A program made the position numbers and the translations under genes. Shown here in pieces: positions 1 through 64,000 of a DNA stretch of 64,000 nucleotides. Within the stretch, counting starts at the first letter, position 1. Each line of letters begins with the position of its first letter. A model generated the notes under the pieces. It had not been told where the DNA came from and searched no databases. It was given only the letters and a program-made list of their open reading frames with translations. Source of the stretch: Chitinophagaceae bacterium (lineage in GTDB: Bacteria > Bacteroidota > Bacteroidia > Chitinophagales > Chitinophagaceae); NCBI GenBank assembly GCA_014379965.1, contig JACMKU010000090.1:1-64000 (forward strand), written 5' to 3'.

Positions 1-234
1 GTGTACATGAAGGAGCTGTTCACCAGTAACTGCATTGCTGATCTCGATGTGTATTTCCTTCAGTTCCCGGGTGTCGGTGGCTGTACCTGTTACTTGTATC
101 ACTCCGGGCGCGAGCACCTGTTGATCGGCCGGAGTGTCTAGCGTAAGAATCGGCGCATCGAGATCTTCCTCCACAACCCGTGTATCACAGCCCACGATAG
201 AAAATAGAATGAGTAATAATACGGTGAATTTCAT
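1..234 (-). CDS. Lipoprotein, N-terminal part (DUF4625-like)
   Basis: The reading frame starts at an ATG at 234 on the minus strand and runs off the left edge, so only 78 residues are visible. The N-terminus is a lipoprotein signal peptide: a short charged start, a leucine/isoleucine-rich core and a cysteine in the context SIVGC, so the mature protein should be anchored in the membrane. After it comes an Asp/Glu-rich linker and a beta-rich segment reading DAPILTLDTPADQQVL, with a later GTATDTRELKEI. The pattern (P-I-x-L-x-x-P, then G-x-A-x-D) resembles the Ig-like fold of Bacteroidota DUF4625 lipoproteins. The function is unknown and the family assignment is by pattern only. Confidence 0.6.
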   Translation of the reverse strand, partial: MKFTVLLLILFSIVGCDTRVVEEDLDAPILTLDTPADQQVLAPGVIQVTGTATDTRELKEIHIEISNAVTGEQLLHVH

Positions 235-287
235 ACCGTGAATATAATACGATAAAGCGGGGAGTAAAAGGGGCCTCTGCGAAAACA

Positions 288-671
288 TCAATCATCCAGG
301 AAATCATCCAGTTCCCTTCGCTCTTTTTTTGTCGGCCTGCCAATCTTGCTTTGCCGTTTGCCAGTATGGAAACTAGCAGCCTGGTATTGCAACCGCTGTA
401 TCTCCTCTTCAGGTGTAATGTCGATATAGTGCTTGATGGCCTCGCTGTGCGCGACCCGTTTTTCTAATAGGCCCGTCACCTTTATCCTCCATCGTTTGGC
501 TTCTGTCTTTACCTCGTACTCATCGCCGAGGCTCACGTTCTTCGAAGGCTTAGCCTGACCGCCATCTAATTTAACCTTGCCCGTTTCACAAGCCGTCGCC
601 GCCAAAGACCTTGTCTTGAATAGGCGGATGGCCCAGAGGTATTTGTCGAGACGGAGTTTTTCCTTAACCAC
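288..671 (-). CDS. S4-domain RNA-binding protein, Hsp15-like
   Basis: A 127-residue protein whose first half is an S4 RNA-binding domain (LRLDKYLWAIRLFKTRSLA, then a GKVKLDGG turn) and whose C-terminus is a basic tail rich in Lys and Arg (GRPTKKERREL). This is the arrangement of Hsp15/HslR, which binds 50S subunits that still carry nascent chains. The start codon is GTG (669-671 read on the minus strand). It lies downstream of the dipeptidase gene on the same strand, separated by a hairpin-forming repeat. The role in stalled-ribosome rescue is inferred from the family. Confidence 0.85.
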   Translation of the reverse strand: MVKEKLRLDKYLWAIRLFKTRSLAATACETGKVKLDGGQAKPSKNVSLGDEYEVKTEAKRWRIKVTGLLEKRVAHSEAIKHYIDITPEEEIQRLQYQAASFHTGKRQSKIGRPTKKERRELDDFLDD

Positions 672-676
672 GGATT

Positions 677-803
677 TTAAAAGTTTAAGAGTTTAAGAGT
701 TTAAGGGTTTAAAAGTTCTTTGGTTCGGAGGTGTCGAAAGCATTGGTAGGACTTCTATAATAAACGACTCAACTATTAAACTTTTAAACTCTTAAACTTT
801 TAA
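677..803. repeat. Heptad/octad inverted repeat, GTTTAAG family
   Basis: The left arm (677-716) is tandem AGTTTAAG units and the right arm (about 772-803) is the complementary ATTAAACTTTTAAACTCTTAA type. They are separated by about 55 bases of unrelated sequence. The element fills the gap between the end of the dipeptidase gene and the start of the S4 gene. The same family recurs at 3529-3670, 5419-5560, 6193-6311 and 32751-32912. Confidence 0.8.
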
Positions 804-819
804 GCCTACTTAGCCAAGC

Positions 820-2190
820 TTAACCTTCTTCGGCAAAAAATTTATGGAAATAAGGAATCGTTTCGATCCCCTTATAGTAATTCTCGAGATTGAATTTTTC
901 GTTAGGTGAGTGAAGGTTGTCATTATCCAATCCAAATCCCATGAAGATGATCTTCACGCCCAATTCCTTCTCCAAGATCGAACAGATTGGTATGCTACCT
1001 CCACCACGAACGGGGATCGGCTTTTTCTTGAAGGTCGTCTTCAATGCCTTCGCCGCAGCCAGGTAACCTTTGCTATCGATAGGTGTCATGTAGGGTTCTC
1101 CACCATGGTGGAGTTCGGCCTTCACGGTCACTGTAGGCGGTGCAACAGATTTGAAATAATCGAGTAGTATTTCTGTGATCTTATGCGAAGATTGATTGGG
1201 AACAAGTCGAGCTGAAATCTTCGCATATGCCTTCGAAGGCAATACGGTCTTCGCACCTTCTCCCGTATAGCCTCCCCAGATACCATTTATCTCTAGAGTA
1301 GGTCGTATACCTGTTCTCTCATAAGTTGTAAAGCCCTTCTCACCCCACAATTCCTCGACGCCAAGGTCTTTCTTATATTCCTCTTCGTCGTATGGAGCCT
1401 TCTTTAATAATTTCCTTTCTTCCTTGGTGGGCACCGCCACGTCGTCATAAAAGCCAGGGATAGAAATGTGATTCTTCTTATCATGTATGCCTGCAATCAT
1501 CTTCGCGAGTATGGTGATAGGATTCGCCACAGCTCCACCATAGGTTCCACTGTGGAGGTCGCGGTTTGCACCGGTTACTTCTACCTGTATGTACGACAAT
1601 CCGCGCATGCCGATATCGAGCGACGGATTCTCCATGCTCAAAAGCGAACTATCGCTGATCAGTATGACATCCGTCTTGAGGAGCTCCTTATGTGCAGACA
1701 CGAATTTTGCGAGATTGGGTGAACCTACTTCTTCTTCTCCTTCGATGAGGAACTTCATATTAGTAGTCATCGAATTTGTCTTAGCCATGATCTCGAGCGC
1801 CTTCACGTGCATATAGAACTGTCCTTTATCATCGGCAGAACCACGCGCGTAGATCTTGCCGTCTTTGATGACGGGCTCGAAAGGTCCGCTGTGCCATAGC
1901 TCGAGTGGCTCGGGAGGTTGTACATCATAGTGTCCATATACCAGCACCGTTGGTTTGGATGGGTCGATGATCTTTTCTCCGTAGACGACGGGATGTCCGT
2001 CTGTCTGCATAACCTCAGCTTTATCCGCGCCAGCCGCAAGCAAGCTGTTCTTCACCGCGTCGGCGCAACGCTGCATATCATCTTTATGTTCACTTTTCGC
2101 ACTAACGGAGGGGATGCGCAACAGGTCGAGCATCTCTTCCAGGAAGCGGTCCTTGTTTTTCTCCTGGTAGTCTTTCCAAGCTTTTGACAT
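820..2190 (-). CDS. M20-family dipeptidase
   Basis: A 456-residue cytosolic metallopeptidase of the M20 family, closest in motif pattern to CNDP/carnosinase-like dipeptidases. Visible metal-site motifs are VYGHYDVQP (first His and Asp), ARGSADDKGQ (bridging Asp), EGEEEVGS (catalytic Glu and metal Glu), SDSS and a C-terminal LHSPNEKF (last His). The central dimerisation insert carries GANRDLHSGTYGGAV, typical of this subgroup. It has no signal peptide and is full length for the family. It probably cleaves small dipeptides; the substrate cannot be read from sequence. It is transcribed towards the S4-domain gene. Confidence 0.92.
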   Translation of the reverse strand: MSKAWKDYQEKNKDRFLEEMLDLLRIPSVSAKSEHKDDMQRCADAVKNSLLAAGADKAEVMQTDGHPVVYGEKIIDPSKPTVLVYGHYDVQPPEPLELWHSGPFEPVIKDGKIYARGSADDKGQFYMHVKALEIMAKTNSMTTNMKFLIEGEEEVGSPNLAKFVSAHKELLKTDVILISDSSLLSMENPSLDIGMRGLSYIQVEVTGANRDLHSGTYGGAVANPITILAKMIAGIHDKKNHISIPGFYDDVAVPTKEERKLLKKAPYDEEEYKKDLGVEELWGEKGFTTYERTGIRPTLEINGIWGGYTGEGAKTVLPSKAYAKISARLVPNQSSHKITEILLDYFKSVAPPTVTVKAELHHGGEPYMTPIDSKGYLAAAKALKTTFKKKPIPVRGGGSIPICSILEKELGVKIIFMGFGLDNDNLHSPNEKFNLENYYKGIETIPYFHKFFAEEG

Positions 2191-2250
2191 AGTAGATCAG
2201 TTAAATGATTTATGTGAGGTTTAACATCTGCTTATTACTTATTACCTATT

Positions 2251-2287
2251 GCATATTGCATATTGCATATTGCATATTGCATATTGC
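2251..2287. repeat. Heptamer tandem repeat (GCATATT)x5
   Basis: Five perfect direct copies of the heptamer GCATATT followed by GC. It lies between the start of the dipeptidase gene and the end of the Pol IV gene. Unlike most heptad arrays here it has no complementary arm. Confidence 0.9.
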
Positions 2288-2325
2288 TCTACTCCGGGTC
2301 AACGAAGATAGGAAGAAGCCTACTT

Positions 2326-3501
2326 TCATTCCTCGTCCTTATTCCTTAATGCAGCCGCCCGGGTGACGGTGCCGGCACCATACCTTCCCTTTATATCGTC
2401 GACGGCCTTGTACAGGTTGAGTTTTTCCAGGTTGTTTTCAAACAGGCTCATCTGCATGGTGAACGGTATCATCTGACTGAATCTTACGCCTAATAATCGA
2501 ACGGGACGCCCCTGCTGGTAACTCTTAGCGAAAAGATCTTTCACCTTCGCGATCAGCGTGTCGTCCAGCGAAGTATAGTCAATGGTTTCCTGCCGCGACG
2601 TCGTTTCAAAATCTGAATATCGAATCTTCACCGTGATGCACCCCGTCAGCTTCTCGTCCTCCCTGAGTGAATAGGCTGTACGCTCTGTAAGCCTCACCAG
2701 TTCGCTATGAAGAAAGGGAATGTCCGTATAGTCCTTGTCGAAGGTGTTTTCATGACTCATACTCTTCTGTTCCCAGTCCGTCTCCACCTCGGCATTGCCG
2801 ATGCCCTGCGCCTTCTGCCAGAGCGACTCTCCCCACCTGCCAACATATTTCTCCATGAGTTCAACTGGAGTACGAGCAATGTCTTCTATCGTATACAAAC
2901 CGAAACTTTTCAACTGCAGCTCAGTTTGCTTACCGACACCGTTAATCTTTTCAATCCCCAACGGCCATAAGAATTCTTTCTCCTTGCCTGGTGGAATTTC
3001 AAGGAAACCATTGGGCTTGGCCTCATTCGTAGCCATCTTACTGATGAACTTGGCAGATGACAAGCCGCAGGATATCGGTAACCCAGTTTCCTTCCTGATC
3101 AATTCGCGCAAGTCACGAGTGTAGTTGCTTACACCAAAGAACTTTTCCATGCCAGTTAGATCGATATAAAACTCATCGATGCTCGCCTTCTCAAACTTCG
3201 GAACCCTATTCGCGATGATGTCTGTCACCCATCTCGAATACTTGCTGTAGTCACCCCGGCTACTATTAGTCACAATGAGCTGGGGACATAACTGCAAGGC
3301 CTTGCGCATCGGCATCGCTGAGTGAATCCCGAACTTGCGGGCCTCATAACTACACGCGGCTACAACACCTCTTTCAAATCCACCCACTGCCACGGGCTTT
3401 CCTTTGAGCGAGGGATTGTTGAGGATCTCTACTGAAACGAAGAAGGAGTCGAGATCGAAATGAGCGATATGGCGGATTTGGCTCTCTGGCACTGGCGACA
3501 A
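2326..3501 (-). CDS. dinB: DNA polymerase IV (Y family)
   Basis: An error-prone translesion polymerase. The palm motifs are complete: HFDLDSFFVSVE (first metal-binding Asp) and KASIDEFYIDLTG (catalytic Asp-Glu). These are followed by the helix-hairpin-helix segment INGVGKQTE and a little-finger domain. Near the C-terminus QMSLFE matches the beta-clamp binding motif QxxLF. The longest frame begins with TTG at 3501. A good -7 promoter box (TAATTTTG, minus strand, 3499-3506) overlaps that codon, so translation more likely begins at the in-frame GTG at 3492, giving about 388 residues. It is divergent from the Crp-like gene across a large inverted repeat. Confidence 0.93.
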   Translation of the reverse strand: MSPVPESQIRHIAHFDLDSFFVSVEILNNPSLKGKPVAVGGFERGVVAACSYEARKFGIHSAMPMRKALQLCPQLIVTNSSRGDYSKYSRWVTDIIANRVPKFEKASIDEFYIDLTGMEKFFGVSNYTRDLRELIRKETGLPISCGLSSAKFISKMATNEAKPNGFLEIPPGKEKEFLWPLGIEKINGVGKQTELQLKSFGLYTIEDIARTPVELMEKYVGRWGESLWQKAQGIGNAEVETDWEQKSMSHENTFDKDYTDIPFLHSELVRLTERTAYSLREDEKLTGCITVKIRYSDFETTSRQETIDYTSLDDTLIAKVKDLFAKSYQQGRPVRLLGVRFSQMIPFTMQMSLFENNLEKLNLYKAVDDIKGRYGAGTVTRAAALRNKDEE

Positions 3502-3506
3502 AATTA
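3499..3506 (-). promoter_or_regulatory. -7 box TAATTTTG of dinB
   Basis: On the minus strand this reads TAATTTTG, an exact match to the Bacteroidota -7 consensus TAnnTTTG. No clear -33 TTTG is found at the usual spacing; that position lies between the box and the repeat at 3529. The box overlaps the TTG proposed as the longest dinB start, implying a very short leader or none. Confidence 0.45.
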
Positions 3507-3528
3507 CGATTTTGAAGAGTGTCTTTTC

Positions 3529-3670
3529 GGGTTTAAAAGTTTAAGGGTTCAAAAGTTTAAGGGTTTAAGAGTTTAAGAGTTTAAGAGTTGTTTGAGATCG
3601 AATTGTGTTTACTAACTTAGAAACTCTTAAACTTTTAAACCCTTAAACTCTTAAACCCTTAAACTCTAAA
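3529..3670. repeat. Inverted repeat of GTTTAAG arrays between divergent genes
   Basis: The left arm (3529-3590) has about seven GTTTAAG/GTTTAAAA units. The right arm (3619-3670) has the complementary CTTAAAC units. The short middle is about 28 bases. It occupies nearly all of the space between the divergent dinB and Crp-family genes, so it sits where both promoters should be. Confidence 0.85.
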
Positions 3671-3679
3671 ACGAGCTAA

Positions 3680-4261
3680 ATGGAAGATGTTGAACTCTTG
3701 CGCAAATTCCTCACCCCCGTTCATCCGCTGAACGAGGAGGAGTGGCAGGCGTTTTCGTCTATCTGGCAGCCATTCGCTTGTAAAAGGAAAACGGTGCTGA
3801 CGACCGCGGGTGAAACGGAGCGGCATCTGTATTATGTGCTAGATGGGGTTCAACGTTCATTTTATATCGGCAACAAAGAAGAGGAGGCTACAGTCGTGTT
3901 TACTTATCCTCCCTCATTCTCGGGTATCGCGGATTCGTTTCTTACGCAGACTCCTACAAAGTATTTTTTTGAGACACTCACGCCGAGCAGGTTTCTACGT
4001 ACTACCTATCACCAGGTGGATGAACTCATGACCACGTTTCCCGGCATCCAGAAACTCATACTCAAGGCCACATCCTTTGCACTGAAAGGAGTGTTGGAAC
4101 GCCAGGTAGAGTTGCAATGTTTTAGCGCCACCGAAAAGTTTAAGGCGTTGCTAAAAAGAAGTCCGCACCTGCTGCAGTTGATTCCTCATAAATACCTTGC
4201 TTCATATCTTGGCATCGACGCTACCAATTTCAGTAAGCTACTTGGGTCTGTAAGACTATGA
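3680..4261 (+). CDS. Crp/Fnr-family transcriptional regulator
   Basis: A 193-residue regulator. Residues about 20-115 form a cyclic-nucleotide-binding beta-roll (GETERHLYYVLDGVQRSFY, then a YPPSFSG loop). The C-terminal third holds a helix-turn-helix ending IPHKYLASYLGIDATNFSKLL. This layout is common in Bacteroidota Crp-like proteins. The phosphate-binding cassette motif of true cAMP receptors (GE-x7-R-S-A) is not recognisable, so the ligand is unknown. It is divergent from dinB and precedes a DinB-like protein by 70 bases. A role in stress response is possible but unsupported. Confidence 0.85.
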   Translation: MEDVELLRKFLTPVHPLNEEEWQAFSSIWQPFACKRKTVLTTAGETERHLYYVLDGVQRSFYIGNKEEEATVVFTYPPSFSGIADSFLTQTPTKYFFETLTPSRFLRTTYHQVDELMTTFPGIQKLILKATSFALKGVLERQVELQCFSATEKFKALLKRSPHLLQLIPHKYLASYLGIDATNFSKLLGSVRL

Positions 4262-4331
4262 GAACAAAATCATGGTATTTACCAAGATTTGCCTCGACAG
4301 CCCATAGTAGTTTTGATAAAAATTCAGGAAG

Positions 4332-4931
4332 ATGAAAATGAAGAGCATCGAACTAGTAGAACAATTGCAGGCCGACGTAAGGCAACTGATTCTCACTACC
4401 GGTTATTTACAATCAGAGAGGCAAGCAGACGTAGTGACACAACCGGCAACTGGGAAATGGAGCGTGGTACAGGTGTTGGAGCATCTCAATAGTTATGGCC
4501 GCTATTACCTACCTGCCCTCGAAACTTCGGTGAGAAAGGGACGCCACCCGTCTCGCGAATGGTATCATGCTGGGTGGCTGGGTGATTACTTTACACGCAT
4601 CATGCGGCCAGCTGAGGATGGACAGGTGAAGAATAAAATGAAAGCGCCAAAGGAGCACCGGCCAACACCGAACCTCGATGCGAAGGCCGTGATGGAAACA
4701 TTCCTTGAGCAACAAAGACTATTATTGGAATTACTCGAACAGGCAAAGTCTAAGGATATCGGTCATATACGAACTCCCATTTCACTTTCGCGGTTCATCA
4801 GGTTAAAAACGGGAGATACTTTTCGGTTCCTGGTTGCACATGAGCAACGACATTTTACACAAATACAACGTACACTCGTAGTAGTTAAAGAATCTAAAGG
4901 TAAATTTCCAATAGCCCATCAGGTAGCGTGA
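4332..4931 (+). CDS. DinB-like/DfsB-family putative metalloprotein
   Basis: A 199-residue four-helix-bundle protein of the DinB/YfiT-like superfamily (unrelated to Pol IV despite the name). The expected metal-site histidines appear in WSVVQVLEHLNSYGRYYL and in VAHEQRHFTQIQRT (two His on one helix). Members of this superfamily include thiol-dependent S-transferases, but the activity cannot be assigned. An in-frame ATG at 4338 has better spacing to the AGGAAG upstream and may be the true start. The 3' end overlaps rimM by 38 bases in the convergent direction. Confidence 0.75.
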   Translation: MKMKSIELVEQLQADVRQLILTTGYLQSERQADVVTQPATGKWSVVQVLEHLNSYGRYYLPALETSVRKGRHPSREWYHAGWLGDYFTRIMRPAEDGQVKNKMKAPKEHRPTPNLDAKAVMETFLEQQRLLLELLEQAKSKDIGHIRTPISLSRFIRLKTGDTFRFLVAHEQRHFTQIQRTLVVVKESKGKFPIAHQVA

Positions 4932-5406
4932 CGTGTACCTGTTTTTTCTTATGATCGATCTTCTCCAAACTGCTCTCATGTAAGGGAATCAATACTTCTT
5001 TACCACCAATATCAAGGCGGCACAAGATCTGGTGCGGTTGCTCGATCACTTCAAGAATATTTCCCAGTGGATCTTTTCCGTTGATGATGGCATAGCCAAG
5101 GAGGCTGACCGGCGCGGACTTGGAGGCGAAACTTTTGAAATCTGGTTCGGTGAGCCATACTTCCCTTTGTGCAAGTTTGGCTGCGGCTTCCCTGGAATCA
5201 ATTCCGTCGAGGAGAATATAGGTCTCTTCCGGAGATTTAATTTTTGTGTCAACGACGAACCATGGAATAAAAGAATCTTTTTTATCCTCGATGAATATTG
5301 CCTGTAGTCCTTTGAGTGAAGAACGTTTTCCGAGGGTATGTTTCAATAATAACTCACCCTTTAAACCAACTACGGTGACCAACTTCCCAATTTTGAAATA
5401 TTCCAT
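4894..5406 (-). CDS. rimM: 16S rRNA processing protein RimM
   Basis: A 170-residue protein of normal RimM length. The N-terminal RimM barrel starts YFKIGKLVTVVGLKGELL, matching the family's G-x-I-x-x-x-x-G-x-x-G-E motif. The C-terminal PRC barrel includes LLGYAIINGKDPLGNILEV and EVLIPLHESSLEKID. RimM binds ribosomal protein S19 and helps mature the 30S head. It lies directly downstream of rpsP, the usual pairing, but the gap holds a terminator and an inverted repeat. A separate -7 box (TAAATTCG, minus strand) lies just before its start. Confidence 0.93.
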   Translation of the reverse strand: MEYFKIGKLVTVVGLKGELLLKHTLGKRSSLKGLQAIFIEDKKDSFIPWFVVDTKIKSPEETYILLDGIDSREAAAKLAQREVWLTEPDFKSFASKSAPVSLLGYAIINGKDPLGNILEVIEQPHQILCRLDIGGKEVLIPLHESSLEKIDHKKKQVHVTLPDGLLEIYL

Positions 5407-5411
5407 CTCAG

Positions 5412-5419
5412 CGAATTTA
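5412..5419 (-). promoter_or_regulatory. -7 box TAAATTCG before rimM
   Basis: Read on the minus strand, TAAATTCG fits the relaxed Bacteroidota -7 box TAnnTT[T/C]G and lies 5 bases upstream of the rimM ATG. The inverted repeat at 5419-5560 begins exactly at its upstream edge, so any -33 element would have to lie inside the repeat. Confidence 0.35.
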
Positions 5420-5560
5420 GACGTTTAACGTTTAAGGGTTTAACGTTTAACGTTCTTGTTCTCGACCATTCTTAAACATTTGGAGTTCTCCTAATTCATG
5501 CAAGCTCTATATCAAAAATATCTTCGAACTAAAGAACGTTAAACTCTTAAACGTTAAACG
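5419..5560. repeat. Inverted repeat, GTTTAAC family
   Basis: The left arm (5419-5457) is GTTTAAC/GTTTAAG units ending CGTTCTT. The right arm (5531-5560) starts AAAGAACGTTAAAC. The first 38 bases of the left arm are identical to the left arm of the element at 32751-32912, so this is a dispersed family and not local sequence. Confidence 0.85.
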
Positions 5561-5574
5561 CCCCAGACTCTTCA

Positions 5575-5603
5575 AATAAAAAAAAGGCGACCAATGGCCG
5601 CCT
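5575..5603 (-). terminator. Intrinsic terminator of rpsP
   Basis: On the minus strand an 8-bp stem AGGCGGCC / GGTCGCCT with a three-base loop is followed by a run of seven T. It lies 28 bases past the rpsP stop codon. Confidence 0.85.
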
Positions 5604-5630
5604 AAAGAATTTCAGGATGCGGATAGCATT

Positions 5631-6074
5631 TTATCCTTCACTACCGCTGCCTTCGGTCCTTCTTTCAGGTCTGCGACCTGGCATCGGACGTCTTGCTCTT
5701 TTGTTGCGGTAAGCATCTTCCTGGCGCTTCTTCACCTGGGCGTCATGTTCGGCGCTCCATTTAGTGAATTTTTCCATCGCAGTTGCTTCATCAAACAGTC
5801 CAAGCCCCACACCACGGAGCAAGTGTTTTAGATACAATACACCTTTGAAGCTAAGGATGCGGCGAACGGTGTCTGTTGGTGTAGCACCTTTGTTCAACCA
5901 TTCCAATGCCTTCTGGCGGTCAAGCTGAATTGTAGCTGGAACCGTCAGTGGGTTGTAAGTACCTAATTTCTGGATGAATTTGCCGTCACGAGGGCTACGT
6001 GAATCGGCGACTACGATGAAGTAGAAGGGTCTCTTCTTTGACCCATGACGTTGAAGTCGGATTTTTGCTGCCAT
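5631..6074 (-). CDS. rpsP: 30S ribosomal protein S16
   Basis: S16 begins [20 protein letters not shown], the family signature. The open frame extends ten codons upstream, but the homologous start is the ATG at 6074. The protein is about 147 residues. The conserved core occupies the first 80 or so, and a basic, low-complexity tail ([17 protein letters not shown]) follows, as is common in Bacteroidota S16. It is the first gene of an rpsP-rimM unit and has a strong promoter and a leader hairpin upstream. Confidence 0.96.
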
Positions 6075-6115
6075 TTTAAATAGACATTTAAAGGCGTTAA
6101 ACAATAATTGTTAAT

Positions 6116-6131
6116 CCCGGTCGATACCGGG
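6116..6131 (-). promoter_or_regulatory. Leader hairpin of rpsP
   Basis: Perfect 6-bp stem CCCGGT / ACCGGG with a four-base loop in the rpsP leader, between the -7 box and the start codon. Nothing shows what binds it. Confidence 0.4.
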
Positions 6132-6135
6132 AGAG

Positions 6136-6167
6136 CGAAGATAACATGGTGAAGGGAAATTAGCAAA
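6136..6167 (-). promoter_or_regulatory. rpsP promoter (-33 TTTG, -7 TATCTTCG)
   Basis: On the minus strand TTTG (6164-6167) and TATCTTCG (6136-6143) are 20 bases apart, close to the Bacteroidota sigma-A consensus TTTG-N19-TAnnTTTG. The leader to the rpsP ATG would be about 55 bases. Confidence 0.55.
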
Positions 6168-6192
6168 CGCTTTTTTAACCCTAGTTGGTTAT

Positions 6193-6311
6193 CGTTTAAC
6201 GTTTAAGGGTTTAACGTTCTTAAATTCGGTCAGGCTTTTGCGATCTAAAATGTCTGATGAGTAAATACATGGCCGATTTAAAGAACGTTAAAACCTTAAA
6301 CGTTAAACGGT
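6193..6311. repeat. Inverted repeat, GTTTAAC family
   Basis: The left arm (6193-6224) reads GTTTAACGTTTAAGGGTTTA and so on; the right arm (6279-6311) is its complement. The right arm ends two bases before the ffh stop codon, so the element begins at the 3' end of ffh (minus strand) and lies upstream of the rpsP promoter. Confidence 0.85.
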
Positions 6312-6312
6312 T

Positions 6313-7638
6313 TTACCTCTTCATACCAGGCATCATTTTGCCGAACATCCCCATCTTATTCATTCCCTTCATCATGTCTCGCATCTGTTCAAACTGCTTC
6401 ATAAAAGCATTGACCTCACTGATATCCTTTCCCGCGCCCTGGGCGATTCGCCTGCGACGATTGCCATCGATCAGGTCGGGATCCGAGCGCTCCGCCGGCG
6501 TCATCGAATTGATGATCGCCTCTATTCCTTTAAATGAATCTTCATTCACATCGAGGTCCTTGATCTTGTTTCCTAACCCCGGTATCATTCCAAGAAGATC
6601 CTTCATGTTTCCCATCTTCTTGATCTGCTCCAATTGCATCTTGAAGTCAGCGAAATCAAATTTGTTCTTCCGAATCTTTCCTTCGAGTTTCTTAGCTTGC
6701 TCCTCATCGAATTGCTCCTGCGCCTTTTCAACGAGTGTCGTGATGTCTCCCATCCCCAGGATCCGCTGCGCCATCCGCTCCGGATAAAACACATCCAGCG
6801 TATCCATCTTTTCCCCGCTACTGACGAATTTGATGGGCTTGTTTACGGTATATTTTATCGAGAGCGCCGCACCACCCCGGGTATCACCATCGAGTTTCGT
6901 AAGCACCACACCCGTGAAGTTCAGTCGGTCGTTAAAGGCCTTCGCGGTGTTCACCGCATCCTGCCCGGTCATGCTGTCTACAACAAACAGGATCTCCTGC
7001 GGTTTCACCGCATTGTTGATATTCGCTACTTCAGTCATCATCGCCTCATCAATAGCCAGTCGGCCCGCGGTATCGATAATGACCACGTTCTTATTCTTAC
7101 TTTTCGCTTCCTTGATAGCATTCTGAGCGATCGACACAGCATCCTTGCTTTCCAGTTCAATGTGCACGTCCACGCCAATCTGTTCGCCCAGTACCCTCAA
7201 CTGTTCCATCGCCGCCGGACGGTAGATATCTGCCGCCACAAGTAATGGCGACAATCCTTTCTTTGTCTTGAGGAAGCTTGCCAGCTTACCGCTGAATGTC
7301 GTCTTACCACTACCCTGCAGGCCTGCGATCAGAATCACTGCCGGGTTGCCCTTTGAATTGAACGTCGCCTCCTGGCCACCCATGAGGTCCGCCAGCTCAT
7401 CCTTCACGATCTTGGTCATCAACTGTCCCGGGCTAATGGCATTAATTACCTTTTCCCCCATCGCTTTGTCCTTTACTTTATCCGTAAACTCCTTGGCGAT
7501 CTTATAGTTGACATCCGCGTCTACCAGGGCACGACGGATCTCTTTGAGGGTAGTGGCGATATTTAGCTCTGTAATTCTGCCTTGTCCTTTCAGCCCCTTG
7601 AAGGCACTTTCCAATTTCTCCTGCAGCGACGAAAACAT
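6313..7638 (-). CDS. ffh: Signal recognition particle protein Ffh
   Basis: The SRP54 GTPase, 441 residues, of normal length. The N domain is followed by the G domain with the P-loop GLQGSGKTTFSGKLA, DTAGRLAIDE (G3), TKLDGDTRGGAALSI (G4 region) and the closing GMGD. The methionine-rich M domain ends in GKMMPGMKR and binds 4.5S RNA and signal peptides. With FtsY it delivers nascent membrane proteins to SecYEG. It lies 95 bases downstream of rpoD on the same strand, but a strong terminator separates them. Confidence 0.97.
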   Translation of the reverse strand: MFSSLQEKLESAFKGLKGQGRITELNIATTLKEIRRALVDADVNYKIAKEFTDKVKDKAMGEKVINAISPGQLMTKIVKDELADLMGGQEATFNSKGNPAVILIAGLQGSGKTTFSGKLASFLKTKKGLSPLLVAADIYRPAAMEQLRVLGEQIGVDVHIELESKDAVSIAQNAIKEAKSKNKNVVIIDTAGRLAIDEAMMTEVANINNAVKPQEILFVVDSMTGQDAVNTAKAFNDRLNFTGVVLTKLDGDTRGGAALSIKYTVNKPIKFVSSGEKMDTLDVFYPERMAQRILGMGDITTLVEKAQEQFDEEQAKKLEGKIRKNKFDFADFKMQLEQIKKMGNMKDLLGMIPGLGNKIKDLDVNEDSFKGIEAIINSMTPAERSDPDLIDGNRRRRIAQGAGKDISEVNAFMKQFEQMRDMMKGMNKMGMFGKMMPGMKR

Positions 7639-7662
7639 GATATGTGTGTTTAAGTTTAGTCC

Positions 7663-7695
7663 AAAAAGAAAAAGTGAACATCATGATGCTCACTT
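7663..7695 (-). terminator. Intrinsic terminator of rpoD
   Basis: On the minus strand AGTGAGCAT / ATGTTCACT forms a 9-bp stem (one G-T pair) with loop CATG, followed by TTTTTCTTTTT. It is 38 bases past the rpoD stop codon and insulates ffh. Confidence 0.88.
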
Positions 7696-7733
7696 CTAAA
7701 AGAATTACAAAGATAGGTAGTGTATAAATTATA

Positions 7734-8609
7734 TCATGCGCCTAAATAGGTTCTTAATAGTTTACAACGATTGGCAGTTCTCAATTTGGTGATCGCTTTG
7801 TCCTTGATCTGGCGGACGCGCTCGCGAGTAAGGTTAAACCTTTCGCCGATGTCTTCCAGGCTCATGGGATGATCAACGCCGATACCAAAGAAAAAGCAGA
7901 TGACTTCTTTCTGCCTTTCGGTCAGCGTCTTGAGGGAACGGTCGATCTCCGTTTTGAGAGATTCCTTGTGATCCAGCTCACCGTCCGTACGGTCGGCATT
8001 TGGATTCTCAAGCACATCAAGCAGGGTGTTGTCCTCGCCTTCGGAAAGGGGGGTGTCCATGCTCACGTGGCGTGATGAGATGCCTAGCGTAGCGGAAACT
8101 TCTTCGAGGTCCATTTCCAGCAATTCTGCCAGTTCCTCTGCTGAAGGCTCCCTTTCGAACTGCTGCTCGAGGAGTGAAAAAGCCTTTTGGATCCTGTTGG
8201 TAAGACCTACCTTGTTCAAAGGCAGCCTTACAATCCTTGACTGTTCTGCAAGTGCCTGCAAAATGCTCTGACGGATCCACCAAACTGCGTAGGAAATGAA
8301 TTTGAATCCACGGGTTTCATCGAAACGCTGGGCGGCCTTGATCAATCCAAGATTGCCTTCGTTGATGAGATCGGGAAGGGAAAGACCCTGGTTCTGGTAC
8401 TGCTTTGCCACGGACACAACGAAACGCAGGTTAGCCTTTGTGAGGCGATCCAGCGACTTCTGACATCCTTGCTTGATTAATGTGGCTAATTTGACTTCTT
8501 CTTCTGGAGTAATCAGCTCTACTTTGCCGATTTCCTGGAGGTACTTTTCAAGGCTTTGCGACTCACGATTGGTAATAGATTTCGTGATCTTGAGTTGGCG
8601 CATGCTCAT
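7734..8609 (-). CDS. rpoD: Primary sigma factor RpoD (short Bacteroidota type)
   Basis: A 291-residue sigma-70 factor lacking the long region 1.1 and the non-conserved insert of E. coli RpoD, as is normal in Bacteroidota. Visible regions: 1.2 ([16 protein letters not shown]), 2.1-2.4 ([45 protein letters not shown]), 3, and 4.2 ([17 protein letters not shown]). It should direct transcription from TTTG / TAnnTTTG promoters such as those found here. Two ATGs (8609 and 8603) are possible; homologues usually begin MRQLKI, which favours 8603. Confidence 0.96.
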
Positions 8610-8917
8610 AGGTATGGTTTTAAATTAGGGTTATTTAAAGGGTTATAGATTCTAAAAGTTTTGGTTAAGGTTAGCCCTTAAAAAGTACCCAGCACGGTTC
8701 GGTTTTCTTCAGAAAGTATTGGACTTCAAAGCAATTTAAACGATTTAGGGAATATCCCCCAAAAAAACTTTACTTTTCTTTAACGTTACCCGATATGATT
8801 TATTTTCTATATCATGGCAAATGTGTCAGAAACGAAAAAATAAATCGGAAAAACACTTGGTTAAATCATTATTTTTTTATTATTGCACACTACTGAGGTT
8901 TTTTTTAATACGAAAAG
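8610..8917. other. AT-rich divergent intergenic region (rpoD / START-like gene)
   Basis: About 308 bases without a gene and without heptad repeats. It is AT-rich, with poly-T and poly-A runs near 8760 and 8870-8910. A possible promoter for the plus-strand gene is TTGG near 8858 followed by TATTATTG near 8880, but the match is imperfect. No clear -33/-7 pair was found for rpoD. Confidence 0.5.
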
Positions 8918-9295
8918 ATGAGTAAGCAACTATATACGCTCGAGTTTCCGGTTAGATGTTCCCCCTCCATATTATACGAATTCCTTTCCACTCCAGCGGG
9001 CCTTGGCGAGTGGTTCGCAGATAAGGTCGACGAACGAGACAACATATTCTATTTTGGCTGGAATGGTACCTTCGAAAAAGCGGAGGTTTTAGAAAGTGAA
9101 GTCGATAAATACATCAAGTTTCACTGGCTGGATAAACCCAAGGAAGAGTATTTTGAATTCAGGATTGAAAAATCTGAGATTACAAGCCAGACCATATTAA
9201 TTGTAAAAGACTTTGCTGAAAAGAAAGAGATTAAGGACCAGAGCCTCCTCTGGGGTCACCAGGTCAAAGACCTTTTTCATCGTCTAGGGAATTAA
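8918..9295 (+). CDS. START-like domain protein (SRPBCC fold)
   Basis: A 125-residue single-domain protein with the SRPBCC/START-like layout: an N-terminal strand, a helix (CSPSILYEFLSTPAGLGEWFAD), a curved sheet including FYFGWNGTFEKAEVLE, and a long C-terminal helix (SLLWGHQVKDLFHRLGN). Proteins of this type are widespread in Bacteroidota and probably bind a hydrophobic ligand; none is known to me. The gene ends inside the 3' end of the convergent gene at 9264-9899 (32-base overlap). Confidence 0.8.
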   Translation: MSKQLYTLEFPVRCSPSILYEFLSTPAGLGEWFADKVDERDNIFYFGWNGTFEKAEVLESEVDKYIKFHWLDKPKEEYFEFRIEKSEITSQTILIVKDFAEKKEIKDQSLLWGHQVKDLFHRLGN

Positions 9296-9899
9296 ACCCG
9301 AGCCATTCTATCATCTGGCGAAACGCTCCAACAAGGGTTTCTTCCGCCTTCTCCCATTCTTTTAATGGATATGATCGTGCAAGTTTTATAAATGGCCTTG
9401 CCTGCATATGCTTCACAAATGCAGCGTCATCCATGCTTTTGAGTGCCAAGTAATTGTCGGGCCCAAGGTGATGCTGCCATTCGTCCTCGTTGATGCAAAA
9501 ATAAATACCCGATTCCTTCATTTCAGCGAAGGATTCCGTGAGTGAAGGGAGGTATCGGTCCTTATGCGCGCCGGACATGTGTAGTGTGATGCTGAAGAAG
9601 TTTCCCCACCAGAACATCGTTCGGATGGCGAAGTAATTGTCATGTTCGAAATACCTCGGGTAGTCAAGAATCAGGTAGGGTAGCCCGAGATAGTTTTCAC
9701 CCTTCGAGATCTTGGGCGGTATGTGGCGAACCTCAGATGGGACGCCGGCGATGGAATTAAATATTCGTTGTTGTTTCTCCTGGACCTCCTCCAGGATATA
9801 GCGCGCCTTCAGTAAAATACCATTCTTCGTTAAAATCCAGTCAGCATTGGATACAAGATCAGCCTCCTTTGGTGAAAGCCTTATTTTTGCTTTATCCAT
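9264..9899 (-). CDS. Conserved-looking protein of unknown function
   Basis: A 211-residue soluble protein with no signal peptide or membrane segment. I do not recognise a family. It is rich in aromatic residues (YFEHDNYFAIRTMFWWGNFF, with a His-containing HMSGAHKDRYLP after it) and has Trp/His-rich segments (NEDEWQHHLGPDNYLALK). The codon pattern and continuous frame suggest a real gene. It is divergent from the LptF/G gene by 12 bases and overlaps the START-like gene tail to tail. A link to the envelope is suggested only by position. Confidence 0.65.
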   Translation of the reverse strand: MDKAKIRLSPKEADLVSNADWILTKNGILLKARYILEEVQEKQQRIFNSIAGVPSEVRHIPPKISKGENYLGLPYLILDYPRYFEHDNYFAIRTMFWWGNFFSITLHMSGAHKDRYLPSLTESFAEMKESGIYFCINEDEWQHHLGPDNYLALKSMDDAAFVKHMQARPFIKLARSYPLKEWEKAEETLVGAFRQMIEWLGFNSLDDEKGL

Positions 9900-9911
9900 A
9901 ATTAAAGATAA

Positions 9912-11381
9912 GTGTTCAAAAAGTTAGATAAGCTCGTCATCAAGGCATTCGTGGGCCCCTTCATTGCCACTTTCTTTATCACCGTTTTGGTGTTACTGAT
10001 GCAATTCTTCTGGTTATGGATCGACGATTTCGTAGGGAAGGGTCTCGGCATCGGCATCGTTCTTAAGTTTATATGGTACCAGAGTTCAGTACTCGTTACC
10101 CTTGCGCTACCCCTGGCCGTATTGCTCTCTTCGCTTATGACCTTCGGAAATCTTGGAGAGAGTTTCGAACTCGTGGCTATCAAATCCTCTGGCATTTCTT
10201 TGCTAAGGTTCATGCGACCCTTGTTCATCATCTCAATTCTCATTTGCGGCGTTGCATTCCTGTTTTCAAATTACATCATCCCTGTCGCCAACCTCAAATC
10301 GAGAACATTGCTGGCGGACATCGTGCAGGCACAACCCGCATTCGATCTCAAGGAAGGAGTTTTTTACGATAAGATCCCTGGGTTTGCCATCAAGATCGGC
10401 AAGAAAGAAGCCAACGATACCGTGATACGCGATGTGATCATCTATGAGAAGAACGATGTCTTCCAGGATAATTTCATCATCGCCAGGAAAGGCCTGATGA
10501 CCGTATCTTCTGACAAGCGATTTCTTGAATTCAATCTACTCGATGGCTGGAGGTACGAAGAGAGAGGCGATAAATATGGCAGCCTTAGAACGGATTATAT
10601 CCGTCTTGGTTTCAAGGAATATAAGAAGCAATTCGACCTGAGTACGCTAGGGTTTAGTAGTCGTACACCCGATAGCGTTAATAAGAACAACGAGCGGATG
10701 TACAGCATGCGCCAACTGGATAAGGCGATCGATTCTTTTGAGAAAGAGAATGCGGGACTTTATCAGCAGATGGAGCGAACGCTTTATACCAGTCTGCCCT
10801 TTACCAGTTTTTTCGATACGCTTGGAAAGAGAAAATTGCCCACTGATACCTCGGCGCTGACGAAAAAGGCTAAAAAGTACGAACAACTCTTGCCAGACTC
10901 GGCCCGGCAGGTCGTCCATGATCGGGCGCTTGGCCAGGTGATAGCTTTACGATCACAGCTGGAATCGAGCCTGCTTAACATGAACGACAGGGAGAAGACG
11001 CTTCGTAAGCATAAGATCGAATGGCATCGTAAGATTGTATTGTCGCTCGCCTGTCTTGTACTCTTCCTGATCGGTGCTCCACTCGGTTCTATTATCCGGA
11101 AAGGAGGTCTCGGTTCTCCTCTCATTTTCGCCATCATCTTTTTCATGATATTTTACTTCGCCACCACCACGGGTGAGAAGTTTGCCAAGGAAAATACGCT
11201 TACACCATTTACCGGCATGTGGCTTGCTACCTTTGTGCTCGTTCCTGTAGGTCTCTTCCTCACCTACAAAGCGATGCGCGATTCGCAGTTGTTCAATAAA
11301 GAATGGTACCACAGGTACATCAAGAGGCTCGGCATATCGATTCGCCGGTTCACTAAGCGGAAAGAAGCAGTCAATGACTAA
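9912..11381 (+). CDS. LptF/LptG-family permease (lipopolysaccharide export)
   Basis: A 489-residue YjgP/YjgQ-family inner-membrane protein. Three N-terminal membrane helices (about residues 10-35, 50-75, 95-120, with FGNLGESFELVAIKSSGISL) precede a long periplasmic jellyroll region. Three C-terminal helices follow (KIVLSLACLVLFLIGAPLGSIIRKGG, typical LptF/G). A poorly conserved insert around residues 260-360 is long and helical, as in Bacteroidota members. With LptB it powers LPS extraction towards LptC-A-D. F and G cannot be told apart here. The start codon is GTG. Confidence 0.9.
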   Translation: MFKKLDKLVIKAFVGPFIATFFITVLVLLMQFFWLWIDDFVGKGLGIGIVLKFIWYQSSVLVTLALPLAVLLSSLMTFGNLGESFELVAIKSSGISLLRFMRPLFIISILICGVAFLFSNYIIPVANLKSRTLLADIVQAQPAFDLKEGVFYDKIPGFAIKIGKKEANDTVIRDVIIYEKNDVFQDNFIIARKGLMTVSSDKRFLEFNLLDGWRYEERGDKYGSLRTDYIRLGFKEYKKQFDLSTLGFSSRTPDSVNKNNERMYSMRQLDKAIDSFEKENAGLYQQMERTLYTSLPFTSFFDTLGKRKLPTDTSALTKKAKKYEQLLPDSARQVVHDRALGQVIALRSQLESSLLNMNDREKTLRKHKIEWHRKIVLSLACLVLFLIGAPLGSIIRKGGLGSPLIFAIIFFMIFYFATTTGEKFAKENTLTPFTGMWLATFVLVPVGLFLTYKAMRDSQLFNKEWYHRYIKRLGISIRRFTKRKEAVND

Positions 11382-11409
11382 TTATTAAATCGCCAATAAA
11401 TATTCATTT

Positions 11410-12165
11410 ATGGAAAAAAATACAACACGCCGGTCGTTTCTCTCCAGTTCGGCAAAAGCTACGCTTGCAATCACCGCCAGTCTTGCTGCAGGTAGTACAT
11501 TAATGGAAGCTTGTGGTACGCCGCGCGTCGCCTATGGGGCCACGGGTATCCAGACGGGATTCGGCCAGGATCCTCTACCATATTCCTATAGTGCATTGGA
11601 AAAAGCGATTGACGCGATGACGATGGAGATCCACTATACCAAGCACGCCGCGGGTTATGCCACAAATCTGGCAGATGCGGCAAAGGCCGAGAACGTTGAT
11701 ACCAGCAAACCGCTCGAGGACGTACTAACCCGGATTTCCAAATACTCGACCAAGATGAGGAACAATGCAGGCGGCCATTACAACCATGAGCTCTTCTGGA
11801 AATCGATGAGTCCAAACAGCACGGAGAAACCGGCAGGGAAATTATTAGCGGCGATTGAACAAAGTTTTAATTCATTCGATAGTTTCAAAACACAATTCGG
11901 CGATGCAGGAAAGAACCGCTTCGGCAGCGGCTGGGCCTGGTTGTTCATCGATGGAGATAAGAAACTACGAATCGGTTCTACTCCTAACCAGGATAATCCA
12001 TTGATGGATGTGAGCGATATCAAAGGCCTTCCCGTCCTCGGCCTCGATGTGTGGGAACATGCATACTATTTGCGTTATCAAAACAAACGCCCGGATTATA
12101 TAACGAATTGGTGGAAAGTTGTTGATTGGGGGTATGTGCAAACGCGTTTTGATCGACTCTCCTGA
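11410..12165 (+). CDS. Exported superoxide dismutase, Mn-type motifs, Tat signal
   Basis: An Fe/Mn superoxide dismutase of 251 residues. Residues 1-36 form a twin-arginine signal (NTTRRSFLSSSAKATLAITA) ending near LMEAC; the cysteine at 35 hints at a lipoprotein, but the lipobox is weak. Metal ligands are visible in MEIHYTKHAAGY, GGHYNHELFW and LDVWEHAYYL. The glutamine in NQDNPL and the preceding GSGWAWLF favour manganese over iron. It should remove superoxide outside the cytoplasm. It follows the LPS permease by 28 bases, probably in one transcript, and ends at a long inverted repeat. Confidence 0.9.
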   Translation: MEKNTTRRSFLSSSAKATLAITASLAAGSTLMEACGTPRVAYGATGIQTGFGQDPLPYSYSALEKAIDAMTMEIHYTKHAAGYATNLADAAKAENVDTSKPLEDVLTRISKYSTKMRNNAGGHYNHELFWKSMSPNSTEKPAGKLLAAIEQSFNSFDSFKTQFGDAGKNRFGSGWAWLFIDGDKKLRIGSTPNQDNPLMDVSDIKGLPVLGLDVWEHAYYLRYQNKRPDYITNWWKVVDWGYVQTRFDRLS

Positions 12166-12167
12166 GG

Positions 12168-12300
12168 AATGTAAAATGTAGAATCTAAAATCTAAAATGT
12201 AAAAGTCAGATCGAACTTCACTTTCCAATTGCAGAGCAATTCTTTAGCAAGTCCGACCTGACTTTTACATTTTACATTCTAGATTCTACATTTTAGATTT
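12168..12300. repeat. Long inverted repeat, AAATGTA heptads
   Basis: The left arm (12168-12216) reads AAATGTA GAATCTA AAATCTA AAATGTA AAAGTCA in clean heptads. The right arm (12251-12300) is its complement over about 49 positions with about five mismatches. The 34-base loop holds a second small hairpin (AATTGC / GCAATT). It starts two bases after the superoxide dismutase stop and ends at a TACTTTG box just before the next start codon. Confidence 0.9.
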
Positions 12301-12310
12301 ACTTTGACGC

Positions 12311-13342
12311 TTGAAGACAGCCACACAAAATCTGCACGTTCAAAAATGGGTCGCCGGCATTTCGATCCTCCTGCTTGCCGCGAAGATCCTTGCGTACTAC
12401 TACACGCGTTCGGTGGCTGTCCTTACTGATGCATTGGAAAGCATCGTGAATGTAGCAGCCGGTTTCATTGGACTGTATAGTTTATATGTGGCAGCTAAGC
12501 CACGCGATATCGATCATCCTTACGGGCATGGCAAGGCCGAATTTCTGTCCGCCGCCGTAGAAGGAACCCTGATTGGAGTCGCAGGCGTCATCATCCTGTA
12601 CAAAGCAGTGATACATTATTTCTATCCCGTTCCGCTTCGGGAACTCAATCTCGGCATCTGGCTGATAGGCGCAACCGCTATTGTCAACTTCATCATGGGT
12701 TACATCTGCGTAAGAATCGGGCGAAAAAATGATTCACTTGCTTTGGAGGCGAGCGGTAAGCATTTGCAGACAGATACCTATTCAACCATCGGCATCATTG
12801 CTGGACTTCTCCTGATCATTCTAACCGGTTATCAACGGTTCGATAGTATCGTGGCAGCAGTCTTCGGTTGCTGGATCATCATCACCGCGTACAAGATCAT
12901 TCGACGCTCGATTGCGGGAATCATGGACGAGGCCGATGAGAAAATACTGGGGCAAATGGTGGAGTTGCTCAACAGGAGCAGGAGGGAAAACTGGGTCGAT
13001 CTTCATAATTTGCGGGTGATCAAGTACGGGAGTGTGTTGCACCTCGATTGTCATCTCACACTTCCCTGGTATCTCAACGTGCAACAGGCACACGAAGAGG
13101 TAGAGGCCCTTTCCGCCATCGTTAAAGAAGAGTTCGGTGAATCTGTGGAGATGTTCGTTCACGCGGACGGGTGTATGCCGTTTCAGTGCCCGATTTGCGA
13201 TAAACAGGATTGTCCGGTCAGACAACATAATTTTGTAGAAGAAATATCATGGACGCTGGAGAATATTCGGCAGGATAAAAAGCATAGATATGAAGACCTC
13301 AACAAAGACTATAACAAAGTGGAAGCAGGACAGGGTATTTGA
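12311..13342 (+). CDS. Cation diffusion facilitator with Cys/His-rich tail
   Basis: A 343-residue CDF transporter starting at TTG. Six membrane helices span about residues 12-200. The metal-site pairs of the family appear as ALTDALES-type VAVLTDALESIVNV (helix 2) and HLQTDTYSTIG (helix 5), and HPYGHGKAEF follows helix 2. The cytosolic domain (about 205-310) ends in CMPFQCPICDKQDCPVRQH, a cluster of Cys and His that could bind Zn, Fe or another thiophilic metal. It probably exports divalent metal by proton exchange. Its 3' end overlaps the OsmC gene by 53 bases, so the two are co-translated. Confidence 0.9.
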   Translation: MKTATQNLHVQKWVAGISILLLAAKILAYYYTRSVAVLTDALESIVNVAAGFIGLYSLYVAAKPRDIDHPYGHGKAEFLSAAVEGTLIGVAGVIILYKAVIHYFYPVPLRELNLGIWLIGATAIVNFIMGYICVRIGRKNDSLALEASGKHLQTDTYSTIGIIAGLLLIILTGYQRFDSIVAAVFGCWIIITAYKIIRRSIAGIMDEADEKILGQMVELLNRSRRENWVDLHNLRVIKYGSVLHLDCHLTLPWYLNVQQAHEEVEALSAIVKEEFGESVEMFVHADGCMPFQCPICDKQDCPVRQHNFVEEISWTLENIRQDKKHRYEDLNKDYNKVEAGQGI

Positions 13343-13703
13343 AAGCCAACAGGAAGGTAACCCATCTCATATCGTCATCGATGGCGGCCGTCAACTTGGA
13401 CCCGGCCCAAAATCGCTTTTGCTGTCAGGACTAGCGGGTTGTTCGGCCATCGATGTGCTCGATATCCTGGAGAAGATGCGAATTAAGTTTTCGGATTTCA
13501 CCATCGAAGTAGAGGCCGAGCAGACGACGGATCACCCGAAAGTCTTCAAGGATATCCTGATTACCTATTCCATCCGTACAGATAAATCAAACGAGGACAA
13601 GGTGATAAAGGCCATTGACCTATCGCTGGAAAAATATTGCGGGGTATCGGCGATGCTAAGGAAGAATTCTGCCATTGATTATAAACTGCAACTCATACCA
13701 TAA
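13290..13703 (+). CDS. OsmC/Ohr-family protein
   Basis: A 137-residue OsmC-like protein. The two redox cysteines of the family are present in LLSGLAGCSAIDVLDIL and LEKYCGVSAMLRK. OsmC/Ohr proteins reduce organic hydroperoxides, but some Bacteroidota members act on other sulfur compounds and the substrate is not clear. It sits between the CDF transporter and the Rrf2 regulator; the gap to the latter is one base. That places it at the head of the sulfur locus and hints at a role in thiol redox. Confidence 0.88.
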   Translation: MKTSTKTITKWKQDRVFESQQEGNPSHIVIDGGRQLGPGPKSLLLSGLAGCSAIDVLDILEKMRIKFSDFTIEVEAEQTTDHPKVFKDILITYSIRTDKSNEDKVIKAIDLSLEKYCGVSAMLRKNSAIDYKLQLIP

Positions 13704-13704
13704 C

Positions 13705-14118
13705 ATGCTTTCCAAGAAATCCCAATACGCCTTCAAAGCCCTTGCTTACCTGACAGAGAGGTACAACCAGGGACCCGTCCTCATTTCTGAGATATCCATT
13801 AAGAAGCGCGTACCATTGAAGTTTTTGGAAAATATATTGCTCGAGTTGAAGAAAGCCGACATCCTCGAGAGCAAGAAGGGAAAAGGCGGAGGCTACTACC
13901 TGAAAAAGGACCCGGCACAGGTAAAAGTCGCCACCATAGTCCGCATTGTCAACGGCCCCATTGCCATGCTTCCTTGCGTGAGCCTCAACTTCTACCGTCG
14001 TTGCGAAAACTGTGATGAGGCCGCTTGTGGCCTCCACGACATCATGATCCAGGTTCGCGATGCTACACTCAATGTATTGGAAACAAAGACATTGAGAGAT
14101 CTTCTACCGATGGCGTAA
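13705..14118 (+). CDS. Rrf2-family regulator, likely regulator of the sulfur locus
   Basis: A 137-residue Rrf2 regulator. The winged helix-turn-helix spans about residues 1-70 (SKKSQYAFKALAYLTERY, then KGKGGGYYLKKDP, the wing). Four cysteines at about 91, 100, 103 and 108 lie in the region where IscR/NsrR-type members bind an Fe-S cluster. The open frame extends ten codons upstream, but ATG at 13705 gives the standard start. Rrf2 members CymR and IscR control cysteine and Fe-S metabolism. Its position just upstream of the assimilation genes, together with three similar dyads at 14135, 15557 and 27636, suggests it controls them. That is inference. Confidence 0.88.
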   Translation: MLSKKSQYAFKALAYLTERYNQGPVLISEISIKKRVPLKFLENILLELKKADILESKKGKGGGYYLKKDPAQVKVATIVRIVNGPIAMLPCVSLNFYRRCENCDEAACGLHDIMIQVRDATLNVLETKTLRDLLPMA

Positions 14119-14134
14119 TTTATTAGTCTTTTAA

Positions 14135-14153
14135 GTCCATAGAGTTGGTGGGG
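14135..14153 (+). promoter_or_regulatory. Candidate Rrf2 operator 1 (GTCCA-N9-TGGGG)
   Basis: The site GTCCA-N9-TGGGG overlaps the -33 element of the promoter before the peroxiredoxin gene. The longer shared string AAGTCYATARAGTTGGTRGGGT is nearly identical at 27634-27655. The same half-site geometry is seen as a perfect dyad at 15557-15575. Confidence 0.5.
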
Positions 14154-14175
14154 TGTTAGTTTTGCAGTACTTTCG
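14145..14175 (+). promoter_or_regulatory. Promoter of the cys/siroheme operon
   Basis: TTGG (14145-14148), 19 bases, then TACTTTCG (14168-14175), close to the Bacteroidota consensus. It lies 19 bases upstream of the peroxiredoxin ATG. Confidence 0.65.
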
Positions 14176-14194
14176 CCCTTAAACTTTCTAATAT

Positions 14195-14830
14195 ATGGCA
14201 TTACGTCTTGGGGATGTTGCTCCCAACTTCAAAGCACAAACTACCTCCGGTGAAATAGACCTGTATGAATACCTTGGAAACGGATGGGGTGTTCTTTTTT
14301 CTCACCCCGCTGACTATACGCCGGTGTGCACGACGGAGCTGGGCAAGACCGCTCTTCTTGGTGAAGAGTTCGCAAAAAGAAATGTAAAGGTCCTTGCTGT
14401 AAGCGTCGACCCGATCGATAAACATGAAGGTTGGGTAAAAGACATCAACGAAACTCAGAACACCACGGTCAATTTTCCTTTGATCGCAGATCCCGACAGG
14501 ACCGTCTCCACATTATACGACATGATCCATCCGAATGCATCCGCTACCGCAACGGTGCGTTCGCTTTTCATAATTGGTCCCGATAAACTGGTCAAGCTCA
14601 TCATCACCTATCCAGCTTCAACCGGGCGAAATTTCCTGGAAGTGATACGCGTGATCGATTCATTGCAATTGACCGCGGGATACAGTGTGGCAACACCAGC
14701 AGATTGGAAGGCCGGTGAAGACGTAATCGTAGTTCCTGCTGTGTCTACCGAAGATGCTATCAAGAAATTTCCAAAGGGAGTAAAAGTGGTTAAGCCTTAC
14801 CTGCGATATACACCGCAGCCCAATCTATGA
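14195..14830 (+). CDS. Peroxiredoxin of the 1-Cys (Prx6) type
   Basis: A 211-residue AhpC/TSA peroxiredoxin. The catalytic motif HPADYTPVCTTELG holds the peroxidatic cysteine, and the long C-terminal domain (AGYSVATPADWKAGEDVIVV) is typical of the Prx6 group. No clear resolving cysteine is seen, in line with a 1-Cys mechanism. It reduces hydroperoxides in the cytosol. It is the first gene after the proposed promoter and overlaps the cysH start by four bases (ATGA). Protecting the oxygen-sensitive Fe-S enzymes downstream would make sense but is inferred. Confidence 0.93.
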   Translation: MALRLGDVAPNFKAQTTSGEIDLYEYLGNGWGVLFSHPADYTPVCTTELGKTALLGEEFAKRNVKVLAVSVDPIDKHEGWVKDINETQNTTVNFPLIADPDRTVSTLYDMIHPNASATATVRSLFIIGPDKLVKLIITYPASTGRNFLEVIRVIDSLQLTAGYSVATPADWKAGEDVIVVPAVSTEDAIKKFPKGVKVVKPYLRYTPQPNL

Positions 14831-15537
14831 TGCTTAGCCCAGATCTCATATCAGAAATAACATCGGCGCCATTGGCCGACGCCATCAGGAAGGTATCCTT
14901 ACTATTTCCAGGTGGAGTGGTGTTCTCGTCCTCGCTTGGACAGGAAGACCAGGTATTGACCGATGTCATTTTTAAGAATAATCTCGATGTGAAGATCTTC
15001 ACGATCGATACGGGTAGGTTGTTTAATGAGACTTACGAACTATTGGATCGTACCACCGCGAGATACAAGCAGCCAGTGCATGTCTTTTTTCCTGAAGCTG
15101 GTGACGTTGAAACTTTCGTCAACACGAAAGGCATCAATAGTTTTTATGAATCGGTTGACAACCGCAAGGAATGCTGCTTCATTAGAAAAGTGAAGCCGCT
15201 TAACAGGGCGCTTACGGGCGCTAAAGTCTGGATCACCGGTCTACGGTCCGATCAGTCGGACAACAGGCAGCAGATGCCGATGATCGAGTGGTCGGAAGAG
15301 AAGCAGTTGTACAAATTTAATCCCCTAATCAACTGGTCGTACGACGAAATGCTTGCATACCTGCATCAGCATAATGTGCCATACAATCGTCTTCATGATA
15401 AGGGATATATCAGTATTGGATGTTCTCCATGTACACGCGCGATCGAGCCGGGCGAAACAGCCAGGGCGGGTCGCTGGTGGTGGGAATCATCGCAGAAGGA
15501 ATGTGGACTGCATACGACCGTAACGATAAAAGGATAG
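14827..15537 (+). CDS. cysH: Assimilatory adenylyl-sulfate (APS) reductase, Fe-S type
   Basis: A 236-residue PAPS/APS reductase-family enzyme that makes sulfite from activated sulfate. The PP-loop region is FPGGVVFSSSLGQEDQVL. Cysteines C116-C117 and C199-C202 (RKECCFIR and GCSPC) are the four [4Fe-4S] ligands that mark APS-using enzymes rather than PAPS-using CysH. The catalytic cysteine is C226 in KECGLH. No APS kinase (cysC) is seen in the locus, which agrees with direct APS use. The start overlaps the peroxiredoxin stop; ATG occurs twice in a row (14827 and 14830). Confidence 0.95.
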   Translation: MMLSPDLISEITSAPLADAIRKVSLLFPGGVVFSSSLGQEDQVLTDVIFKNNLDVKIFTIDTGRLFNETYELLDRTTARYKQPVHVFFPEAGDVETFVNTKGINSFYESVDNRKECCFIRKVKPLNRALTGAKVWITGLRSDQSDNRQQMPMIEWSEEKQLYKFNPLINWSYDEMLAYLHQHNVPYNRLHDKGYISIGCSPCTRAIEPGETARAGRWWWESSQKECGLHTTVTIKG

Positions 15538-15556
15538 AAATTTTTTTGCATAATAA

Positions 15557-15575
15557 GTCTACTAACGAAGTAGAC
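15557..15575 (+). promoter_or_regulatory. Candidate Rrf2 operator 2 (perfect dyad before cysD)
   Basis: The 19-base site GTCTACTAACGAAGTAGAC is a perfect inverted repeat with 7-base arms. It ends 15 bases before the cysD ATG. It has the same GTCYA-N9-TRG frame as the sites at 14135 and 27636. No strong promoter pair is visible in the 53-base gap, so it might act on readthrough RNA or on an unrecognised promoter. Confidence 0.5.
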
Positions 15576-15590
15576 AATTAATAGTAGAAC

Positions 15591-16499
15591 ATGAGTCAAT
15601 ATCATTTGGATTATCTCGGTGAACTGGAATCAGAGAGCATTCACATCTTCCGGGAAATAGCGGCGCAGTTTGAAAAGCCGGCTCTTCTTTTTAGTGGTGG
15701 AAAGGATTCTATCACGTTGGTTCATCTCGCCCGCAAGGCGTTCGCTCCAGGCAAGATTCCGTTTCCGCTCGTGCATATCGATACGGGTCACAACTTCCCG
15801 GAGGCATTGGAGTTTCGCGACTGGCTTGCTAAGGAAGTGGGTGCAACGCTCATAGTGCGGAAAGTAGAGGACACCATTAAGCAAAGGAATCTCACCGAGC
15901 CGCGGGGGAAATTCGCCAGCCGTAATTGGTTGCAGACTTATACCCTTCTTGATACGATCGAGGAATTCAAGTTCGATGCCTGCATCGGTGGCGCGAGGAG
16001 AGATGAAGAGAAGGCACGCGCGAAGGAGAGGATCTTTTCTGTGCGTGATGAATTCGGACAATGGAATCCGAAGTTACAGCGCCCTGAACTATGGAATATC
16101 TATAATGGTAGAATACAGAAGGGAGAGAATGTAAGAGTATTCCCGATCAGCAATTGGACTGAACTGGATATCTGGAATTATATAAGAAAGGAAAACATTG
16201 GTCTCCCATCGATTTACTTCTCGCACGATCGCCAGGTGATCGAACATGAAGGACAATTGGTGGCAGCGTCAGAGTTCGTACAACTGGACGAAACGGATGT
16301 GATACTCACCAAGAAGGTTAGATATCGAACAGTTGGAGACATGACCTGTACGGCAGCCGTCGAATCAAACGCCTCAACGCTGGATGAAGTCATCAGCGAG
16401 ATCATCTCCACCAAAATCAGCGAGCGCGGCGAAACCCGTATCGATGATAAGGTGACCGAGGCGGCAATGGAGGATAGGAAGAAGAACGGGTATTTCTAA
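15591..16499 (+). CDS. cysD: Sulfate adenylyltransferase subunit 2
   Basis: The small, catalytic subunit of ATP sulfurylase (302 residues, full length). It makes APS from ATP and sulfate, driven by GTP hydrolysis in CysN. The PP-loop is ALLFSGGKDSITLVHLARKA. Other conserved stretches are HIDTGHNFPEALEFRD, GGARRDEEKARAKER and the C-terminal GETRIDDKVTEAAMEDRK. It is paired with cysN as usual, but a 163-base gap filled by a GTGAATG inverted repeat separates them. Confidence 0.97.
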   Translation: MSQYHLDYLGELESESIHIFREIAAQFEKPALLFSGGKDSITLVHLARKAFAPGKIPFPLVHIDTGHNFPEALEFRDWLAKEVGATLIVRKVEDTIKQRNLTEPRGKFASRNWLQTYTLLDTIEEFKFDACIGGARRDEEKARAKERIFSVRDEFGQWNPKLQRPELWNIYNGRIQKGENVRVFPISNWTELDIWNYIRKENIGLPSIYFSHDRQVIEHEGQLVAASEFVQLDETDVILTKKVRYRTVGDMTCTAAVESNASTLDEVISEIISTKISERGETRIDDKVTEAAMEDRKKNGYF

Positions 16500-16502
16500 T
16501 AA

Positions 16503-16625
16503 GTGAATGGTGAATGGTGAATGGTGAATGGTGAATAGTGAATAGTGAGTAGTGAGTGGAACCCGCGAGTCGGATCTGAACTACTCATTCGGAGTCCATT
16601 CACTATTCACCATTGACCACTCACA
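16503..16625. repeat. Inverted repeat, GTGAATG heptads, between cysD and cysN
   Basis: The left arm (16503-16559) is eight heptads drifting from GTGAATG to GTGAGTG. The right arm (16597-16625) is complementary (CATTCACTATTCACCATTGA). The array starts three bases after the cysD stop. The frame of cysN reads back through it by 37 codons, which makes a spurious N-terminal extension. Confidence 0.9.
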
Positions 16626-16662
16626 CGATAATCAACCAATAACAATAAACAGAGATAGAGCC

Positions 16663-17904
16663 ATGGATTTATTACGTTTCATCACAGCCGGTAGCGTCGA
16701 CGACGGCAAGAGCACATTGATCGGGCGGCTATTGTATGATAGCAAGAACATCCTCATCGATCAGATGGAAGCATTGGAGAAATCGACTAAGAATAGAGCC
16801 GATGGTTCCGTCGATCTCGCCCTTCTTACCGACGGCCTACGCGCCGAGCGCGAGCAAGGGATCACCATCGACGTGGCCTATCGCTATTTCACAACTCCAA
16901 AGCGCAAGTTCATCATAGCCGATGCACCTGGACACGTGCAATACACGCGAAACATGATCACGGGGGCCTCGAACGCCAACCTCATCATCGTGCTTATCGA
17001 TGCGCGTCTCGGTGTGGTTGAGCAAACTCGTCGCCACTCGATCATCGCATCGCTGCTCAAGATACCCCACGTAGTTGTTGCAATCAATAAGATGGACCTG
17101 GTGGAATATTCGCAGGATGTCTTTAACAACATTGTCATCGATTACGCCGAGGTAGCCAGGCAATTGGGCCTAAAAGATGTCACCTACATTCCCATTAGTG
17201 CATTGAACGGCGACAATATTGTAGATCGTTCCTCTAACATCGACTGGTACGACGGCAAGCCCTTGCTCGAGTTCCTGGAAGATGTACAAACTGACAGCGA
17301 TATCAACCTTACTGACGCGAGATTCCAGGTTCAATTGGTGATTCGCCCGCAGACGGAAGAACTCCACGACTACCGCGGATATGCAGGCAAAATTCTAAGC
17401 GGTGTTTATAAAAAGGGAGATGCAGTGAAGGTGCTTCCCGCCGGCATTTTCACCACGATCAGCAAGCTCGAGGTGGGGGGCGAAGAAGTAGACGAAGTGT
17501 TTGCCCCGCAGGCGGCCGTTATCCAACTCAGCGATGATATTGATATCAGCCGGGGAGATTCCATCGTGAAGGCGGATGACTCGCCAACTATTGCTAATGA
17601 GATCGAGGTATTGCTTTGCTGGTTAGACGAGAAGCCCCTCCAGGCAGGCAACAAATATTACATCCAGCATAACAGCAGGCTCGTAAGGTCGGTGGTACGT
17701 TCAATCGAATATAAGCTCGATGTGAACAGCCTTCAGCAACAGCAAGTGGAAGGACAGGTGAAATTGAATGAAGTGGTGAGGGCCACTATTAAGACTTCGT
17801 CGCCACTCGTCTATGATTCTTATGCCGACATCAATGTGAATGGAAGTGCAGTACTCATCGACGAGACGAGCAATAGCACAGTGGCCGCCGTACTGTTCCA
17901 ATAA
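16663..17904 (+). CDS. cysN: Sulfate adenylyltransferase subunit 1 (GTPase)
   Basis: The 413-residue GTPase subunit of ATP sulfurylase, related to EF-Tu. G motifs: TAGSVDDGKSTLIGRLLYDS (P-loop), DAPGHVQYTRNM (G3) and NKMDLVEY (G4). Domains 2 and 3 follow. The start is set at the ATG at 16663, giving MDLLRFITAGS, because upstream codons derive from the repeat. There is no fused APS kinase domain, which fits the APS reductase upstream. It lies 25 bases before cobA. Confidence 0.96.
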   Translation: MDLLRFITAGSVDDGKSTLIGRLLYDSKNILIDQMEALEKSTKNRADGSVDLALLTDGLRAEREQGITIDVAYRYFTTPKRKFIIADAPGHVQYTRNMITGASNANLIIVLIDARLGVVEQTRRHSIIASLLKIPHVVVAINKMDLVEYSQDVFNNIVIDYAEVARQLGLKDVTYIPISALNGDNIVDRSSNIDWYDGKPLLEFLEDVQTDSDINLTDARFQVQLVIRPQTEELHDYRGYAGKILSGVYKKGDAVKVLPAGIFTTISKLEVGGEEVDEVFAPQAAVIQLSDDIDISRGDSIVKADDSPTIANEIEVLLCWLDEKPLQAGNKYYIQHNSRLVRSVVRSIEYKLDVNSLQQQQVEGQVKLNEVVRATIKTSSPLVYDSYADINVNGSAVLIDETSNSTVAAVLFQ

Positions 17905-17929
17905 TTTTTTCGTTGCATTAATAAATGAT

Positions 17930-18727
17930 ATGATCGATAGTAAACCAAATGTGATACTTGCTGGCGCGGGCCCCGGTGATCCGGATCTCATCACGCTGAA
18001 GCTGCAGAAGCGCCTCGCCGTGGCAGATGTGATCATAGCCGACCGCCTGGTCAACCCACTGATCGTGGAAACCCATGCTCGAAAGGATGCGGAGATCATT
18101 CTTGCAGGGAAGCAGGGCTATAATGATGCTTCGATCAGCCAGCAGGAAATTTCAACGATGATCGTGGAGCATGCACTCGCCGGCAAAACAGTCCTTCGCC
18201 TCAAGGGCGGCGATGTTGCTTTCTTCAGCAACGTGCTCGACGAGTTGCAGGTACTGTCTCAGCACAATCTTTCCTTCGAGATCATTCCCGGCATTACCGC
18301 CGCCTCAGGCGCCTCGGCTTATGCCGGTATTCCTCTAACGGCCAGAGGTTTTTCGCAGGCGGTTCAATTCATCACGTTCAATCCAACAAATTTCTATAGC
18401 TCGGAAAAATGGAAAAGTCTTTCATCAACATCTGATACGCTGGTCTTCTACATGGCGGCTAAGAACATCGAGGACCTTGCGGAATTGTTGCTACGGTATT
18501 CCAGGAAACCCCTTACGCCTATGGCCGTGATAGAGCAGGCGACGACACAACACCAGAAGGTACATGTAACCACCTTAAAGGATTGCAGCGTTGACTTCGC
18601 TGGAAAGCAATTTAGCTCCCCTTCACTCATCATCGTGGGCGAGGTGGTTAGGCTTCACCACGACTTTAATTGGTTCCAGGCGGATAAGGCAGGATCAGTA
18701 TTCACCGAATTAATTAATGGCAAATGA
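17930..18727 (+). CDS. cobA: Uroporphyrinogen-III C-methyltransferase
   Basis: SUMT, about 265 residues, adds two SAM-derived methyl groups to uroporphyrinogen III to give precorrin-2. The N-terminal VILAGAGPGDPDLITLK and the later VLRLKGGDVAF and PGITAASGASAYAGIPLT are the family signatures. It is a stand-alone methyltransferase domain; the dehydrogenase/chelatase part of siroheme synthase is encoded at 25984. The ATG at 17930 gives the standard start, although the frame is open 30 codons further upstream inside cysN. It is followed after six bases by cysJ. Confidence 0.95.
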   Translation: MIDSKPNVILAGAGPGDPDLITLKLQKRLAVADVIIADRLVNPLIVETHARKDAEIILAGKQGYNDASISQQEISTMIVEHALAGKTVLRLKGGDVAFFSNVLDELQVLSQHNLSFEIIPGITAASGASAYAGIPLTARGFSQAVQFITFNPTNFYSSEKWKSLSSTSDTLVFYMAAKNIEDLAELLLRYSRKPLTPMAVIEQATTQHQKVHVTTLKDCSVDFAGKQFSSPSLIIVGEVVRLHHDFNWFQADKAGSVFTELINGK

Positions 18728-18733
18728 TCTCTC

Positions 18734-20443
18734 ATGATTGGTGAAACAAGACTAAAACAACTACACGCGTTAATCGAAGGCTATTCTCAGGAAGAGCTGA
18801 TATGGATCAATGGATACCTCTCTGGCATCGTTGCAAAGAGCCAGAATGGTAACGGGCATACGAATGGAGCTGAAGTAAAAGCGACAAGCACAAAGAAGAT
18901 CAGTCTTGTGTTTGGCACGGAGACAGGCAATGCACAGCGGCTCGCCACTCAATTGGCCGCCGTAGCCAAGAAGAAGGGAGTTAATGCAAAGCTCGCCGAC
19001 CTCAGTCAATATCGGTTCAGCGATCTCGCACGCGAAGAATATTTTTTTATCGTTATCAGTACACAAGGCGAAGGGGAGCCCCCGATCCCTGCTAAGAAGT
19101 TTTACGATTATATTCATGAAAACGAGCTTTCTCTCGGGCACCTGAAGTTTGGCGTTCTCGCTCTCGGTGACAGTTCCTACCCCATGTTCTGCAAGACCGG
19201 CGAGGATGTAGACGCTCGCTTCGAGAAGCTTGGTGCTTCGAGAGTAGTTCCGCTGCAGAGATGCGACGTCGACTACGAGAGTGATGCCGCGACGTGGTTT
19301 GAAAAAGTGCTTGCATCGGCCGCACAGCAAGAGTCCGCACCGTCCCCCGTTGTGAAAACGGAACCGGCAAAGAAGACGGGTAAGAAGATTTATCATGGAA
19401 CTATACTCGCGAACATCAACCTTAATGACCGCGGCTCAAATAAATCAACTTACCATATAGAGATCGGAACAGATGAACCTATCTCTTATGAACCGGGCGA
19501 CACGATAGGAATTATTCCGCGCAACAGGGAAGACGTGGTCGACAAGATCATAAGTCTAACCGGAATCGATTCATCATTAGAAATCGCTACTTCGAAGGCC
19601 ACTTCCACCGTGAGGGAGTTGCTCGCACAACACCTCAACATTTGTTATCTCCTTACCAGCACGATCAAGAAATACGCTACGATCATCCAGCAGGAAATCC
19701 CTGATACCAGGATGGACCTTGTCGATCTTCTTCGAATCTTTCCAGTAAAGGATGCGACGCAATTCGAAGAGGTAGTAAAAATCTTGATGCCCATTGCCCC
19801 AAGGCTTTATTCGGTGGCTTCGTCTCCGGCTGCCCATGGTGAAAACGAAGTCCATATCACTGTGGCACGGGATCGCTTCCTTGCGCAGGACGAACAACGT
19901 TATGGACTCTGTAGCGAATTCCTAGGTGACCAGCCAGTCAATTCTGCCATTCATTTTTACGTGCATAAGGACAAACATTTTAAACTTCCATCAGCTGAGA
20001 AAGATGTGATCATGATAGGCCCCGGTACAGGTGTTGCACCATTCCGATCTTTCCTCGCGGAGCGTGATGCCACGGGTGCGAATGGTAGAAACTGGTTCTT
20101 CTTCGGTGAGCAACATTTCATATCCGATTTTCTTTACCAGACCGAGATACAGCGTTTTCACCAGATGGGTGTGCTTAACAAGCTAAACCTGGCTTTCTCG
20201 CGCGACCAGGCTGAGAAGATCTATGTGCAGCATCGCATGCTAGAAAACAGTGCGGAGTTGTTTCAATGGATAGATAAAGGCGCGTCGGTATTCATCAGTG
20301 GAACAAAGGACCCCATGAGCAAGGATGTAGAGGATACGTTATTACAAATTATCAGTGTCGAGGGTAAGAGATCTCCGGAAGAAGCAAAGCAGTACCTGGA
20401 TCAAATGAAGAAGGGGGGGAGGTATGAGAAGGACGTTTATTGA
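18734..20443 (+). CDS. cysJ: Sulfite reductase flavoprotein, CysJ-like
   Basis: A 569-residue diflavin reductase. Order: a short N-terminal helix region, a flavodoxin-like FMN domain (about 55-195; VFGTETGNAQRLA, STQGEGEPP, LALGDSSYPMFC), then a FAD-binding domain with connecting insert (about 220-410; RLYSVASSP for FAD), then the NADPH domain (GPGTGVAPFRSFLAER, FFFGEQH, and a C-terminal aromatic Tyr). It passes electrons from NADPH to CysI. After its stop codon a 140-base GAGGCGG array separates it from cysI. Confidence 0.95.
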   Translation: MIGETRLKQLHALIEGYSQEELIWINGYLSGIVAKSQNGNGHTNGAEVKATSTKKISLVFGTETGNAQRLATQLAAVAKKKGVNAKLADLSQYRFSDLAREEYFFIVISTQGEGEPPIPAKKFYDYIHENELSLGHLKFGVLALGDSSYPMFCKTGEDVDARFEKLGASRVVPLQRCDVDYESDAATWFEKVLASAAQQESAPSPVVKTEPAKKTGKKIYHGTILANINLNDRGSNKSTYHIEIGTDEPISYEPGDTIGIIPRNREDVVDKIISLTGIDSSLEIATSKATSTVRELLAQHLNICYLLTSTIKKYATIIQQEIPDTRMDLVDLLRIFPVKDATQFEEVVKILMPIAPRLYSVASSPAAHGENEVHITVARDRFLAQDEQRYGLCSEFLGDQPVNSAIHFYVHKDKHFKLPSAEKDVIMIGPGTGVAPFRSFLAERDATGANGRNWFFFGEQHFISDFLYQTEIQRFHQMGVLNKLNLAFSRDQAEKIYVQHRMLENSAELFQWIDKGASVFISGTKDPMSKDVEDTLLQIISVEGKRSPEEAKQYLDQMKKGGRYEKDVY

Positions 20444-20583
20444 GAGGCGGGAGACTGGAGGCGGGAGGATGGAGGCGGGAGACTGGAGGCGGGATACTGG
20501 AGGCGGGAGGATGGAGGCGGGAGGATGGAGGCGGGAGACTGGAGGCGGGATACTGGATGCTGGATACTGGATGCTGGAGTGAG
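20444..20583. repeat. Tandem array, ten 14-base units (two heptads each)
   Basis: Ten consecutive 14-mers of the type GAGGCGG+GAGACTG begin at the base after the cysJ stop codon. The last two drift to GATGCTG+GATACTG. There is no matching arm nearby except a weak CTCGCTCCCGCTCTG stretch at about 20592. The same family occurs in reverse orientation at 44902-44954 and, changed, at 59129-59212. Confidence 0.92.
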
Positions 20584-20634
20584 TGTGCACCCTCGCTCCC
20601 GCTCTGTGACTCGCTCATTATTTAATACGCAACA

Positions 20635-22299
20635 ATGACTGAAAAAAATAATTTATCACCCGTAGAACGCATCAAGACATCGAGTGATGGTCTTCGGGGC
20701 ACTCTGAAAGAGAGTCTCAAGGATGATATCACTGGTGCCCTGCATGAAGACGACCAGTCCTTAATCAAGTTTCACGGATTATACCAGCAGGACGATCGGG
20801 ATCGTCGCGAGGAGCGTACCGCGAAGAAATTGGAATGGTTGTATTCATATATGATCCGGTTACGCCTGCCTGGTGGATTTCTCACACCCGAGCAATGGAT
20901 TGGATTGCATCATATCGCAGGTGAGCATTCGACAGGTACGATCAAGATCACCACCCGTCAAACCGTTCAACTACACGGCATCATCAAGTCGGACATAAAG
21001 CCAACGATACAGTCGTTTAATACACTACACCTGGATTCGATAGCGGCCTGCGGCGATGTAAACCGTAATGTGACATGCAGCGCTCATCCTAACGAATCGC
21101 CATTGCATGCAGAGGTATTTAGTTACGCGGGGAAAATAAGCCAGTTGGCCCTTCCTAAAACACGCGCATATTATGATATCTGGCTGGATGAGGAGCAGAT
21201 CGCGGAGAAGAGCGAGGAAGATCCACTGTACCAGGATCGTTATCTGCCAAGAAAATTCAAGATTGGACTAGTCATTCCTCCTAATAACGACGTGGATGTA
21301 TTGACGAATGATGTCGGACTTATCGCCATCATCGAGAACAATGAACTGAAAGGATTCAACATAGCAGCGGGTGGTGGACTGAGCGCCACTCATGGAAATC
21401 CCAGCACGTATCCCCGTCTCGCGACGATCCTTGGTTTCGTTTCCGGCGAGGCTAATGTGTTGAAAGCCGTCTACGAGATCATGACGATTCAACGTGACAA
21501 CGGGAATCGGAGCGACAGGAAGCTGGCTCGCCTGAAGTATACGATTGACAGGATGGGCATCCCTGGATTCAAAGCTGAACTGGAAAAGAGATGCGGATTC
21601 AAGTTGGAGGCGCCGAGGGCCTATGCTTTCACTGAGAGGAAAGATCACTATGGCTGGGGGCAGAGCAGTAGTGGCAATTGGCATTACACAGTGTTCGTAG
21701 AGAATGGTCGCGTGCTCGACGATAAGAAGGTGCCGTTGAAGACGGGCCTGCTCGAGATCGCTAAGACCGGTAAGATCAATTTCCGTTTTACAGGTAACCA
21801 GAATGTAATCCTGAGTGATATCAGTCCTTCGAATAAAGAAGAGATTGAGATACTGCTGAACAAGTTTGGCATCAATGCGCATACTGATTCCGCGGGTGTC
21901 TTGAGGAAAAATGCGATTGCATGTGTTGCCTTCAATACCTGCCCGCTCGCACTCGCGGAGGCACAACGGTACTTGCCAACGCTCATCGATAAGATTGAAC
22001 CCATTCTTTCGAAGTATTCCTTGGATAAAGACGAGATCACATTGCGAATGACGGGTTGCCCGAATGGATGCGGCCGTTCACCAGCTGCGGAAATTGGATT
22101 GATAGGAACTGCATATGGTCAATATAACCTTCATATTGGTGGAGACAGGGTAGGGGAGCGACTTAATATTAAATACAGGGATAGCCTGGGAGAGGATCAG
22201 ATACTACAGGAACTGGACTCACTGTTTGGTTCGTATAGTCGAGATAAGAATACGGATGAGACTTTCGGCGATTTTGTTATCAGGCAAAAAATAGTATAG
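20635..22299 (+). CDS. cysI: Sulfite reductase hemoprotein (siroheme/4Fe-4S)
   Basis: A 554-residue assimilatory sulfite reductase that reduces sulfite to sulfide with six electrons. The repeated ferredoxin-like and siroheme-binding folds are recognisable (STGTIKITTRQTVQLHGI, AACGDVNRNVTCS). The cluster ligands are CVAFNTC (C-x5-C) and GCPNGCGRS (C-x3-C), the last being the axial bridge between the 4Fe-4S cluster and siroheme. It is directly followed by the aminolevulinate synthase gene with no gap, so the siroheme enzyme and its cofactor pathway share a transcript. Confidence 0.96.
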   Translation: MTEKNNLSPVERIKTSSDGLRGTLKESLKDDITGALHEDDQSLIKFHGLYQQDDRDRREERTAKKLEWLYSYMIRLRLPGGFLTPEQWIGLHHIAGEHSTGTIKITTRQTVQLHGIIKSDIKPTIQSFNTLHLDSIAACGDVNRNVTCSAHPNESPLHAEVFSYAGKISQLALPKTRAYYDIWLDEEQIAEKSEEDPLYQDRYLPRKFKIGLVIPPNNDVDVLTNDVGLIAIIENNELKGFNIAAGGGLSATHGNPSTYPRLATILGFVSGEANVLKAVYEIMTIQRDNGNRSDRKLARLKYTIDRMGIPGFKAELEKRCGFKLEAPRAYAFTERKDHYGWGQSSSGNWHYTVFVENGRVLDDKKVPLKTGLLEIAKTGKINFRFTGNQNVILSDISPSNKEEIEILLNKFGINAHTDSAGVLRKNAIACVAFNTCPLALAEAQRYLPTLIDKIEPILSKYSLDKDEITLRMTGCPNGCGRSPAAEIGLIGTAYGQYNLHIGGDRVGERLNIKYRDSLGEDQILQELDSLFGSYSRDKNTDETFGDFVIRQKIV

Positions 22300-23565
22300 A
22301 TGTTTTTGTACGATCAATATTTTGAGCAGAAGTTACAGCAGTTAAGGGATAACGGCTCCTACAGGTATTTCCTGGAGGTGAACAAGAGTGCGCAGCACTT
22401 TCCTTCATTTTACTATACTAATGATGAAGGAATACAAAGATCAGCGGTCAATTGGTGTAGCAATGATTACCTCTGCATGAGCACTAGGGAAGAGGTCATT
22501 GCAAAACTTGGATTCGTCACTCATCGTAGCGGGACGGCAAGCAGTGGAACAAGAAACATTTCTGGAACGACGATTCACCATAAGGAACTTGAACGTACGC
22601 TGGCGAACTGGCATGGTAAAGAAGCAGCGTTGCTCTTCAATGGGGCCTACCAGGCAAATGTGACTACGCTACAGACATTGGGAAGGCAAATACCCGATCT
22701 GATCTTCATCTCGGATGCCCGCAACCATGCTTCGATCATTGAAGGCATAAGAGCCGCAGGCAATGAGAAAAGAATTTTCAGGCATAATGACCCGGCGCAC
22801 CTGGAAGAGATTCTACAGTCGCTGGAACCGGGACGTCCTAGACTAGTGGTGTTCGAATCGGTCTATTCCATATCTGGAACGATCGCTCCGGTGAAGAAGA
22901 TACTTGAGATCGCTAAATTATACAACGCTCTCACCTACGTAGATGAAGTGCATGCAGTGGGACTGTATGGTGAAAACGGCGCTGGCCTTTTCGAGCAGGA
23001 GGGAATCCAGGATGGGATCGACATATTGAATGGTACACTATCGAAAGCGATAGGCGTTTTCGGTGGATATATTGCAGCAAAGTCAACTATCATTGACTTC
23101 ATCAGGAGTTATGGCAGTGGGTTCATCTTTACGACGTCACTACCACCCGCAGTATGTAGTGCGGCTAACAAGAGCATACAACTCATCAGGCAGAATCCTG
23201 TGTGGAGACAAGACCTACACAGGAATGTGAACCTGTTGCGCGACGGGCTCAGGCAAAACGGTGTCGTGTTCACTCATAATGAGTCGCACATTACCAGTGT
23301 ACCTGTTGGCGATGCTACACGATGCAGGCAGGTAGCTAATGACCTGCTTCATCAGCAGGGAATTTATTTGCAGCCAATCAATCATCCCACTGTACCAAAA
23401 GGGGAAGAGTGTTTGCGGATCATCATCACGGCGAGTCACCAATTAAAACATATTAATCACCTGGCATTTAGCCTTGGGAAGATATTAAATGGAAAAAATC
23501 AGGATCATAGGACGGAATTCCCGGCTTTCGCTTCTGCAGTTGGAAATAGTGCAACGGAAGATTGA
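22300..23565 (+). CDS. hemA: 5-aminolevulinate synthase (Shemin/C4 pathway)
   Basis: A PLP enzyme (421 residues) of the alpha-oxoamine synthase family. Motifs single out true ALAS rather than biotin or threonine-pathway relatives: WCSNDYLCM, SGTRNISGTT, GKEAALLFNGAY, NHASIIEGIRAAG, KRIFRHND, FESVYSISG, YVDEVHAVGLYG, GTLSKAIGVFGGY (PLP lysine K249) and, near the end, YLQPINHPTVPKG. It condenses glycine and succinyl-CoA to 5-aminolevulinate. ALAS is classically alphaproteobacterial and mitochondrial, while Bacteroidota usually make ALA from glutamyl-tRNA. It starts at the base after the cysI stop and overlaps hemC/D by 77 bases. Confidence 0.95.
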   Translation: MFLYDQYFEQKLQQLRDNGSYRYFLEVNKSAQHFPSFYYTNDEGIQRSAVNWCSNDYLCMSTREEVIAKLGFVTHRSGTASSGTRNISGTTIHHKELERTLANWHGKEAALLFNGAYQANVTTLQTLGRQIPDLIFISDARNHASIIEGIRAAGNEKRIFRHNDPAHLEEILQSLEPGRPRLVVFESVYSISGTIAPVKKILEIAKLYNALTYVDEVHAVGLYGENGAGLFEQEGIQDGIDILNGTLSKAIGVFGGYIAAKSTIIDFIRSYGSGFIFTTSLPPAVCSAANKSIQLIRQNPVWRQDLHRNVNLLRDGLRQNGVVFTHNESHITSVPVGDATRCRQVANDLLHQQGIYLQPINHPTVPKGEECLRIIITASHQLKHINHLAFSLGKILNGKNQDHRTEFPAFASAVGNSATED

Positions 23566-25012
23566 AGCGGCATATCCCGGAATGGAAGTTGAAGTCATCG
23601 CGCGTAGCAGTCGTGGTGATACCAACCGTGATGTGCCCCTGCATACCCTGGAGGGAAGTGATTTTTTCACGGAGGAAATATTCGAATCGTTATCAACAGG
23701 GGAGGCAGACATAGCGGTCCATTCATTGAAAGACATGAGCAGCGCACATTTTTTCGGCTCAAATACTTTCGCCGTCGTCGATCGCGATGATGCACGGGAT
23801 ATTGCCATCTTCCGGTCAAATGCGAAAGAAAAGATCAAGAATGGAGATAAGTTGATTATCGGTACGTGCTCACCGAGAAGGGAAGAGATGGCGATTGGGT
23901 TTTTACAAAAGGCCCTTCCGCAGGATAATAATTTTATAATAACAACGAAAAGCATACGCGGAAACGTGGATACCCGGTTGAGGAAGCTTGACGAAGGTGA
24001 GTATGATGGTATTATTCTCGCCACCGCCGGCCTGAATCGATTGTTGAGAAGCGATGCCGACGCGGCGACAATTAGAAGCCTGTTGCACGATAAACTCTTA
24101 ATGCTACTTCCTCTGATCGAGTGTGTGCCGGCGCCATGCCAGGGCGCCATCGTAGCCGAAGCAATACCATCAAATGAAATAGCAATTATGGTGCTCAATG
24201 CAATCAATGAGGCAAAACTGGAGAAGGATTGCATTGATGAAAAGAAAACTGCCTCGCGCTATGGAGCAGGTTGTATCCAACGATTTGGTGTGACGAGTCT
24301 TAATTATGGCGCAAATCGCTCGGTATATGCGGCAGGCACCAATGAAGTGGGAGAATCATTCAGTCACTGGTCGGGATTACCATCGCTTGACTTCGGCAAT
24401 AAGAATCTTTTCACGAGTACCGAATACATGGGGAAGTTCTTCGACTATGAATTCCAGGACGATCATTCCTCCATCGAAGAATCCATCGTCTATGTGGCAA
24501 ATTATAAAGCCATCAGGAGAGCAGGCCTATTGGACCAACTCAGGAGTAAGAAAGTTTGGGCAGCGGGTACGAAGACGTGGTTTGAATTGGCGAAGAAGGG
24601 GATATGGGTCGAAGGTTGCGCCGATGCATTTGGATTGGAATCGTTGGTTCAACCCTGGAGTATGCCATTGTTCAACATAAACAGGGAAAATGTTGCTTTG
24701 ATCACGAACACGCAATCTGTACATGGTTGGGCGACGAAGGGGTGGAAGGTGTATGGCACTTATGACTTTATTGAAAAACAATCACCGGAAATTGTCGGCA
24801 TGATCAGGAATGCCGATGTCTTGTTCTGGACAAGCTTTCGCCAGTATGAACAATATAAAGACCAGATAAAAGAGAATGCAATTCATGCCTGTCCTTATGG
24901 AGAGACGGCTGAGCTGCTTCGGGCGGCAGGAATTGAGCCGGTAGTATTTCCAAACATCAAAGCCTTTCAGCAATGGAGACAAATTTCTTCCCGCTCACGC
25001 AGCGTCGCCTGA
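23489..25012 (+). CDS. hemCD: Porphobilinogen deaminase / uroporphyrinogen-III synthase fusion
   Basis: A 507-residue bifunctional protein. Residues 4 to about 310 are HemC: IIGRNSRLSLLQ, DIAVHSLKDM (catalytic Asp82), GTCSPRRE (Arg130/131), SIRGNVDTRLRKLDEG, and the dipyrromethane-cofactor cysteine C262 in GAGCIQRFG. Residues about 333-500 look like HemD: KKVWAAGTKTWFELAKKGI and ADVLFWTSFRQYEQY, followed by HACPYGETAELLRAAGIEP. Together they would convert porphobilinogen to uroporphyrinogen III. The HemD part is divergent and rests on fold-level motifs. Overlaps with both neighbours (77 and 40 bases) suggest translational coupling. Confidence 0.88.
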   Translation: MEKIRIIGRNSRLSLLQLEIVQRKIEAAYPGMEVEVIARSSRGDTNRDVPLHTLEGSDFFTEEIFESLSTGEADIAVHSLKDMSSAHFFGSNTFAVVDRDDARDIAIFRSNAKEKIKNGDKLIIGTCSPRREEMAIGFLQKALPQDNNFIITTKSIRGNVDTRLRKLDEGEYDGIILATAGLNRLLRSDADAATIRSLLHDKLLMLLPLIECVPAPCQGAIVAEAIPSNEIAIMVLNAINEAKLEKDCIDEKKTASRYGAGCIQRFGVTSLNYGANRSVYAAGTNEVGESFSHWSGLPSLDFGNKNLFTSTEYMGKFFDYEFQDDHSSIEESIVYVANYKAIRRAGLLDQLRSKKVWAAGTKTWFELAKKGIWVEGCADAFGLESLVQPWSMPLFNINRENVALITNTQSVHGWATKGWKVYGTYDFIEKQSPEIVGMIRNADVLFWTSFRQYEQYKDQIKENAIHACPYGETAELLRAAGIEPVVFPNIKAFQQWRQISSRSRSVA

Positions 25013-25968
25013 GAACGGGTTCCCAGATTCGGGAACTGACCGCCTCCGTTAAGCTCTCTTACAAGAGCTTTATACAACCACTATTCGTGGATGAGGCCAT
25101 TGATTCACCAAGAAAGATAGATGGCCTGAATGGTGTAGAGGCAGATACGATCGATTCGTTGTTGTATCGTATTGAGCAGGATGCCAGGAATGGAGTTAAC
25201 AAGTTTCTGCTGTTCCCGGTGCCTGCACGAAAGAAGGAAAGTGATTTTGATTTCTCTTTTGCGCAAAAGGCACTCACGAGGATCAAACAGTCCTTCGGCA
25301 ATGATGTCTGGATTGCCGCGGATGTGTGCCTTTGTAGTTACACCACTCACGGTCATTGTGGGATCCTCAACGAGGACCACTCGAGATTGCTTAATAGTAG
25401 GTCGGTGGAAGTGCTGAGTCACTACGCGGCGACGCTCGCCAACGCGGGGGCGGATTGCATTGCACCGAGCGATATGATGGATGGACGAATCGGGGCGATC
25501 AGGAGCAAGCTCGATGCACTCGGTTTTGAGGAGGTAAGCATTATGAGCTATGCAGCAAAGTTCAGTTCGCAATTTTACGGTCCATTCCGGGACGCTTGTC
25601 ATTCCTCTCCTAATACGAATGGTTTACAGAACCGCAAGACCTACCAGGTTTCACCATTCAATAGCAACGATGCAATTGCCAGCGCTTTGAGGGATGAGAG
25701 AGAAGGAGCAGACATTCTCATGGTAAAGCCGGCAACGCTATATACGGATATTATTTCCCGGCTTAATCAACAAACATTGAAACCCATTGCAGCCTATCAT
25801 GTCAGTGGTGAGTATGCTGGCGTGGAAGCGCTAGCAGAGAAGGGCTTGCTGGACCGCGAGGCTGCACACATCGAGGTGTGGGCTTCACTCCAACGCAGCG
25901 GCGCGGACATAATTATTTCCTATGCCTCACGGCATGCGAAGGATTGGATCAATAACGTAGTTATTTAA
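24973..25968 (+). CDS. hemB: Porphobilinogen synthase (ALA dehydratase)
   Basis: HemB, 331 residues, joins two ALA molecules into porphobilinogen. The Schiff-base lysines are K196 (SYAAKFSSQFYGPFRDA) and K252 (MVKPATLY). The metal site DVCLCSYTTHGHCG carries three cysteines (119, 121, 129), the zinc-dependent type. The start at 24973 lies 40 bases inside hemCD. The gap to the next gene is 15 bases. In Bacteroidota hemB usually sits away from sulfur genes, so this copy may be dedicated to siroheme. Confidence 0.95.
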   Translation: METNFFPLTQRRLRTGSQIRELTASVKLSYKSFIQPLFVDEAIDSPRKIDGLNGVEADTIDSLLYRIEQDARNGVNKFLLFPVPARKKESDFDFSFAQKALTRIKQSFGNDVWIAADVCLCSYTTHGHCGILNEDHSRLLNSRSVEVLSHYAATLANAGADCIAPSDMMDGRIGAIRSKLDALGFEEVSIMSYAAKFSSQFYGPFRDACHSSPNTNGLQNRKTYQVSPFNSNDAIASALRDEREGADILMVKPATLYTDIISRLNQQTLKPIAAYHVSGEYAGVEALAEKGLLDREAAHIEVWASLQRSGADIIISYASRHAKDWINNVVI

Positions 25969-25983
25969 AGACAACATCAACTA

Positions 25984-27501
25984 ATGGATAGCAATACGGA
26001 TAATACAATAGCATCGGCGAACGGTTCGGTAGAAATGAAGAACCGGTTGTACCCGGTTTTCCTAAAACTGGATCAGCTGAACATCCTATTGGTAGGCGCA
26101 GGAAATGTGGGCTTGGAAAAATTGCATTCACTCTTATCGAATTCACCGGAGGCAAAGATCATTGTGGTCGCACCTGAGATCAGGGACGAAGTGAGGCGTT
26201 TAGTTTTTAAACATCCATCCTGCCAGTTGGTGCAAAGAAGATTCCAGGCCTCTGACCTGGAGGATAAACAACTCATCATCCTTGCGAGTGATGACAAGGG
26301 ACTACATGAAAACATCAAGGCGCAGGCGAAAGAGTTAGGTATTCTGGTAAATGTGGCCGATACTCCCGATCTCTGTGATTTTTATCTTGGAAGCATTGTA
26401 CAGAAAGGAAATCTGAAGATTGCCATTTCCACTAATGGAAAGTCACCAACCGTCGCGAAGAGGATTCGTGAAGTATTGCACGAGGCATTACCTGGCGAAC
26501 TGGATGACGTGATTGAGAACCTGCACAAAGTGCGCAACAAGCTCAACGGTAACTTCGATTCCAAAGTAAAAAGGCTCAATGATATCACCAAGGTGTTGGT
26601 TGAGAAGGATAATGTTTCCGGTGAGCAGCGTTGGAGAAAGATCGCGAGCTATTCATTGATAGGATTTGGACTTATGCTTATCGGGCATTTTATTTTTTCC
26701 TACCTCCCATTGAATCAGATGGCGAGTGATGCGAAGACCTGGTATAGTACACTTGACAGCAATTTTCATTGGTTTGTACTCGCGGGTTTCCTTGCACAGA
26801 TGGTAGATGGGGCTACGAGCATGGGATACGGGGTTACGAGCGCAATTGTGTTGATGTCAGCAAATGTCAGCCCTGCCGCGATAAGCGGAAGCATCCATAC
26901 TGCCGAGATGTTTGCCAGCGGCGCCTCTGGCTATAGCCATTATAAATTCGGTAACGTAAATAAAAAGATGTTTAAGGCTCTCCTCATCCCTGGTGTGATC
27001 GGTGCAGTGCTCGGCGCCATCCTTCTCGTAAAGTTCGGAGAGACGCACATACGCTATATCCGTCCCATCATGGCGGCATACACCCTGATACTAGGGATTA
27101 AAATATTCATCTCCGCCTTCCGCTCCATGACTGCCAAGAAGAAATTCAAGCGGTACGGATTGCTGGCGGGATTCGGCGGCTTCCTCGATTCATTCGGCGG
27201 CGGTGGTTGGGGACCGATCGTTACTTCCACACTCATTACAAAGGGTCGAACGCCTAAATACGTGGTAGGATCAGTAAGTCTTACCGAGTTCTTCGTGACA
27301 CTTGCGAGCGCCTTTACCTTCTTTACTCTCATCGGTGTTCAGCATTGGCAGGTCATCCTCGCACTAGTTATCGGCGGCCTCGTAGCCGCACCGATGGCCG
27401 CCAAGTTGAATGGAAAGTTGCCCCGCAAAGCATCATTCATATTATTAGGAGTGATAGTGGTGGCGTGGAGTATTCGCATACTAGTGAAGACCCTTGGATA
27501 A
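25984..27501 (+). CDS. Siroheme synthase (Met8-type) fused to TauE/SafE permease
   Basis: A 505-residue two-part protein. Residues about 20-210 are precorrin-2 dehydrogenase/ferrochelatase: YPVFLKLDQLNILLVGAGNV (NAD-binding), VNVADTPDLCDFYLGSI (catalytic Asp126 region) and AISTNGKSPTVAKRIRE. From about 217 onward is a TSUP (TauE/SafE) membrane domain with roughly eight helices (first about 220-241), carrying QMVDGATSMGYGV and GFLDSFGGGGWGPI, the two repeat signatures. The first part oxidises precorrin-2 and inserts iron to finish siroheme. The second may move sulfite or sulfate. The frame is continuous, with no sign of a frameshift. It ends the run and an inverted repeat follows. Confidence 0.93.
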   Translation: MDSNTDNTIASANGSVEMKNRLYPVFLKLDQLNILLVGAGNVGLEKLHSLLSNSPEAKIIVVAPEIRDEVRRLVFKHPSCQLVQRRFQASDLEDKQLIILASDDKGLHENIKAQAKELGILVNVADTPDLCDFYLGSIVQKGNLKIAISTNGKSPTVAKRIREVLHEALPGELDDVIENLHKVRNKLNGNFDSKVKRLNDITKVLVEKDNVSGEQRWRKIASYSLIGFGLMLIGHFIFSYLPLNQMASDAKTWYSTLDSNFHWFVLAGFLAQMVDGATSMGYGVTSAIVLMSANVSPAAISGSIHTAEMFASGASGYSHYKFGNVNKKMFKALLIPGVIGAVLGAILLVKFGETHIRYIRPIMAAYTLILGIKIFISAFRSMTAKKKFKRYGLLAGFGGFLDSFGGGGWGPIVTSTLITKGRTPKYVVGSVSLTEFFVTLASAFTFFTLIGVQHWQVILALVIGGLVAAPMAAKLNGKLPRKASFILLGVIVVAWSIRILVKTLG

Positions 27502-27510
27502 TTGCTCGCA

Positions 27511-27598
27511 GTGAATGGTGAGTAGTGAATGGTGAGTAGACGGCGCGATGGGGAAAAACTTTACGATATCAAGCCACCACTCACTATTCACCATTCAC
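27511..27598. repeat. Inverted repeat, GTGAATG heptads
   Basis: The left arm (27511-27539) is four heptads; the right arm (27576-27598) reads CCACTCACTATTCACCATTCAC. The inner edge of the left arm is GACGGCGCGA, also found in the element at 30803. It lies 10 bases after the permease fusion stop codon and may help end the operon transcript. Confidence 0.85.
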
Positions 27599-27635
27599 AT
27601 CGGCCAACAGGGGCATACAAATTTTGTAAATAAAA

Positions 27636-27654
27636 GTCTATAAAGTTGGTAGGG
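27636..27654 (+). promoter_or_regulatory. Candidate Rrf2 operator 3 (GTCTA-N9-TAGGG)
   Basis: GTCTA-N9-TAGGG overlaps the -33 element of the TonB receptor promoter. The 22-base surroundings match the site at 14134 at all but a few purine/pyrimidine exchanges, which would be unlikely by chance in unrelated intergenic DNA. Confidence 0.5.
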
Positions 27655-27676
27655 TAATTCTTTTCTCCTATTTTTG
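27646..27676 (+). promoter_or_regulatory. Promoter of the TonB receptor gene
   Basis: TTGG (27646-27649), 19 bases, TATTTTTG (27669-27676), an exact -7 match. The expected start of RNA near 27684 gives a leader of about 180 bases before the ATG at 27867. I see no known riboswitch in that leader. Confidence 0.7.
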
Positions 27677-27866
27677 ACTTCATAAACCTGGTTTATCTAA
27701 TAACCATTGTATGATCAGTAATCATTTTATTCTCTCGCATCATCGAATGGGTAATTCCATGCAACGATGTTGCCACTAATCCATTAAAAGCTTAGCCATA
27801 TGTTCAAAAAAGGTAGTAAAGACTGCCAGGGAATTCTATTGTCAAAACCATAATTGAAAAACAGAA

Positions 27867-30800
27867 ATGAAAAAGTTATTTCTCTTCGCAACGCTTCTCA
27901 CATGTATCTTAAAAGGCCTAAATGCCCAGGACAATACGATCATTGAGATATCGGGTCGAATTACTGACCGTGAGAGGCAACAACCTCTTCCTGATGTCAG
28001 CGTGCAGGTGAAAGGCGGCTCTTCGGGTACGGTTACTAATTCAGAGGGTAATTTCGTTTTGCGGACGAAATCCAAACTGCCTTTTACATTAGTAGTTAGT
28101 TCAATCGGTTTCGAGGCCCAGGAGTTAGAGGTCAGAAGTCTTGGTTCAAACTTACAGATCGCACTTGTCACCCAGACTGTTCTTGGGAGTGATGTAGTGG
28201 TAACTGCAAGCAGGGTGCAAGAGAGTTTATTAAAATCTCCAGTGGCGATCGATAAACTCGACATCCGTTCATTCAAGGAAACGCCGGCAGCTTCCTTCTA
28301 CGATGCCTTAGGCAACGTGAAAGGTCTCCAGTTGACGACTTCTTCCATAACATTCAAAGTTCCGAATACGCGCGGGTTCAATATCCCAAATAACTTCCGC
28401 TTCATGCAACTGGTTGATGGCATCGACATGCAGGCGGCAACATTAGGTGTTCCTCTGGGAAATGCGATCGGTCCGACAGAGCTCGATATTCAAAGCATTG
28501 AAGTCACCCCGGGCGCCGCTTCCGCTCTATATGGAATGAATGCAATCAATGGGATGGCAAATCTGCTTACACGCAGTCCATGGACACACCAGGGACTTAG
28601 TTTCTTCCAACGTACAGGTGTCAATCACGTGGATGGAAAGGACCATGATCCAAGTATTCTAACCGAGACTGCTATTCGCTATGCCCATTCATTTAAGGAT
28701 AAATTCGCTTTCAAGGTCAACGCGAGTTACCTGCGCGCCATAGATTGGATCTCCAATACGAGGATCGATCAGAATCCGAATAATAGAAATACGGCTAACC
28801 CCAGTTATACCGCCCTAGACGGCGTCAACAATGCCGCCTTCGATGGGTGGAACAAATATGGAGATGACGCGCTCCAGTTAAGCAACACTGTATCGGTGAC
28901 TGGTCTTACCATCGACGGAATAACCAACAGGACGCTTACGGTTGCGCGTACGGGATACTGGGAGAAAGACCTTGTAGATCCGAAAGTAGATAACCTGAAG
29001 TTCGATGCTGCATTGCATTATAAATTCAATCCTAATCTTGAAGTCTCCTATACTTATCGAATCGGGAAGATGGATGGTGTATTCCAGCGGGGTAATAAAG
29101 TGAAACTGGATAATGTCATAGTACAAAACCACCAGGTGGAATTGAAGGGAAAGTCATTTACTGTGAAAGCTTATGTATCACAGGAGAATTCAGGTGATTC
29201 ATACAACGTGAAGCCATTGGCCGACAATCTCGACCTGTATACTGGTGGAAGCGCGAATGCCTGGAATGCGAAGTACAAGACAGCACTGAATGCTTATGCC
29301 ACGGCCAACGGCGGATCACTCACTTCAGCTAACCTGGCAGCGGCGACCGCCTATGCACGTCAACAGGCAGACGCAAGCAGGGTAGAACCCGGTACGACGC
29401 GATTCAACATCGTGAAGGATTCTATCAGGAAGATCAACAACTGGGACATACGGTCTTCAAGCATCCCGAATGCCCCGATCACCGGAGGCGCAGCGTTGGT
29501 TCAAAAAAGTAATCTATATCATGTCGAGGGACAATGGAATCTCAGTGACAAAGTGAAAGTATTCGACCTCCTTGTCGGTGCTGACTTCAGGGTATATGAA
29601 TTGATTCCGGACGGTAATAATTTCGTTGACTTCACGCGACCCATTGCTGATCGTAATACAGAACTCAAGGACGGAAGCTTTGGTGATAATACCTATTACA
29701 AGAAAGTCGGCGGGTTTGCACAGGTCGCGAAGAAGCTGTTTGATGACAAATTGAAATTAACAGGATCGTTAAGGGCCGACTACAACCCCGAATTCAGTGC
29801 GAAGCTAACACCCAGGTTAGCGGCTGTCTACACCCTTCAGCAAAAACATAATTTTCGTCTCACGTTCCAACAGGGATTCCGATTCCCCGCGTTGTTCGAA
29901 GCGCTATCTTATGTGAACAACGGTCGAGTGAAGCGTGTAGGCATCCTGCCAGTTATCAACGAGGGACTGGGCTTCCGCGAAAACAGCTACACCCAGCCTT
30001 CGGTCGCGGCATTCAACGCTGCCGTCAGGGCCGGAGGAAACTCCGATTCAGCTGCCCTCGCAAACAGGAGTTTGCTAAAGGTTGCCAATCTCCCGGACGG
30101 CCGCCCCGAAGGAATCAACTCCTTTGAGATCGGTTATAAGAGTGTTGTGTTGGACAATAAAGTATTCTTCGACTTTGATGCATACATCAATATCTACGAC
30201 GGCTTCCTTGGCCAGGTACAGGTATATGTTCCGAAAGATGAGATCGTAGGATCGGATGCTGCGGTGATCTCGATGATCGATAGGAACAGGGACGCCACCA
30301 ACGCAAGTGGTGGGAATGCCGCTAGCAAAGGACAAGATCGGTATCGTGTGTACACCAACGCGCGTAATAAGTACACCAGTTACGGTTCCTCGCTCGGCAT
30401 TACTTATAATTTTTATAAGACCTTCACCATATCGGGTAACCTCAACTACAACGGGATCAAAGGAAATGAGACACCGGATCTATTCGTGACAGGTTTCAAT
30501 ACACCTGAATGGACATCTAACCTGTCGTTCGGCAATCGTGCTATCACGAAGAATATCGGATTCAATATCGTTTGGAAATGGCAGGATACGTTCCTGTGGG
30601 AAAGTCCACTCGTAACGGGAGCGGTAGCGGCTATCCATAATATCGATGCACAGGTCACCTTTCGTGTACCATCGGCCAAGTCAACAATCAAGCTAGGCGG
30701 CACCAATATTTTAAATAACCGTCATATCCAGTACGCAGGGGGTCCAACCATTGGCGCGTTGTATTATGCGGCGATTACGTTGGAGGGGCTGACAAGGTGA
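27867..30800 (+). CDS. TonB-dependent outer-membrane receptor
   Basis: A 977-residue receptor. A signal peptide (residues 1-20, ending LNAQ) is followed by a carboxypeptidase-regulatory-like domain (about 27-105; ISGRITDRERQQPLPDVSVQV). A TonB box region (VVVTASRVQ) precedes the plug (about 120-230; NTRGFNIPNNFRFMQLVDGI, then GAASALYGMNAINGMANL) and a 22-strand barrel. There is no SusD-like partner, so it is probably a stand-alone importer. The cargo is unknown. The promoter and candidate operator are shared with the cys operon, which suggests a sulfur compound (sulfonate, sulfate ester or thiol) rather than a glycan. Inference only. Confidence 0.9.
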   Translation: MKKLFLFATLLTCILKGLNAQDNTIIEISGRITDRERQQPLPDVSVQVKGGSSGTVTNSEGNFVLRTKSKLPFTLVVSSIGFEAQELEVRSLGSNLQIALVTQTVLGSDVVVTASRVQESLLKSPVAIDKLDIRSFKETPAASFYDALGNVKGLQLTTSSITFKVPNTRGFNIPNNFRFMQLVDGIDMQAATLGVPLGNAIGPTELDIQSIEVTPGAASALYGMNAINGMANLLTRSPWTHQGLSFFQRTGVNHVDGKDHDPSILTETAIRYAHSFKDKFAFKVNASYLRAIDWISNTRIDQNPNNRNTANPSYTALDGVNNAAFDGWNKYGDDALQLSNTVSVTGLTIDGITNRTLTVARTGYWEKDLVDPKVDNLKFDAALHYKFNPNLEVSYTYRIGKMDGVFQRGNKVKLDNVIVQNHQVELKGKSFTVKAYVSQENSGDSYNVKPLADNLDLYTGGSANAWNAKYKTALNAYATANGGSLTSANLAAATAYARQQADASRVEPGTTRFNIVKDSIRKINNWDIRSSSIPNAPITGGAALVQKSNLYHVEGQWNLSDKVKVFDLLVGADFRVYELIPDGNNFVDFTRPIADRNTELKDGSFGDNTYYKKVGGFAQVAKKLFDDKLKLTGSLRADYNPEFSAKLTPRLAAVYTLQQKHNFRLTFQQGFRFPALFEALSYVNNGRVKRVGILPVINEGLGFRENSYTQPSVAAFNAAVRAGGNSDSAALANRSLLKVANLPDGRPEGINSFEIGYKSVVLDNKVFFDFDAYINIYDGFLGQVQVYVPKDEIVGSDAAVISMIDRNRDATNASGGNAASKGQDRYRVYTNARNKYTSYGSSLGITYNFYKTFTISGNLNYNGIKGNETPDLFVTGFNTPEWTSNLSFGNRAITKNIGFNIVWKWQDTFLWESPLVTGAVAAIHNIDAQVTFRVPSAKSTIKLGGTNILNNRHIQYAGGPTIGALYYAAITLEGLTR

Positions 30801-30802
30801 TG

Positions 30803-30923
30803 TGAGTGGTCAGTGGTCAATAGTGAGTGGACGGCGCGAGATCGATCAAACATTTCCATTCACAGACTCTACTCACCATTGACCACTCACTACTCACTGC
30901 GACTCACCGCTGACAACTCACAT
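30803..30923. repeat. Inverted repeat, GTGAGTG/GTCAGTG heptads
   Basis: The left arm (30803-30832) begins two bases after the TonB receptor stop; the right arm (about 30869-30923) is longer. The inner edge is GACGGCGCGA as in the element at 27511. It ends six bases before a TATTTTTG box. Confidence 0.88.
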
Positions 30924-30928
30924 CTCCC

Positions 30929-30936
30929 TATTTTTG
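30929..30936 (+). promoter_or_regulatory. -7 box TATTTTTG before the DUF2490 gene
   Basis: An exact TAnnTTTG match 5 bases before the ATG at 30942. No TTTG lies 19-20 bases upstream; that position is inside the repeat. Confidence 0.4.
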
Positions 30937-30941
30937 CTTCT

Positions 30942-31697
30942 ATGACTAACCTTTCAATTCGTATCGCCTTCATCTTCCTGCTTTGCTTCAATTTTGTTGT
31001 AAACGCGCAGGTCAAACATACTGAGTCAGTGCAGCAGGTATGGGTGGCCTATTTCAACCAGACGCGGTTTAGCGATAAATGGGGAGGCTGGGCGGATATT
31101 CATCTTAGAACGAAGGAGGATTTCTTTACTAATTTTTCACAGTCAATTGTTCGCCTTGGGTTGACGTATTATCTCACCGACGATGCCAAGATCACTGCCG
31201 GCTACGCATATGTAAATCATTTTCCCGCGGATGCTCATAAAAATATCTCGCAGCCGGAGCATCGCACGTGGCAACAGTTTCAATGGCATAACAAGTATCC
31301 ACGGGTGCGAGTGATGCAATGGTTCAGGCTGGAGGAACGCTGGCGCCGAAAGATCCTCGACGATGATAATCTGGCAGAAGGATATAATTTCAGCTTCCGG
31401 CTACGGTATAATTTCTTCTCCCAGTTCGCACTCAATAAGAAAAGATTCGCGCCAAAGACGCTTTCGTTTGTAGTGAATGATGAGGTGCATGTCAACTTCG
31501 GAAAGCAAATCGTCAACAATTATTTTGATCAAAATCGATTTTTCCTTGGATTCAACTACCATATAAATGCAAATAACAACCTGCAATTTGGATACATGAA
31601 CGTGTTTCAACAATTAGCTGCCGGCAACCGGTATCGAAGTACGCATGTGGCACGAGTGTTCTATGCGCAGAGTTTTGATTTAAGGAAAAAACATTAG
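30942..31697 (+). CDS. DUF2490 outer-membrane protein
   Basis: About 251 residues with a signal peptide (residues 1-22, ending FVVNAQ) and a beta-rich body. Alternating aromatic strands such as QQVWVAYFNQTRFSDKWGGW, LTYYLTDDAKITAGYAYV and RLRYNFFSQFAL are the DUF2490 pattern, and the protein is likely a small outer-membrane barrel. The function is unknown. The frame is open a further 43 codons upstream through the inverted repeat, but the ATG at 30942 precedes a proper signal peptide. It may be co-regulated with the TonB receptor upstream, although a repeat lies between them. Confidence 0.82.
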   Translation: MTNLSIRIAFIFLLCFNFVVNAQVKHTESVQQVWVAYFNQTRFSDKWGGWADIHLRTKEDFFTNFSQSIVRLGLTYYLTDDAKITAGYAYVNHFPADAHKNISQPEHRTWQQFQWHNKYPRVRVMQWFRLEERWRRKILDDDNLAEGYNFSFRLRYNFFSQFALNKKRFAPKTLSFVVNDEVHVNFGKQIVNNYFDQNRFFLGFNYHINANNNLQFGYMNVFQQLAAGNRYRSTHVARVFYAQSFDLRKKH

Positions 31698-31703
31698 TGG
31701 TCT

Positions 31704-31827
31704 GGAATCGGGTATCGGTAATTGGGAATCGGGCCTTACTGATTGTAAAGACTTTACGAACTTTGAGACCGATTCCTGCCTACGCAAAGCTTCGGCAGGC
31801 AGGCCCGATTCCCAATTCCCGATTCCC
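31704..31827. repeat. Inverted repeat, GGGAATC type, with inner GC hairpin
   Basis: The left arm 31704-31735 and right arm 31802-31827 share GGGAATTGGGAATCGGGCC apart from one or two changes. Inside, CCTGCC (31775-31780) pairs with GGCAGG (31794-31799) around an AAGCTT core, a motif I have seen as a scattered repeat in Bacteroidota genomes. It lies between the DUF2490 and aldo/keto reductase genes. Confidence 0.82.
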
Positions 31828-31845
31828 AACAAACTAAAAAACATT

Positions 31846-32757
31846 ATGGACAAAATCTATCTAAGTGATTCGGGCCCCAAAGTCTCCCCCGCTATCTATG
31901 GATTCTGGAGATGGGAGGATACTGGTGCAACCGGCGCCGCCGCCATGGAGAAGATGATCAACCACTGTCTCGAAGTTGGCATCAACACCTTTGACCATGC
32001 TGACCGATACGGTGGATATCAATGCGAAGAACTCTTTGGCCAGGTGATGAAACAGCGATCCTTCAAGAGAGACGATATCGTGTTGTTCACGAAGTGTGGC
32101 CTGAACGTTCCGCATAAGAACCGTCCAGATATACGTATCAGGCACTACGATACATCTGCAAACCATATCGTGACGAGCATTGAAAACTCACTGAAAAACC
32201 TGGGAACGGATCATATCGATATCTTTCTTCTCGAACAACTCGATCCGCTATCCAACCTCGAGGAGACTGCTCTGACCCTCGAGCGCATGCGAAGCGCCGG
32301 AAAAATCCGCAATATCGGCGTAATCAATTTCTCCGTATTTCAACACCAGTTGCTAACTTCTTACCTCCGGGTGCCGATCGTCACGAACCATATCGAACTA
32401 AACATACTTAATACCACCGCGCTGGACAACGGTCAGCTCGATTATATAAAGCAGAGATACATGCGGCCACTCGCTTCATCTCCACTCGCCGGTGGTCGGA
32501 TCGAAAACGGTACGGATGAACTCGCGGTGCGTGTTCACTACAAACTCGGGGAATTGGGCAAGAAGTATGGAGCTAACGTGGAGGCAATCGCCGTAGCCTG
32601 GCTCATCAAGTTAGGCGCTCTGCCACTCATTGGAACCTTAAGCGAGCAGCGCATACGAAATATCGTAGCCGCTTTCAAAGTGGAGCTTGACAACCAGGAT
32701 TGGTATGATCTGTATAATACTTCGAAGGGAATCATCAGTAGGGCGGGAGACGTTTAA
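31846..32757 (+). CDS. Aldo/keto reductase, catalytic His replaced by Glu
   Basis: A 303-residue NADPH-dependent aldo/keto reductase, closest in pattern to YdhF. The catalytic Asp50, Tyr55 and Lys83 are present (NTFDHADRYGG, LFTKCG). At the position of the catalytic histidine (LLIHRPDPL in YdhF) the protein reads FLLEQLDPL, so Glu130 replaces His. In the animal AKR1D1 enzyme a His-to-Glu change turns a carbonyl reductase into a C=C reductase, so ene-reductase activity is possible. The stop codon lies inside the first heptad (GTTTAAC) of the following repeat. No substrate can be named. Confidence 0.88.
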   Translation: MDKIYLSDSGPKVSPAIYGFWRWEDTGATGAAAMEKMINHCLEVGINTFDHADRYGGYQCEELFGQVMKQRSFKRDDIVLFTKCGLNVPHKNRPDIRIRHYDTSANHIVTSIENSLKNLGTDHIDIFLLEQLDPLSNLEETALTLERMRSAGKIRNIGVINFSVFQHQLLTSYLRVPIVTNHIELNILNTTALDNGQLDYIKQRYMRPLASSPLAGGRIENGTDELAVRVHYKLGELGKKYGANVEAIAVAWLIKLGALPLIGTLSEQRIRNIVAAFKVELDNQDWYDLYNTSKGIISRAGDV

Positions 32758-32912
32758 CGTTTAAGGGTTTAACGTTTAACGTTCTTAAAGCGGGATAATC
32801 ATTTTCCTCCTGAAACATCTTCAATTTCGTAATAACAGTTGTTCGTTTTTCTGAAGAATTTTCTCTATCCAGGGTGCTAACGTTAAACCTTAAACCTTAA
32901 ACGTTAAACGTT
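32751..32912. repeat. Inverted repeat, GTTTAAC family
   Basis: The left arm (32751-32785) shares 38 bases with the arm at 5419. The right arm (32878-32912) reads CGTTAAACCTTAAACCTTAA and so on. The first unit contains the stop codon of the aldo/keto reductase, and the right arm ends three bases before a TACCTTCG box. Confidence 0.88.
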
Positions 32913-32915
32913 CCC

Positions 32916-32923
32916 TACCTTCG
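32916..32923 (+). promoter_or_regulatory. -7 box TACCTTCG before metZ
   Basis: A TAnnTT[T/C]G match 12 bases before the metZ ATG. The -33 position lies inside the repeat and no TTTG is found there. Confidence 0.35.
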
Positions 32924-32935
32924 CAGTCCATCAAA

Positions 32936-34123
32936 ATGATAGAGAGAATGCAACGCCCGGAAACAAAAGCGATTCGTATCCAGACCCCGCAGACTGACCA
33001 GAAGGAACACGCCACTCCTCTATTCTTAACGAGCAGCTTCACCTATGAGTCGGCCGAAGAAATGGCCGCCGCTTTTGCCGATGATTCACTTGATGTCAAT
33101 ATTTACTCACGATTTTCTAATCCGACAGTAGATGAGTTCATTTCCAAGATGGCAGCACTCGAGGGAGCAGAGGATGGCATCGCAACAGGAACAGGCATGG
33201 CCGCTATCTTCGGTACGTTCATGACCTTCCTGGGTAAAGGTGATCACATCATTTCCGCTTCCGCTGTTTTCGGTTCTACACACACCATACTTACCAAGTA
33301 TCTTCCAAAATGGGGAATAGAAAGTTCTTACTTCAACATGAGTGATCCCGCAGAGATCGCTTCATTGATCAAACCCAATACGAAGATGCTCTATGTAGAG
33401 TCGCCGAGTAATCCTGGGCTCGACATCATCGACATCGAAGCCATCTCTGCCCTTTGTAAAAAGCATAACATCCTGTTCGTCGTAGATAATTGTTTTGCTA
33501 CACCTGCCGTGCAGCAACCGATAAGGCATGGCGCAGACCTCGTACTTCATTCCGCTACGAAATTCATCGATGGCCAGGGACGTGTGTTAGGCGGAGTAGT
33601 AGTAGGAAGAAAAGAATTAATCAACCCACTGTATCTCTTCATACGAAATACCGGTCCATCGCTTAGCCCCTTCAATGCATGGGTGCTAACCAAAAGTCTC
33701 GAGACACTCTTCGTGCGGATGGACAGGCACGCGGAGAATGCGCTCAAGATCGCCAGGGAATTAAAAAAGCACGCGCAGGTAAGCTGGGTAAAATATCCCT
33801 TCCTCGAAGACCATCCTCAATATGAAATCGCTAAGAAACAAATGAGCAATGGGGGAGGAATAGTGACGTTCGAATTGAAGGGTGGTGTCGACAGCGGGCG
33901 TAAGTTCCTCAATGAATTAAAAATGCTCTCGATGACCAACAACCTTGGCGATAGCAGGAGCATTGCCTCGCATCCCGCCTCTACTACCCACTCCAAGCTT
34001 ACCGAAGCCGAGCGGAAGGAAGTAGGGATTACCCCGGGTCTGATAAGGATTTCGGTGGGGTTGGAGCATGTAGGTGATATTTTAGGGGATATTGTTCAGG
34101 CGCTTGATAAGTTAAGTAGCTAG
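32936..34123 (+). CDS. metZ: O-succinylhomoserine sulfhydrylase-like PLP enzyme
   Basis: A 395-residue Cys/Met-metabolism PLP enzyme (cystathionine gamma-synthase fold). Visible: YSRFSNPTVDEF (active-site Tyr/Arg), LHSATKFIDGQGRVLGG (PLP lysine in SATK) and SIASHPASTTHS near the C-terminus. The motif set fits MetZ, which makes homocysteine from O-succinyl- or O-acetylhomoserine and sulfide. That would consume the sulfide made by CysI upstream. Cystathionine synthase or lyase activity cannot be ruled out. No Rrf2-type site was found upstream. Confidence 0.88.
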   Translation: MIERMQRPETKAIRIQTPQTDQKEHATPLFLTSSFTYESAEEMAAAFADDSLDVNIYSRFSNPTVDEFISKMAALEGAEDGIATGTGMAAIFGTFMTFLGKGDHIISASAVFGSTHTILTKYLPKWGIESSYFNMSDPAEIASLIKPNTKMLYVESPSNPGLDIIDIEAISALCKKHNILFVVDNCFATPAVQQPIRHGADLVLHSATKFIDGQGRVLGGVVVGRKELINPLYLFIRNTGPSLSPFNAWVLTKSLETLFVRMDRHAENALKIARELKKHAQVSWVKYPFLEDHPQYEIAKKQMSNGGGIVTFELKGGVDSGRKFLNELKMLSMTNNLGDSRSIASHPASTTHSKLTEAERKEVGITPGLIRISVGLEHVGDILGDIVQALDKLSS

Positions 34124-34128
34124 GGTCG

Positions 34129-34297
34129 GCCCTCGCTCTCGCTCTGTTTCTCGCTCTCGCCCTGTTTCTGTTTTCTGTTCCTGTTTCTGTTTCTCGAGTG
34201 AGGTGAGAGTAGGAACAGGAACAGAAACAGGAACAGAAAACAGAAAACAGAAACAGGAAACAGAAACAGGGCGAGAAACAGAGCGAGAGCGAGGCGC
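34129..34297. repeat. Large hairpin of GAACAG/AAACAG repeats
   Basis: The left arm (34129-34193) has CTCGCTCTCGCTCTGTTTC and CTGTTTCTGTTTTCTG units. The right arm (34214-34297) is the complementary run of AACAGGAACAGAAACAG and CGAGAAACAGAGCGAGAGC. The loop is only about 20 bases. The unit length is six to seven. It lies six bases after the metZ stop and 25 before the transporter ATG. Confidence 0.9.
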
Positions 34298-34321
34298 CAA
34301 TTTTCCTATCTTCCACTCATT

Positions 34322-35680
34322 ATGAAAAATACCAAACTCCTCCAATGGTCCGTCGTGGCCGCGCTTGCTGGTTTTCTTTTTGGTTTTGATACAGTGGTGA
34401 TATCGGGCGCCAACTTACCAATTAAGGAACTCTGGAATACATCTCCCCTCTTTCATGGATTCTTTATCATGTCGATGGCTTTGTGGGGAACCGTAGCCGG
34501 CGCATTGTTCGGCGGTATACCGACAGAAAAGTATGGCCGGAAGAAGGTACTATTCTGGATAGGTATTTTATATACGCTTTCTGCTGTTGGTACAGCACTC
34601 GCACCCGATCCTTATACCTTTTCATTTTTCAGGTTCCTCGGTGGCGTTGGCATCGGCGTCTCGTCAGTTGTCGTTCCTACTTACATCTCCGAGATCGCCA
34701 CCTCGCGTACAAGAGGAAGACTCGTTGCGATGTACCAATTCAATATCGTATTCGGTATCCTTATTGCCTTCTTCTCAAATTATTTGCTGAAAGGCTTCGA
34801 TGGGGCTAACGACTGGCGATGGATGCTCGGTGTATCCGCGATACCATCACTTTTATACACGATCATGGTAGTCGGCCTGCCCGAGAGTCCAAGGTGGTTG
34901 ATCACGGTAAAGAACGATACCGCAGCAGCGGCCAAAATACTTGAGCAAACAGGGATGTCAGATGTGCAGGCGGAGATCAAGCGGATCATGGCAGGCAATA
35001 GTGACCTCGCAACCGGGATCAAAAAAGATTTCTTCAGTAGCGCATACAAGCGTTCCATCTTACTCGCTTTTCTCATTGCTTTCTTCAACCAGATGTCGGG
35101 AATTAATTTCATTCTCTACTATGCTCCCGAGATCCTCGAGAAGGCAGGGCTCGCAGCAAAGGACTCGTTATTTAACTCGATAGCTATCGGGTTCGTGAAC
35201 CTCCTCTTCACTTTCGTGGGTTTGTATCTCATCGACCGGGCTGGAAGGAAGAAGCTGCTCGTGATTGGTTCATTCGGTTATATCATCAGTTTAGGCATGG
35301 TGGCCTGGTGCTTCTATACACAAGCGAGTCCGGAGATTTTATTGTCTTTCCTCTTACTGTTCGTAGCCTCGCATGCCATTGGGCAGGGCGCTGTGATATG
35401 GGTATTTATAGCCGAGATATTTCCCAATCGTGTCCGAGCTCTCGGACAATCATTCGGTGCGAGCGTTCACTGGGTATTCGCCGCATTGATCACCCTTCTC
35501 ACACCCGTATTCCTCGATAGTGCAAACGGTATCCTGCGCGACCGTCCCTGGGTCATCTTCGCCTTCTTCGCGGCCATGATGGTGTTGCAGTTGATTTGGG
35601 TGGTTACGAGTGTACCGGAGACGAAAGGCAGGTCGCTGGAAGAGTTGGAATTGGAAATGGCTGTGGAAAATAAGAATTAA
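34322..35680 (+). CDS. Sugar porter of the major facilitator superfamily
   Basis: A 452-residue, 12-helix MFS protein of the sugar porter family (XylE/AraE/GLUT type). Signatures: AALAGFLFGFDTVVISGA (helix 1), EKYGRKKVL (loop 2-3), PESPRWL after helix 6, IDRAGRKKLL (loop 8-9) and PETKGRSLEELE after helix 12. It should import a monosaccharide with protons. There is no sugar-catabolic neighbour, so the substrate is open. It ends at a compact hairpin shared with the convergent pseudouridine synthase gene. Confidence 0.92.
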   Translation: MKNTKLLQWSVVAALAGFLFGFDTVVISGANLPIKELWNTSPLFHGFFIMSMALWGTVAGALFGGIPTEKYGRKKVLFWIGILYTLSAVGTALAPDPYTFSFFRFLGGVGIGVSSVVVPTYISEIATSRTRGRLVAMYQFNIVFGILIAFFSNYLLKGFDGANDWRWMLGVSAIPSLLYTIMVVGLPESPRWLITVKNDTAAAAKILEQTGMSDVQAEIKRIMAGNSDLATGIKKDFFSSAYKRSILLAFLIAFFNQMSGINFILYYAPEILEKAGLAAKDSLFNSIAIGFVNLLFTFVGLYLIDRAGRKKLLVIGSFGYIISLGMVAWCFYTQASPEILLSFLLLFVASHAIGQGAVIWVFIAEIFPNRVRALGQSFGASVHWVFAALITLLTPVFLDSANGILRDRPWVIFAFFAAMMVLQLIWVVTSVPETKGRSLEELELEMAVENKN

Positions 35681-35682
35681 GG

Positions 35683-35758
35683 AGTTGATTGAGTTGAATG
35701 GGTTGATTGAGTTGACTAGTTTCTGCATACTCAATCAACCCATTCAACTTAATCAACT
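35683..35758. repeat. Compact inverted repeat, likely bidirectional terminator
   Basis: Thirty-base arms (35683-35712 and 35729-35758) with one mismatch and a 16-base loop, built of GTTGATT/GAGTTGA units. It starts two bases after the transporter stop, and its last base is the stop codon of the convergent gene. A related element is at 50241-50310. It could end both transcripts, but there is no T run. Confidence 0.9.
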
Positions 35759-36483
35759 TACTTCTTCCCCCACTTCCGCACTTGCTGCAACAACGCATTC
35801 ATATCCCTCGGCAACGTCGCCTCCAACACCAATCTTTCACCCGAAGGTAGATCGATACTTAGTCTTGCCGCATGGAGAGCGAGACGATTCATGAGCGGGC
35901 GCTCATCGAGTTCGTTGCGTGATAATTTGAATTTCTTATGTTTTAAAGAAGAAAGTAAGACCGGCTTCCCATCTCCATAAGTAACATCGCAAACAAGCGG
36001 GTGTCCCACCGATTGCATGTGAACGCGGATCTGGTGTGTGCGACCGGTATGTATCCGGAATTGCATCCAGGAATATAGGCCGAAGTCCTCTAATACCTCG
36101 TAGTCGGTAATGGATTCCTTTCCACGCTGGTGAATCAACATCACTCCACGCTTGATCATATTCTCTGCAATCGGCGCATTGATTGTTCCACTTTTATTAG
36201 GGGGTGAACCCACGACCATGCCCACATAGATCTTTTCGGTAAACCTTTCTTCGAACTGGCGGGAAAGGTGTTTATGTATCGCTTCGTTTTTGGCGAACAC
36301 GATGACGCCACTCGTGTCCCTGTCGAGTCGATGTACAGTGAAAATATGATCATATTTCTCCTGCAATAAAGCCTTCAGCGAAATTTCCTTTCCTTCGCGA
36401 TCGGGGATCGATAGTAGACCGGAAGGTTTATTGAGCGCAATATGTTCGTCGGTTTCGGAGATGACGAGATCTGTAAGTTTCAT
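35758..36483 (-). CDS. RluA-family RNA pseudouridine synthase
   Basis: A 241-residue pseudouridine synthase with the RluA catalytic motif HRLDRDTSGVIVFAK (catalytic Asp) and the later RIHTGRTHQIRVHMQSVGHPLVCD. It lacks an S4 domain, so it resembles RluA/TruC-type members rather than RluC/D. The RNA target is unknown. Its start is directly adjacent to the end of the RluB-type gene, so the two enzymes form an operon. The stop codon coincides with the end of a terminator-like inverted repeat. Confidence 0.92.
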   Translation of the reverse strand: MKLTDLVISETDEHIALNKPSGLLSIPDREGKEISLKALLQEKYDHIFTVHRLDRDTSGVIVFAKNEAIHKHLSRQFEERFTEKIYVGMVVGSPPNKSGTINAPIAENMIKRGVMLIHQRGKESITDYEVLEDFGLYSWMQFRIHTGRTHQIRVHMQSVGHPLVCDVTYGDGKPVLLSSLKHKKFKLSRNELDERPLMNRLALHAARLSIDLPSGERLVLEATLPRDMNALLQQVRKWGKK

Positions 36484-37458
36484 TTACTTGCCTTTACTGA
36501 AATGTTTCAGGTCCCTCACTTCCTTTTCCGTCAGGAAGCGCCATTTACCCCTTTCAATATTCTTTTTCGTAAGCCCAGCGAAGATGACGCGGTCGAGATT
36601 TCTCACATCATAGCCGAGATGCTCGAATATGCGACGTACAATCCGGTTACGACCACTATGAATCTCTACGCCAATCTGGGTCTTATCCTTCATGTCGGCA
36701 TAGGCAAGCACATCAACGCTGGCGAGTCCATCTTCCAATACTACCCCCTGCAATATCTGTTCAAAGTCTTTCTTCTCGAGAGGCTTGTTAAGAGTGACGG
36801 CATATACCTTCTTGATCTCGTTCTTCGGATGAGTTAGCTTCTGCGCCAGTTCACCATCGTTAGTCAATAAGAGCAGTCCCGAAGTGTTACGATCTAACCT
36901 TCCAACAGGATATACTCGTTCTTTCGTGGCGCGACCAATGATATCCAAAACCGTTTTCCTGTTTTGCGGATCATCTGTAGTAGTAATATAATCCTTGGGT
37001 TTGTTGAGCAGGATGTACACCAGGTTTTTTGCGAGGAAGATTTTTTTTCCATTCACCTTGATCTCGTCCGTAGCTGTTACCTTATGTCCCGGCTCCGTTA
37101 CCACTTCATTGTTGACTTTCACGAGACCTTTCTTCACAATCTCAGCCGCTTCTCTTCTTCCGCTTAACCCTGAATGCGCGATGAATTTATTCAAAGGCAT
37201 TTGCTCAGTCACGACCGGTCTCGTGTGCACGGGAGATTGCCTGCTGCTCGATGGGGATTGTTTGCTTTCCGTATCCGGAGTTCTTGGACCCGTTGGGGTT
37301 CGTTTGTTTAACGCACGCGCCTCCGCCTTCTTCTTATCGAAGTATTCCTCTCTTTCCTTCTTTACCTTTCTTTTCTCTTGTTTGAATTGCTCCTTGATCG
37401 CAGCGTTGCTTTTCCGTTTCGTGAACTTGTCGAAGTGACTTGGTGATTTCTTTTTCAT
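36484..37458 (-). CDS. RluB/RsuA-family pseudouridine synthase
   Basis: About 324 residues from the ATG at 37458; 16 upstream codons are open but not plausible. A lysine-rich, low-complexity N-terminus (about 1-85, with KSNAAIKEQFKQEKRKVKKE) precedes an S4 domain (MPLNKFIAHSGLSGRREAAE). The catalytic domain carries YPVGRLDRNTSGLLLLTNDG and a terminal GRNRIVRRIFEHLGYDV. This fits large-subunit RluB-type enzymes (23S U2605 in E. coli) with the basic extension common in Bacteroidota. It is the first gene of a two-gene unit with the RluA-type gene. Confidence 0.92.
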   Translation of the reverse strand: MKKKSPSHFDKFTKRKSNAAIKEQFKQEKRKVKKEREEYFDKKKAEARALNKRTPTGPRTPDTESKQSPSSSRQSPVHTRPVVTEQMPLNKFIAHSGLSGRREAAEIVKKGLVKVNNEVVTEPGHKVTATDEIKVNGKKIFLAKNLVYILLNKPKDYITTTDDPQNRKTVLDIIGRATKERVYPVGRLDRNTSGLLLLTNDGELAQKLTHPKNEIKKVYAVTLNKPLEKKDFEQILQGVVLEDGLASVDVLAYADMKDKTQIGVEIHSGRNRIVRRIFEHLGYDVRNLDRVIFAGLTKKNIERGKWRFLTEKEVRDLKHFSKGK

Positions 37459-37504
37459 GAAGTTTGTTTGCTGTTTTACAACAGTAGTGAGCCGCGAAGG
37501 TAAC

Positions 37505-37534
37505 AAAAAAGCCCCGGCATTGGCCAGGGCTTTT
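37505..37534 (-). terminator. Intrinsic terminator
   Basis: On the minus strand a 12-bp stem AAAAGCCCTGGC / GCCGGGGCTTTT with loop CAAT runs into six T. It lies 18 bases after the stop of the LTXXQ-like gene. Confidence 0.9.
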
Positions 37535-37552
37535 CAAATTCGAAATATGAGG

Positions 37553-38194
37553 TTAAACGCCCGTTTTCGAACCGCGGCGGTGTTTCTTACCTTCCTTCAT
37601 TTTCTGTAATTGCTCTTCAGTAAGGATGCTCTTCATGCTTTCCATCTGTGTTTTCTTCAAACCACGTGCTTTTTCCTTCTTCTGCTCATCGGTGAGAGAA
37701 TTGTCGGCACGAACGGCCTTCATTTTCTCAGACATTTCTTTCCTGCTTGCATCAAGCTTAGCTGATTGATCTGCGGAAAGGTTCAATTCCTGCTTCATGC
37801 GCTGTCCCTGATCCTTATCCCTGCTCATGCCTTTTTCGCGACGGGCATCCTTATTCTTCTCCAACTGCGCTTTTTGCTCAGATGTAAGGACTGATTGGAA
37901 CTTTGCATGGTGATCCTTGCGAAGTGATTCCATTTTTTCCTTCGATTCCTTTACTGTGATGTTGTCCTGTTTCTTCAGGTCTGACATTTGCTTGCGATGC
38001 TCTTCATTCAAAGCTTTCACTTTAGCCTTTTGATCGTCGCTGAGGTTTAATTTATCCATTCCTCCGTCATGATGTCTTCCGCGGCTACCTTCTTTCTTAA
38101 CGCCATCATGCTTGCGATTTGTTGGCACATCCTGCGCATCAACCGCAGCTACCATCAACATCATTCCTAATGCTGTCACAAATATTTTTTTCAT
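37553..38194 (-). CDS. Periplasmic LTXXQ/Spy-like protein
   Basis: A 213-residue exported protein: signal peptide 1-20 (ending AAVDAQ), then a highly charged, almost entirely helical body rich in Lys, Glu and Asp. Four LTxxQ-type motifs are visible (LNLSDDQKAK, SVLTSEQKAQ, LNLSADQSAK, SILTEEQLQK). These occur in Spy/CpxP-like periplasmic chaperones and Bacteroidota DUF4890 proteins. It may bind unfolded envelope proteins or metals; the histidines in GRHHDGG could be metal ligands. It has its own terminator. Confidence 0.82.
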   Translation of the reverse strand: MKKIFVTALGMMLMVAAVDAQDVPTNRKHDGVKKEGSRGRHHDGGMDKLNLSDDQKAKVKALNEEHRKQMSDLKKQDNITVKESKEKMESLRKDHHAKFQSVLTSEQKAQLEKNKDARREKGMSRDKDQGQRMKQELNLSADQSAKLDASRKEMSEKMKAVRADNSLTDEQKKEKARGLKKTQMESMKSILTEEQLQKMKEGKKHRRGSKTGV

Positions 38195-38356
38195 AGTTTC
38201 TTGTTTTTTTTTAATTAGATGCCGGATGAGTAGTTTAACCTCCGCCCCAATTTGTTAAAGATTATTGAACGGCTATGAGACTGCCGGAGAGCCCCAGAGT
38301 TTAATGGAAGTAGCGTATACCGATGAGAGGCTGTTATGTATAGATGAAATCCAGTA

Positions 38357-39403
38357 TTAGTGGTTATCCTTGTTGGCTAACTGACCACAAGCGGCGTCAA
38401 TGTCTTTGCCGCGGCTTCTACGGAGACGGGCGTTTACCCTGTTCTTCGATAAATAATTTATGAATGCCTCCACCTTCTCTTCATCGGGTTTCTCAAACCT
38501 GGCGAATTCAATCGGGTTGTATTCGATGATATTCACGAGGTCGGCCGGAACCTGGCGATAGATCTTTATGAGTTCATCAGCATCCTTAAACGAGTCGTTG
38601 AAGTTCTTGAAGAGGATATATTCAAAAGTGATCTCGCTCTTCGTTTGTTTGTAAAAATGATTCAGCGCATCTATCAACGACTGGATATTGTTGGTATCGT
38701 TGATGGGCATGATCTCATGTCGCTTCGCATCATTGGCGGCATGGAGGGAAAGCGCCAACTTGAACTTGACACGGTCGTCTCCAAGTTGCCTGATGCCTTT
38801 TGCTACTCCTGCGGTCGATACCGTGATCCGCTTCGGGCTCATCGCCAGCCCATCGACGGAAGTGATGCGATCGATCGAACGTAATACGTTTTTATAGTTG
38901 AGCAGCGGCTCGCCCATTCCCATGAAGACGATGTTGCTTAATTTCTTTCCAAGCGTTTTTTCTGATTGCTGGTTGATCAGTACTACTTCGTCGTAGATCT
39001 CGTCGAAATGAAGATTTCTTTTCCTTTCAATATATCCAGTAGCACAAAACTTGCAGCTGAGTGAGCATCCGATCTGCGAGGAGACACAGGCCGTCTGTCG
39101 TGAGGCGGTCGGAATCAAAACACCCTCCACCAGGTGACCATCCCAGGTACGGAATCGACTTTTCAGTGTGCCATCTTCGCTATGTTGCGTGGTGTCTATC
39201 TGTAGTGCGGGGAGGGTGAATTCAGAACCCAGTTTCTGACGCAGTTCTTTGCTCAGGTTGGTCATATCCCCAAAACTCATTGCCTGCTTCTGCCAGAGCC
39301 ATTCGTAGACCTGCTTCGCACGAAACTTCTTCTCGTTCATGTTCTCAAAATACTCCTCTAACTCCTTGAGATTCAACTCCCGTATGTTCTTGGACTCTTT
39401 CAT
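38357..39403 (-). CDS. rlmN: Dual-specificity 23S rRNA/tRNA A2503/A37 methyltransferase RlmN
   Basis: A 348-residue radical-SAM enzyme. The cluster motif is CSLSCKFCATG (C-x3-C-x2-C). Upstream lies QTACVSSQIG; other conserved stretches are FMGMGEPLLNY, ITVSTAGVAKG, LSLHAAND and RRSRGKDIDAACGQLA with the methyl-carrying cysteine. It methylates A2503 of 23S rRNA and A37 of some tRNAs. It has no close neighbour on the same strand. The 160 bases between it and the LTXXQ gene show nothing recognisable. Confidence 0.97.
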   Translation of the reverse strand: MKESKNIRELNLKELEEYFENMNEKKFRAKQVYEWLWQKQAMSFGDMTNLSKELRQKLGSEFTLPALQIDTTQHSEDGTLKSRFRTWDGHLVEGVLIPTASRQTACVSSQIGCSLSCKFCATGYIERKRNLHFDEIYDEVVLINQQSEKTLGKKLSNIVFMGMGEPLLNYKNVLRSIDRITSVDGLAMSPKRITVSTAGVAKGIRQLGDDRVKFKLALSLHAANDAKRHEIMPINDTNNIQSLIDALNHFYKQTKSEITFEYILFKNFNDSFKDADELIKIYRQVPADLVNIIEYNPIEFARFEKPDEEKVEAFINYLSKNRVNARLRRSRGKDIDAACGQLANKDNH

Positions 39404-39421
39404 CGAGGCGCGAAGGTACGA

Positions 39422-39689
39422 AATAGTGAATAGGGAGTGGTGAATAGTGAGTGTCCCCCTGTTACTCGCACTCGACCTTGCATCTCGCCTTCGCTACGCT
39501 TCGGCGGACACAGCCCGCCTAATGCCTCCGATCTCCCGCCTTCGCTATGCTTCGGCGGACGCAGCCCGCCTAATGCCTCCGATCTCCCGCCATCGCTAAG
39601 CTTCGGCGGACATAGCCCGCCTAATGCCTCCGATCTCCCGCCTTCGCTACGCTTCGACGGACGCCGCCCGCCTAATGCCTCCGAACTCC
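39422..39689. repeat. GTGAATA heptads plus four 51-base tandem repeats
   Basis: A short GTGAATA/GTGAGTG run (39422-39453) is followed by four head-to-tail copies of a 51-base unit starting at 39486, 39537, 39588 and 39639. Each contains CGCCTTCGCTACGCTTCGGC (a GC-rich hairpin-like core) and CCGCCTAATGCCTCCGA. Because 51 is divisible by three, the array is open in the thiolase frame and reads as a 17-residue repeat. There are no spacers, so it is not a CRISPR array. The rest of the 330-base gap up to the thiolase holds only a -7 box. Confidence 0.92.
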
Positions 39690-39710
39690 CGCCTAACGTC
39701 TCTTCTTCCG

Positions 39711-39718
39711 TACTTTTG
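39711..39718 (+). promoter_or_regulatory. -7 box TACTTTTG before the thiolase gene
   Basis: An exact TAnnTTTG match 15 bases before the ATG at 39734. It supports that ATG over the long upstream reading frame. No -33 TTTG is present in the tandem array. Confidence 0.45.
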
Positions 39719-39733
39719 CCAATAATTTTTTTT

Positions 39734-40933
39734 ATGCGAACCGCGTACGTAATAGATGTAGTTAGAACCCCGGTAGGTAGGTATGGAGGAGCGTTGAGTT
39801 CAATCCGGCCCGATGATCTGTTAGCCCATGTGATCAGATCGCTATGGCAGAGAAATCCCGCAATCGAGGTAAGTGATATCGAAGATGTGATCGCTGGCGC
39901 AGCTAACCAGGCTGGGGAAGACAATCGAAATGTGGCGAGGATGGCGGCGCTGCTCGCTGGACTTCCCGTATCGGTAGCAGGAAATACTGTCAACCGACTC
40001 TGTGCCTCCGGTCTCCAGGCGATCATGGATGCCGCACGACAGGTCATGGTGGGTGATGCGGAGTTGATCATCGCCGGTGGAGTAGAGAGCATGACACGTG
40101 CACCGTTCGTAATGCCAAAGGCACAAGCCCCCTTTCAACGCACTCCGGAGATTTACGATACAACGCTTGGATGGAGGTTTACAAACAAGCGTCTCGCAGA
40201 AATGTATCATCCATATAGTATGGGTGAGACGGCCGAGAATGTAGCGAAGCAGTGGAACATATCGAGGGAAGAGCAGGACATCTTTGCGATGTCTTCGCAG
40301 CAGAAATACTTCCAGGCGCTCGCGGCAGGAAAATGGGTGAGTGAGATGGCACCAGTGATGTTGGAGCAACAAGGCAAGCAGTCACTTTTTGAAATAGATG
40401 AACACCCGAGACAAAGCACACTGGAGAAATTGGCTTCGCTAAAGCCTGCTTTCAGCAAAGATGGAACGGTGACTGCGGGAAATGCGGCCGGCATCAATGA
40501 TGGAGCCGCTGCAATGTTGTTGGCGAGTGAGGAGGCGGTAAATAAATATGGACTGAAGCCGATGGCACGAGTGGTATCAATGGCGGTAGCTGGAGTTGAT
40601 CCAGCAATCATGGGAATAGGACCAGTTCCCGCAACTCAAAAAGCGTTAGCGAGAGCAGGAGTGAAGATCGAGCAACTGGATTTGATTGAATTGAATGAAG
40701 CGTTCGCTTCGCAATCTATTGCCTGCGTTCGGGATCTCAACCTCGACATCAACAAGGTCAATGTGAATGGTGGGGCGATTGCAATAGGTCATCCTCTTGG
40801 ATGCAGCGGTGTCCGCATCTCGGCTACGTTGTTGCATGAATTGAAAAGAAGCAAAGGAAAATATGGCCTGGCTACGATGTGTGTGGGGGTGGGGCAGGGA
40901 GCGGCTGTTCTTTATGAAAATCTCGCTAGTTAG
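39734..40933 (+). CDS. pcaF: Thiolase, 3-oxoadipyl-CoA thiolase-like
   Basis: A 399-residue degradative thiolase. Catalytic residues: Cys in [12 protein letters not shown], His in [14 protein letters not shown] and a second Cys in [15 protein letters not shown] is also present. The stretch [20 protein letters not shown] is characteristic of PcaF/PaaJ-type enzymes, which cleave 3-oxoadipyl-CoA to succinyl-CoA and acetyl-CoA. A general acetyl-CoA acyltransferase role is possible, as no other ring-cleavage gene lies nearby. The frame is open 99 codons further upstream only because of the 51-base repeats. The stop codon lies inside a TAGCTAG heptad. Confidence 0.87.
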
Positions 40934-41138
40934 TAGCTAGAGGCTAGTAGCTAGTAGGAAGTGGCTAGTGGGATGGGGTCGTTTGAATTTATAATTTCTT
41001 TTCCTGTTCGGCCAAATTGGTAGTAGCCCATAGTAACGAGAGTTTGACTCATTCGCGAATTAGGTTCTCGAGAACGAATAGGATTTACAAATTGAGACGA
41101 CCCCATCCCACTAGCCACTTCCCACTAGCCACTAGCTA
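40930..41138. repeat. Inverted repeat, GTAGCTA/GTGGCTA heptads
   Basis: Left arm 40930-40990, right arm about 41088-41138, with a perfect 25-base match between 40958-40982 and 41097-41121. The inner edge reads GGGATGGGGTCGTTTG; a close relative of this edge occurs in the element at 46913. It joins the 3' ends of the convergent thiolase and FtsX-like genes. Confidence 0.92.
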
Positions 41139-41144
41139 AGTATC

Positions 41145-42338
41145 CTAATGCAATTTGTAAAGAAGATTTTTGACTAATCGGTAGTTCGTAAACAACGACA
41201 ACCCAATAAGCGCTACTGCTATCACCACAACACTCCAGTGTACGAATGATGATAACTCCGGACGGTCATACATGGCATAATGATGAAAAGCCCAATGCAT
41301 GAGCTGCGTTAATCCAAGTGCTACTATCACGATCATAATATAGACCGGGATGAAACGTCTCGACACATTCGTACTCAGCCAACCCGGAGAATAGCCCAGC
41401 ATCAACAACAATCGAAGATTATCCTTGCTCCGCGCAATGACGAGTTGTAGATAGAATGAAAATAACATCAACGCAAGAATTACCACTAGCAGACCGAAGA
41501 TGCCAAGTCCACTGAAAATGCTCTGGATAAGAATTTTGTTTCGCCCAAGTATTGTTTTGTCGCGATTGACCTTATAATTCTTCTGATCAAGGAATTGGAT
41601 CAGGTCCGGGGCATTTGCATCTTTTGTCTTTATGAACAGACGTGCTGCTTCAAGTTGTTTAGGCGTGCCGAAGGTCTTATTAGCCCAATCGAGGAAGTTG
41701 ATGGGAACTAGTACAGAATTGACCCTGTCACTAAAAGCGACAATCCTGCCGGAGAATGATTGTTGCTGACCGTTGCCCTCGCAAGTGATCACTACAGGAA
41801 TACCCGAGGCGGTTTCCTTCGAAACCTGCGGAAGGTCCTGGCCGGGTGCGAAGACATTATAGATCTCGAAAAAATCTGAAGAGAGAATGATTGGCAGGTT
41901 CATCTGACCCGGCTGCCATGTAAACGATGGAGGCACTGTGTCGATGAATGCATCGTCGAGTGATTCGAGAAAGAGGTCCGTACTAAATGGGAGCACCTCG
42001 CCAGCGCTCAGTTTAACCCTGAATTGGTTGGCAAGCAGTGGCGCTACATCTTCAAGAAATGGTTGCGTCTTTATTTCTTCGATGTCCGTCTGCGTAAATA
42101 GATTTTGCTCAGGCCTACCCATTGTCGCATTCGTGACTGTTTTGGTGATTGAAACGAAATCATACCCATCCTTCCGAATGTTTCCTTCTTTCAACAGGCG
42201 TTGAATGTTGATGTACATCTGCACTGAACAAAGCAACAGCAACACACCAATTCCCAAACCGATGTATGAGAACCACCGCGACCAGGAATTGGTTCCTGTC
42301 TGTAATAAAGGTCGTATGGGTTTGAATGATAGGGCCAC
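41145..42338 (-). CDS. FtsX-like ABC permease
   Basis: A 397-residue membrane protein. One helix near the N-terminus (about 24-45) is followed by a large extracytoplasmic domain (about 50-270). Three helices lie at the C-terminus (about 275-300, 325-350, 365-385), the MacB/FtsX layout. ARSKDNLRLLLMLGYSPGWL resembles the coupling segment of FtsX-like permeases. It probably works with the ATPase gene 10 bases upstream. The substrate is unknown; such systems often handle lipoproteins or transmit mechanical signals across the envelope. Confidence 0.78.
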   Translation of the reverse strand: MALSFKPIRPLLQTGTNSWSRWFSYIGLGIGVLLLLCSVQMYINIQRLLKEGNIRKDGYDFVSITKTVTNATMGRPEQNLFTQTDIEEIKTQPFLEDVAPLLANQFRVKLSAGEVLPFSTDLFLESLDDAFIDTVPPSFTWQPGQMNLPIILSSDFFEIYNVFAPGQDLPQVSKETASGIPVVITCEGNGQQQSFSGRIVAFSDRVNSVLVPINFLDWANKTFGTPKQLEAARLFIKTKDANAPDLIQFLDQKNYKVNRDKTILGRNKILIQSIFSGLGIFGLLVVILALMLFSFYLQLVIARSKDNLRLLLMLGYSPGWLSTNVSRRFIPVYIMIVIVALGLTQLMHWAFHHYAMYDRPELSSFVHWSVVVIAVALIGLSLFTNYRLVKNLLYKLH

Positions 42339-42348
42339 CGTTCAGTTT

Positions 42349-42990
42349 TTATAAATGATACAATCTTGTAAATGGAAAATAATCGATGCGTTCGAGGTCG
42401 GCGAAGATGATCGTGGCATTTCTCAGCCTCGCCTCTTCAAGCATCAATTCCATCGCCTTCTCGGAGTTTTTATTGTCGAGGTGACTGAATGGTTCATCCA
42501 ATAATAAAATATCGAAAGGCTGAAGGAGCGATCGAACGATTGCAATACGTTGTTGCTCTCCATATGAGCAGGTGCCACAACGCGATTCAAGCTTGCTGCC
42601 TATCCCGAGGCGGCCCGTCATCTCTGTGATCTTCTCCGGAGGATGATAGGGATTGAGCTGTCTCTTTATCTCGAGGTTCTCCCTCACCGTCTGGTCTTCG
42701 AACAGCCGAAGGTCCTGGAACACGATGCTGATGTGGTCTTTGCGGTATTTCGAAAGAATTTCCAGGGAAAACTTTCCTAGATCCTTGTCGTCGTATAGTA
42801 TGTTGCCATTGTAATCTGTACGAAGGCCGTAGAGGAAATTGATGAGTGAAGATTTTCCGCTCCCGGAAGGGGCCACGATCTTGATCAGATCACCTTTGTT
42901 GAAAACAAGGTCTTTCCCCCATATCTCTGAAGTCTCGGTAACCTTTTTATCAAAATAGGTAGGTAAAAGTTGCCGTATCGATAATTGCAT
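42349..42990 (-). CDS. ABC transporter ATPase (LolD/MacB-like)
   Basis: A 213-residue ATP-binding subunit. Walker A is APSGSGKSSLINFL, the Q-loop lies in ISIVFQDLRLFEDQTV, the signature is CSYGEQQR (a variant of LSGGQ), Walker B is DILLLDEPFSHLD. The usual H-loop histidine is not obvious; the region reads IIFADLERI. That may mean slow or altered turnover. It is upstream of and co-transcribed with the FtsX-like gene. Confidence 0.88.
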   Translation of the reverse strand: MQLSIRQLLPTYFDKKVTETSEIWGKDLVFNKGDLIKIVAPSGSGKSSLINFLYGLRTDYNGNILYDDKDLGKFSLEILSKYRKDHISIVFQDLRLFEDQTVRENLEIKRQLNPYHPPEKITEMTGRLGIGSKLESRCGTCSYGEQQRIAIVRSLLQPFDILLLDEPFSHLDNKNSEKAMELMLEEARLRNATIIFADLERIDYFPFTRLYHL

Positions 42991-43008
42991 AAAGTTGATC
43001 CGTTTTAA

Positions 43009-43046
43009 AAGCCCGGCTCATATCGTTCAAATACTGAGCCGGGCTT
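43009..43046 (-). terminator. Terminator-like hairpin between DUF4836 and ATPase genes
   Basis: Perfect 12-bp stem AAGCCCGGCTCA / TGAGCCGGGCTT with a 14-base loop, followed on the minus strand by TTAAAA. The T run is short, so it may attenuate expression of the downstream ATPase/permease pair rather than stop it. Confidence 0.7.
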
Positions 43047-43070
43047 AATAAATTATTTATCGTCGAAGGA

Positions 43071-44756
43071 TCACTGGGGAGCCACTACGGGTGGAACCTC
43101 CTTCATTTCTTCGACAGGCATATCGGATCCTGCGAATTTCTTCTTCTTCTCTGCCTGGTAAACGGATAGTTTATCGAAGTACTGGTTTAGTTGTTTCAGG
43201 CTGTTTGTATTTTGATCAACCAGGTTCACTTCCATATCGAAGGAAACCGATTTGTCTTTGTATTCACCACCTGAAGCCACTACGTCTTTCCACATCTTGA
43301 TCGTGAGATCATATGACGCCTTCGCTGTACTATCGGTGGAATTTGCAACACTTGGCCCACCCATGCTTGTGATGAGCTTATTCAGGTCGAGGTACATGCC
43401 CATTGGGTGACCGGTAATCTTGCTAACGAAGGGAAGGTTGCTATTTCCACCAGCGAGGAATTTGTCAGTATGCTCCTGCGAGTTGCTTGCCGCGAACCAG
43501 TTGTTCTCCAGCTTGTAGCTGATAGGAGGCATCTTATCTGTCATACCCTTGGTAGCCTGCCATGCAAGCGTAATGAGTTTTTCGAACGCGGCCTTATCAT
43601 TTACGGATGCAGCAAATAAAATCTTCAGATCAGGCTTGGTTGCCGAGTAAACATATGGCTTAGTGCCCGGTCCATAGCTAATAGTATCCTGCTTTGCCAT
43701 CATCGTCAGGTCCGTTACTGCCAACAAAACATCTCCCTTGTTTGCTTTCACGAATTCTTCGATGCTATAGTTCATATCTGCCAAAAATCCGTTGGCGATA
43801 CCATCTACACCAAGCACACGAAGCAGTTCCTGCAATCCCTTTGGAGGATAATTGAAGGCGATCACACCTACGACATTGCTAGACGGGATGCGGTTGATCA
43901 TCTCCGCACTGATGTTCTCCGGCTTATGATTAGCAAGAAGCTTGCTCATCTCTTCATTGTAGTATGATTTCGACTTTGCACTGATCTTGCCGTTATCGAA
44001 ATTCACCGATATGGCAGAAACATTTCCATCAGTAAGAAGATTAAGTTTCATCATCGACATCATGCCGCCCATGTTGCCAGCGTAGCCAGACATGTTTGTC
44101 CAGATGTGTACATCGCTTCCGTCTTTAACCAGGTCCGCAAATCGGCTGTCAGCATCGAGGTTGTCGGAACTCTTCAAGGTCAAAGCCTGCTGCCCGAAGA
44201 TGCGAAGACTATCATCCAGGAACGCATGTGGGGTTCCTGTGCCCGGCTGAAACTTATTGCCCATATCGGGAGTTTCTGCATTCGCTACATAAGCGAAGTT
44301 TGATTTGTTCCAAAGCACAACGCCCTTCTCGTCTGCAGCCATATAGCTGAAGTCGCCGTCTTTCTTTACTTCACGGGGCTTGTCCTTATGGATCTGCACA
44401 AGAAGTTTTTCGAAATCGGATGCACTCTTCAGTTTACCCTGGAATACCATGTAATTTCCGGCTCCCTGCTTTCTCATAAAGAAAACCAGGTCGGCCTTAG
44501 TATCGATCCCTGACTTACCGGGGTCGGCAAGCAGTTGTTGGGCGGTTGAATCGGTTGTTTTGTTAGACATTTCTTTGAACCAATTGGTCTGCCTGATTTC
44601 GTCCCAGCTCAACTTCGAAGTGAGGGAGCTGCTGTTGATGTGTACGACAATGTTGGCATCTTTTGGAACAAGCAATCCTGAGTTGCCGGCCTTCTTGCCA
44701 CAAGCGGCAAACAGGAGGGCTAAGGCAGGTAGGATAAGGAGTGAATTACGTCTCAT
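43071..44756 (-). CDS. DUF4836-family lipoprotein
   Basis: A 561-residue lipoprotein; the signal peptide ends ALLFAACGKK with the lipid-carrying cysteine near residue 19. The body resembles Bacteroidota DUF4836 proteins (VPKDANIVVHINSSSLTSKL, then repeated alpha/beta blocks such as NVVGVIAFNYPPKGLQELL). The function of the family is not known. It precedes the ABC ATPase and FtsX-like genes on the same strand (81-base gap with a hairpin), so a role as their envelope partner is plausible. Confidence 0.85.
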   Translation of the reverse strand: MRRNSLLILPALALLFAACGKKAGNSGLLVPKDANIVVHINSSSLTSKLSWDEIRQTNWFKEMSNKTTDSTAQQLLADPGKSGIDTKADLVFFMRKQGAGNYMVFQGKLKSASDFEKLLVQIHKDKPREVKKDGDFSYMAADEKGVVLWNKSNFAYVANAETPDMGNKFQPGTGTPHAFLDDSLRIFGQQALTLKSSDNLDADSRFADLVKDGSDVHIWTNMSGYAGNMGGMMSMMKLNLLTDGNVSAISVNFDNGKISAKSKSYYNEEMSKLLANHKPENISAEMINRIPSSNVVGVIAFNYPPKGLQELLRVLGVDGIANGFLADMNYSIEEFVKANKGDVLLAVTDLTMMAKQDTISYGPGTKPYVYSATKPDLKILFAASVNDKAAFEKLITLAWQATKGMTDKMPPISYKLENNWFAASNSQEHTDKFLAGGNSNLPFVSKITGHPMGMYLDLNKLITSMGGPSVANSTDSTAKASYDLTIKMWKDVVASGGEYKDKSVSFDMEVNLVDQNTNSLKQLNQYFDKLSVYQAEKKKKFAGSDMPVEEMKEVPPVVAPQ

Positions 44757-44821
44757 TGGTGATTTGTTTTTTGCGTTTATAATTAGTGTAATTGATGGTC
44801 CATTTAAGTATTCGAGACGAA

Positions 44822-44954
44822 AAGTCCGGAAGTCTGAAAGTCCGCAAGTCCGGAAGACCAGTCTGGTTTTTGAACAGTCTTTTGATCTTTCGAAGTTTCA
44901 ACCTCTCGCCTCTCGCCTCCAGTCTCTCGCCTCCCGCCTCCAGTCTCTCGCCTC
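44822..44954. repeat. Two heptad arrays (AAGTCCG and CCTCTCG types)
   Basis: AAGTCCG-like units at 44822-44856 and a clean heptad run CCTCTCG/CCTCCAG/TCTCTCG at 44902-44954. The second is the reverse complement of the family at 20444-20583 and supplies the first two bases of the hisS stop codon (TGA, minus strand). The two arrays do not pair with each other. Confidence 0.85.
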
Positions 44955-46338
44955 AAAGAAACCCAAACCCCTCAAGTTCATCCAGCGTTAAAGTCCTCTG
45001 CTCCCCCTTCCTCATATCCTTCAGAACGCCCGTCTTTTCTTCGATTTCCTTGCTTCCAATAAGGAGGGCGTAAGGTATGTTTTTCTTTTCTGCATATTTA
45101 AACTGCTTGTCGAATTTTACCGCTTCGTGGTATAACTCACAGCGGATGTTACGACTCCGGAGACGTTGCATTACAGAGAAGGCGGCTTTGCTCTCATTTT
45201 CCCCCAGGTTAAACAACAAAACCTGCGTCCCGGCATGCACTTCGGCGGGGAATAGTTTTAACTCCTCCATCACGTCGTAGATGCGGTCCACGCCGAAGGA
45301 GATCCCTACACCAGGAATATCCGGGACGCCAAACAGGCCGGTGAGATCATCATACCTTCCACCACCGCCAATGCTTCCCATCTGAACGCCATTTGCCTTT
45401 ACCTCGAAAATAATTCCTGTATAGTAATTCAGGCCACGCGCCAGCGAGAAATCTACCGACAGTGGGACAGACTTTTCCCCAATATTCGTCGGCACCAGGT
45501 AGGAAAGAAGGTATTTTATTTCTTCAATGGCCGTCTGCGCCGACTCGTTATTTCCTAGGAGGTCCCTCACTTTAGAAATTTTCTCCTCATTCGATCCGTC
45601 GATACCGAGGTAGGACTCTACCAGCATTACCTGTTTATCGTTCAACCCCTTCTGCACCAGGTCGGCCTTCACTTTGTCGAGCCCGATCTTATCTAGCTTA
45701 TCGATGGCAACCGTTATATCAGTCATGCGTTCCAATCCCCCGCACTGCTCAGCAAGGGCTGTCAGGAGTTTTCGGTGATTGATTTTCAACTCCACGTCGA
45801 TTCCCAATCTTGCGAAGACCGTCGCATATATGGTGGCCAGTTCCACCTCGTTAAGCAAGGACCTGCTACCCACTACATCGGCATCACACTGGTAAAACTC
45901 GCGGTATCGACCTTTTTGTGGCCTGTCCGCCCTCCATACTGGCTGCACCTGGTATCGCTTAAACGGAAATACCAGCTGGGCATGGTTCATGGCTACGTAC
46001 CGTGCGAAAGGAATGGTAAGATCGAATTTCAGTGCCCGTTCTGTGATGCCGGAGGAGGTTTTGCCCTTCAACAGTTTGTCAAACTCGGCACGTACCAGGG
46101 GCTCTTTCTCGGGATTGTCCAGGCCATTGTTCAGGATCTTGAAAATCAGCTTATCACCCTCTTCTCCATACTTGCCCGTGAGCGTTTCCAGGTTTTCCAT
46201 CGCAGGAGTTTCCAGCGGCTGGAAGCCATATAACTCAAACACATCCCGGATAGTCTGGAAGATATAATTACGCTTGCGAACCACGTCGGCGCCGAAGTCC
46301 CTGGTTCCTTGTGGAATGCCCGCTTTTAATTTAGCCAT
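44953..46338 (-). CDS. hisS: Histidyl-tRNA synthetase
   Basis: A 461-residue class II synthetase. It starts KAGIPQGTRDF (motif 1 region). Motif 2 spans QVQPVWRADRPQKGRYREFY with QCDADVVG. The HisA signature is SLARGLNYYTGIIFEV and motif 3 lies in GGGGRYDDLTGLF and GISFGVDR. The C-terminal anticodon-binding domain spans about 365-461 and ends LDELEGFGFL. It lies nine bases downstream of the phosphatase gene, with which it is probably co-transcribed. The stop codon overlaps a heptad array. Confidence 0.97.
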   Translation of the reverse strand: MAKLKAGIPQGTRDFGADVVRKRNYIFQTIRDVFELYGFQPLETPAMENLETLTGKYGEEGDKLIFKILNNGLDNPEKEPLVRAEFDKLLKGKTSSGITERALKFDLTIPFARYVAMNHAQLVFPFKRYQVQPVWRADRPQKGRYREFYQCDADVVGSRSLLNEVELATIYATVFARLGIDVELKINHRKLLTALAEQCGGLERMTDITVAIDKLDKIGLDKVKADLVQKGLNDKQVMLVESYLGIDGSNEEKISKVRDLLGNNESAQTAIEEIKYLLSYLVPTNIGEKSVPLSVDFSLARGLNYYTGIIFEVKANGVQMGSIGGGGRYDDLTGLFGVPDIPGVGISFGVDRIYDVMEELKLFPAEVHAGTQVLLFNLGENESKAAFSVMQRLRSRNIRCELYHEAVKFDKQFKYAEKKNIPYALLIGSKEIEEKTGVLKDMRKGEQRTLTLDELEGFGFL

Positions 46339-46347
46339 CTATCTAGG

Positions 46348-46851
46348 TTATTTCAAGTTTTGAGTTGCCTCTACATTGCCGGTGCTGGCTCGATTCGCTG
46401 TCGCATTTTCAATGATCTTTTCGCAAACCCTGTCGATCATTTTATATACATCGTGATAGCCTGGCTCCTCGCCATACCAGGGATCGGGCACGTCCATGTC
46501 ACGGCCCGGGTATAATTCGTTCATGAGCAGGTCGACCTTGGAAGCATCAAACTTGTTCTTCGCGATCCGCCTTATTTCATCCATCACATCACCTGCGAGT
46601 GCATAGATTTTATCGTAATTATCGAAATCGGCGGCCACAAACCTGCGTGCGCGTTGGCTACAGATATCGATTCCATTTAACCTGGCCACCTTTTGTGATA
46701 AGTGATGAGGTGGGTCACCTGTATGGTAGCTGTTGGTGCCGGCGCTCTCCACGCTCCAGTTCAAACCCGCCTTAAATGCCCTTTCCTGCAGGATCCCTTC
46801 CGCCAGTGGGCTGCGGCAGATATTTCCGAGGCAGACCATTAAGATTTTCAT
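46348..46851 (-). CDS. Low-molecular-weight protein tyrosine phosphatase
   Basis: About 167 residues from the ATG at 46851; twelve upstream codons are open but precede the standard start MKILMVCLGNICRSP. That motif is the P-loop C-x5-R-S of LMW-PTPs. The general acid Asp is in VPDPWYGEEPGY. It dephosphorylates tyrosine or possibly arginine residues; no kinase is nearby. A C-terminal tail (ATANRASTGNVEATQNLK) is unusual but harmless. It is probably the first gene of a unit with hisS. Confidence 0.93.
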   Translation of the reverse strand: MKILMVCLGNICRSPLAEGILQERAFKAGLNWSVESAGTNSYHTGDPPHHLSQKVARLNGIDICSQRARRFVAADFDNYDKIYALAGDVMDEIRRIAKNKFDASKVDLLMNELYPGRDMDVPDPWYGEEPGYHDVYKMIDRVCEKIIENATANRASTGNVEATQNLK

Positions 46852-46912
46852 GATGGCAAAGATAATAGGATGCGGCCCAGCTTCCACGCGGGAGTTAGTG
46901 GTTGACGAAGTT

Positions 46913-47211
46913 GGCGAGTGGCTAGTGGGTAGTGGCTAGTGGGGCTTAGGTCGATTAGTCTTGCAATTACTGGCAAGTAGGAAGTGGCGAGTGGCAAGTG
47001 GGGATTAGGTCGATTAGTCTTTCAATTACGGAAGTAAGCGGTAATTAGGAATCGGGTCTTCGCAAAAGAATGGCATTTACAAACGTAAACGACCCAATCC
47101 CACTAGCCACTAGCGTCTAGCTACTAGCCACTCGCCCTCCTCGAAATGGCAATGAAATCACAAAAGTAAACGACCCAATCCCCACTAGCCACTAGCTACT
47201 CGCCACTCGCC
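46913..47211. repeat. Nested double inverted repeat, GTGGCTA heptads
   Basis: Two 58-base left arms in direct repeat (46913-46970 and 46972-47029; both end TTAGGTCGATTAGTCTT-CAATTAC with one base differing) and two right arms (47085-47136 and 47166-47211, both starting GTAAACGACCCAATC). The order left-left-right-right suggests a duplicated hairpin. It fills most of the 438-base gap between the phosphatase and the small membrane protein gene; the rest shows no gene. Confidence 0.9.
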
Positions 47212-47289
47212 TCCCCGCGCTATGGATTTCCTCAATTAAAGCATCTTCATTAAAAAATCAATAATTTGCTACCCTTGAAAACCGGATAC

Positions 47290-47532
47290 ATGCTTGAAGA
47301 ATATGAAAAGAAAAGGCGTAAACAGGTCTCGTCCATGAGGGCGATCATGGATTACGCTATGGGTGTCGTCATTTTCCTGCTTGGGTTATTCTTTTTTCTT
47401 CGCGACCGAGTCAAACTGGAGGTCAACGAAAGCTTTCCTCCCAACTACATGGATAAGATATTTGGTGGTATCTGCATCATCTACGGCGCATGGCGCATCT
47501 ACAGAGGGTATAAGAAAAATTATTTTCAATGA
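47290..47532 (+). CDS. Small two-helix membrane protein
   Basis: An 80-residue protein from the ATG at 47290 (a TTG eight codons upstream is in frame but less likely). A charged N-terminus (EEYEKKRRKQVSS) is followed by a helix (AMGVVIFLLGLFFFL), a short exposed loop (NESFPPNYMDK) and a second helix (IFGGICIIYGAWRIYRGY). I do not recognise a family. The stop overlaps the next start (ATGA), so it is tied to the PstS-like lipoprotein gene and the TPR gene, a set often seen beside ExbB/ExbD/TonB genes in this phylum. Confidence 0.75.
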   Translation: MLEEYEKKRRKQVSSMRAIMDYAMGVVIFLLGLFFFLRDRVKLEVNESFPPNYMDKIFGGICIIYGAWRIYRGYKKNYFQ

Positions 47533-48467
47533 GATCATGGAATAATGGTTCGATAAAGGTTTCGTTGCTCATGATCATGCCCCTGCTCGCGTTAATGATG
47601 GGCTGTTCTAACTATGAACAGAACCGAACAACGTGGCCAGATACCTGGGATAAAGGAACTATTCATATCAGTGCGGATGAGTCATTCAAACCAGTGATCG
47701 ATGAACAGGTAAAAGTGTATGAATCCAATACACCTGGTACGAAGATCATTGTCCATTACAAACCGGAGGCGGAGTGCCTAAGAGATTTCCTGGTTGATTC
47801 TATACGGATGGTGATAGCCACCCGTGGCTTCACCCCATCGGAAGAGCGATTGATCAGCGATTCGCTGGGTATTGCGGCTGTTAAACGTACGGTGGCACGA
47901 GATGCTATCGCAGTGATAGTTCACCCACAATCAGCAGATTCACTGTTCACCATGGAAGAACTGGTAAAACTACTCACAGGTAAGTTTAATAAAAATTTAA
48001 TCCCTGTATTTGACGGAGTTAAGGCAACCAGTACGGTACGTTTTATCGTCGATTCTATATTGAAACACGATTCACTTTCTCCCAAGGTCATGGCGGCACG
48101 CTCTAGTGAGGGCGTTCTGGATTTTGTAGCGAAAAACCCAACTGCTGTTGGCTTTATTGGGGTAAGCTGGATTGGAAACAAAGAAGATAGCATGCAGACG
48201 GATTTCTTACGAAAAGTTAAAATCGCCTATTTGGAGAGCACGAACAACCCCGGGGGTTTTGTATTGCCGTATCAAGTTAATATTTCGGCTAAGTTCTATC
48301 CTATGGTACGTGATTTGGTATATACACTGAAAGAAAGGCACATGGGACTTGGAACCGGCTTTGCTGACTTTCTCGTAAGTGACAAAGGACAGTTGATTTT
48401 TAGACGAGCTTATTTGTCTCCCGCTATAAAAGACTTTGTACTGAGGGAAGCCAAGTTGAGAAATTGA
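47529..48467 (+). CDS. PstS-like substrate-binding lipoprotein
   Basis: A 312-residue lipoprotein: the signal ends LLALMMGCSNYE with the lipidated cysteine. The body has the periplasmic-binding fold of phosphate-binding PstS (IHISADESFKPVIDEQVKVY, then NPTAVGFIGVSWIG near the middle and YLSPAIKDFVL at the end). The usual phosphate-contact Thr/Ser pattern is not clear, and no pst permease follows. It is co-translated with the small membrane gene and followed 46 bases later by the TPR gene. It may sense phosphate or an envelope ligand. Confidence 0.82.
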   Translation: MRSWNNGSIKVSLLMIMPLLALMMGCSNYEQNRTTWPDTWDKGTIHISADESFKPVIDEQVKVYESNTPGTKIIVHYKPEAECLRDFLVDSIRMVIATRGFTPSEERLISDSLGIAAVKRTVARDAIAVIVHPQSADSLFTMEELVKLLTGKFNKNLIPVFDGVKATSTVRFIVDSILKHDSLSPKVMAARSSEGVLDFVAKNPTAVGFIGVSWIGNKEDSMQTDFLRKVKIAYLESTNNPGGFVLPYQVNISAKFYPMVRDLVYTLKERHMGLGTGFADFLVSDKGQLIFRRAYLSPAIKDFVLREAKLRN

Positions 48468-48513
48468 ATGATAAACTAAATTATATTTACAACTCCTAAA
48501 AAGTGAACATACA

Positions 48514-50235
48514 ATGAAGAAATTATTAATGACATTCTTGGTTGCCGGTGTATTGTCGGGGACGGTTGTACAGGCACAGTCGCTTCAGGATGGTGTAAAT
48601 GACATCTACGCGGAGCGATACAAGGGAGCGAAGGCAACATTTGAAAAACTGCTTGCTGCTAACCCGAATAATATTGATGCAACATACTGGCTTGGCCAGG
48701 CCTTAATAGGCGCCGAGGATATAGCCGGCGCGCGCAATGTTTATTCAAAGGCACTAATGGCAAGCGCCAATGCGCCGTTGCTCATCGTGGGCATGGGGCA
48801 GGTAGAACTGTTGGAGAACAAACCTAATGAAGCTCGCCAGCGTTTCGAAGCTGCGATAACTATGACTCGTGGTAAAAAAGGCGATGATCCCGCTATTCTA
48901 AATGCAGTAGGACGCGCCATTGTGAATACTTATAATGACAAAGAGAAGAAGGGCGACATTAACTATGCGGTAGAAAAATTGGAAGCCGCCGTTGCCCGTG
49001 ATGATAAGAATGCCGAGATATTTCTTAACATGGGTAATGCCTATCGCGAAGCAAGACCCGGTGAAGGTGGTGGCAAGGCTTTCGAAAATTATAACAAAGC
49101 CATCGCAGTAAATCCGAATTTCGCACCGCCATATTACAGGCTTGCAAAGTTGTTTGAATCACAGAAGAACTGGGAATTGTTCGAAAAATATTTGAATGAT
49201 GCACTCGCAAAGGATGCCAGGTATGCACCGGCTTACTACGATCTGTATTATTACAAACTAGGTCGTCTTGACTTTACTGCTGCCAAGGATATGGCCGCAA
49301 AGTATATCGCTAACTCCGACCCGGATCCACAGGCGGAACACTTCATTGCACAGACACTCTGGGCCGAAAAGAAATACGACGAAGCTATCAACCTTTCCAA
49401 GTCGATCATGAGTAAGTCTGGCGATCAGACAAAGGCAAGAAGTTATATCCTCCTTGCGGATGCTCACCTGGCGAAAGCTGATACACTCGGTGCCAAGCAA
49501 TACATTGATCAATATTTCACAAAGGCCAAACCTGATGAGATATCTGCAGTACACTATCGTATCAGAGCCGATATCTATTCAGCTGTACCGGGCCAGGAAG
49601 ATGTGGTATTCAATAGCTACCTCGAAGGTGTAAAGGCTGACACGATCCTCGAAAACCGAATCGACCTGGTGAAAAAAGGGGCCGCATTCTTCAAGGCAAG
49701 GAAGCAGTACGACAAAGAGAGCCAGTTGCAGCAAATGCTTCTCGACCTCAAGCCGAATCCAACACTCACTGATATGTTTGGTGCTGGCCTGTCATACTAC
49801 TTTGCCGGTAACTATGTAAAATCACGCGACATTTTCGTACAGGTTAAGGCTAAATTCCCTGCAGAAGTTTATGGATACGAGTGGGTGTTTAATAATAGTC
49901 GCGCAGTTGATACGGTAAAGAAAGATAGCATTGCAGTACCCGACGCATTAAGCCTGATCGAGTTTGCACAAAAGGATTCAGTGAAGTTTAAGAAGCAGCT
50001 CATGAATGCAGCGGGATTTCTTGTAAACTATTATGCTAACGACGCAAAGGATGCGGTGAAGGCACTCGAATATGTCAATCGTATGATCGCACTTGATCCT
50101 ACAAACGAAAGCCTGAAACCTATCAAGGATCAATTAGAAAAGTCCAGGACGAAACCAACCAACCCGCGTGGTGCACCACAGCCGAAGCAAGGCGCGTCGG
50201 GGAAGGTGGCAGTGAAGCAGAAAAATACAGTTTAG
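48514..50235 (+). CDS. Exported TPR-repeat protein
   Basis: A 573-residue protein: signal peptide 1-21 (ending VVQAQ), then many tetratricopeptide repeats, including NNIDATYWLGQALIGAEDIA, NAEIFLNMGNAYREA, NFAPPYYRLAKLFESQKNWE and RYAPAYYDLYYYKLGRLD. The basic, proline-rich tail (about 545-573) is low complexity. Such proteins scaffold complexes in the periplasm. It is downstream of the PstS-like lipoprotein and ends at a strong terminator that separates it from nuoA. Confidence 0.88.
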   Translation: MKKLLMTFLVAGVLSGTVVQAQSLQDGVNDIYAERYKGAKATFEKLLAANPNNIDATYWLGQALIGAEDIAGARNVYSKALMASANAPLLIVGMGQVELLENKPNEARQRFEAAITMTRGKKGDDPAILNAVGRAIVNTYNDKEKKGDINYAVEKLEAAVARDDKNAEIFLNMGNAYREARPGEGGGKAFENYNKAIAVNPNFAPPYYRLAKLFESQKNWELFEKYLNDALAKDARYAPAYYDLYYYKLGRLDFTAAKDMAAKYIANSDPDPQAEHFIAQTLWAEKKYDEAINLSKSIMSKSGDQTKARSYILLADAHLAKADTLGAKQYIDQYFTKAKPDEISAVHYRIRADIYSAVPGQEDVVFNSYLEGVKADTILENRIDLVKKGAAFFKARKQYDKESQLQQMLLDLKPNPTLTDMFGAGLSYYFAGNYVKSRDIFVQVKAKFPAEVYGYEWVFNNSRAVDTVKKDSIAVPDALSLIEFAQKDSVKFKKQLMNAAGFLVNYYANDAKDAVKALEYVNRMIALDPTNESLKPIKDQLEKSRTKPTNPRGAPQPKQGASGKVAVKQKNTV

Positions 50236-50240
50236 TTGTT

Positions 50241-50310
50241 TGGAGTTGAATGGTTGCTTGTTTGCCTCGTTGGTCAAACCAATCAACCACTCAACTTAAT
50301 CAACTCAATC
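50241..50310. repeat. Imperfect inverted repeat, GAGTTGA/GTTGATT type
   Basis: The left arm TGGAGTTGAATGGTTGCTTG pairs loosely with AAACCAATCAACCACTCAAC and further CAATCAACCC units. It is the same family as 35683-35758 and lies directly before a canonical terminator. Confidence 0.72.
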
Positions 50311-50334
50311 AACCCACCCCACGGTGGGTTTTTT
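50311..50334 (+). terminator. Intrinsic terminator of the TPR gene
   Basis: Perfect 8-bp stem AACCCACC / GGTGGGTT with loop CCAC, followed by TTTTTT. Confidence 0.92.
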
Positions 50335-50397
50335 CATTAGCCATCCGCATAACTACTTACCGCTCAGAATTTCTAAGGTAATTTGCAATGCCTGCCT

Positions 50398-50405
50398 TAT
50401 TTTTG
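50398..50405 (+). promoter_or_regulatory. -7 box TATTTTTG of the nuo operon
   Basis: An exact TAnnTTTG match 18 bases before the nuoA ATG. A TTTG at 50382-50385 is too close to be the -33 box; TAAGG at about 50374-50378 is at the right distance but a poor match. It is the best candidate promoter for the whole operon. Confidence 0.5.
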
Positions 50406-50423
50406 CCCATTGGGTGAAAAACT

Positions 50424-50819
50424 ATGATCTATTTACTCCAAGCCAACCTCTCCGCGTCTGATTCCGGCTCTTACCTGCCAATCGCAATACAGGTAATTTT
50501 CGCCGTAGGGCTTCTCGTTTTTCTACTGATTTTGACTCATTTACTCGGTCCCAAAAGGAAAACGGCGGATAAGCTACAGGTCTTTGCCAGCGGTATCGAA
50601 TCTCACGGAGATGCACGCCAGCCGATGGCGATCAAATATTTTCTGACTGCCATATTATTCGTGCTTTTCGATGTTGAAGTCATATTCTTTTATCCCTACG
50701 CCGTCAACTTTCGTGAACTTGGTTGGAGCGGTTTTTGGGCTGTGCTGATGTTTGTCGGTTTTTTCCTGTGCGGGTTTATTTATATCATCAAAAAAGGCGC
50801 ATTGAAATGGGAAGACTGA
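50424..50819 (+). CDS. nuoA: NADH-quinone oxidoreductase subunit A
   Basis: A 131-residue, three-helix membrane subunit. The conserved cytosolic loop FASGIESHGDARQPMAIKYF and the second-helix motif ILFVLFDVEVIFFYPYAV are diagnostic. With NuoH, J and K it lines the quinone side of the membrane arm. It opens the 14-gene complex I operon, seven bases before nuoB. Confidence 0.96.
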   Translation: MIYLLQANLSASDSGSYLPIAIQVIFAVGLLVFLLILTHLLGPKRKTADKLQVFASGIESHGDARQPMAIKYFLTAILFVLFDVEVIFFYPYAVNFRELGWSGFWAVLMFVGFFLCGFIYIIKKGALKWED

Positions 50820-50826
50820 GGTGATC

Positions 50827-51447
50827 ATGAGCCACCAGGCTCGCATTCAAATTTTAGAAACTATGGGTCGTCCTGTATCATATAATTTAAACGTGAAGCC
50901 TCTTGAGGGCGACATTAGCATTGCAGAAATGCCGGATGGTTACCCTGGCGAAGGATTCTTCTCAACGTCATTCGGCAAAGTGATCGGGCTCGCGCGAAAG
51001 AATTCCATATGGCCGCTTCCTTTCGCAACATCCTGCTGCGGTATCGAATTCATGGCAACCATGGGTTCTCATTATGACCTCGCAAGATTCGGCTCCGAGA
51101 GAGTAGGATTCTCCCCAAGACAATGCGACCTGTTGATGGTTATTGGCACCATTTCAAAGAAAATGGGTCCCGTTGTAAAACAGGTGTACTTACAAATGGC
51201 GGAGCCCCGATGGGTAATAGCCGTTGGCGCCTGCGCCTCGAGCGGTGGGATTTTCGATACATACAGCGTGCTGCAGGGAATTGACCAGGTTGTGCCAGTT
51301 GACGTATACGTTCCTGGATGTCCTCCAAGACCAGAAGCGATCATCGATGGGGTGATGCGTATACAGGATCTTGTAGGAAAAGAAAGCCTGCGTCGCCGGA
51401 ATGGACCGCAGTATAAGGCACTGATGGATAGTTATGGAATTCAATAA
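50827..51447 (+). CDS. nuoB: NADH-quinone oxidoreductase subunit B
   Basis: A 206-residue subunit that binds the terminal 4Fe-4S cluster N2. Cysteines are in FATSCCGIEFMATMG, GACASSGGIF and VPGCPPRPEA. The start is taken at ATG 50827 because GAGGTGAT lies five bases before it; an in-frame GTG at 50821 is possible. An 86-base gap separates it from nuoC. Confidence 0.96.
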   Translation: MSHQARIQILETMGRPVSYNLNVKPLEGDISIAEMPDGYPGEGFFSTSFGKVIGLARKNSIWPLPFATSCCGIEFMATMGSHYDLARFGSERVGFSPRQCDLLMVIGTISKKMGPVVKQVYLQMAEPRWVIAVGACASSGGIFDTYSVLQGIDQVVPVDVYVPGCPPRPEAIIDGVMRIQDLVGKESLRRRNGPQYKALMDSYGIQ

Positions 51448-51533
51448 GAATAAGCGGTTATCGATTCAATAATAAGTAAGAGTGCGCTGGCTTAAAGGTA
51501 TATCGCCAGTTCAGTAGCAAAAGCTAACACCTA

Positions 51534-52124
51534 ATGGGATTGACTAACGAAATCATCAGGCAGAAACTAACCGAAAAATTTGGAGAGGCGATAGCCGATT
51601 TCACTGAGCCTTTCGGCATGCTTACTTTTTCAGCGCCACGGGAACTGAACCTAAAAGTGCTAACCTTCCTTTACGACGATTCCGATTTGGGTTTCCGTTT
51701 TCTCACTGACCTATGCGCCGTTCATTTTCCCAATCAGAAGGACAAGGAACTCGCAGTCGTATATCACTTGCACAACCTCGATCAAAATGTCCGCATTCGT
51801 TTCAAGATATTCGCTCCGATCAGTCAACCCGATGTTTATACGGCCACAGGCCTCTTTTCATCGGCCAACTGGATGGAGCGCGAGACCTACGATTTCTATG
51901 GCGTGAATTTCATGGGGCATCCCAACCTGAAGCGAATACTCAATGTGGATGAAATGGATTATTTCCCACTAAGAAAAGAATATCCCCTGGAAGATCAATC
52001 AAGGATCGATAAGGATGACGAGATGTTTGGACGTGGTGGTTCTGTTGGATTTGGAAATGATAAGAACCGTCAAGGGACATTGACCGAGATGGAGAAGAAG
52101 CATGTAGGAGATGAAATAATATAA
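51534..52124 (+). CDS. nuoC: NADH-quinone oxidoreductase subunit C
   Basis: A 196-residue peripheral-arm subunit. The core signature is WMERETYDFYGVNFMGHPNL with RILNVDEMDYFPLRKEYPLE. It is separate from NuoD, unlike the NuoCD fusion of E. coli. The C-terminal tail after residue about 165 (GGSVGFGNDKNRQGTLTEME) is charged and variable. Confidence 0.95.
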   Translation: MGLTNEIIRQKLTEKFGEAIADFTEPFGMLTFSAPRELNLKVLTFLYDDSDLGFRFLTDLCAVHFPNQKDKELAVVYHLHNLDQNVRIRFKIFAPISQPDVYTATGLFSSANWMERETYDFYGVNFMGHPNLKRILNVDEMDYFPLRKEYPLEDQSRIDKDDEMFGRGGSVGFGNDKNRQGTLTEMEKKHVGDEII

Positions 52125-52189
52125 ATGGTTTGACGCAGATGTTGATCATCCGCATCAAATTTTTCAGATAAAGATTGACAAACAGGTTT

Positions 52190-53413
52190 ATGTCTGAGCA
52201 TCATATAAAATTACCGGAAGGAAGCATAGAGAAGACTACGACGACTCTTAACCTGGGACCTACTCACCCGGCTACTCACGGCGTGTTTCAAAACATTCTC
52301 GAGCTCGACGGTGAGCGTATTGTTTCAGCCGAGCAGACAGTAGGATACATTCACAGGGCATTCGAGAAAATTGCTGAACGTCGTCCACTATACCAGATCA
52401 CGCCTTTGACCGATAGATTGAACTACTGCTCTTCCCCCATCAACAACATGGGATGGCATCTCGCCTGTGAGAAATTGCTTGGCGTAAAAACGCCAAAACG
52501 TGTTGACTACCTCCGGGTGATCATCATGGAACTCGCGAGGATCTCCGATCATCTCATTTGTAATTCCATCGTGGGCGTAGACGCAGGCGCGTATACTGGC
52601 TTTCTTTATGTGATGCAATATCGCGAGCTCATCTATGAAATTTATGAAGAGGTCTGTGGGTCGCGACTCACGACCAACATGGGCCGCATCGGCGGATTCG
52701 AAAGGAACTTCAATGATATCGCATTCCAGAAGCTGGAAAAATTCCTTTCCGAGTATCCACGAGTATTGAAGGAGTTCGAAAATTTATTTACTCGCAATCG
52801 CATTTTCATGGATCGCACGATTGGTGCAGGTCCCATCACCGCCGAGAGGGCATTGAACTATGGTTTCACCGGGCCCAACCTACGGGCGGCAGGTGTTGAC
52901 TATGATGTGCGCATCCATACACCATATAGCAGCTACGAAGACTTCGACTTTGAAATACCGGTAGGCACTACGGGCGATTGCTACGACCGTTACCTCGTGC
53001 GTAATCAGGAGATGTGGCAGAGCCTCCGGATCATCGAACAGGCATACCAGAAGGTACAGGAGTTTAAAGGTGCGGAAGCGGAGATATATCATGCGGACGT
53101 ACCGGAATATTATCTCCCCAAGAAGGAGGATGTATACACCAAGATGGAAGCCCTGATCTGGCACTTCAAGATCATCATGGGTGAGATCGAGATGCCACCA
53201 GGCGAAATATATAGTGCGGTTGAAGGTGGAAATGGAGAACTAGGATTCTATTTCATCAGTGATGGCGGAAGGGCTCCGTATAGATTACACTTCCGCAGGC
53301 CGTGTTTTATTTATTACCAGGCTTATGAGGAATTGACAAAGGGATCGATGCTCAGCGATGCGATCATCGTGATGAGTAGTCTCAACCTGATTGCGGGAGA
53401 GATGGATGCCTAG
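52190..53413 (+). CDS. nuoD: NADH-quinone oxidoreductase subunit D
   Basis: A 407-residue subunit homologous to the [NiFe]-hydrogenase large subunit, forming the quinone site with NuoB. Signatures: NLGPTHPATHGVFQNILELD, GYIHRAFEKIAERR, DRLNYCSSP and, at the end, IAGEMDA with a conserved terminal Asp. A TTG at 52175 is open upstream, but the ATG at 52190 is preferred. The stop is three bases before the nuoE start. Confidence 0.97.
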   Translation: MSEHHIKLPEGSIEKTTTTLNLGPTHPATHGVFQNILELDGERIVSAEQTVGYIHRAFEKIAERRPLYQITPLTDRLNYCSSPINNMGWHLACEKLLGVKTPKRVDYLRVIIMELARISDHLICNSIVGVDAGAYTGFLYVMQYRELIYEIYEEVCGSRLTTNMGRIGGFERNFNDIAFQKLEKFLSEYPRVLKEFENLFTRNRIFMDRTIGAGPITAERALNYGFTGPNLRAAGVDYDVRIHTPYSSYEDFDFEIPVGTTGDCYDRYLVRNQEMWQSLRIIEQAYQKVQEFKGAEAEIYHADVPEYYLPKKEDVYTKMEALIWHFKIIMGEIEMPPGEIYSAVEGGNGELGFYFISDGGRAPYRLHFRRPCFIYYQAYEELTKGSMLSDAIIVMSSLNLIAGEMDA

Positions 53414-53415
53414 GA

Positions 53416-53450
53416 ATGCAAAATGTAAAATGTAAAATGCAAAATGTAAA
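53416..53450. repeat. ATGCAAA/ATGTAAA heptads forming the nuoE start
   Basis: Five heptads, ATGCAAA ATGTAAA ATGTAAA ATGCAAA ATGTAAA, run from the nuoE start codon and encode its first twelve or so residues. Because three heptads make 21 bases, the first and fourth ATG are in the same frame. The family resembles the arms of the element at 12168-12300. Confidence 0.9.
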
Positions 53451-53943
53451 ATTTTCCGAAGAGACTTTAAAGGAGGTACAGCGGATCATCTCGTTTTATC
53501 CGGAAGGAAAACAGAAGAGCGCGGTAATTCCTGTGTTGCATCTTGCCCAGAAGGAGTTCGGCGGTTGGCTCGACGTGCCAGTCATGGACTACGTGGCCTC
53601 GCTACTGCAATTACTACCTATCGAGGTTTACGAAGTAGCGAGTTTCTACAGCATGTATAATTTGAAGCCGGTTGGGAAATATATGTTCGAGGTCTGCCAG
53701 ACGGGGCCATGTATGTTGAATGGAAGCGACGATATCATTCAATACATCGGCGACAAACTAGGAATCAAACCAGGTCAGACTTCGAATGATGGAATGTTTA
53801 CACTAAAGACAGTGGAATGCCTCGGCGCCTGCGGGTATGCACCGATGATGCAGCTAGGTAAAGATTACCGTGAGCATTTGACAAAAGAAAAGATTGATAA
53901 AATAGTGGAGGATTGCAGGAAGGCGGCGGCGTCGAATAACTAG
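53416..53943 (+). CDS. nuoE: NADH-quinone oxidoreductase subunit E
   Basis: A 175-residue thioredoxin-fold subunit with the [2Fe-2S] cluster N1a; ligands are in CQTGPC and CLGAC. The conserved body starts near FSEETLKEVQRI. The preceding MQNVKCKMQNVK is encoded by heptad repeats and looks added. The ATG at 53437 would remove seven of those residues. It is followed by a gap with inverted repeats and an inserted gene instead of nuoF. Confidence 0.95.
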   Translation: MQNVKCKMQNVKFSEETLKEVQRIISFYPEGKQKSAVIPVLHLAQKEFGGWLDVPVMDYVASLLQLLPIEVYEVASFYSMYNLKPVGKYMFEVCQTGPCMLNGSDDIIQYIGDKLGIKPGQTSNDGMFTLKTVECLGACGYAPMMQLGKDYREHLTKEKIDKIVEDCRKAAASNN

Positions 53944-53973
53944 CGAGTCGTCATTGCGAGTGGAGCGAAGCAA

Positions 53974-54178
53974 GTGAGTGGTCAGCGGTGAGTGAGTGAA
54001 TGGTCAGTAGTGAATGGTGAGTGACTCCCCGACAATGCATAACGAAGTTGAAGATTCGAATTTTAAGAAAGTATTGGAAAATAAAACATGAGGGTTGGAA
54101 ATCATAGGTAAGGCCAAATTAGTGAATGTCACTCACCATTCACTACTGACCATTCACTCGATCATTGACAACTCGCTA
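53974..54178. repeat. Inverted repeat, GTGAGTG/GTCAGTG heptads, copy 1
   Basis: The left arm (53974-54024) and right arm (54128-54178) are complementary heptad runs. The inner segment and right arm from 54086 to 54160 recur at 54759-54834 (both start ACATGAGGGTT and end in CACTCACCATTCACTACT type runs). Between the nuoE stop and the left arm lies CATTGCGAGTGGAGCGAAGC, a motif common in intergenic DNA of many bacteria. Confidence 0.88.
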
Positions 54179-54183
54179 ATAAC

Positions 54184-54612
54184 ATGAGATTAGTTGGAAC
54201 GATAGCATTTATACTGTTTGCGGTTTCAGGAATGGCACAGTCGGAAACGGAGAAGCTTGTAACGACATTGAAGGAGTTTCACCAGGCAATGGTCAAGAAG
54301 AACACAGTGTCGGTGAATCAACAGACTGATAAGGCACTAACTTATGGCCATAGTAACGGTTGGATCGAAACGAAAAAGGAAATGCTGGCTAACCTGGAGA
54401 GTGAATACATTAAGTATGAGGCGTTCCGCGAAGACAGCATCAGTGTAGAAGTTAGCGGGAATGTGGCTAATGTGAGGTTCATTGGAGACATAACGGCAAT
54501 ACTAAATGGAAAAAGTGGAGTATACCATCTTAAGGTGCTTGAAGTTTGGGTGAAGAAGGGGAAGAGGTGGTTGTTGTTTGCGCGGCAAGCAGTTTCGGGA
54601 GGCGGGAGGTGA
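54184..54612 (+). CDS. Exported DUF4440/SnoaL-like protein inserted in the nuo operon
   Basis: A 142-residue protein: signal peptide 1-18 (ending SGMAQ), then a cone-shaped alpha+beta fold of the NTF2/SnoaL type (TLKEFHQAMVKKNTVSVNQQ, YGHSNGWIETKKEML, VYHLKVLEVWVKKGKRWLLF). The final codons (SGGGR and stop) are in a GGGAGGCGGGAGGTGAG repeat, so the end may have been remodelled. The function is unknown. It lies between nuoE and nuoF, which are normally adjacent, and is flanked by two copies of a 75-base repeat. Confidence 0.8.
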   Translation: MRLVGTIAFILFAVSGMAQSETEKLVTTLKEFHQAMVKKNTVSVNQQTDKALTYGHSNGWIETKKEMLANLESEYIKYEAFREDSISVEVSGNVANVRFIGDITAILNGKSGVYHLKVLEVWVKKGKRWLLFARQAVSGGGR

Positions 54613-54856
54613 GAGGGGGAGGCAGAATTTGTGAATCGCCATTGCAAGCGAAGCAAGAAGATAAATATTTAAGGTCGAAGTTGGAAGGAAGGATGAGCTC
54701 TTGTGAAGACACTCACCATTCACCATTGACCACTCACTAATACTAATTGATAAATAATACATGAGGGTTAGAAATCATCGGGAAAGGTCAGCGTTTGTGA
54801 GGTCACTCACCATTCACTACTCACCATTCACTCACCGCTGACCACTGACCATTCAC
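54596..54856. repeat. Heptad repeats, copy 2, before nuoF
   Basis: A GGGAGGCGGGAGGTGAGAGG run (54596-54620) ends the DUF4440 gene. CACTCACCATTCACCATTGA runs follow at 54709-54738 and 54802-54856. The segment 54759-54834 repeats 54086-54160. Only right-type arms are present, so no hairpin forms here unless with copy 1. A fragment CATTGCAAGCGAAGCAAG (54639-54656) resembles the motif after nuoE. No other gene is seen in the 254-base gap. Confidence 0.85.
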
Positions 54857-54866
54857 AAAAGAGCCC

Positions 54867-56219
54867 ATGGGAAGAAAATTACTACTCGACAAAGCCCACG
54901 TGGAAAATATTCGCTCATACGATGTATATCGCCGTGAGGGTGGTTATCGTAGTGTGGAGAAAGCATTGAAAACGCTAAGCCCGGAGCAGGTGACCGAAGA
55001 GGTGAAGAAGAGCGGTCTCCGTGGTCGTGGCGGTGCTGGATTTCCTACCGGCATGAAATGGAGTTTCCTTGCTAAACCCGAAGGCGTACCCCGCTACCTC
55101 GTGGTCAACGCCGATGAATCGGAGCCCGGTACTTTCAAGGACAGGTATCTGATGGAATTCATCCCACACCTGTTGATTGAAGGGATGATCGTTTCTTCAT
55201 TCGCATTGGGAAGTCATAGATCCTACATCTACATACGTGGTGAATATTCCTGGATTGTCGATATACTCGAACAGGCGATCATCGAGGCGAAGAACAATGG
55301 CTGGCTGGGAAAAAACATCCAGGGCAGTGGCTTCGATTGCGAGATCTATGTTCAGAGGGGAGCCGGTGCATATATCTGTGGAGAGGAAACGGCACTGCTC
55401 GAATCATTAGAAGGAAAGAGAGGTAATCCAAGGATTAAACCTCCATTCCCTGCGGTGAAAGGTCTGTGGGATTGCCCAACAGTAGTGAACAACGTGGAAA
55501 CGATTGCCGCAGTGGTTCCTATCATCAATGAAGGCGGCGATGAATACGCAAAGATCGGTACAGGCAAATCGACGGGCACAAAGCTGATATCCGCTTGCGG
55601 AAACATAAAGAAGCAAGGAGTCTTCGAGATCGACATGACGATCTCTGTCGAAGAATTTATATACAGTGATGAATATTGCGGCGGAATCGCCAATGGAAAG
55701 AAGTTGAAGGCCTGCATTCCGGGCGGATCATCCGTGCCGATACTCCCGGCGAATCTATTATTGAAGACGGCCAAAGGTGAGACGCGAATGATGACCTACG
55801 AAAGCCTTGCTGATGGCGGGTTTCAGACGGGGAGTATGATGGGATCTGGTGGCTTCATCGTTCTCGACGAGATGCAATGTGTTGTACGGCATACCTACAC
55901 TCTCGCGAGATTCTATCGCCATGAGAGTTGTGGTCAATGCTCACCATGCAGGGAAGGCACTGGATGGATGGAGAAGATATTGCTCAACATCGAGAAAGGA
56001 AAAGGTAAGATGACTGATATAGACCTCTTGTGGGACATACAGCGGAAGATAGAAGGTAACACCATTTGTCCTCTTGGAGATGCAGCGGCATGGCCGGTGG
56101 CGGCCGCGATCAGGCATTTCAGAGATGAGTTTGAATGGCACGTGTTGAATCCCGAGGAGAGCCAGAGAAGGAATTATGGCCTGGCGAATTATGCACAACC
56201 ATTACAGGTAGTTGCCTAG
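54867..56219 (+). CDS. nuoF: NADH-quinone oxidoreductase subunit F
   Basis: A 450-residue NADH-binding subunit with FMN and cluster N3. Visible: the NADH/FMN site GLRGRGGAGFPTGMKWSF and NADESEPGTFKDR, AGAYICGEETALLESLEG, and the cluster ligands SCGQCSPCREGTGW with a downstream NTICPLGDAAAWPV. It directly precedes nuoG (26 bases). Confidence 0.97.
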   Translation: MGRKLLLDKAHVENIRSYDVYRREGGYRSVEKALKTLSPEQVTEEVKKSGLRGRGGAGFPTGMKWSFLAKPEGVPRYLVVNADESEPGTFKDRYLMEFIPHLLIEGMIVSSFALGSHRSYIYIRGEYSWIVDILEQAIIEAKNNGWLGKNIQGSGFDCEIYVQRGAGAYICGEETALLESLEGKRGNPRIKPPFPAVKGLWDCPTVVNNVETIAAVVPIINEGGDEYAKIGTGKSTGTKLISACGNIKKQGVFEIDMTISVEEFIYSDEYCGGIANGKKLKACIPGGSSVPILPANLLLKTAKGETRMMTYESLADGGFQTGSMMGSGGFIVLDEMQCVVRHTYTLARFYRHESCGQCSPCREGTGWMEKILLNIEKGKGKMTDIDLLWDIQRKIEGNTICPLGDAAAWPVAAAIRHFRDEFEWHVLNPEESQRRNYGLANYAQPLQVVA

Positions 56220-56245
56220 TCTATGAAGGCGCGAAAAAATGAATT

Positions 56246-57412
56246 ATGGCTGAAGAAAAGAAATTATTTAAAGTAACTATCGACAACATCACGATCGATG
56301 TGGCACCCGGGACTTCCATCCTGAATGCGGCTCGCCAGATCGGTGGCGAGGTCACACCGCCAGCGATGTGTTATTATAGTAAACTTCAAGGCAGCGGTGG
56401 AAAGTGCCGTACCTGCCTGGTTGAAGTAGCTGCTGGTTCTACTGCGGATCCACGACCAATGCCCAAACTGGTAGCGAGTTGCAGGACAAACGTCATGGAC
56501 GGAATGGTTGTAAAAAATATTACCAGCGAACGAGTACTCGATGCAAGGGCCGGCGTAGTAGAGCTATTATTGATAAATCATCCGCTCGATTGCCCGATCT
56601 GTGACCAGGCGGGAGAATGTCATTTACAGGATTTGAGTTATGAGCATGGTAGGGAAGGGACGCGTTACGAATTCACGAGAAGAACTTTCGAGAAGGAAGA
56701 CATCGGTCCCTACATTCAACTGCACATGACACGTTGCATACTTTGCTATCGTTGTACCTATGTCGCGGATCAACTCACAGATACTCGTGTACACGGAATA
56801 CTCGACCGTGGCGATCATGCGGAAATATCAACATACATCTCTAAGGCCATCGCAAATGATTTCAGCGGAAACATGATCGACGTCTGTCCGGTCGGCGCAT
56901 TAACTGATAGGACTTTTCGATTTAAGAACCGCGTGTGGTTTACGAAGCCCGTAGACGCGCATCGCGATTGTCCTACCTGCTGTGGCAAGGTCACGATTTG
57001 GAACCGCGGCGATGAAGTGCTTCGCGTCACTGCGAGGAAGGATCAATGGGGTGAAGTGCAGAGTTATGACGGCAAGCCAGGCTGGATCTGCAATACCTGT
57101 CGCTTCGATAAGAAGAACCTGAGCGATTGGGTGATCGAAGGGCCTATGGAGGTAAACAGGCATTCAGTCATCTCTGCGAATCATTATGTCGGTGCCGTTA
57201 AGCCGCAAGAAACGATCACCGAAGTAATGGGAAGGCCTCCCAAATTATTAATGGATATTCATAAGATAAGTGATGTGAACAAACCCGAAGTGGACCTTAG
57301 TGCTATACCGGGTCCTCCTACGTCGGAGACGTATGAGGGCAATCCGCGGGCTATTGGGCATAATCCTACCGATGAGAAGGCAAACGAGCAAGGAATAGGA
57401 ACAACTAAATAA
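56246..57412 (+). CDS. nuoG: NADH-quinone oxidoreductase subunit G, short form
   Basis: A 388-residue NuoG containing only the N-terminal part of the long E. coli protein. Order: [2Fe-2S] domain (MCYYSKLQGSGGKCRTCLVE), His-Cys3 cluster (NHPLDCPICDQAGECHLQD), 4Fe-4S (TRCILCYRC and NMIDVCPVGALTDR), and an Fe4S4 domain with DCPTCCGKVTIW and GWICNTCRFDKK, a possible N7-type site. The large molybdopterin-like domain is absent. This short form is usual in Bacteroidota and is not a broken gene. Confidence 0.93.
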   Translation: MAEEKKLFKVTIDNITIDVAPGTSILNAARQIGGEVTPPAMCYYSKLQGSGGKCRTCLVEVAAGSTADPRPMPKLVASCRTNVMDGMVVKNITSERVLDARAGVVELLLINHPLDCPICDQAGECHLQDLSYEHGREGTRYEFTRRTFEKEDIGPYIQLHMTRCILCYRCTYVADQLTDTRVHGILDRGDHAEISTYISKAIANDFSGNMIDVCPVGALTDRTFRFKNRVWFTKPVDAHRDCPTCCGKVTIWNRGDEVLRVTARKDQWGEVQSYDGKPGWICNTCRFDKKNLSDWVIEGPMEVNRHSVISANHYVGAVKPQETITEVMGRPPKLLMDIHKISDVNKPEVDLSAIPGPPTSETYEGNPRAIGHNPTDEKANEQGIGTTK

Positions 57413-57422
57413 TTGCAAACAG

Positions 57423-58490
57423 ATGTATTTACTGGCTATTGATGGCTACTTTATCCTGGAGAAGTTTTTACTCGTTGGACTGATCATCACCCTGTCCATG
57501 GTGGTAGCCATGTATGCCACCTATGCGGAAAGGAAAGTGGCGGCATTTCTTCAGGATAGGATTGGTCCCAACAGGGCGGGTCCATTTGGTCTGTTGCAGC
57601 CTCTCGCGGATGGCGGCAAGCTCTTCTTTAAGGAAGAGATCATTCCACTCGCCTCATCCAAGGCACTTTTCATCCTGGGTCCCTTGCTCGCGATGATTAC
57701 CGCACTGATGACTAGCGCGGTGATTCCATGGAGCAGGCCGCTCTATATCTTCGACCGCGAGGTCTCGTTGCAAATTGCAGACATTAACATCGGCATTCTT
57801 TACATTTTTGGCGTAGTGAGTCTTGGTGTGTATGGCATCATGATCGGGGGATGGGCTTCGAATAATAAATTCTCGTTGCTGGCTGCTATACGCGGGGCAT
57901 CGCAGATGATCTCCTATGAACTCGCGATGGGATTATCACTGATTGCCTTGCTCATGCTCACGGGTTCGCTACAAATGAGCGTGATCGTAGAGAACCAGCA
58001 GGGAGGCCGCCTCGGGGGCTTGCTGAGTTGGCATGTCTTCTACCAGCCGCTCGGCTTCTTCATCTTTTTCATCTGCGCGCTGGCGGAATGTAACAGGACG
58101 CCATTTGATCTTCCTGAAGCGGAGAATGAACTGAACTTCGGCTATCACCAAGAGTATTCATCGATGAAACTTGGATTCTATCTCTTCGCAGAATACATCA
58201 ACATGTTCATCAGCGGGGTGGTGATGTCCACTTTGTTCTTCGGAGGATATGACATTCCGTTCGTAAACGAAGCGACATGGAACATTCATCCCAATTGGTT
58301 GGCGATACTAGGATTCATGATGTTGCTGACGAAGGCGTTCTTCTTTGTATTTGTATTTATGTGGATACGTTGGACGATACCTAGGTTCCGTTATGACCAG
58401 TTGATGATACTCGGCTGGAAGAAATTAATACCATTGGCGTTGATCAATATGGTGGTGACTGCCTTAGTGATCCTGATATGGAAGAAGTAA
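57423..58490 (+). CDS. nuoH: NADH-quinone oxidoreductase subunit H
   Basis: A 355-residue, eight-helix membrane subunit linking the peripheral arm and proton channels. Signatures: YAERKVAAFLQDRIGPNRAG, LQPLADGGKLFFKEE, and the acidic loop ECNRTPFDLPEAENELNFGY, plus the terminal RWTIPRFRYDQLMILGWK. It lies 10 bases after nuoG and is followed by a 94-base gap before nuoI. Confidence 0.97.
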   Translation: MYLLAIDGYFILEKFLLVGLIITLSMVVAMYATYAERKVAAFLQDRIGPNRAGPFGLLQPLADGGKLFFKEEIIPLASSKALFILGPLLAMITALMTSAVIPWSRPLYIFDREVSLQIADINIGILYIFGVVSLGVYGIMIGGWASNNKFSLLAAIRGASQMISYELAMGLSLIALLMLTGSLQMSVIVENQQGGRLGGLLSWHVFYQPLGFFIFFICALAECNRTPFDLPEAENELNFGYHQEYSSMKLGFYLFAEYINMFISGVVMSTLFFGGYDIPFVNEATWNIHPNWLAILGFMMLLTKAFFFVFVFMWIRWTIPRFRYDQLMILGWKKLIPLALINMVVTALVILIWKK

Positions 58491-58514
58491 AGACGAGTGC
58501 GAGAATAAAAGCTG

Positions 58515-58544
58515 TTGATTAGTTAGGCACATAAAATATATTTG
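58515..58544 (+). promoter_or_regulatory. Candidate internal promoter before nuoI
   Basis: TTGA (58515-58518), 18 bases, TATATTTG (58537-58544), matching the -7 consensus exactly. It could drive nuoI-N independently of nuoA. Confidence 0.45.
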
Positions 58545-58584
58545 CGAAATTTTTAAAACCGATCGCTCGGCGATTACACTGATA

Positions 58585-59124
58585 ATGTTAACACAAAGAG
58601 GCAAATTGGTAGATCGTAAGCCGCTCAGTGCCTGGGAGAACCTTTACCTGCCTGGAATCATCAAGGGCATGTTCATCACTCTTAGCCACTTCTTCAAGAA
58701 GAAGGCGACGATAAAATTCCCGGAAGAGAAGCGCACGTTTTCTAAAGTGTTCCGTGGTGTTCAGATCCTGAACAGGGATGAGGAGGGACGCGAACGCTGT
58801 ACGGCCTGTGGTCTTTGCGCGGTAGCATGTCCGGCGGAAGCCATTACCATGGAAGGAGCGGAGAGGCAGCCCGGAGAAGAACATCTCTATCGTGAAGAGA
58901 AGTATGCAGCCAAGTACGAGATCAATATGCTGCGCTGCATATTCTGTGGCTATTGTGAGGAGGCTTGTCCAAAAGATGCCATTTACTTATCACAGACTTT
59001 CGCGCAGGCTAATTATCATAGGAAAGGGTTTATATATAAGAAAGAAGATCTGCTAATTCCCAACCCGAAGGAGGATCCGGAAGCGTATCAGAGGGCGGTT
59101 GGGGAGAGAGCGGGTGGTAAGTGA
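58585..59124 (+). CDS. nuoI: NADH-quinone oxidoreductase subunit I
   Basis: A 179-residue ferredoxin-like subunit with two 4Fe-4S clusters: CTACGLCAVACPAEAI and CIFCGYCEEACPKDAI. It passes electrons towards N2. The N-terminal helix region (LPGIIKGMFITLSHFFKKK) sits on the membrane. The stop codon overlaps the first base of a long heptad array. Confidence 0.96.
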   Translation: MLTQRGKLVDRKPLSAWENLYLPGIIKGMFITLSHFFKKKATIKFPEEKRTFSKVFRGVQILNRDEEGRERCTACGLCAVACPAEAITMEGAERQPGEEHLYREEKYAAKYEINMLRCIFCGYCEEACPKDAIYLSQTFAQANYHRKGFIYKKEDLLIPNPKEDPEAYQRAVGERAGGK

Positions 59125-59212
59125 GACGGTAGGCGGTAGGCGGTAGGCGGGAGACGGTAGGCGGTAGACGGTAGACGGGAGACGGTAGACGGGAGACGGG
59201 AGACGGGAGGCA
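59123..59212. repeat. Twelve-heptad tandem array (GTAGGCG/GGAGACG)
   Basis: Twelve uninterrupted heptads (59129-59212) of GTAGGCG, GTAGACG or GGAGACG, preceded by GAGACG that overlaps the nuoI stop. There is no complementary arm. It is the longest clean heptad run in the window and lies inside the complex I operon between nuoI and nuoJ. Confidence 0.95.
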
Positions 59213-59244
59213 ACCTTAGTTAGACAGTCAACAGCATAAATGAA

Positions 59245-59745
59245 ATGAGCATTACGCAAATACTTTTTTGGTTTCTCTCGGTTCTGGCACTCTTCAGTGC
59301 TTTGATGGTGGTTACCAGCAAGAATCCCGTGCACAGTGTTCTGTGGCTCATCCTTACGTTTTTCTCCATCTCCGGTCATTATATATTATTGAACGCGCAG
59401 TTCCTGGCAGTCGTGAATGTGATCGTATATGCCGGAGCTATTATGGTCTTATTTCTCTTCGTGATCATGCTCATGAATCTCAATAAGTCAGTCGAGCCAC
59501 AGAAGAACCGCTGGATTAAGATCGCAGGCGGAATAGCCGGAGGATGCTTGTTACTCGTGCTGGTAGCGGCTTTGCGGAATTCGGAGATCCGGCAACAGGT
59601 GGTACAGGTAAAGGAAGGTGAGATCGGTTTGATCCGTAACCTTGGAAGGGAATTATTCACCACCTACGTGGTGCCATTCGAAATAAGTAGTATCCTTTTC
59701 CTCAGTGCGATGGTTGGAGCAGTTGTGATCGGAAAGAAAGATTGA
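59245..59745 (+). CDS. nuoJ: NADH-quinone oxidoreductase subunit J
   Basis: A 166-residue, five-helix membrane subunit. Conserved: KNPVHSVLWLILTFFSISGH and LAVVNVIVYAGAIMVLFLFVIML (third helix, pi-bulge region). The C-terminal VVPFEISSILFLSAMVGAVV is the last helix. It lies 45 bases before nuoK. Confidence 0.95.
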   Translation: MSITQILFWFLSVLALFSALMVVTSKNPVHSVLWLILTFFSISGHYILLNAQFLAVVNVIVYAGAIMVLFLFVIMLMNLNKSVEPQKNRWIKIAGGIAGGCLLLVLVAALRNSEIRQQVVQVKEGEIGLIRNLGRELFTTYVVPFEISSILFLSAMVGAVVIGKKD

Positions 59746-59790
59746 TTGAAGGAGAGGCGATTTAGTTTTTATAAAGTTTGGTAAATCATT

Positions 59791-60129
59791 ATGCCGGTAA
59801 ATTATTACATATTCCTTTCCATCGCGCTATTCTGCATCGGGATAGTGGGAGTGCTCACGCGCCGGAACGCAATTATCATCTTCATGTGCATAGAACTCAT
59901 GTTTAATGCGGTGAACCTGTTGCTTGTCGCCTTCTCCAAGATGCACCACAAAGCTGCCATCGATGCCGGCAGCGTGGCAACCAACGTGGGATCGGATGGT
60001 CAGATATTTGTATTTTTTATCATGGTCGTAGCCGCCGCAGAGGTGAGTGTAGGACTGGCGATCATCGTCATGATGTATAGAAATGTGCATTCGGTGGATG
60101 TGAATTTCCTGAATAGGTTAAAACATTGA
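59791..60129 (+). CDS. nuoK: NADH-quinone oxidoreductase subunit K
   Basis: A 112-residue, three-helix membrane subunit. The conserved glutamates are in [20 protein letters not shown] and [20 protein letters not shown]. They are part of the proton path. It precedes nuoL by 20 bases. Confidence 0.96.
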
Positions 60130-60149
60130 TAGGACTTTAGAATAGAATT

Positions 60150-62060
60150 ATGCAGAATGCTCTACAAATAGCCTGGCTGATCCCTTTCCTTCCACTAATT
60201 GGTTTCCTGATCAATGGTCTTGGCAGGAAGCACTTGTCGAAGTCTGCGATAGGAATAATCGGCAGCGGGGTTATCCTGGTATCGTTTGCCCTGAGCATTT
60301 GGGTGTTCCTGCAGGTAAAGCAGAGTGGTGCCGGATACGTCGCCAACTATTTCAATTTTATCAATGTGGCCGGCCTAGAGATTCCATTTGCATTTCAACT
60401 TGACCAGCTCTCTTCGATCTTCCTGCTCATCATCACTGGTGTCGGTTTTCTCATCCATGTTTATTCTACGTCATACATGCACGACGAGAAGACGGAACAC
60501 TTCGGCAGGTATTTTTCTTATCTCAACCTATTCGTGTTCTCGATGCTGTTGCTCGTGATGGGCGCCAACTACGTGATCATGTTCATCGGTTGGGAAGGCG
60601 TCGGACTCTGTTCCTATCTACTGATCGGTTATTGGTTCAAGAACCAGGAGTATAATAAAGCCGCAAACAAAGCATTTATCATGAACAGGATCGGCGACCT
60701 CGCCTTCCTGATCGCGATATTCTGGATCATCTCTCGTGTAGGCAACGTCAATTACAGTGACGTGCTGCTTTTTGCTGAAGAAAACAGGTTTAGTACCACA
60801 GATATCACTGCTATCACCATACTGTTGTTCATAGGCGCTACGGGTAAGAGTGCACAGATTCCACTTTATACCTGGTTACCAGACGCCATGGCCGGTCCTA
60901 CACCGGTATCTGCGTTGATCCATGCCGCGACCATGGTTACGGCAGGTATCTATATGATTGCGCGTAGCAACATATTATATTCATTGTCGCCGCTAACGAT
61001 GAACATCATCGCCATCGTCGGCCTCGCGACGGCCTTGCTCGCGGCCACGATAGCCATAAAGCAAAACGATATCAAGAAGGTGTTGGCCTACTCCACTGTA
61101 AGCCAGCTCGGCTTCATGTTCCTCGCGCTTGGAACCGGCAACTATGTAGCGGCCGTATTCCATGTGATGACGCATGCATTCTTCAAAGCATTATTATTCC
61201 TCGGAAGCGGCAGCGTGATCCATGCAATGGGCGGAGAACAGGACATCAGGAGGATGGGAGGACTAGGGAAATACATGAAGGTTACTCACATCACATTCCT
61301 CATCGGTTGTCTCGCCATAGCTGGCATCCCCGGCCTTTCGGGATTCTTTTCTAAAGATGAAATACTGGCTGGCGCCTTCGCCAGGTCTCCGATACTTTAT
61401 GCGATCGCATTAGGTACAGCGCTCATCACCGCATATTATATGTTCAGACTTTACGCGACAACATTCAGGGGCAGCTTCCGCGGAACAACCGAGCAGCAGC
61501 ATCACTTACATGAAAGTCCCGGAGCCATCACGACTCCTCTTATCATATTGGCCATCCTGGCGGTTGTTGGTGGATACATCGGCATCCCGGAGTACATGGC
61601 GCATGGCGCACACTGGTTACAGGAATTCCTCCGTCCCGTATTTGCCAGCTCCAACGAAGTGTTGAAACCTCACGCCATCTCGCACTCAACGGAGTGGATG
61701 CTTACAGGTATCTCGACCGCATTGATCGTTATCGTAGTGGCATATGCGTGGAGCAGGTTCAGCAAGAAGCCGGAGCTCGAGGATGCAAGGGGTGTCGGAA
61801 AGGTGCTCGAGAATAAATGGTACGTGGATGAACTATACCAGAAAGTAATCGTGAACCCGCTTCATAAGACTGCGGGATTCTTGAACACTTTTGTAGAAAG
61901 ACTTGTGATCGATGGCCTCGTCAATGGTGTGGGAAGGCTTGTGAACTATGGCAGCCGCCAGATGCGCCTTTTGCAAAGTGGGCAGGTGGGCAGTTATATA
62001 TTCCTGATGGTGCTGAGCATGCTGGTGATTTTCGTATTACAATTCTTTTTGAGAAAATAA
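60150..62060 (+). CDS. nuoL: NADH-quinone oxidoreductase subunit L
   Basis: A 636-residue antiporter-like proton-pumping subunit. The core is GWEGVGLCSYLLIGYWF (key Glu), the broken-helix region LPDAMAGPTPVSALIHAATM (key Lys follows in IKQNDIKKVLAYSTVSQLG) and HVMTHAFFKALLFLGSGSV. The C-terminal lateral helix and anchor are present. It is followed by an 80-base gap to nuoM. Confidence 0.97.
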   Translation: MQNALQIAWLIPFLPLIGFLINGLGRKHLSKSAIGIIGSGVILVSFALSIWVFLQVKQSGAGYVANYFNFINVAGLEIPFAFQLDQLSSIFLLIITGVGFLIHVYSTSYMHDEKTEHFGRYFSYLNLFVFSMLLLVMGANYVIMFIGWEGVGLCSYLLIGYWFKNQEYNKAANKAFIMNRIGDLAFLIAIFWIISRVGNVNYSDVLLFAEENRFSTTDITAITILLFIGATGKSAQIPLYTWLPDAMAGPTPVSALIHAATMVTAGIYMIARSNILYSLSPLTMNIIAIVGLATALLAATIAIKQNDIKKVLAYSTVSQLGFMFLALGTGNYVAAVFHVMTHAFFKALLFLGSGSVIHAMGGEQDIRRMGGLGKYMKVTHITFLIGCLAIAGIPGLSGFFSKDEILAGAFARSPILYAIALGTALITAYYMFRLYATTFRGSFRGTTEQQHHLHESPGAITTPLIILAILAVVGGYIGIPEYMAHGAHWLQEFLRPVFASSNEVLKPHAISHSTEWMLTGISTALIVIVVAYAWSRFSKKPELEDARGVGKVLENKWYVDELYQKVIVNPLHKTAGFLNTFVERLVIDGLVNGVGRLVNYGSRQMRLLQSGQVGSYIFLMVLSMLVIFVLQFFLRK

Positions 62061-62140
62061 AAGGTGAGATAGGAATCGCGATGCGTTTGAAGATTGAATT
62101 TTTATAAACTGTAAATGTCCGCTTGACGGATTAGGGTTCT

Positions 62141-63634
62141 ATGATCGCTGTTCTATTGATATTAATACCATTGCTGGCGGGCCTGATCTCGTTCTTTCTA
62201 AAGAGTGAACGAGCGGCGCGTTCGTGGGCCCTTTTCTCCTCACTGGCCGCGTTAGCAGTTGCTATTATCGCGGTGACGGCAAACGGCAATGAGAGCAATT
62301 TGGCTTTCCGTGCCGATTGGATGGGTGCGTTGAACAGCAGTTTCTCCATCAGGATGGATGGCCTCGGCAAGTTGCTTTGCCTGCTCAATGCGGTCGCATT
62401 TCCTATTATCTTCCTGGGCACCTGGCATACACAGTATACGAAGGCGGCAAATTTCTTTGGTTTGATGCTACTCACCCAGGCGGGAATGATGGGCGTGTTC
62501 CTGGCGATGGATGCATTATTATTCTATTTCTTCTGGGAGCTGGCGCTCATACCTGCATACTTTCTTTGCTCGCAGTGGGGTGGACCGAAACGCATACAGG
62601 TCACGTTTAAATTTTTTATCTACACATTCATTGGCTCCCTCCTGATGTTGGTGGGACTTTTATATATCTATTATCATACGCCCGACCGCAGTTTCGACAT
62701 CAAGTCGTTCTACGCGATACAGCATCACATCACTGGCAATGAACAGACGTGGTTGTTCTGGCTCCTCTTCGTGGCCTTTGCGATCAAGATGCCGATATTT
62801 CCCTTTCATACATGGCAGCCCGATACCTATGAGCAGGCGCCTACATCGACTACGATGGTGCTAAGCGGAGTGATGGTGAAGATGGGTGTGTTCGGCCTCC
62901 TGCGCTGGCTCATTCCCGTGCTGCCTGCTGCCTCGTGGGCATGGGGTGATACTGTCTCCTGGATGGCGGTGATAGGCATGTTATATGCCTCACTGATAGC
63001 CATCCGCCAGGATGATCTGAAGAGACTGGTGGCGTATTCATCCATCGCTCACATAGGACTGATGTGCGTTACGGTTTTCTCCGTAAACGAGATCGGCATG
63101 CAGGGCGTGATCATCCAGATGTTCAATCACGGTGTCAATATTATCGGGTTGTGGATCGTGGTGGAACTGATCGAAAGACAATTTGGAACAAGGAAGATCT
63201 CGGAACTGGGAGGAATCGCCCAAAAAGCTCCTGCAATGGCGATACTGTTCGTGGTCATCGCGCTGGCCAACATTGCGCTGCCACTCACCAATGCATTCGT
63301 GGGAGAGTTCCTGATGTTTACTGGGATATTTAATTCGGCCGTTACGAAATACAATGTGTGGTTCACGGTTCTCGCGGGACTGTGCATCATTCTCGCAGCC
63401 GTGTATACGTTGAATATGATCCGCAAAGTATTTTATGGAAACACGGTTGAGCGGACTGCCAATGCAATAGATATTGGTCTAATGGAGAAGCTCGCACTGG
63501 GGATCATCGTGGTCCTGATCTTCTGGATAGGGATCTATTCGCAACCATTCTTCGCAATATCGGATACGGTATCGGCAGATATAACGAACAGCATTTTGAA
63601 TAAACAGGAAGTACTTCCGGTTATTAAGAAGTAA
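62141..63634 (+). CDS. nuoM: NADH-quinone oxidoreductase subunit M
   Basis: A 497-residue antiporter-like subunit. Signatures: FYFFWELALIPAYFLCSQWG (key Glu), FAIKMPIFPFHTWQPDTYEQ, LKRLVAYSSIAHIGL and MFNHGVNIIGLW. It pumps one proton per cycle. It ends nine bases before nuoN. Confidence 0.96.
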   Translation: MIAVLLILIPLLAGLISFFLKSERAARSWALFSSLAALAVAIIAVTANGNESNLAFRADWMGALNSSFSIRMDGLGKLLCLLNAVAFPIIFLGTWHTQYTKAANFFGLMLLTQAGMMGVFLAMDALLFYFFWELALIPAYFLCSQWGGPKRIQVTFKFFIYTFIGSLLMLVGLLYIYYHTPDRSFDIKSFYAIQHHITGNEQTWLFWLLFVAFAIKMPIFPFHTWQPDTYEQAPTSTTMVLSGVMVKMGVFGLLRWLIPVLPAASWAWGDTVSWMAVIGMLYASLIAIRQDDLKRLVAYSSIAHIGLMCVTVFSVNEIGMQGVIIQMFNHGVNIIGLWIVVELIERQFGTRKISELGGIAQKAPAMAILFVVIALANIALPLTNAFVGEFLMFTGIFNSAVTKYNVWFTVLAGLCIILAAVYTLNMIRKVFYGNTVERTANAIDIGLMEKLALGIIVVLIFWIGIYSQPFFAISDTVSADITNSILNKQEVLPVIKK

Positions 63635-63643
63635 AGGAAAGGT

Positions 63644-64000
63644 ATGAACGCATTACTACTATCGGCGATCTTAGGTGTCATGATGATGTTCAGCAGTGTG
63701 CTGATCAGTCAGAAATCCGCCGCGCGCACGATCGCCATTGCAGGCATGCTGTTGCTGCTGATCGCTAATATCATGGACATGCAAGGCATTCATTTCTTCC
63801 GGATCAACACCGAGGGAATGATGCACTTCGACAGGTTCGCCTTATTATTTAATAGTATCGCCATATTCTCCATCCTGCTTTACTTCATTTTATCGTCGAA
63901 GGACATGGAGAAAGTAGGAGGGTATTATTCTGAATATTTCTCCCTGATCTTCTTCATCCTTTGCGGTATCATATTGGTGACGTCGTTCAAATCATTGCTC
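63644..64000 (+). CDS. nuoN: NADH-quinone oxidoreductase subunit N, N-terminal part
   Basis: The frame opens with ATG at 63644 and runs off the right edge after 119 codons. The visible part has hydrophobic helices (LLLSAILGVMMMFSSVLI, IAIAGMLLLLIANIMDM), then MHFDRFALLFNSIAIFSILL and SEYFSLIFFILCGIILVTSF, matching the beginning of NuoN. The position after nuoM completes the A-N order. The rest lies outside the window. Confidence 0.9.
   Translation, partial: MNALLLSAILGVMMMFSSVLISQKSAARTIAIAGMLLLLIANIMDMQGIHFFRINTEGMMHFDRFALLFNSIAIFSILLYFILSSKDMEKVGGYYSEYFSLIFFILCGIILVTSFKSLL

Follow-up and report, generated by a model that had tools for sequence, protein, structure and literature searches.

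Why a siroheme synthase and a membrane carrier should be encoded as a single protein, and what that carrier moves, are the questions raised by a gene at 25984..27501 (+ strand) of the 64,000 nt stretch of DNA analyzed here (the window). The gene begins with ATG, encodes 505 amino acids and contains no internal stops. Pfam searches of the product gave matches above cut-off to NAD_binding_7 at residues 25-137 (PF13241, 89 bits, E 3e-25), Sirohm_synth_M at residues 142-163 (PF14824, 37 bits, E 1.9e-9) and TauE at residues 265-498 (PF01925, 112.6 bits against a gathering cut-off of 32.6, E 3e-32), and the NCBIfam model TIGR01470 (cysG_Nterm) matched the N-terminal half, also above cut-off (126 bits). 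The reading given in the initial annotation, a Met8-like domain and a TSUP domain sharing one frame of 505 codons, is confirmed by the ORF and by the matches to both collections.

The window belongs to a draft genome (about 90% complete), and the join could in principle stem from an error in sequencing or assembly, or be a recent chance event that has no function; a missed stop or frameshift had been suspected at 26610-26640 (residues 209-219). This junction is open in every intact relative. Once identical sequences were removed, the fused ORFs numbered at least 119, of which five have a decayed Met8 domain; the others, at least 114 distinct uninterrupted ORFs, have an intact one and come from several orders, and from isolates as well as metagenome assemblies. 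When the linker (residues 171-214) was compared with those of five close relatives, the proportion of differences was 0.11–0.18 at codon position 1, 0.09–0.23 at position 2 and 0.50–0.66 at position 3, i.e., third positions change at three to five times the rate of the other two. Because of this third-position excess the junction is judged to evolve as coding DNA, with the linker under purifying selection. A missed stop as the cause of the fusion is ruled out by the codon pattern together with the uninterrupted relatives, and the chance that the join is artefactual or accidental is negligible.

The Met8-TSUP fusion is genuine and occurs widely in Bacteroidota, the phylum that has most of the intact fusions. 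A scan using one genome per species returned, in the best 80 loci among the matches listed, examples from Chitinophagaceae, Hymenobacter, Rufibacter, Pontibacter, Saprospiraceae, Pedobacter and Flavobacterium; the matches listed also included single metagenome-assembled cases labeled Ignavibacteria and Thermoanaerobaculia, which may be misbinned. Five genomes of the same genus (G001, G002, G003, G004 and G006) have the uninterrupted fusion, with 53–81% identity to the window protein, and across the 59 related genomes covered by a two-domain search most family members with a full-length fusion protein keep the frame uninterrupted. Separate encoding of the two domains in all close relatives, the outcome that would have refuted the earlier reading, was not what was found: every same-genus genome with either domain has both as a fusion. 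Descent of both halves together from one ancient fusion is not supported, as Met8 and TSUP distances correlate with an r of 0.43, the Met8 domain of G003 is 60% identical to that of the window and its TSUP domain 46%, and both domain trees (quick trees, with SH-aLRT support only) contain several changes between fused and separate states. Stand-alone Met8 ORFs (n = 23) and stand-alone TSUP ORFs (n = 21) were collected from selected loci, and these numbers are not frequencies. In G146, G439 and locus L115 the two domains are encoded by adjacent separate genes, an intermediate arrangement in which a single stop codon change would create or remove the fusion. A literature search, with subscription papers and database annotations outside its scope, found no description of a Met8-TSUP fusion; the fusion must surely be present in sequence databases, and automatic annotation very likely lists the domain pair already.

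The enzyme half is a Met8/CysG-B-like siroheme synthase domain at residues 20-206 (26041..26601, +), with a Rossmann fold, a dimerization strand region and a helical tail. In the alignment with CysG, the catalytic Asp104 corresponds to Asp126 (26359..26361, +) and Pro133 to Pro155 (26446..26448, +), both of which are retained in 114/114 intact fusions, as are the GxG loop, the NVAD-type motif containing the Asp, and the STNGKSP loop. In CysG, a D104A change abolishes both activities, and Pro133 forms a platform under the tetrapyrrole (PMC7018833). Thr150 of the fusion aligns with CysG Ser128 (the aligned CysG chain is the S128A variant), a point of difference between the two proteins. The predicted model of residues 20-207 matches CysG best (Z 19.3 over 185 residues), followed by SirC (Z 16.5) and Met8p (Z 15.7). 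The yeast Met8p and the precorrin-2 dehydrogenase SirC share fold and residues with this half but are soluble, unfused proteins. CysG of Salmonella and E. coli has the same module with its catalytic Asp and Pro, likewise joined to a pathway partner. The Met8 and TSUP parts are both known families, and what differs from CysG is the partner: a methyltransferase in CysG, and a presumed sulfate permease in the window protein, where the uroporphyrinogen-III methyltransferase (SUMT) is a separate gene. Among the 59 relatives, genomes with an intact fusion have exactly one strong PF13241 match each, the fused one, and their other PF13241 matches are weak Rossmann hits of less than 45 bits. As the sole strong Met8, with its catalytic Asp kept, the fused domain very probably supplies the siroheme in these genomes.

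The carrier half begins with an additional N-terminal transmembrane helix in the models (about residues 218-240; 26635..26703, +), which precedes the TSUP core and is also found in stand-alone TSUPs of the same clade. The core itself (residues 261-504; 26764..27495, +), delimited by the Pfam TauE match, repeat comparison, models and fold searches, consists of two repeats, each with a broken helix and three transmembrane helices. The earlier description of an eight-helix domain holds for the core, while the additional helix raises the modeled total to nine. Comparison of repeat 1 with repeat 2 gave a probability of 94 and an E of 1.3e-7, indicating an internal duplication, and each repeat has a conserved motif: DGATSMGYG at residues 275-283 (26806..26832, +), identified from conserved columns, and DSFGGGGWGP at residues 402-411 (27187..27216, +), nearly invariant in 85 TSUPs. 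The membrane part modeled alone reached a pLDDT of 87.7 and a pTM of 0.81, while the model of the full fusion had a pTM of 0.51 and no confident contact between the two halves. Charge suggests a Met8 half inside the cell, with the most basic loop (residues 380-390) on the same side; the repeats would then have opposite orientations.

No solved structure related by sequence to the TSUP half was found in the PDB. The predicted fold of the core has a single clear structural neighbor, the undecaprenyl-pyrophosphate phosphatase BacA/UppP (Z 11.9, rmsd 4.2 over 235 residues; the next unrelated match has Z 5.1). BacA/UppP is an enzyme with about 10% identity to the core, and a likeness of fold does not show a common function; in Pfam the membrane part matched TauE alone, with no match to the BacA family. 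If correct, the resemblance would connect a family of transporters with a lipid phosphatase. To our knowledge there is no firm substrate code for TSUP carriers. TauE/SafE and other TSUP proteins (PF01925) share the Pfam family and the duplicated repeat architecture with the window protein. TauE is described as a sulfite/sulfonate exporter of sulfonate breakdown, whereas the clade of the window protein has the extra N-terminal helix and is linked to sulfate activation.

This link is apparent in the gene order of the window, in which the fusion lies in an assimilatory sulfate reduction cluster, with all genes on the + strand. First in order come cysH (APS/PAPS reductase, 14827..15537; named from sequence, with homologues recurring in the clusters of relatives), cysD (small subunit of sulfate adenylyltransferase, 15591..16499; TIGR02039) and cysN (its GTPase subunit, 16552..17904). 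The SUMT gene follows (17840..18727), and this gene and cysN were named from sequence and neighbor conservation; the SUMT product, precorrin-2, is the substrate of Met8. Next come cysJ (sulfite reductase flavoprotein, 18734..20443; TIGR01931) and cysI (siroheme subunit, 20635..22299; TIGR02041 and PRK13504 above cut-off). Three haem biosynthesis genes then precede the fusion: 5-aminolevulinate (ALA) synthase of the Shemin route (22300..23565; TIGR01821 above cut-off), hemC with a weak HemD-like C-terminal half (23489..25012; TIGR00212 above cut-off, HEM4 below cut-off at E 0.0012) and hemB (porphobilinogen synthase, 24973..25968), the only HemB found in the genome. Downstream are genes for a TonB-dependent outer-membrane receptor (27867..30800) and a DUF2490 outer-membrane protein (30813..31697). 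In the 48 fusion loci from named genomes with at least 17 kb of sequence, cys genes are always present (48/48), and a gene of the sulfite/nitrite reductase family occurs in 47. The expected co-occurrence of the fusion with cysI was borne out, cysI being its nearest known upstream gene in 29/48.

With respect to the transported substrate, the initial annotation had offered two choices, a sulfate importer or a safety valve for toxic sulfite. Sulfate import is most likely, judging from gene content and context. A sample of the phylum comprised 392 genomes, 51 of which have the TSUP clade of the window among the matches listed, as 24 intact fusions, two adjacent split pairs, two decayed fusions and 23 stand-alone genes. 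The sulfate activation gene cysD is present in 50 of these 51 (49 above the curated cut-off) compared with 104 of the 341 others, an association (Fisher p 2e-20) that is inflated by kinship. No NIR_SIR proteins were found in seven of the 51. Six of the seven (G069, G150, G330, G334, G359 and G376) have the TSUP and cysD and lack both a siroheme reductase and an intact Met8, so the carrier must serve something besides sulfite reductase; the seventh, G127, has an intact fusion and lacks both cysD and a siroheme reductase. Across the sample, TSUP is thus seen to track sulfate activation and Met8 to track siroheme enzymes. The fusion of G127 (L201:8672-10156), an orphan that adjoins an integrase, is an exception and speaks against this reading.

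As a sulfite exporter, the TSUP half would act as a valve whenever CysH outruns CysI or siroheme runs short, and fusion to the siroheme maker would match the valve to reductase capacity. The Pfam name, the export function of some characterized TSUPs (TauE) and the fact that the fused gene most often adjoins cysI all fit such a role. However, stand-alone TSUPs of the clade, and those with a decayed partner, adjoin cysH-cysD-cysN, including in genomes without siroheme reductases, where expelling freshly made sulfite would be senseless unless sulfite is otherwise used. This retention beside cysH-cysD-cysN, and the tracking of cysD, weaken the valve, as does the importer-like behavior of CysZ, functionally the nearest precedent from a cys operon. 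Reductase-free genomes could still need a valve, but overall we consider sulfite export unlikely. Any use of sulfite in the six reductase-free genomes might be for sulfonolipid synthesis, which is a possibility; sulfonolipids are known in Chryseobacterium gleum (PMC11211663). A connection to capnine through the gene beside the decayed fusion of G334 (L164, 6244-7455) was examined and dropped, the gene being a glycine C-acetyltransferase (TIGR01822, 675 bits).

The CysZ precedent comes from another phylum. A cysZ mutant of C. glutamicum did not grow on sulfate below 5 mM and recovered above 30 mM (PMC1266029), and Corynebacterium CysZ, which has been classed in TSUP (PMC5840216), is likely a sulfate permease for high-affinity uptake. 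The mutant also failed on sulfite (PMC1266029), so the substrate range may be broader. In that species cysZ follows the chelatase-like cysY in the operon cysIXHDNYZ (PMC1266029), so a siroheme chelatase and a TSUP permease are paired there too, as neighbors. CysZ and the window carrier are thus likened by family and operon context, both being TSUP proteins of assimilatory cys operons next to a siroheme-type chelatase gene or domain; CysZ differs in being a separate gene with CysY as its partner, while the window carrier is fused to Met8.

The remark that no other sulfate permease is visible holds within the locus, but elsewhere in the genome there is one SulP gene. It is the only SulP found in the window genome and lies beside genes for carbonic anhydrase, DabA and a DabB-like protein (L202:1-6710, contig C56), and because this row is a setting for inorganic carbon uptake, it suggests that the SulP carries bicarbonate. 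In the window genome, at its draft completeness of about 90%, searches found neither a sulfate ABC permease nor a carrier of the DASS family. In G003, a same-genus genome with a completeness of about 100%, the fusion is present and SulP is not. Nearly all genomes of the sample do have SulP, as do most relatives, including the six without sulfite reductase. The absence of another sulfate permease was for this reason set aside as a general argument; it applies fully to G003 alone and partly to the window genome.

In five ORFs an intact TSUP follows a Met8 domain that has lost both the catalytic Asp and the Ser/Thr loop (L037:8118-9479, L039:9386-10807, L041:9187-10437, L163:7564-8865 and L164:7511-8839), and where measured their TSUP parts are 56–69% identical to that of the window. 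On the TSUP tree these decayed forms have at least four separate origins even when only starred branches are trusted, each among intact fusions. Siroheme reductase is absent from three of the genomes concerned (G334, G376 and, as judged by the CysI model alone, G025), and two have another intact Met8, either a stand-alone gene beside cysI (G022) or a second intact fusion (G028). By this pattern the enzyme half appears to decay where siroheme synthesis is redundant or unused, with the carrier half kept. Loss of Met8 with retention of TSUP indicates two separable functions, and such separable fates argue that the halves are joined mainly for co-expression.

The earlier proposal that the fusion places the siroheme maker at the site of sulfite entry or exit finds no support in these results. 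Since CysH generates sulfite within the cell, and each half can be separated, recombined or lost to decay without the other, simple co-expression accounts for the fusion equally well. A different kind of coupling would be a gate, in which binding of NAD(H), precorrin-2, sirohydrochlorin or siroheme by the Met8 half regulates sulfate entry. A conserved helical linker joins the Met8 domain to the first TSUP helix, and the N-terminal domain of the five ORFs has decayed rather than being cleanly deleted, which could mean a non-catalytic role. Nevertheless, the decayed domains retain no conserved site in common and their lengths run from 150 residues down to a short remnant, as expected under decay, many functional stand-alone TSUPs exist, and the full-length model (pTM 0.51) contains no confident contact between the halves. 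Gating is accordingly rated as quite improbable. Similarly improbable is the broader idea of a built-in sensor, in which an active or decayed Met8 half would tune sulfate import to the status of siroheme synthesis; if true, this would keep sulfate from activation to toxic sulfite until the cofactor of sulfite reductase is available.

The preferred explanation is that the fusion is a two-function component of the assimilatory sulfate reduction operon, and that its halves are joined because both would be needed in step during sulfate assimilation. The cytoplasmic N-terminal half would be the only precorrin-2 dehydrogenase/sirohydrochlorin ferrochelatase of the cell, feeding siroheme to the neighboring CysI, and the C-terminal half a secondary carrier importing the sulfate used by CysDN-CysH; the join would provide equal amounts of both from one message, and nothing found points to channeling. 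We hold this account, taken as a whole, to be reasonably probable. We know of no tested candidate for the sulfate importer of most Bacteroidota. The fusion ties one TSUP clade to sulfate activation and predicts sulfate import by that clade, a prediction that tractable species of Chitinophaga, Flavobacterium and Hymenobacter make accessible to study, and the decayed enzyme halves are natural knock-outs that offer a clean genetic handle. It also provides a likely function for many proteins now named 'sulfite exporter TauE/SafE'.

Other features of the locus were also recorded. The genes for the TonB receptor and DUF2490 protein (27867-31697) repeatedly accompany the fusion or stand-alone TSUP genes, a receptor homologue (at least 40% identity) being present in 26 of the 48 fusion loci and the DUF2490 gene in 14, and their products may bring a sulfur compound across the outer membrane. 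The genes for ALA synthase, HemC and HemB (22300-25968) sit inside the cys operon and look like a self-contained Shemin-route pathway to siroheme. Neither glutamyl-tRNA reductase nor a further HemB was found in the window genome, G001, G002, G004 or G006, and neither glutamyl-tRNA reductase nor HemB was found in G005; perhaps the hosts of these Shemin genes are haem auxotrophs. A promoter scan gave matches no better than those in shuffled sequence. Many tandem repeats lie between genes, at 16503-16559, 20444-20579, 27510-27539, 46912-47136, 54803-54856 and 59123-59209; their periods are 7 or multiples of 7, and their units differ (GTGAATG, GAGGCGGGAGACTG, AGACGGT and others).
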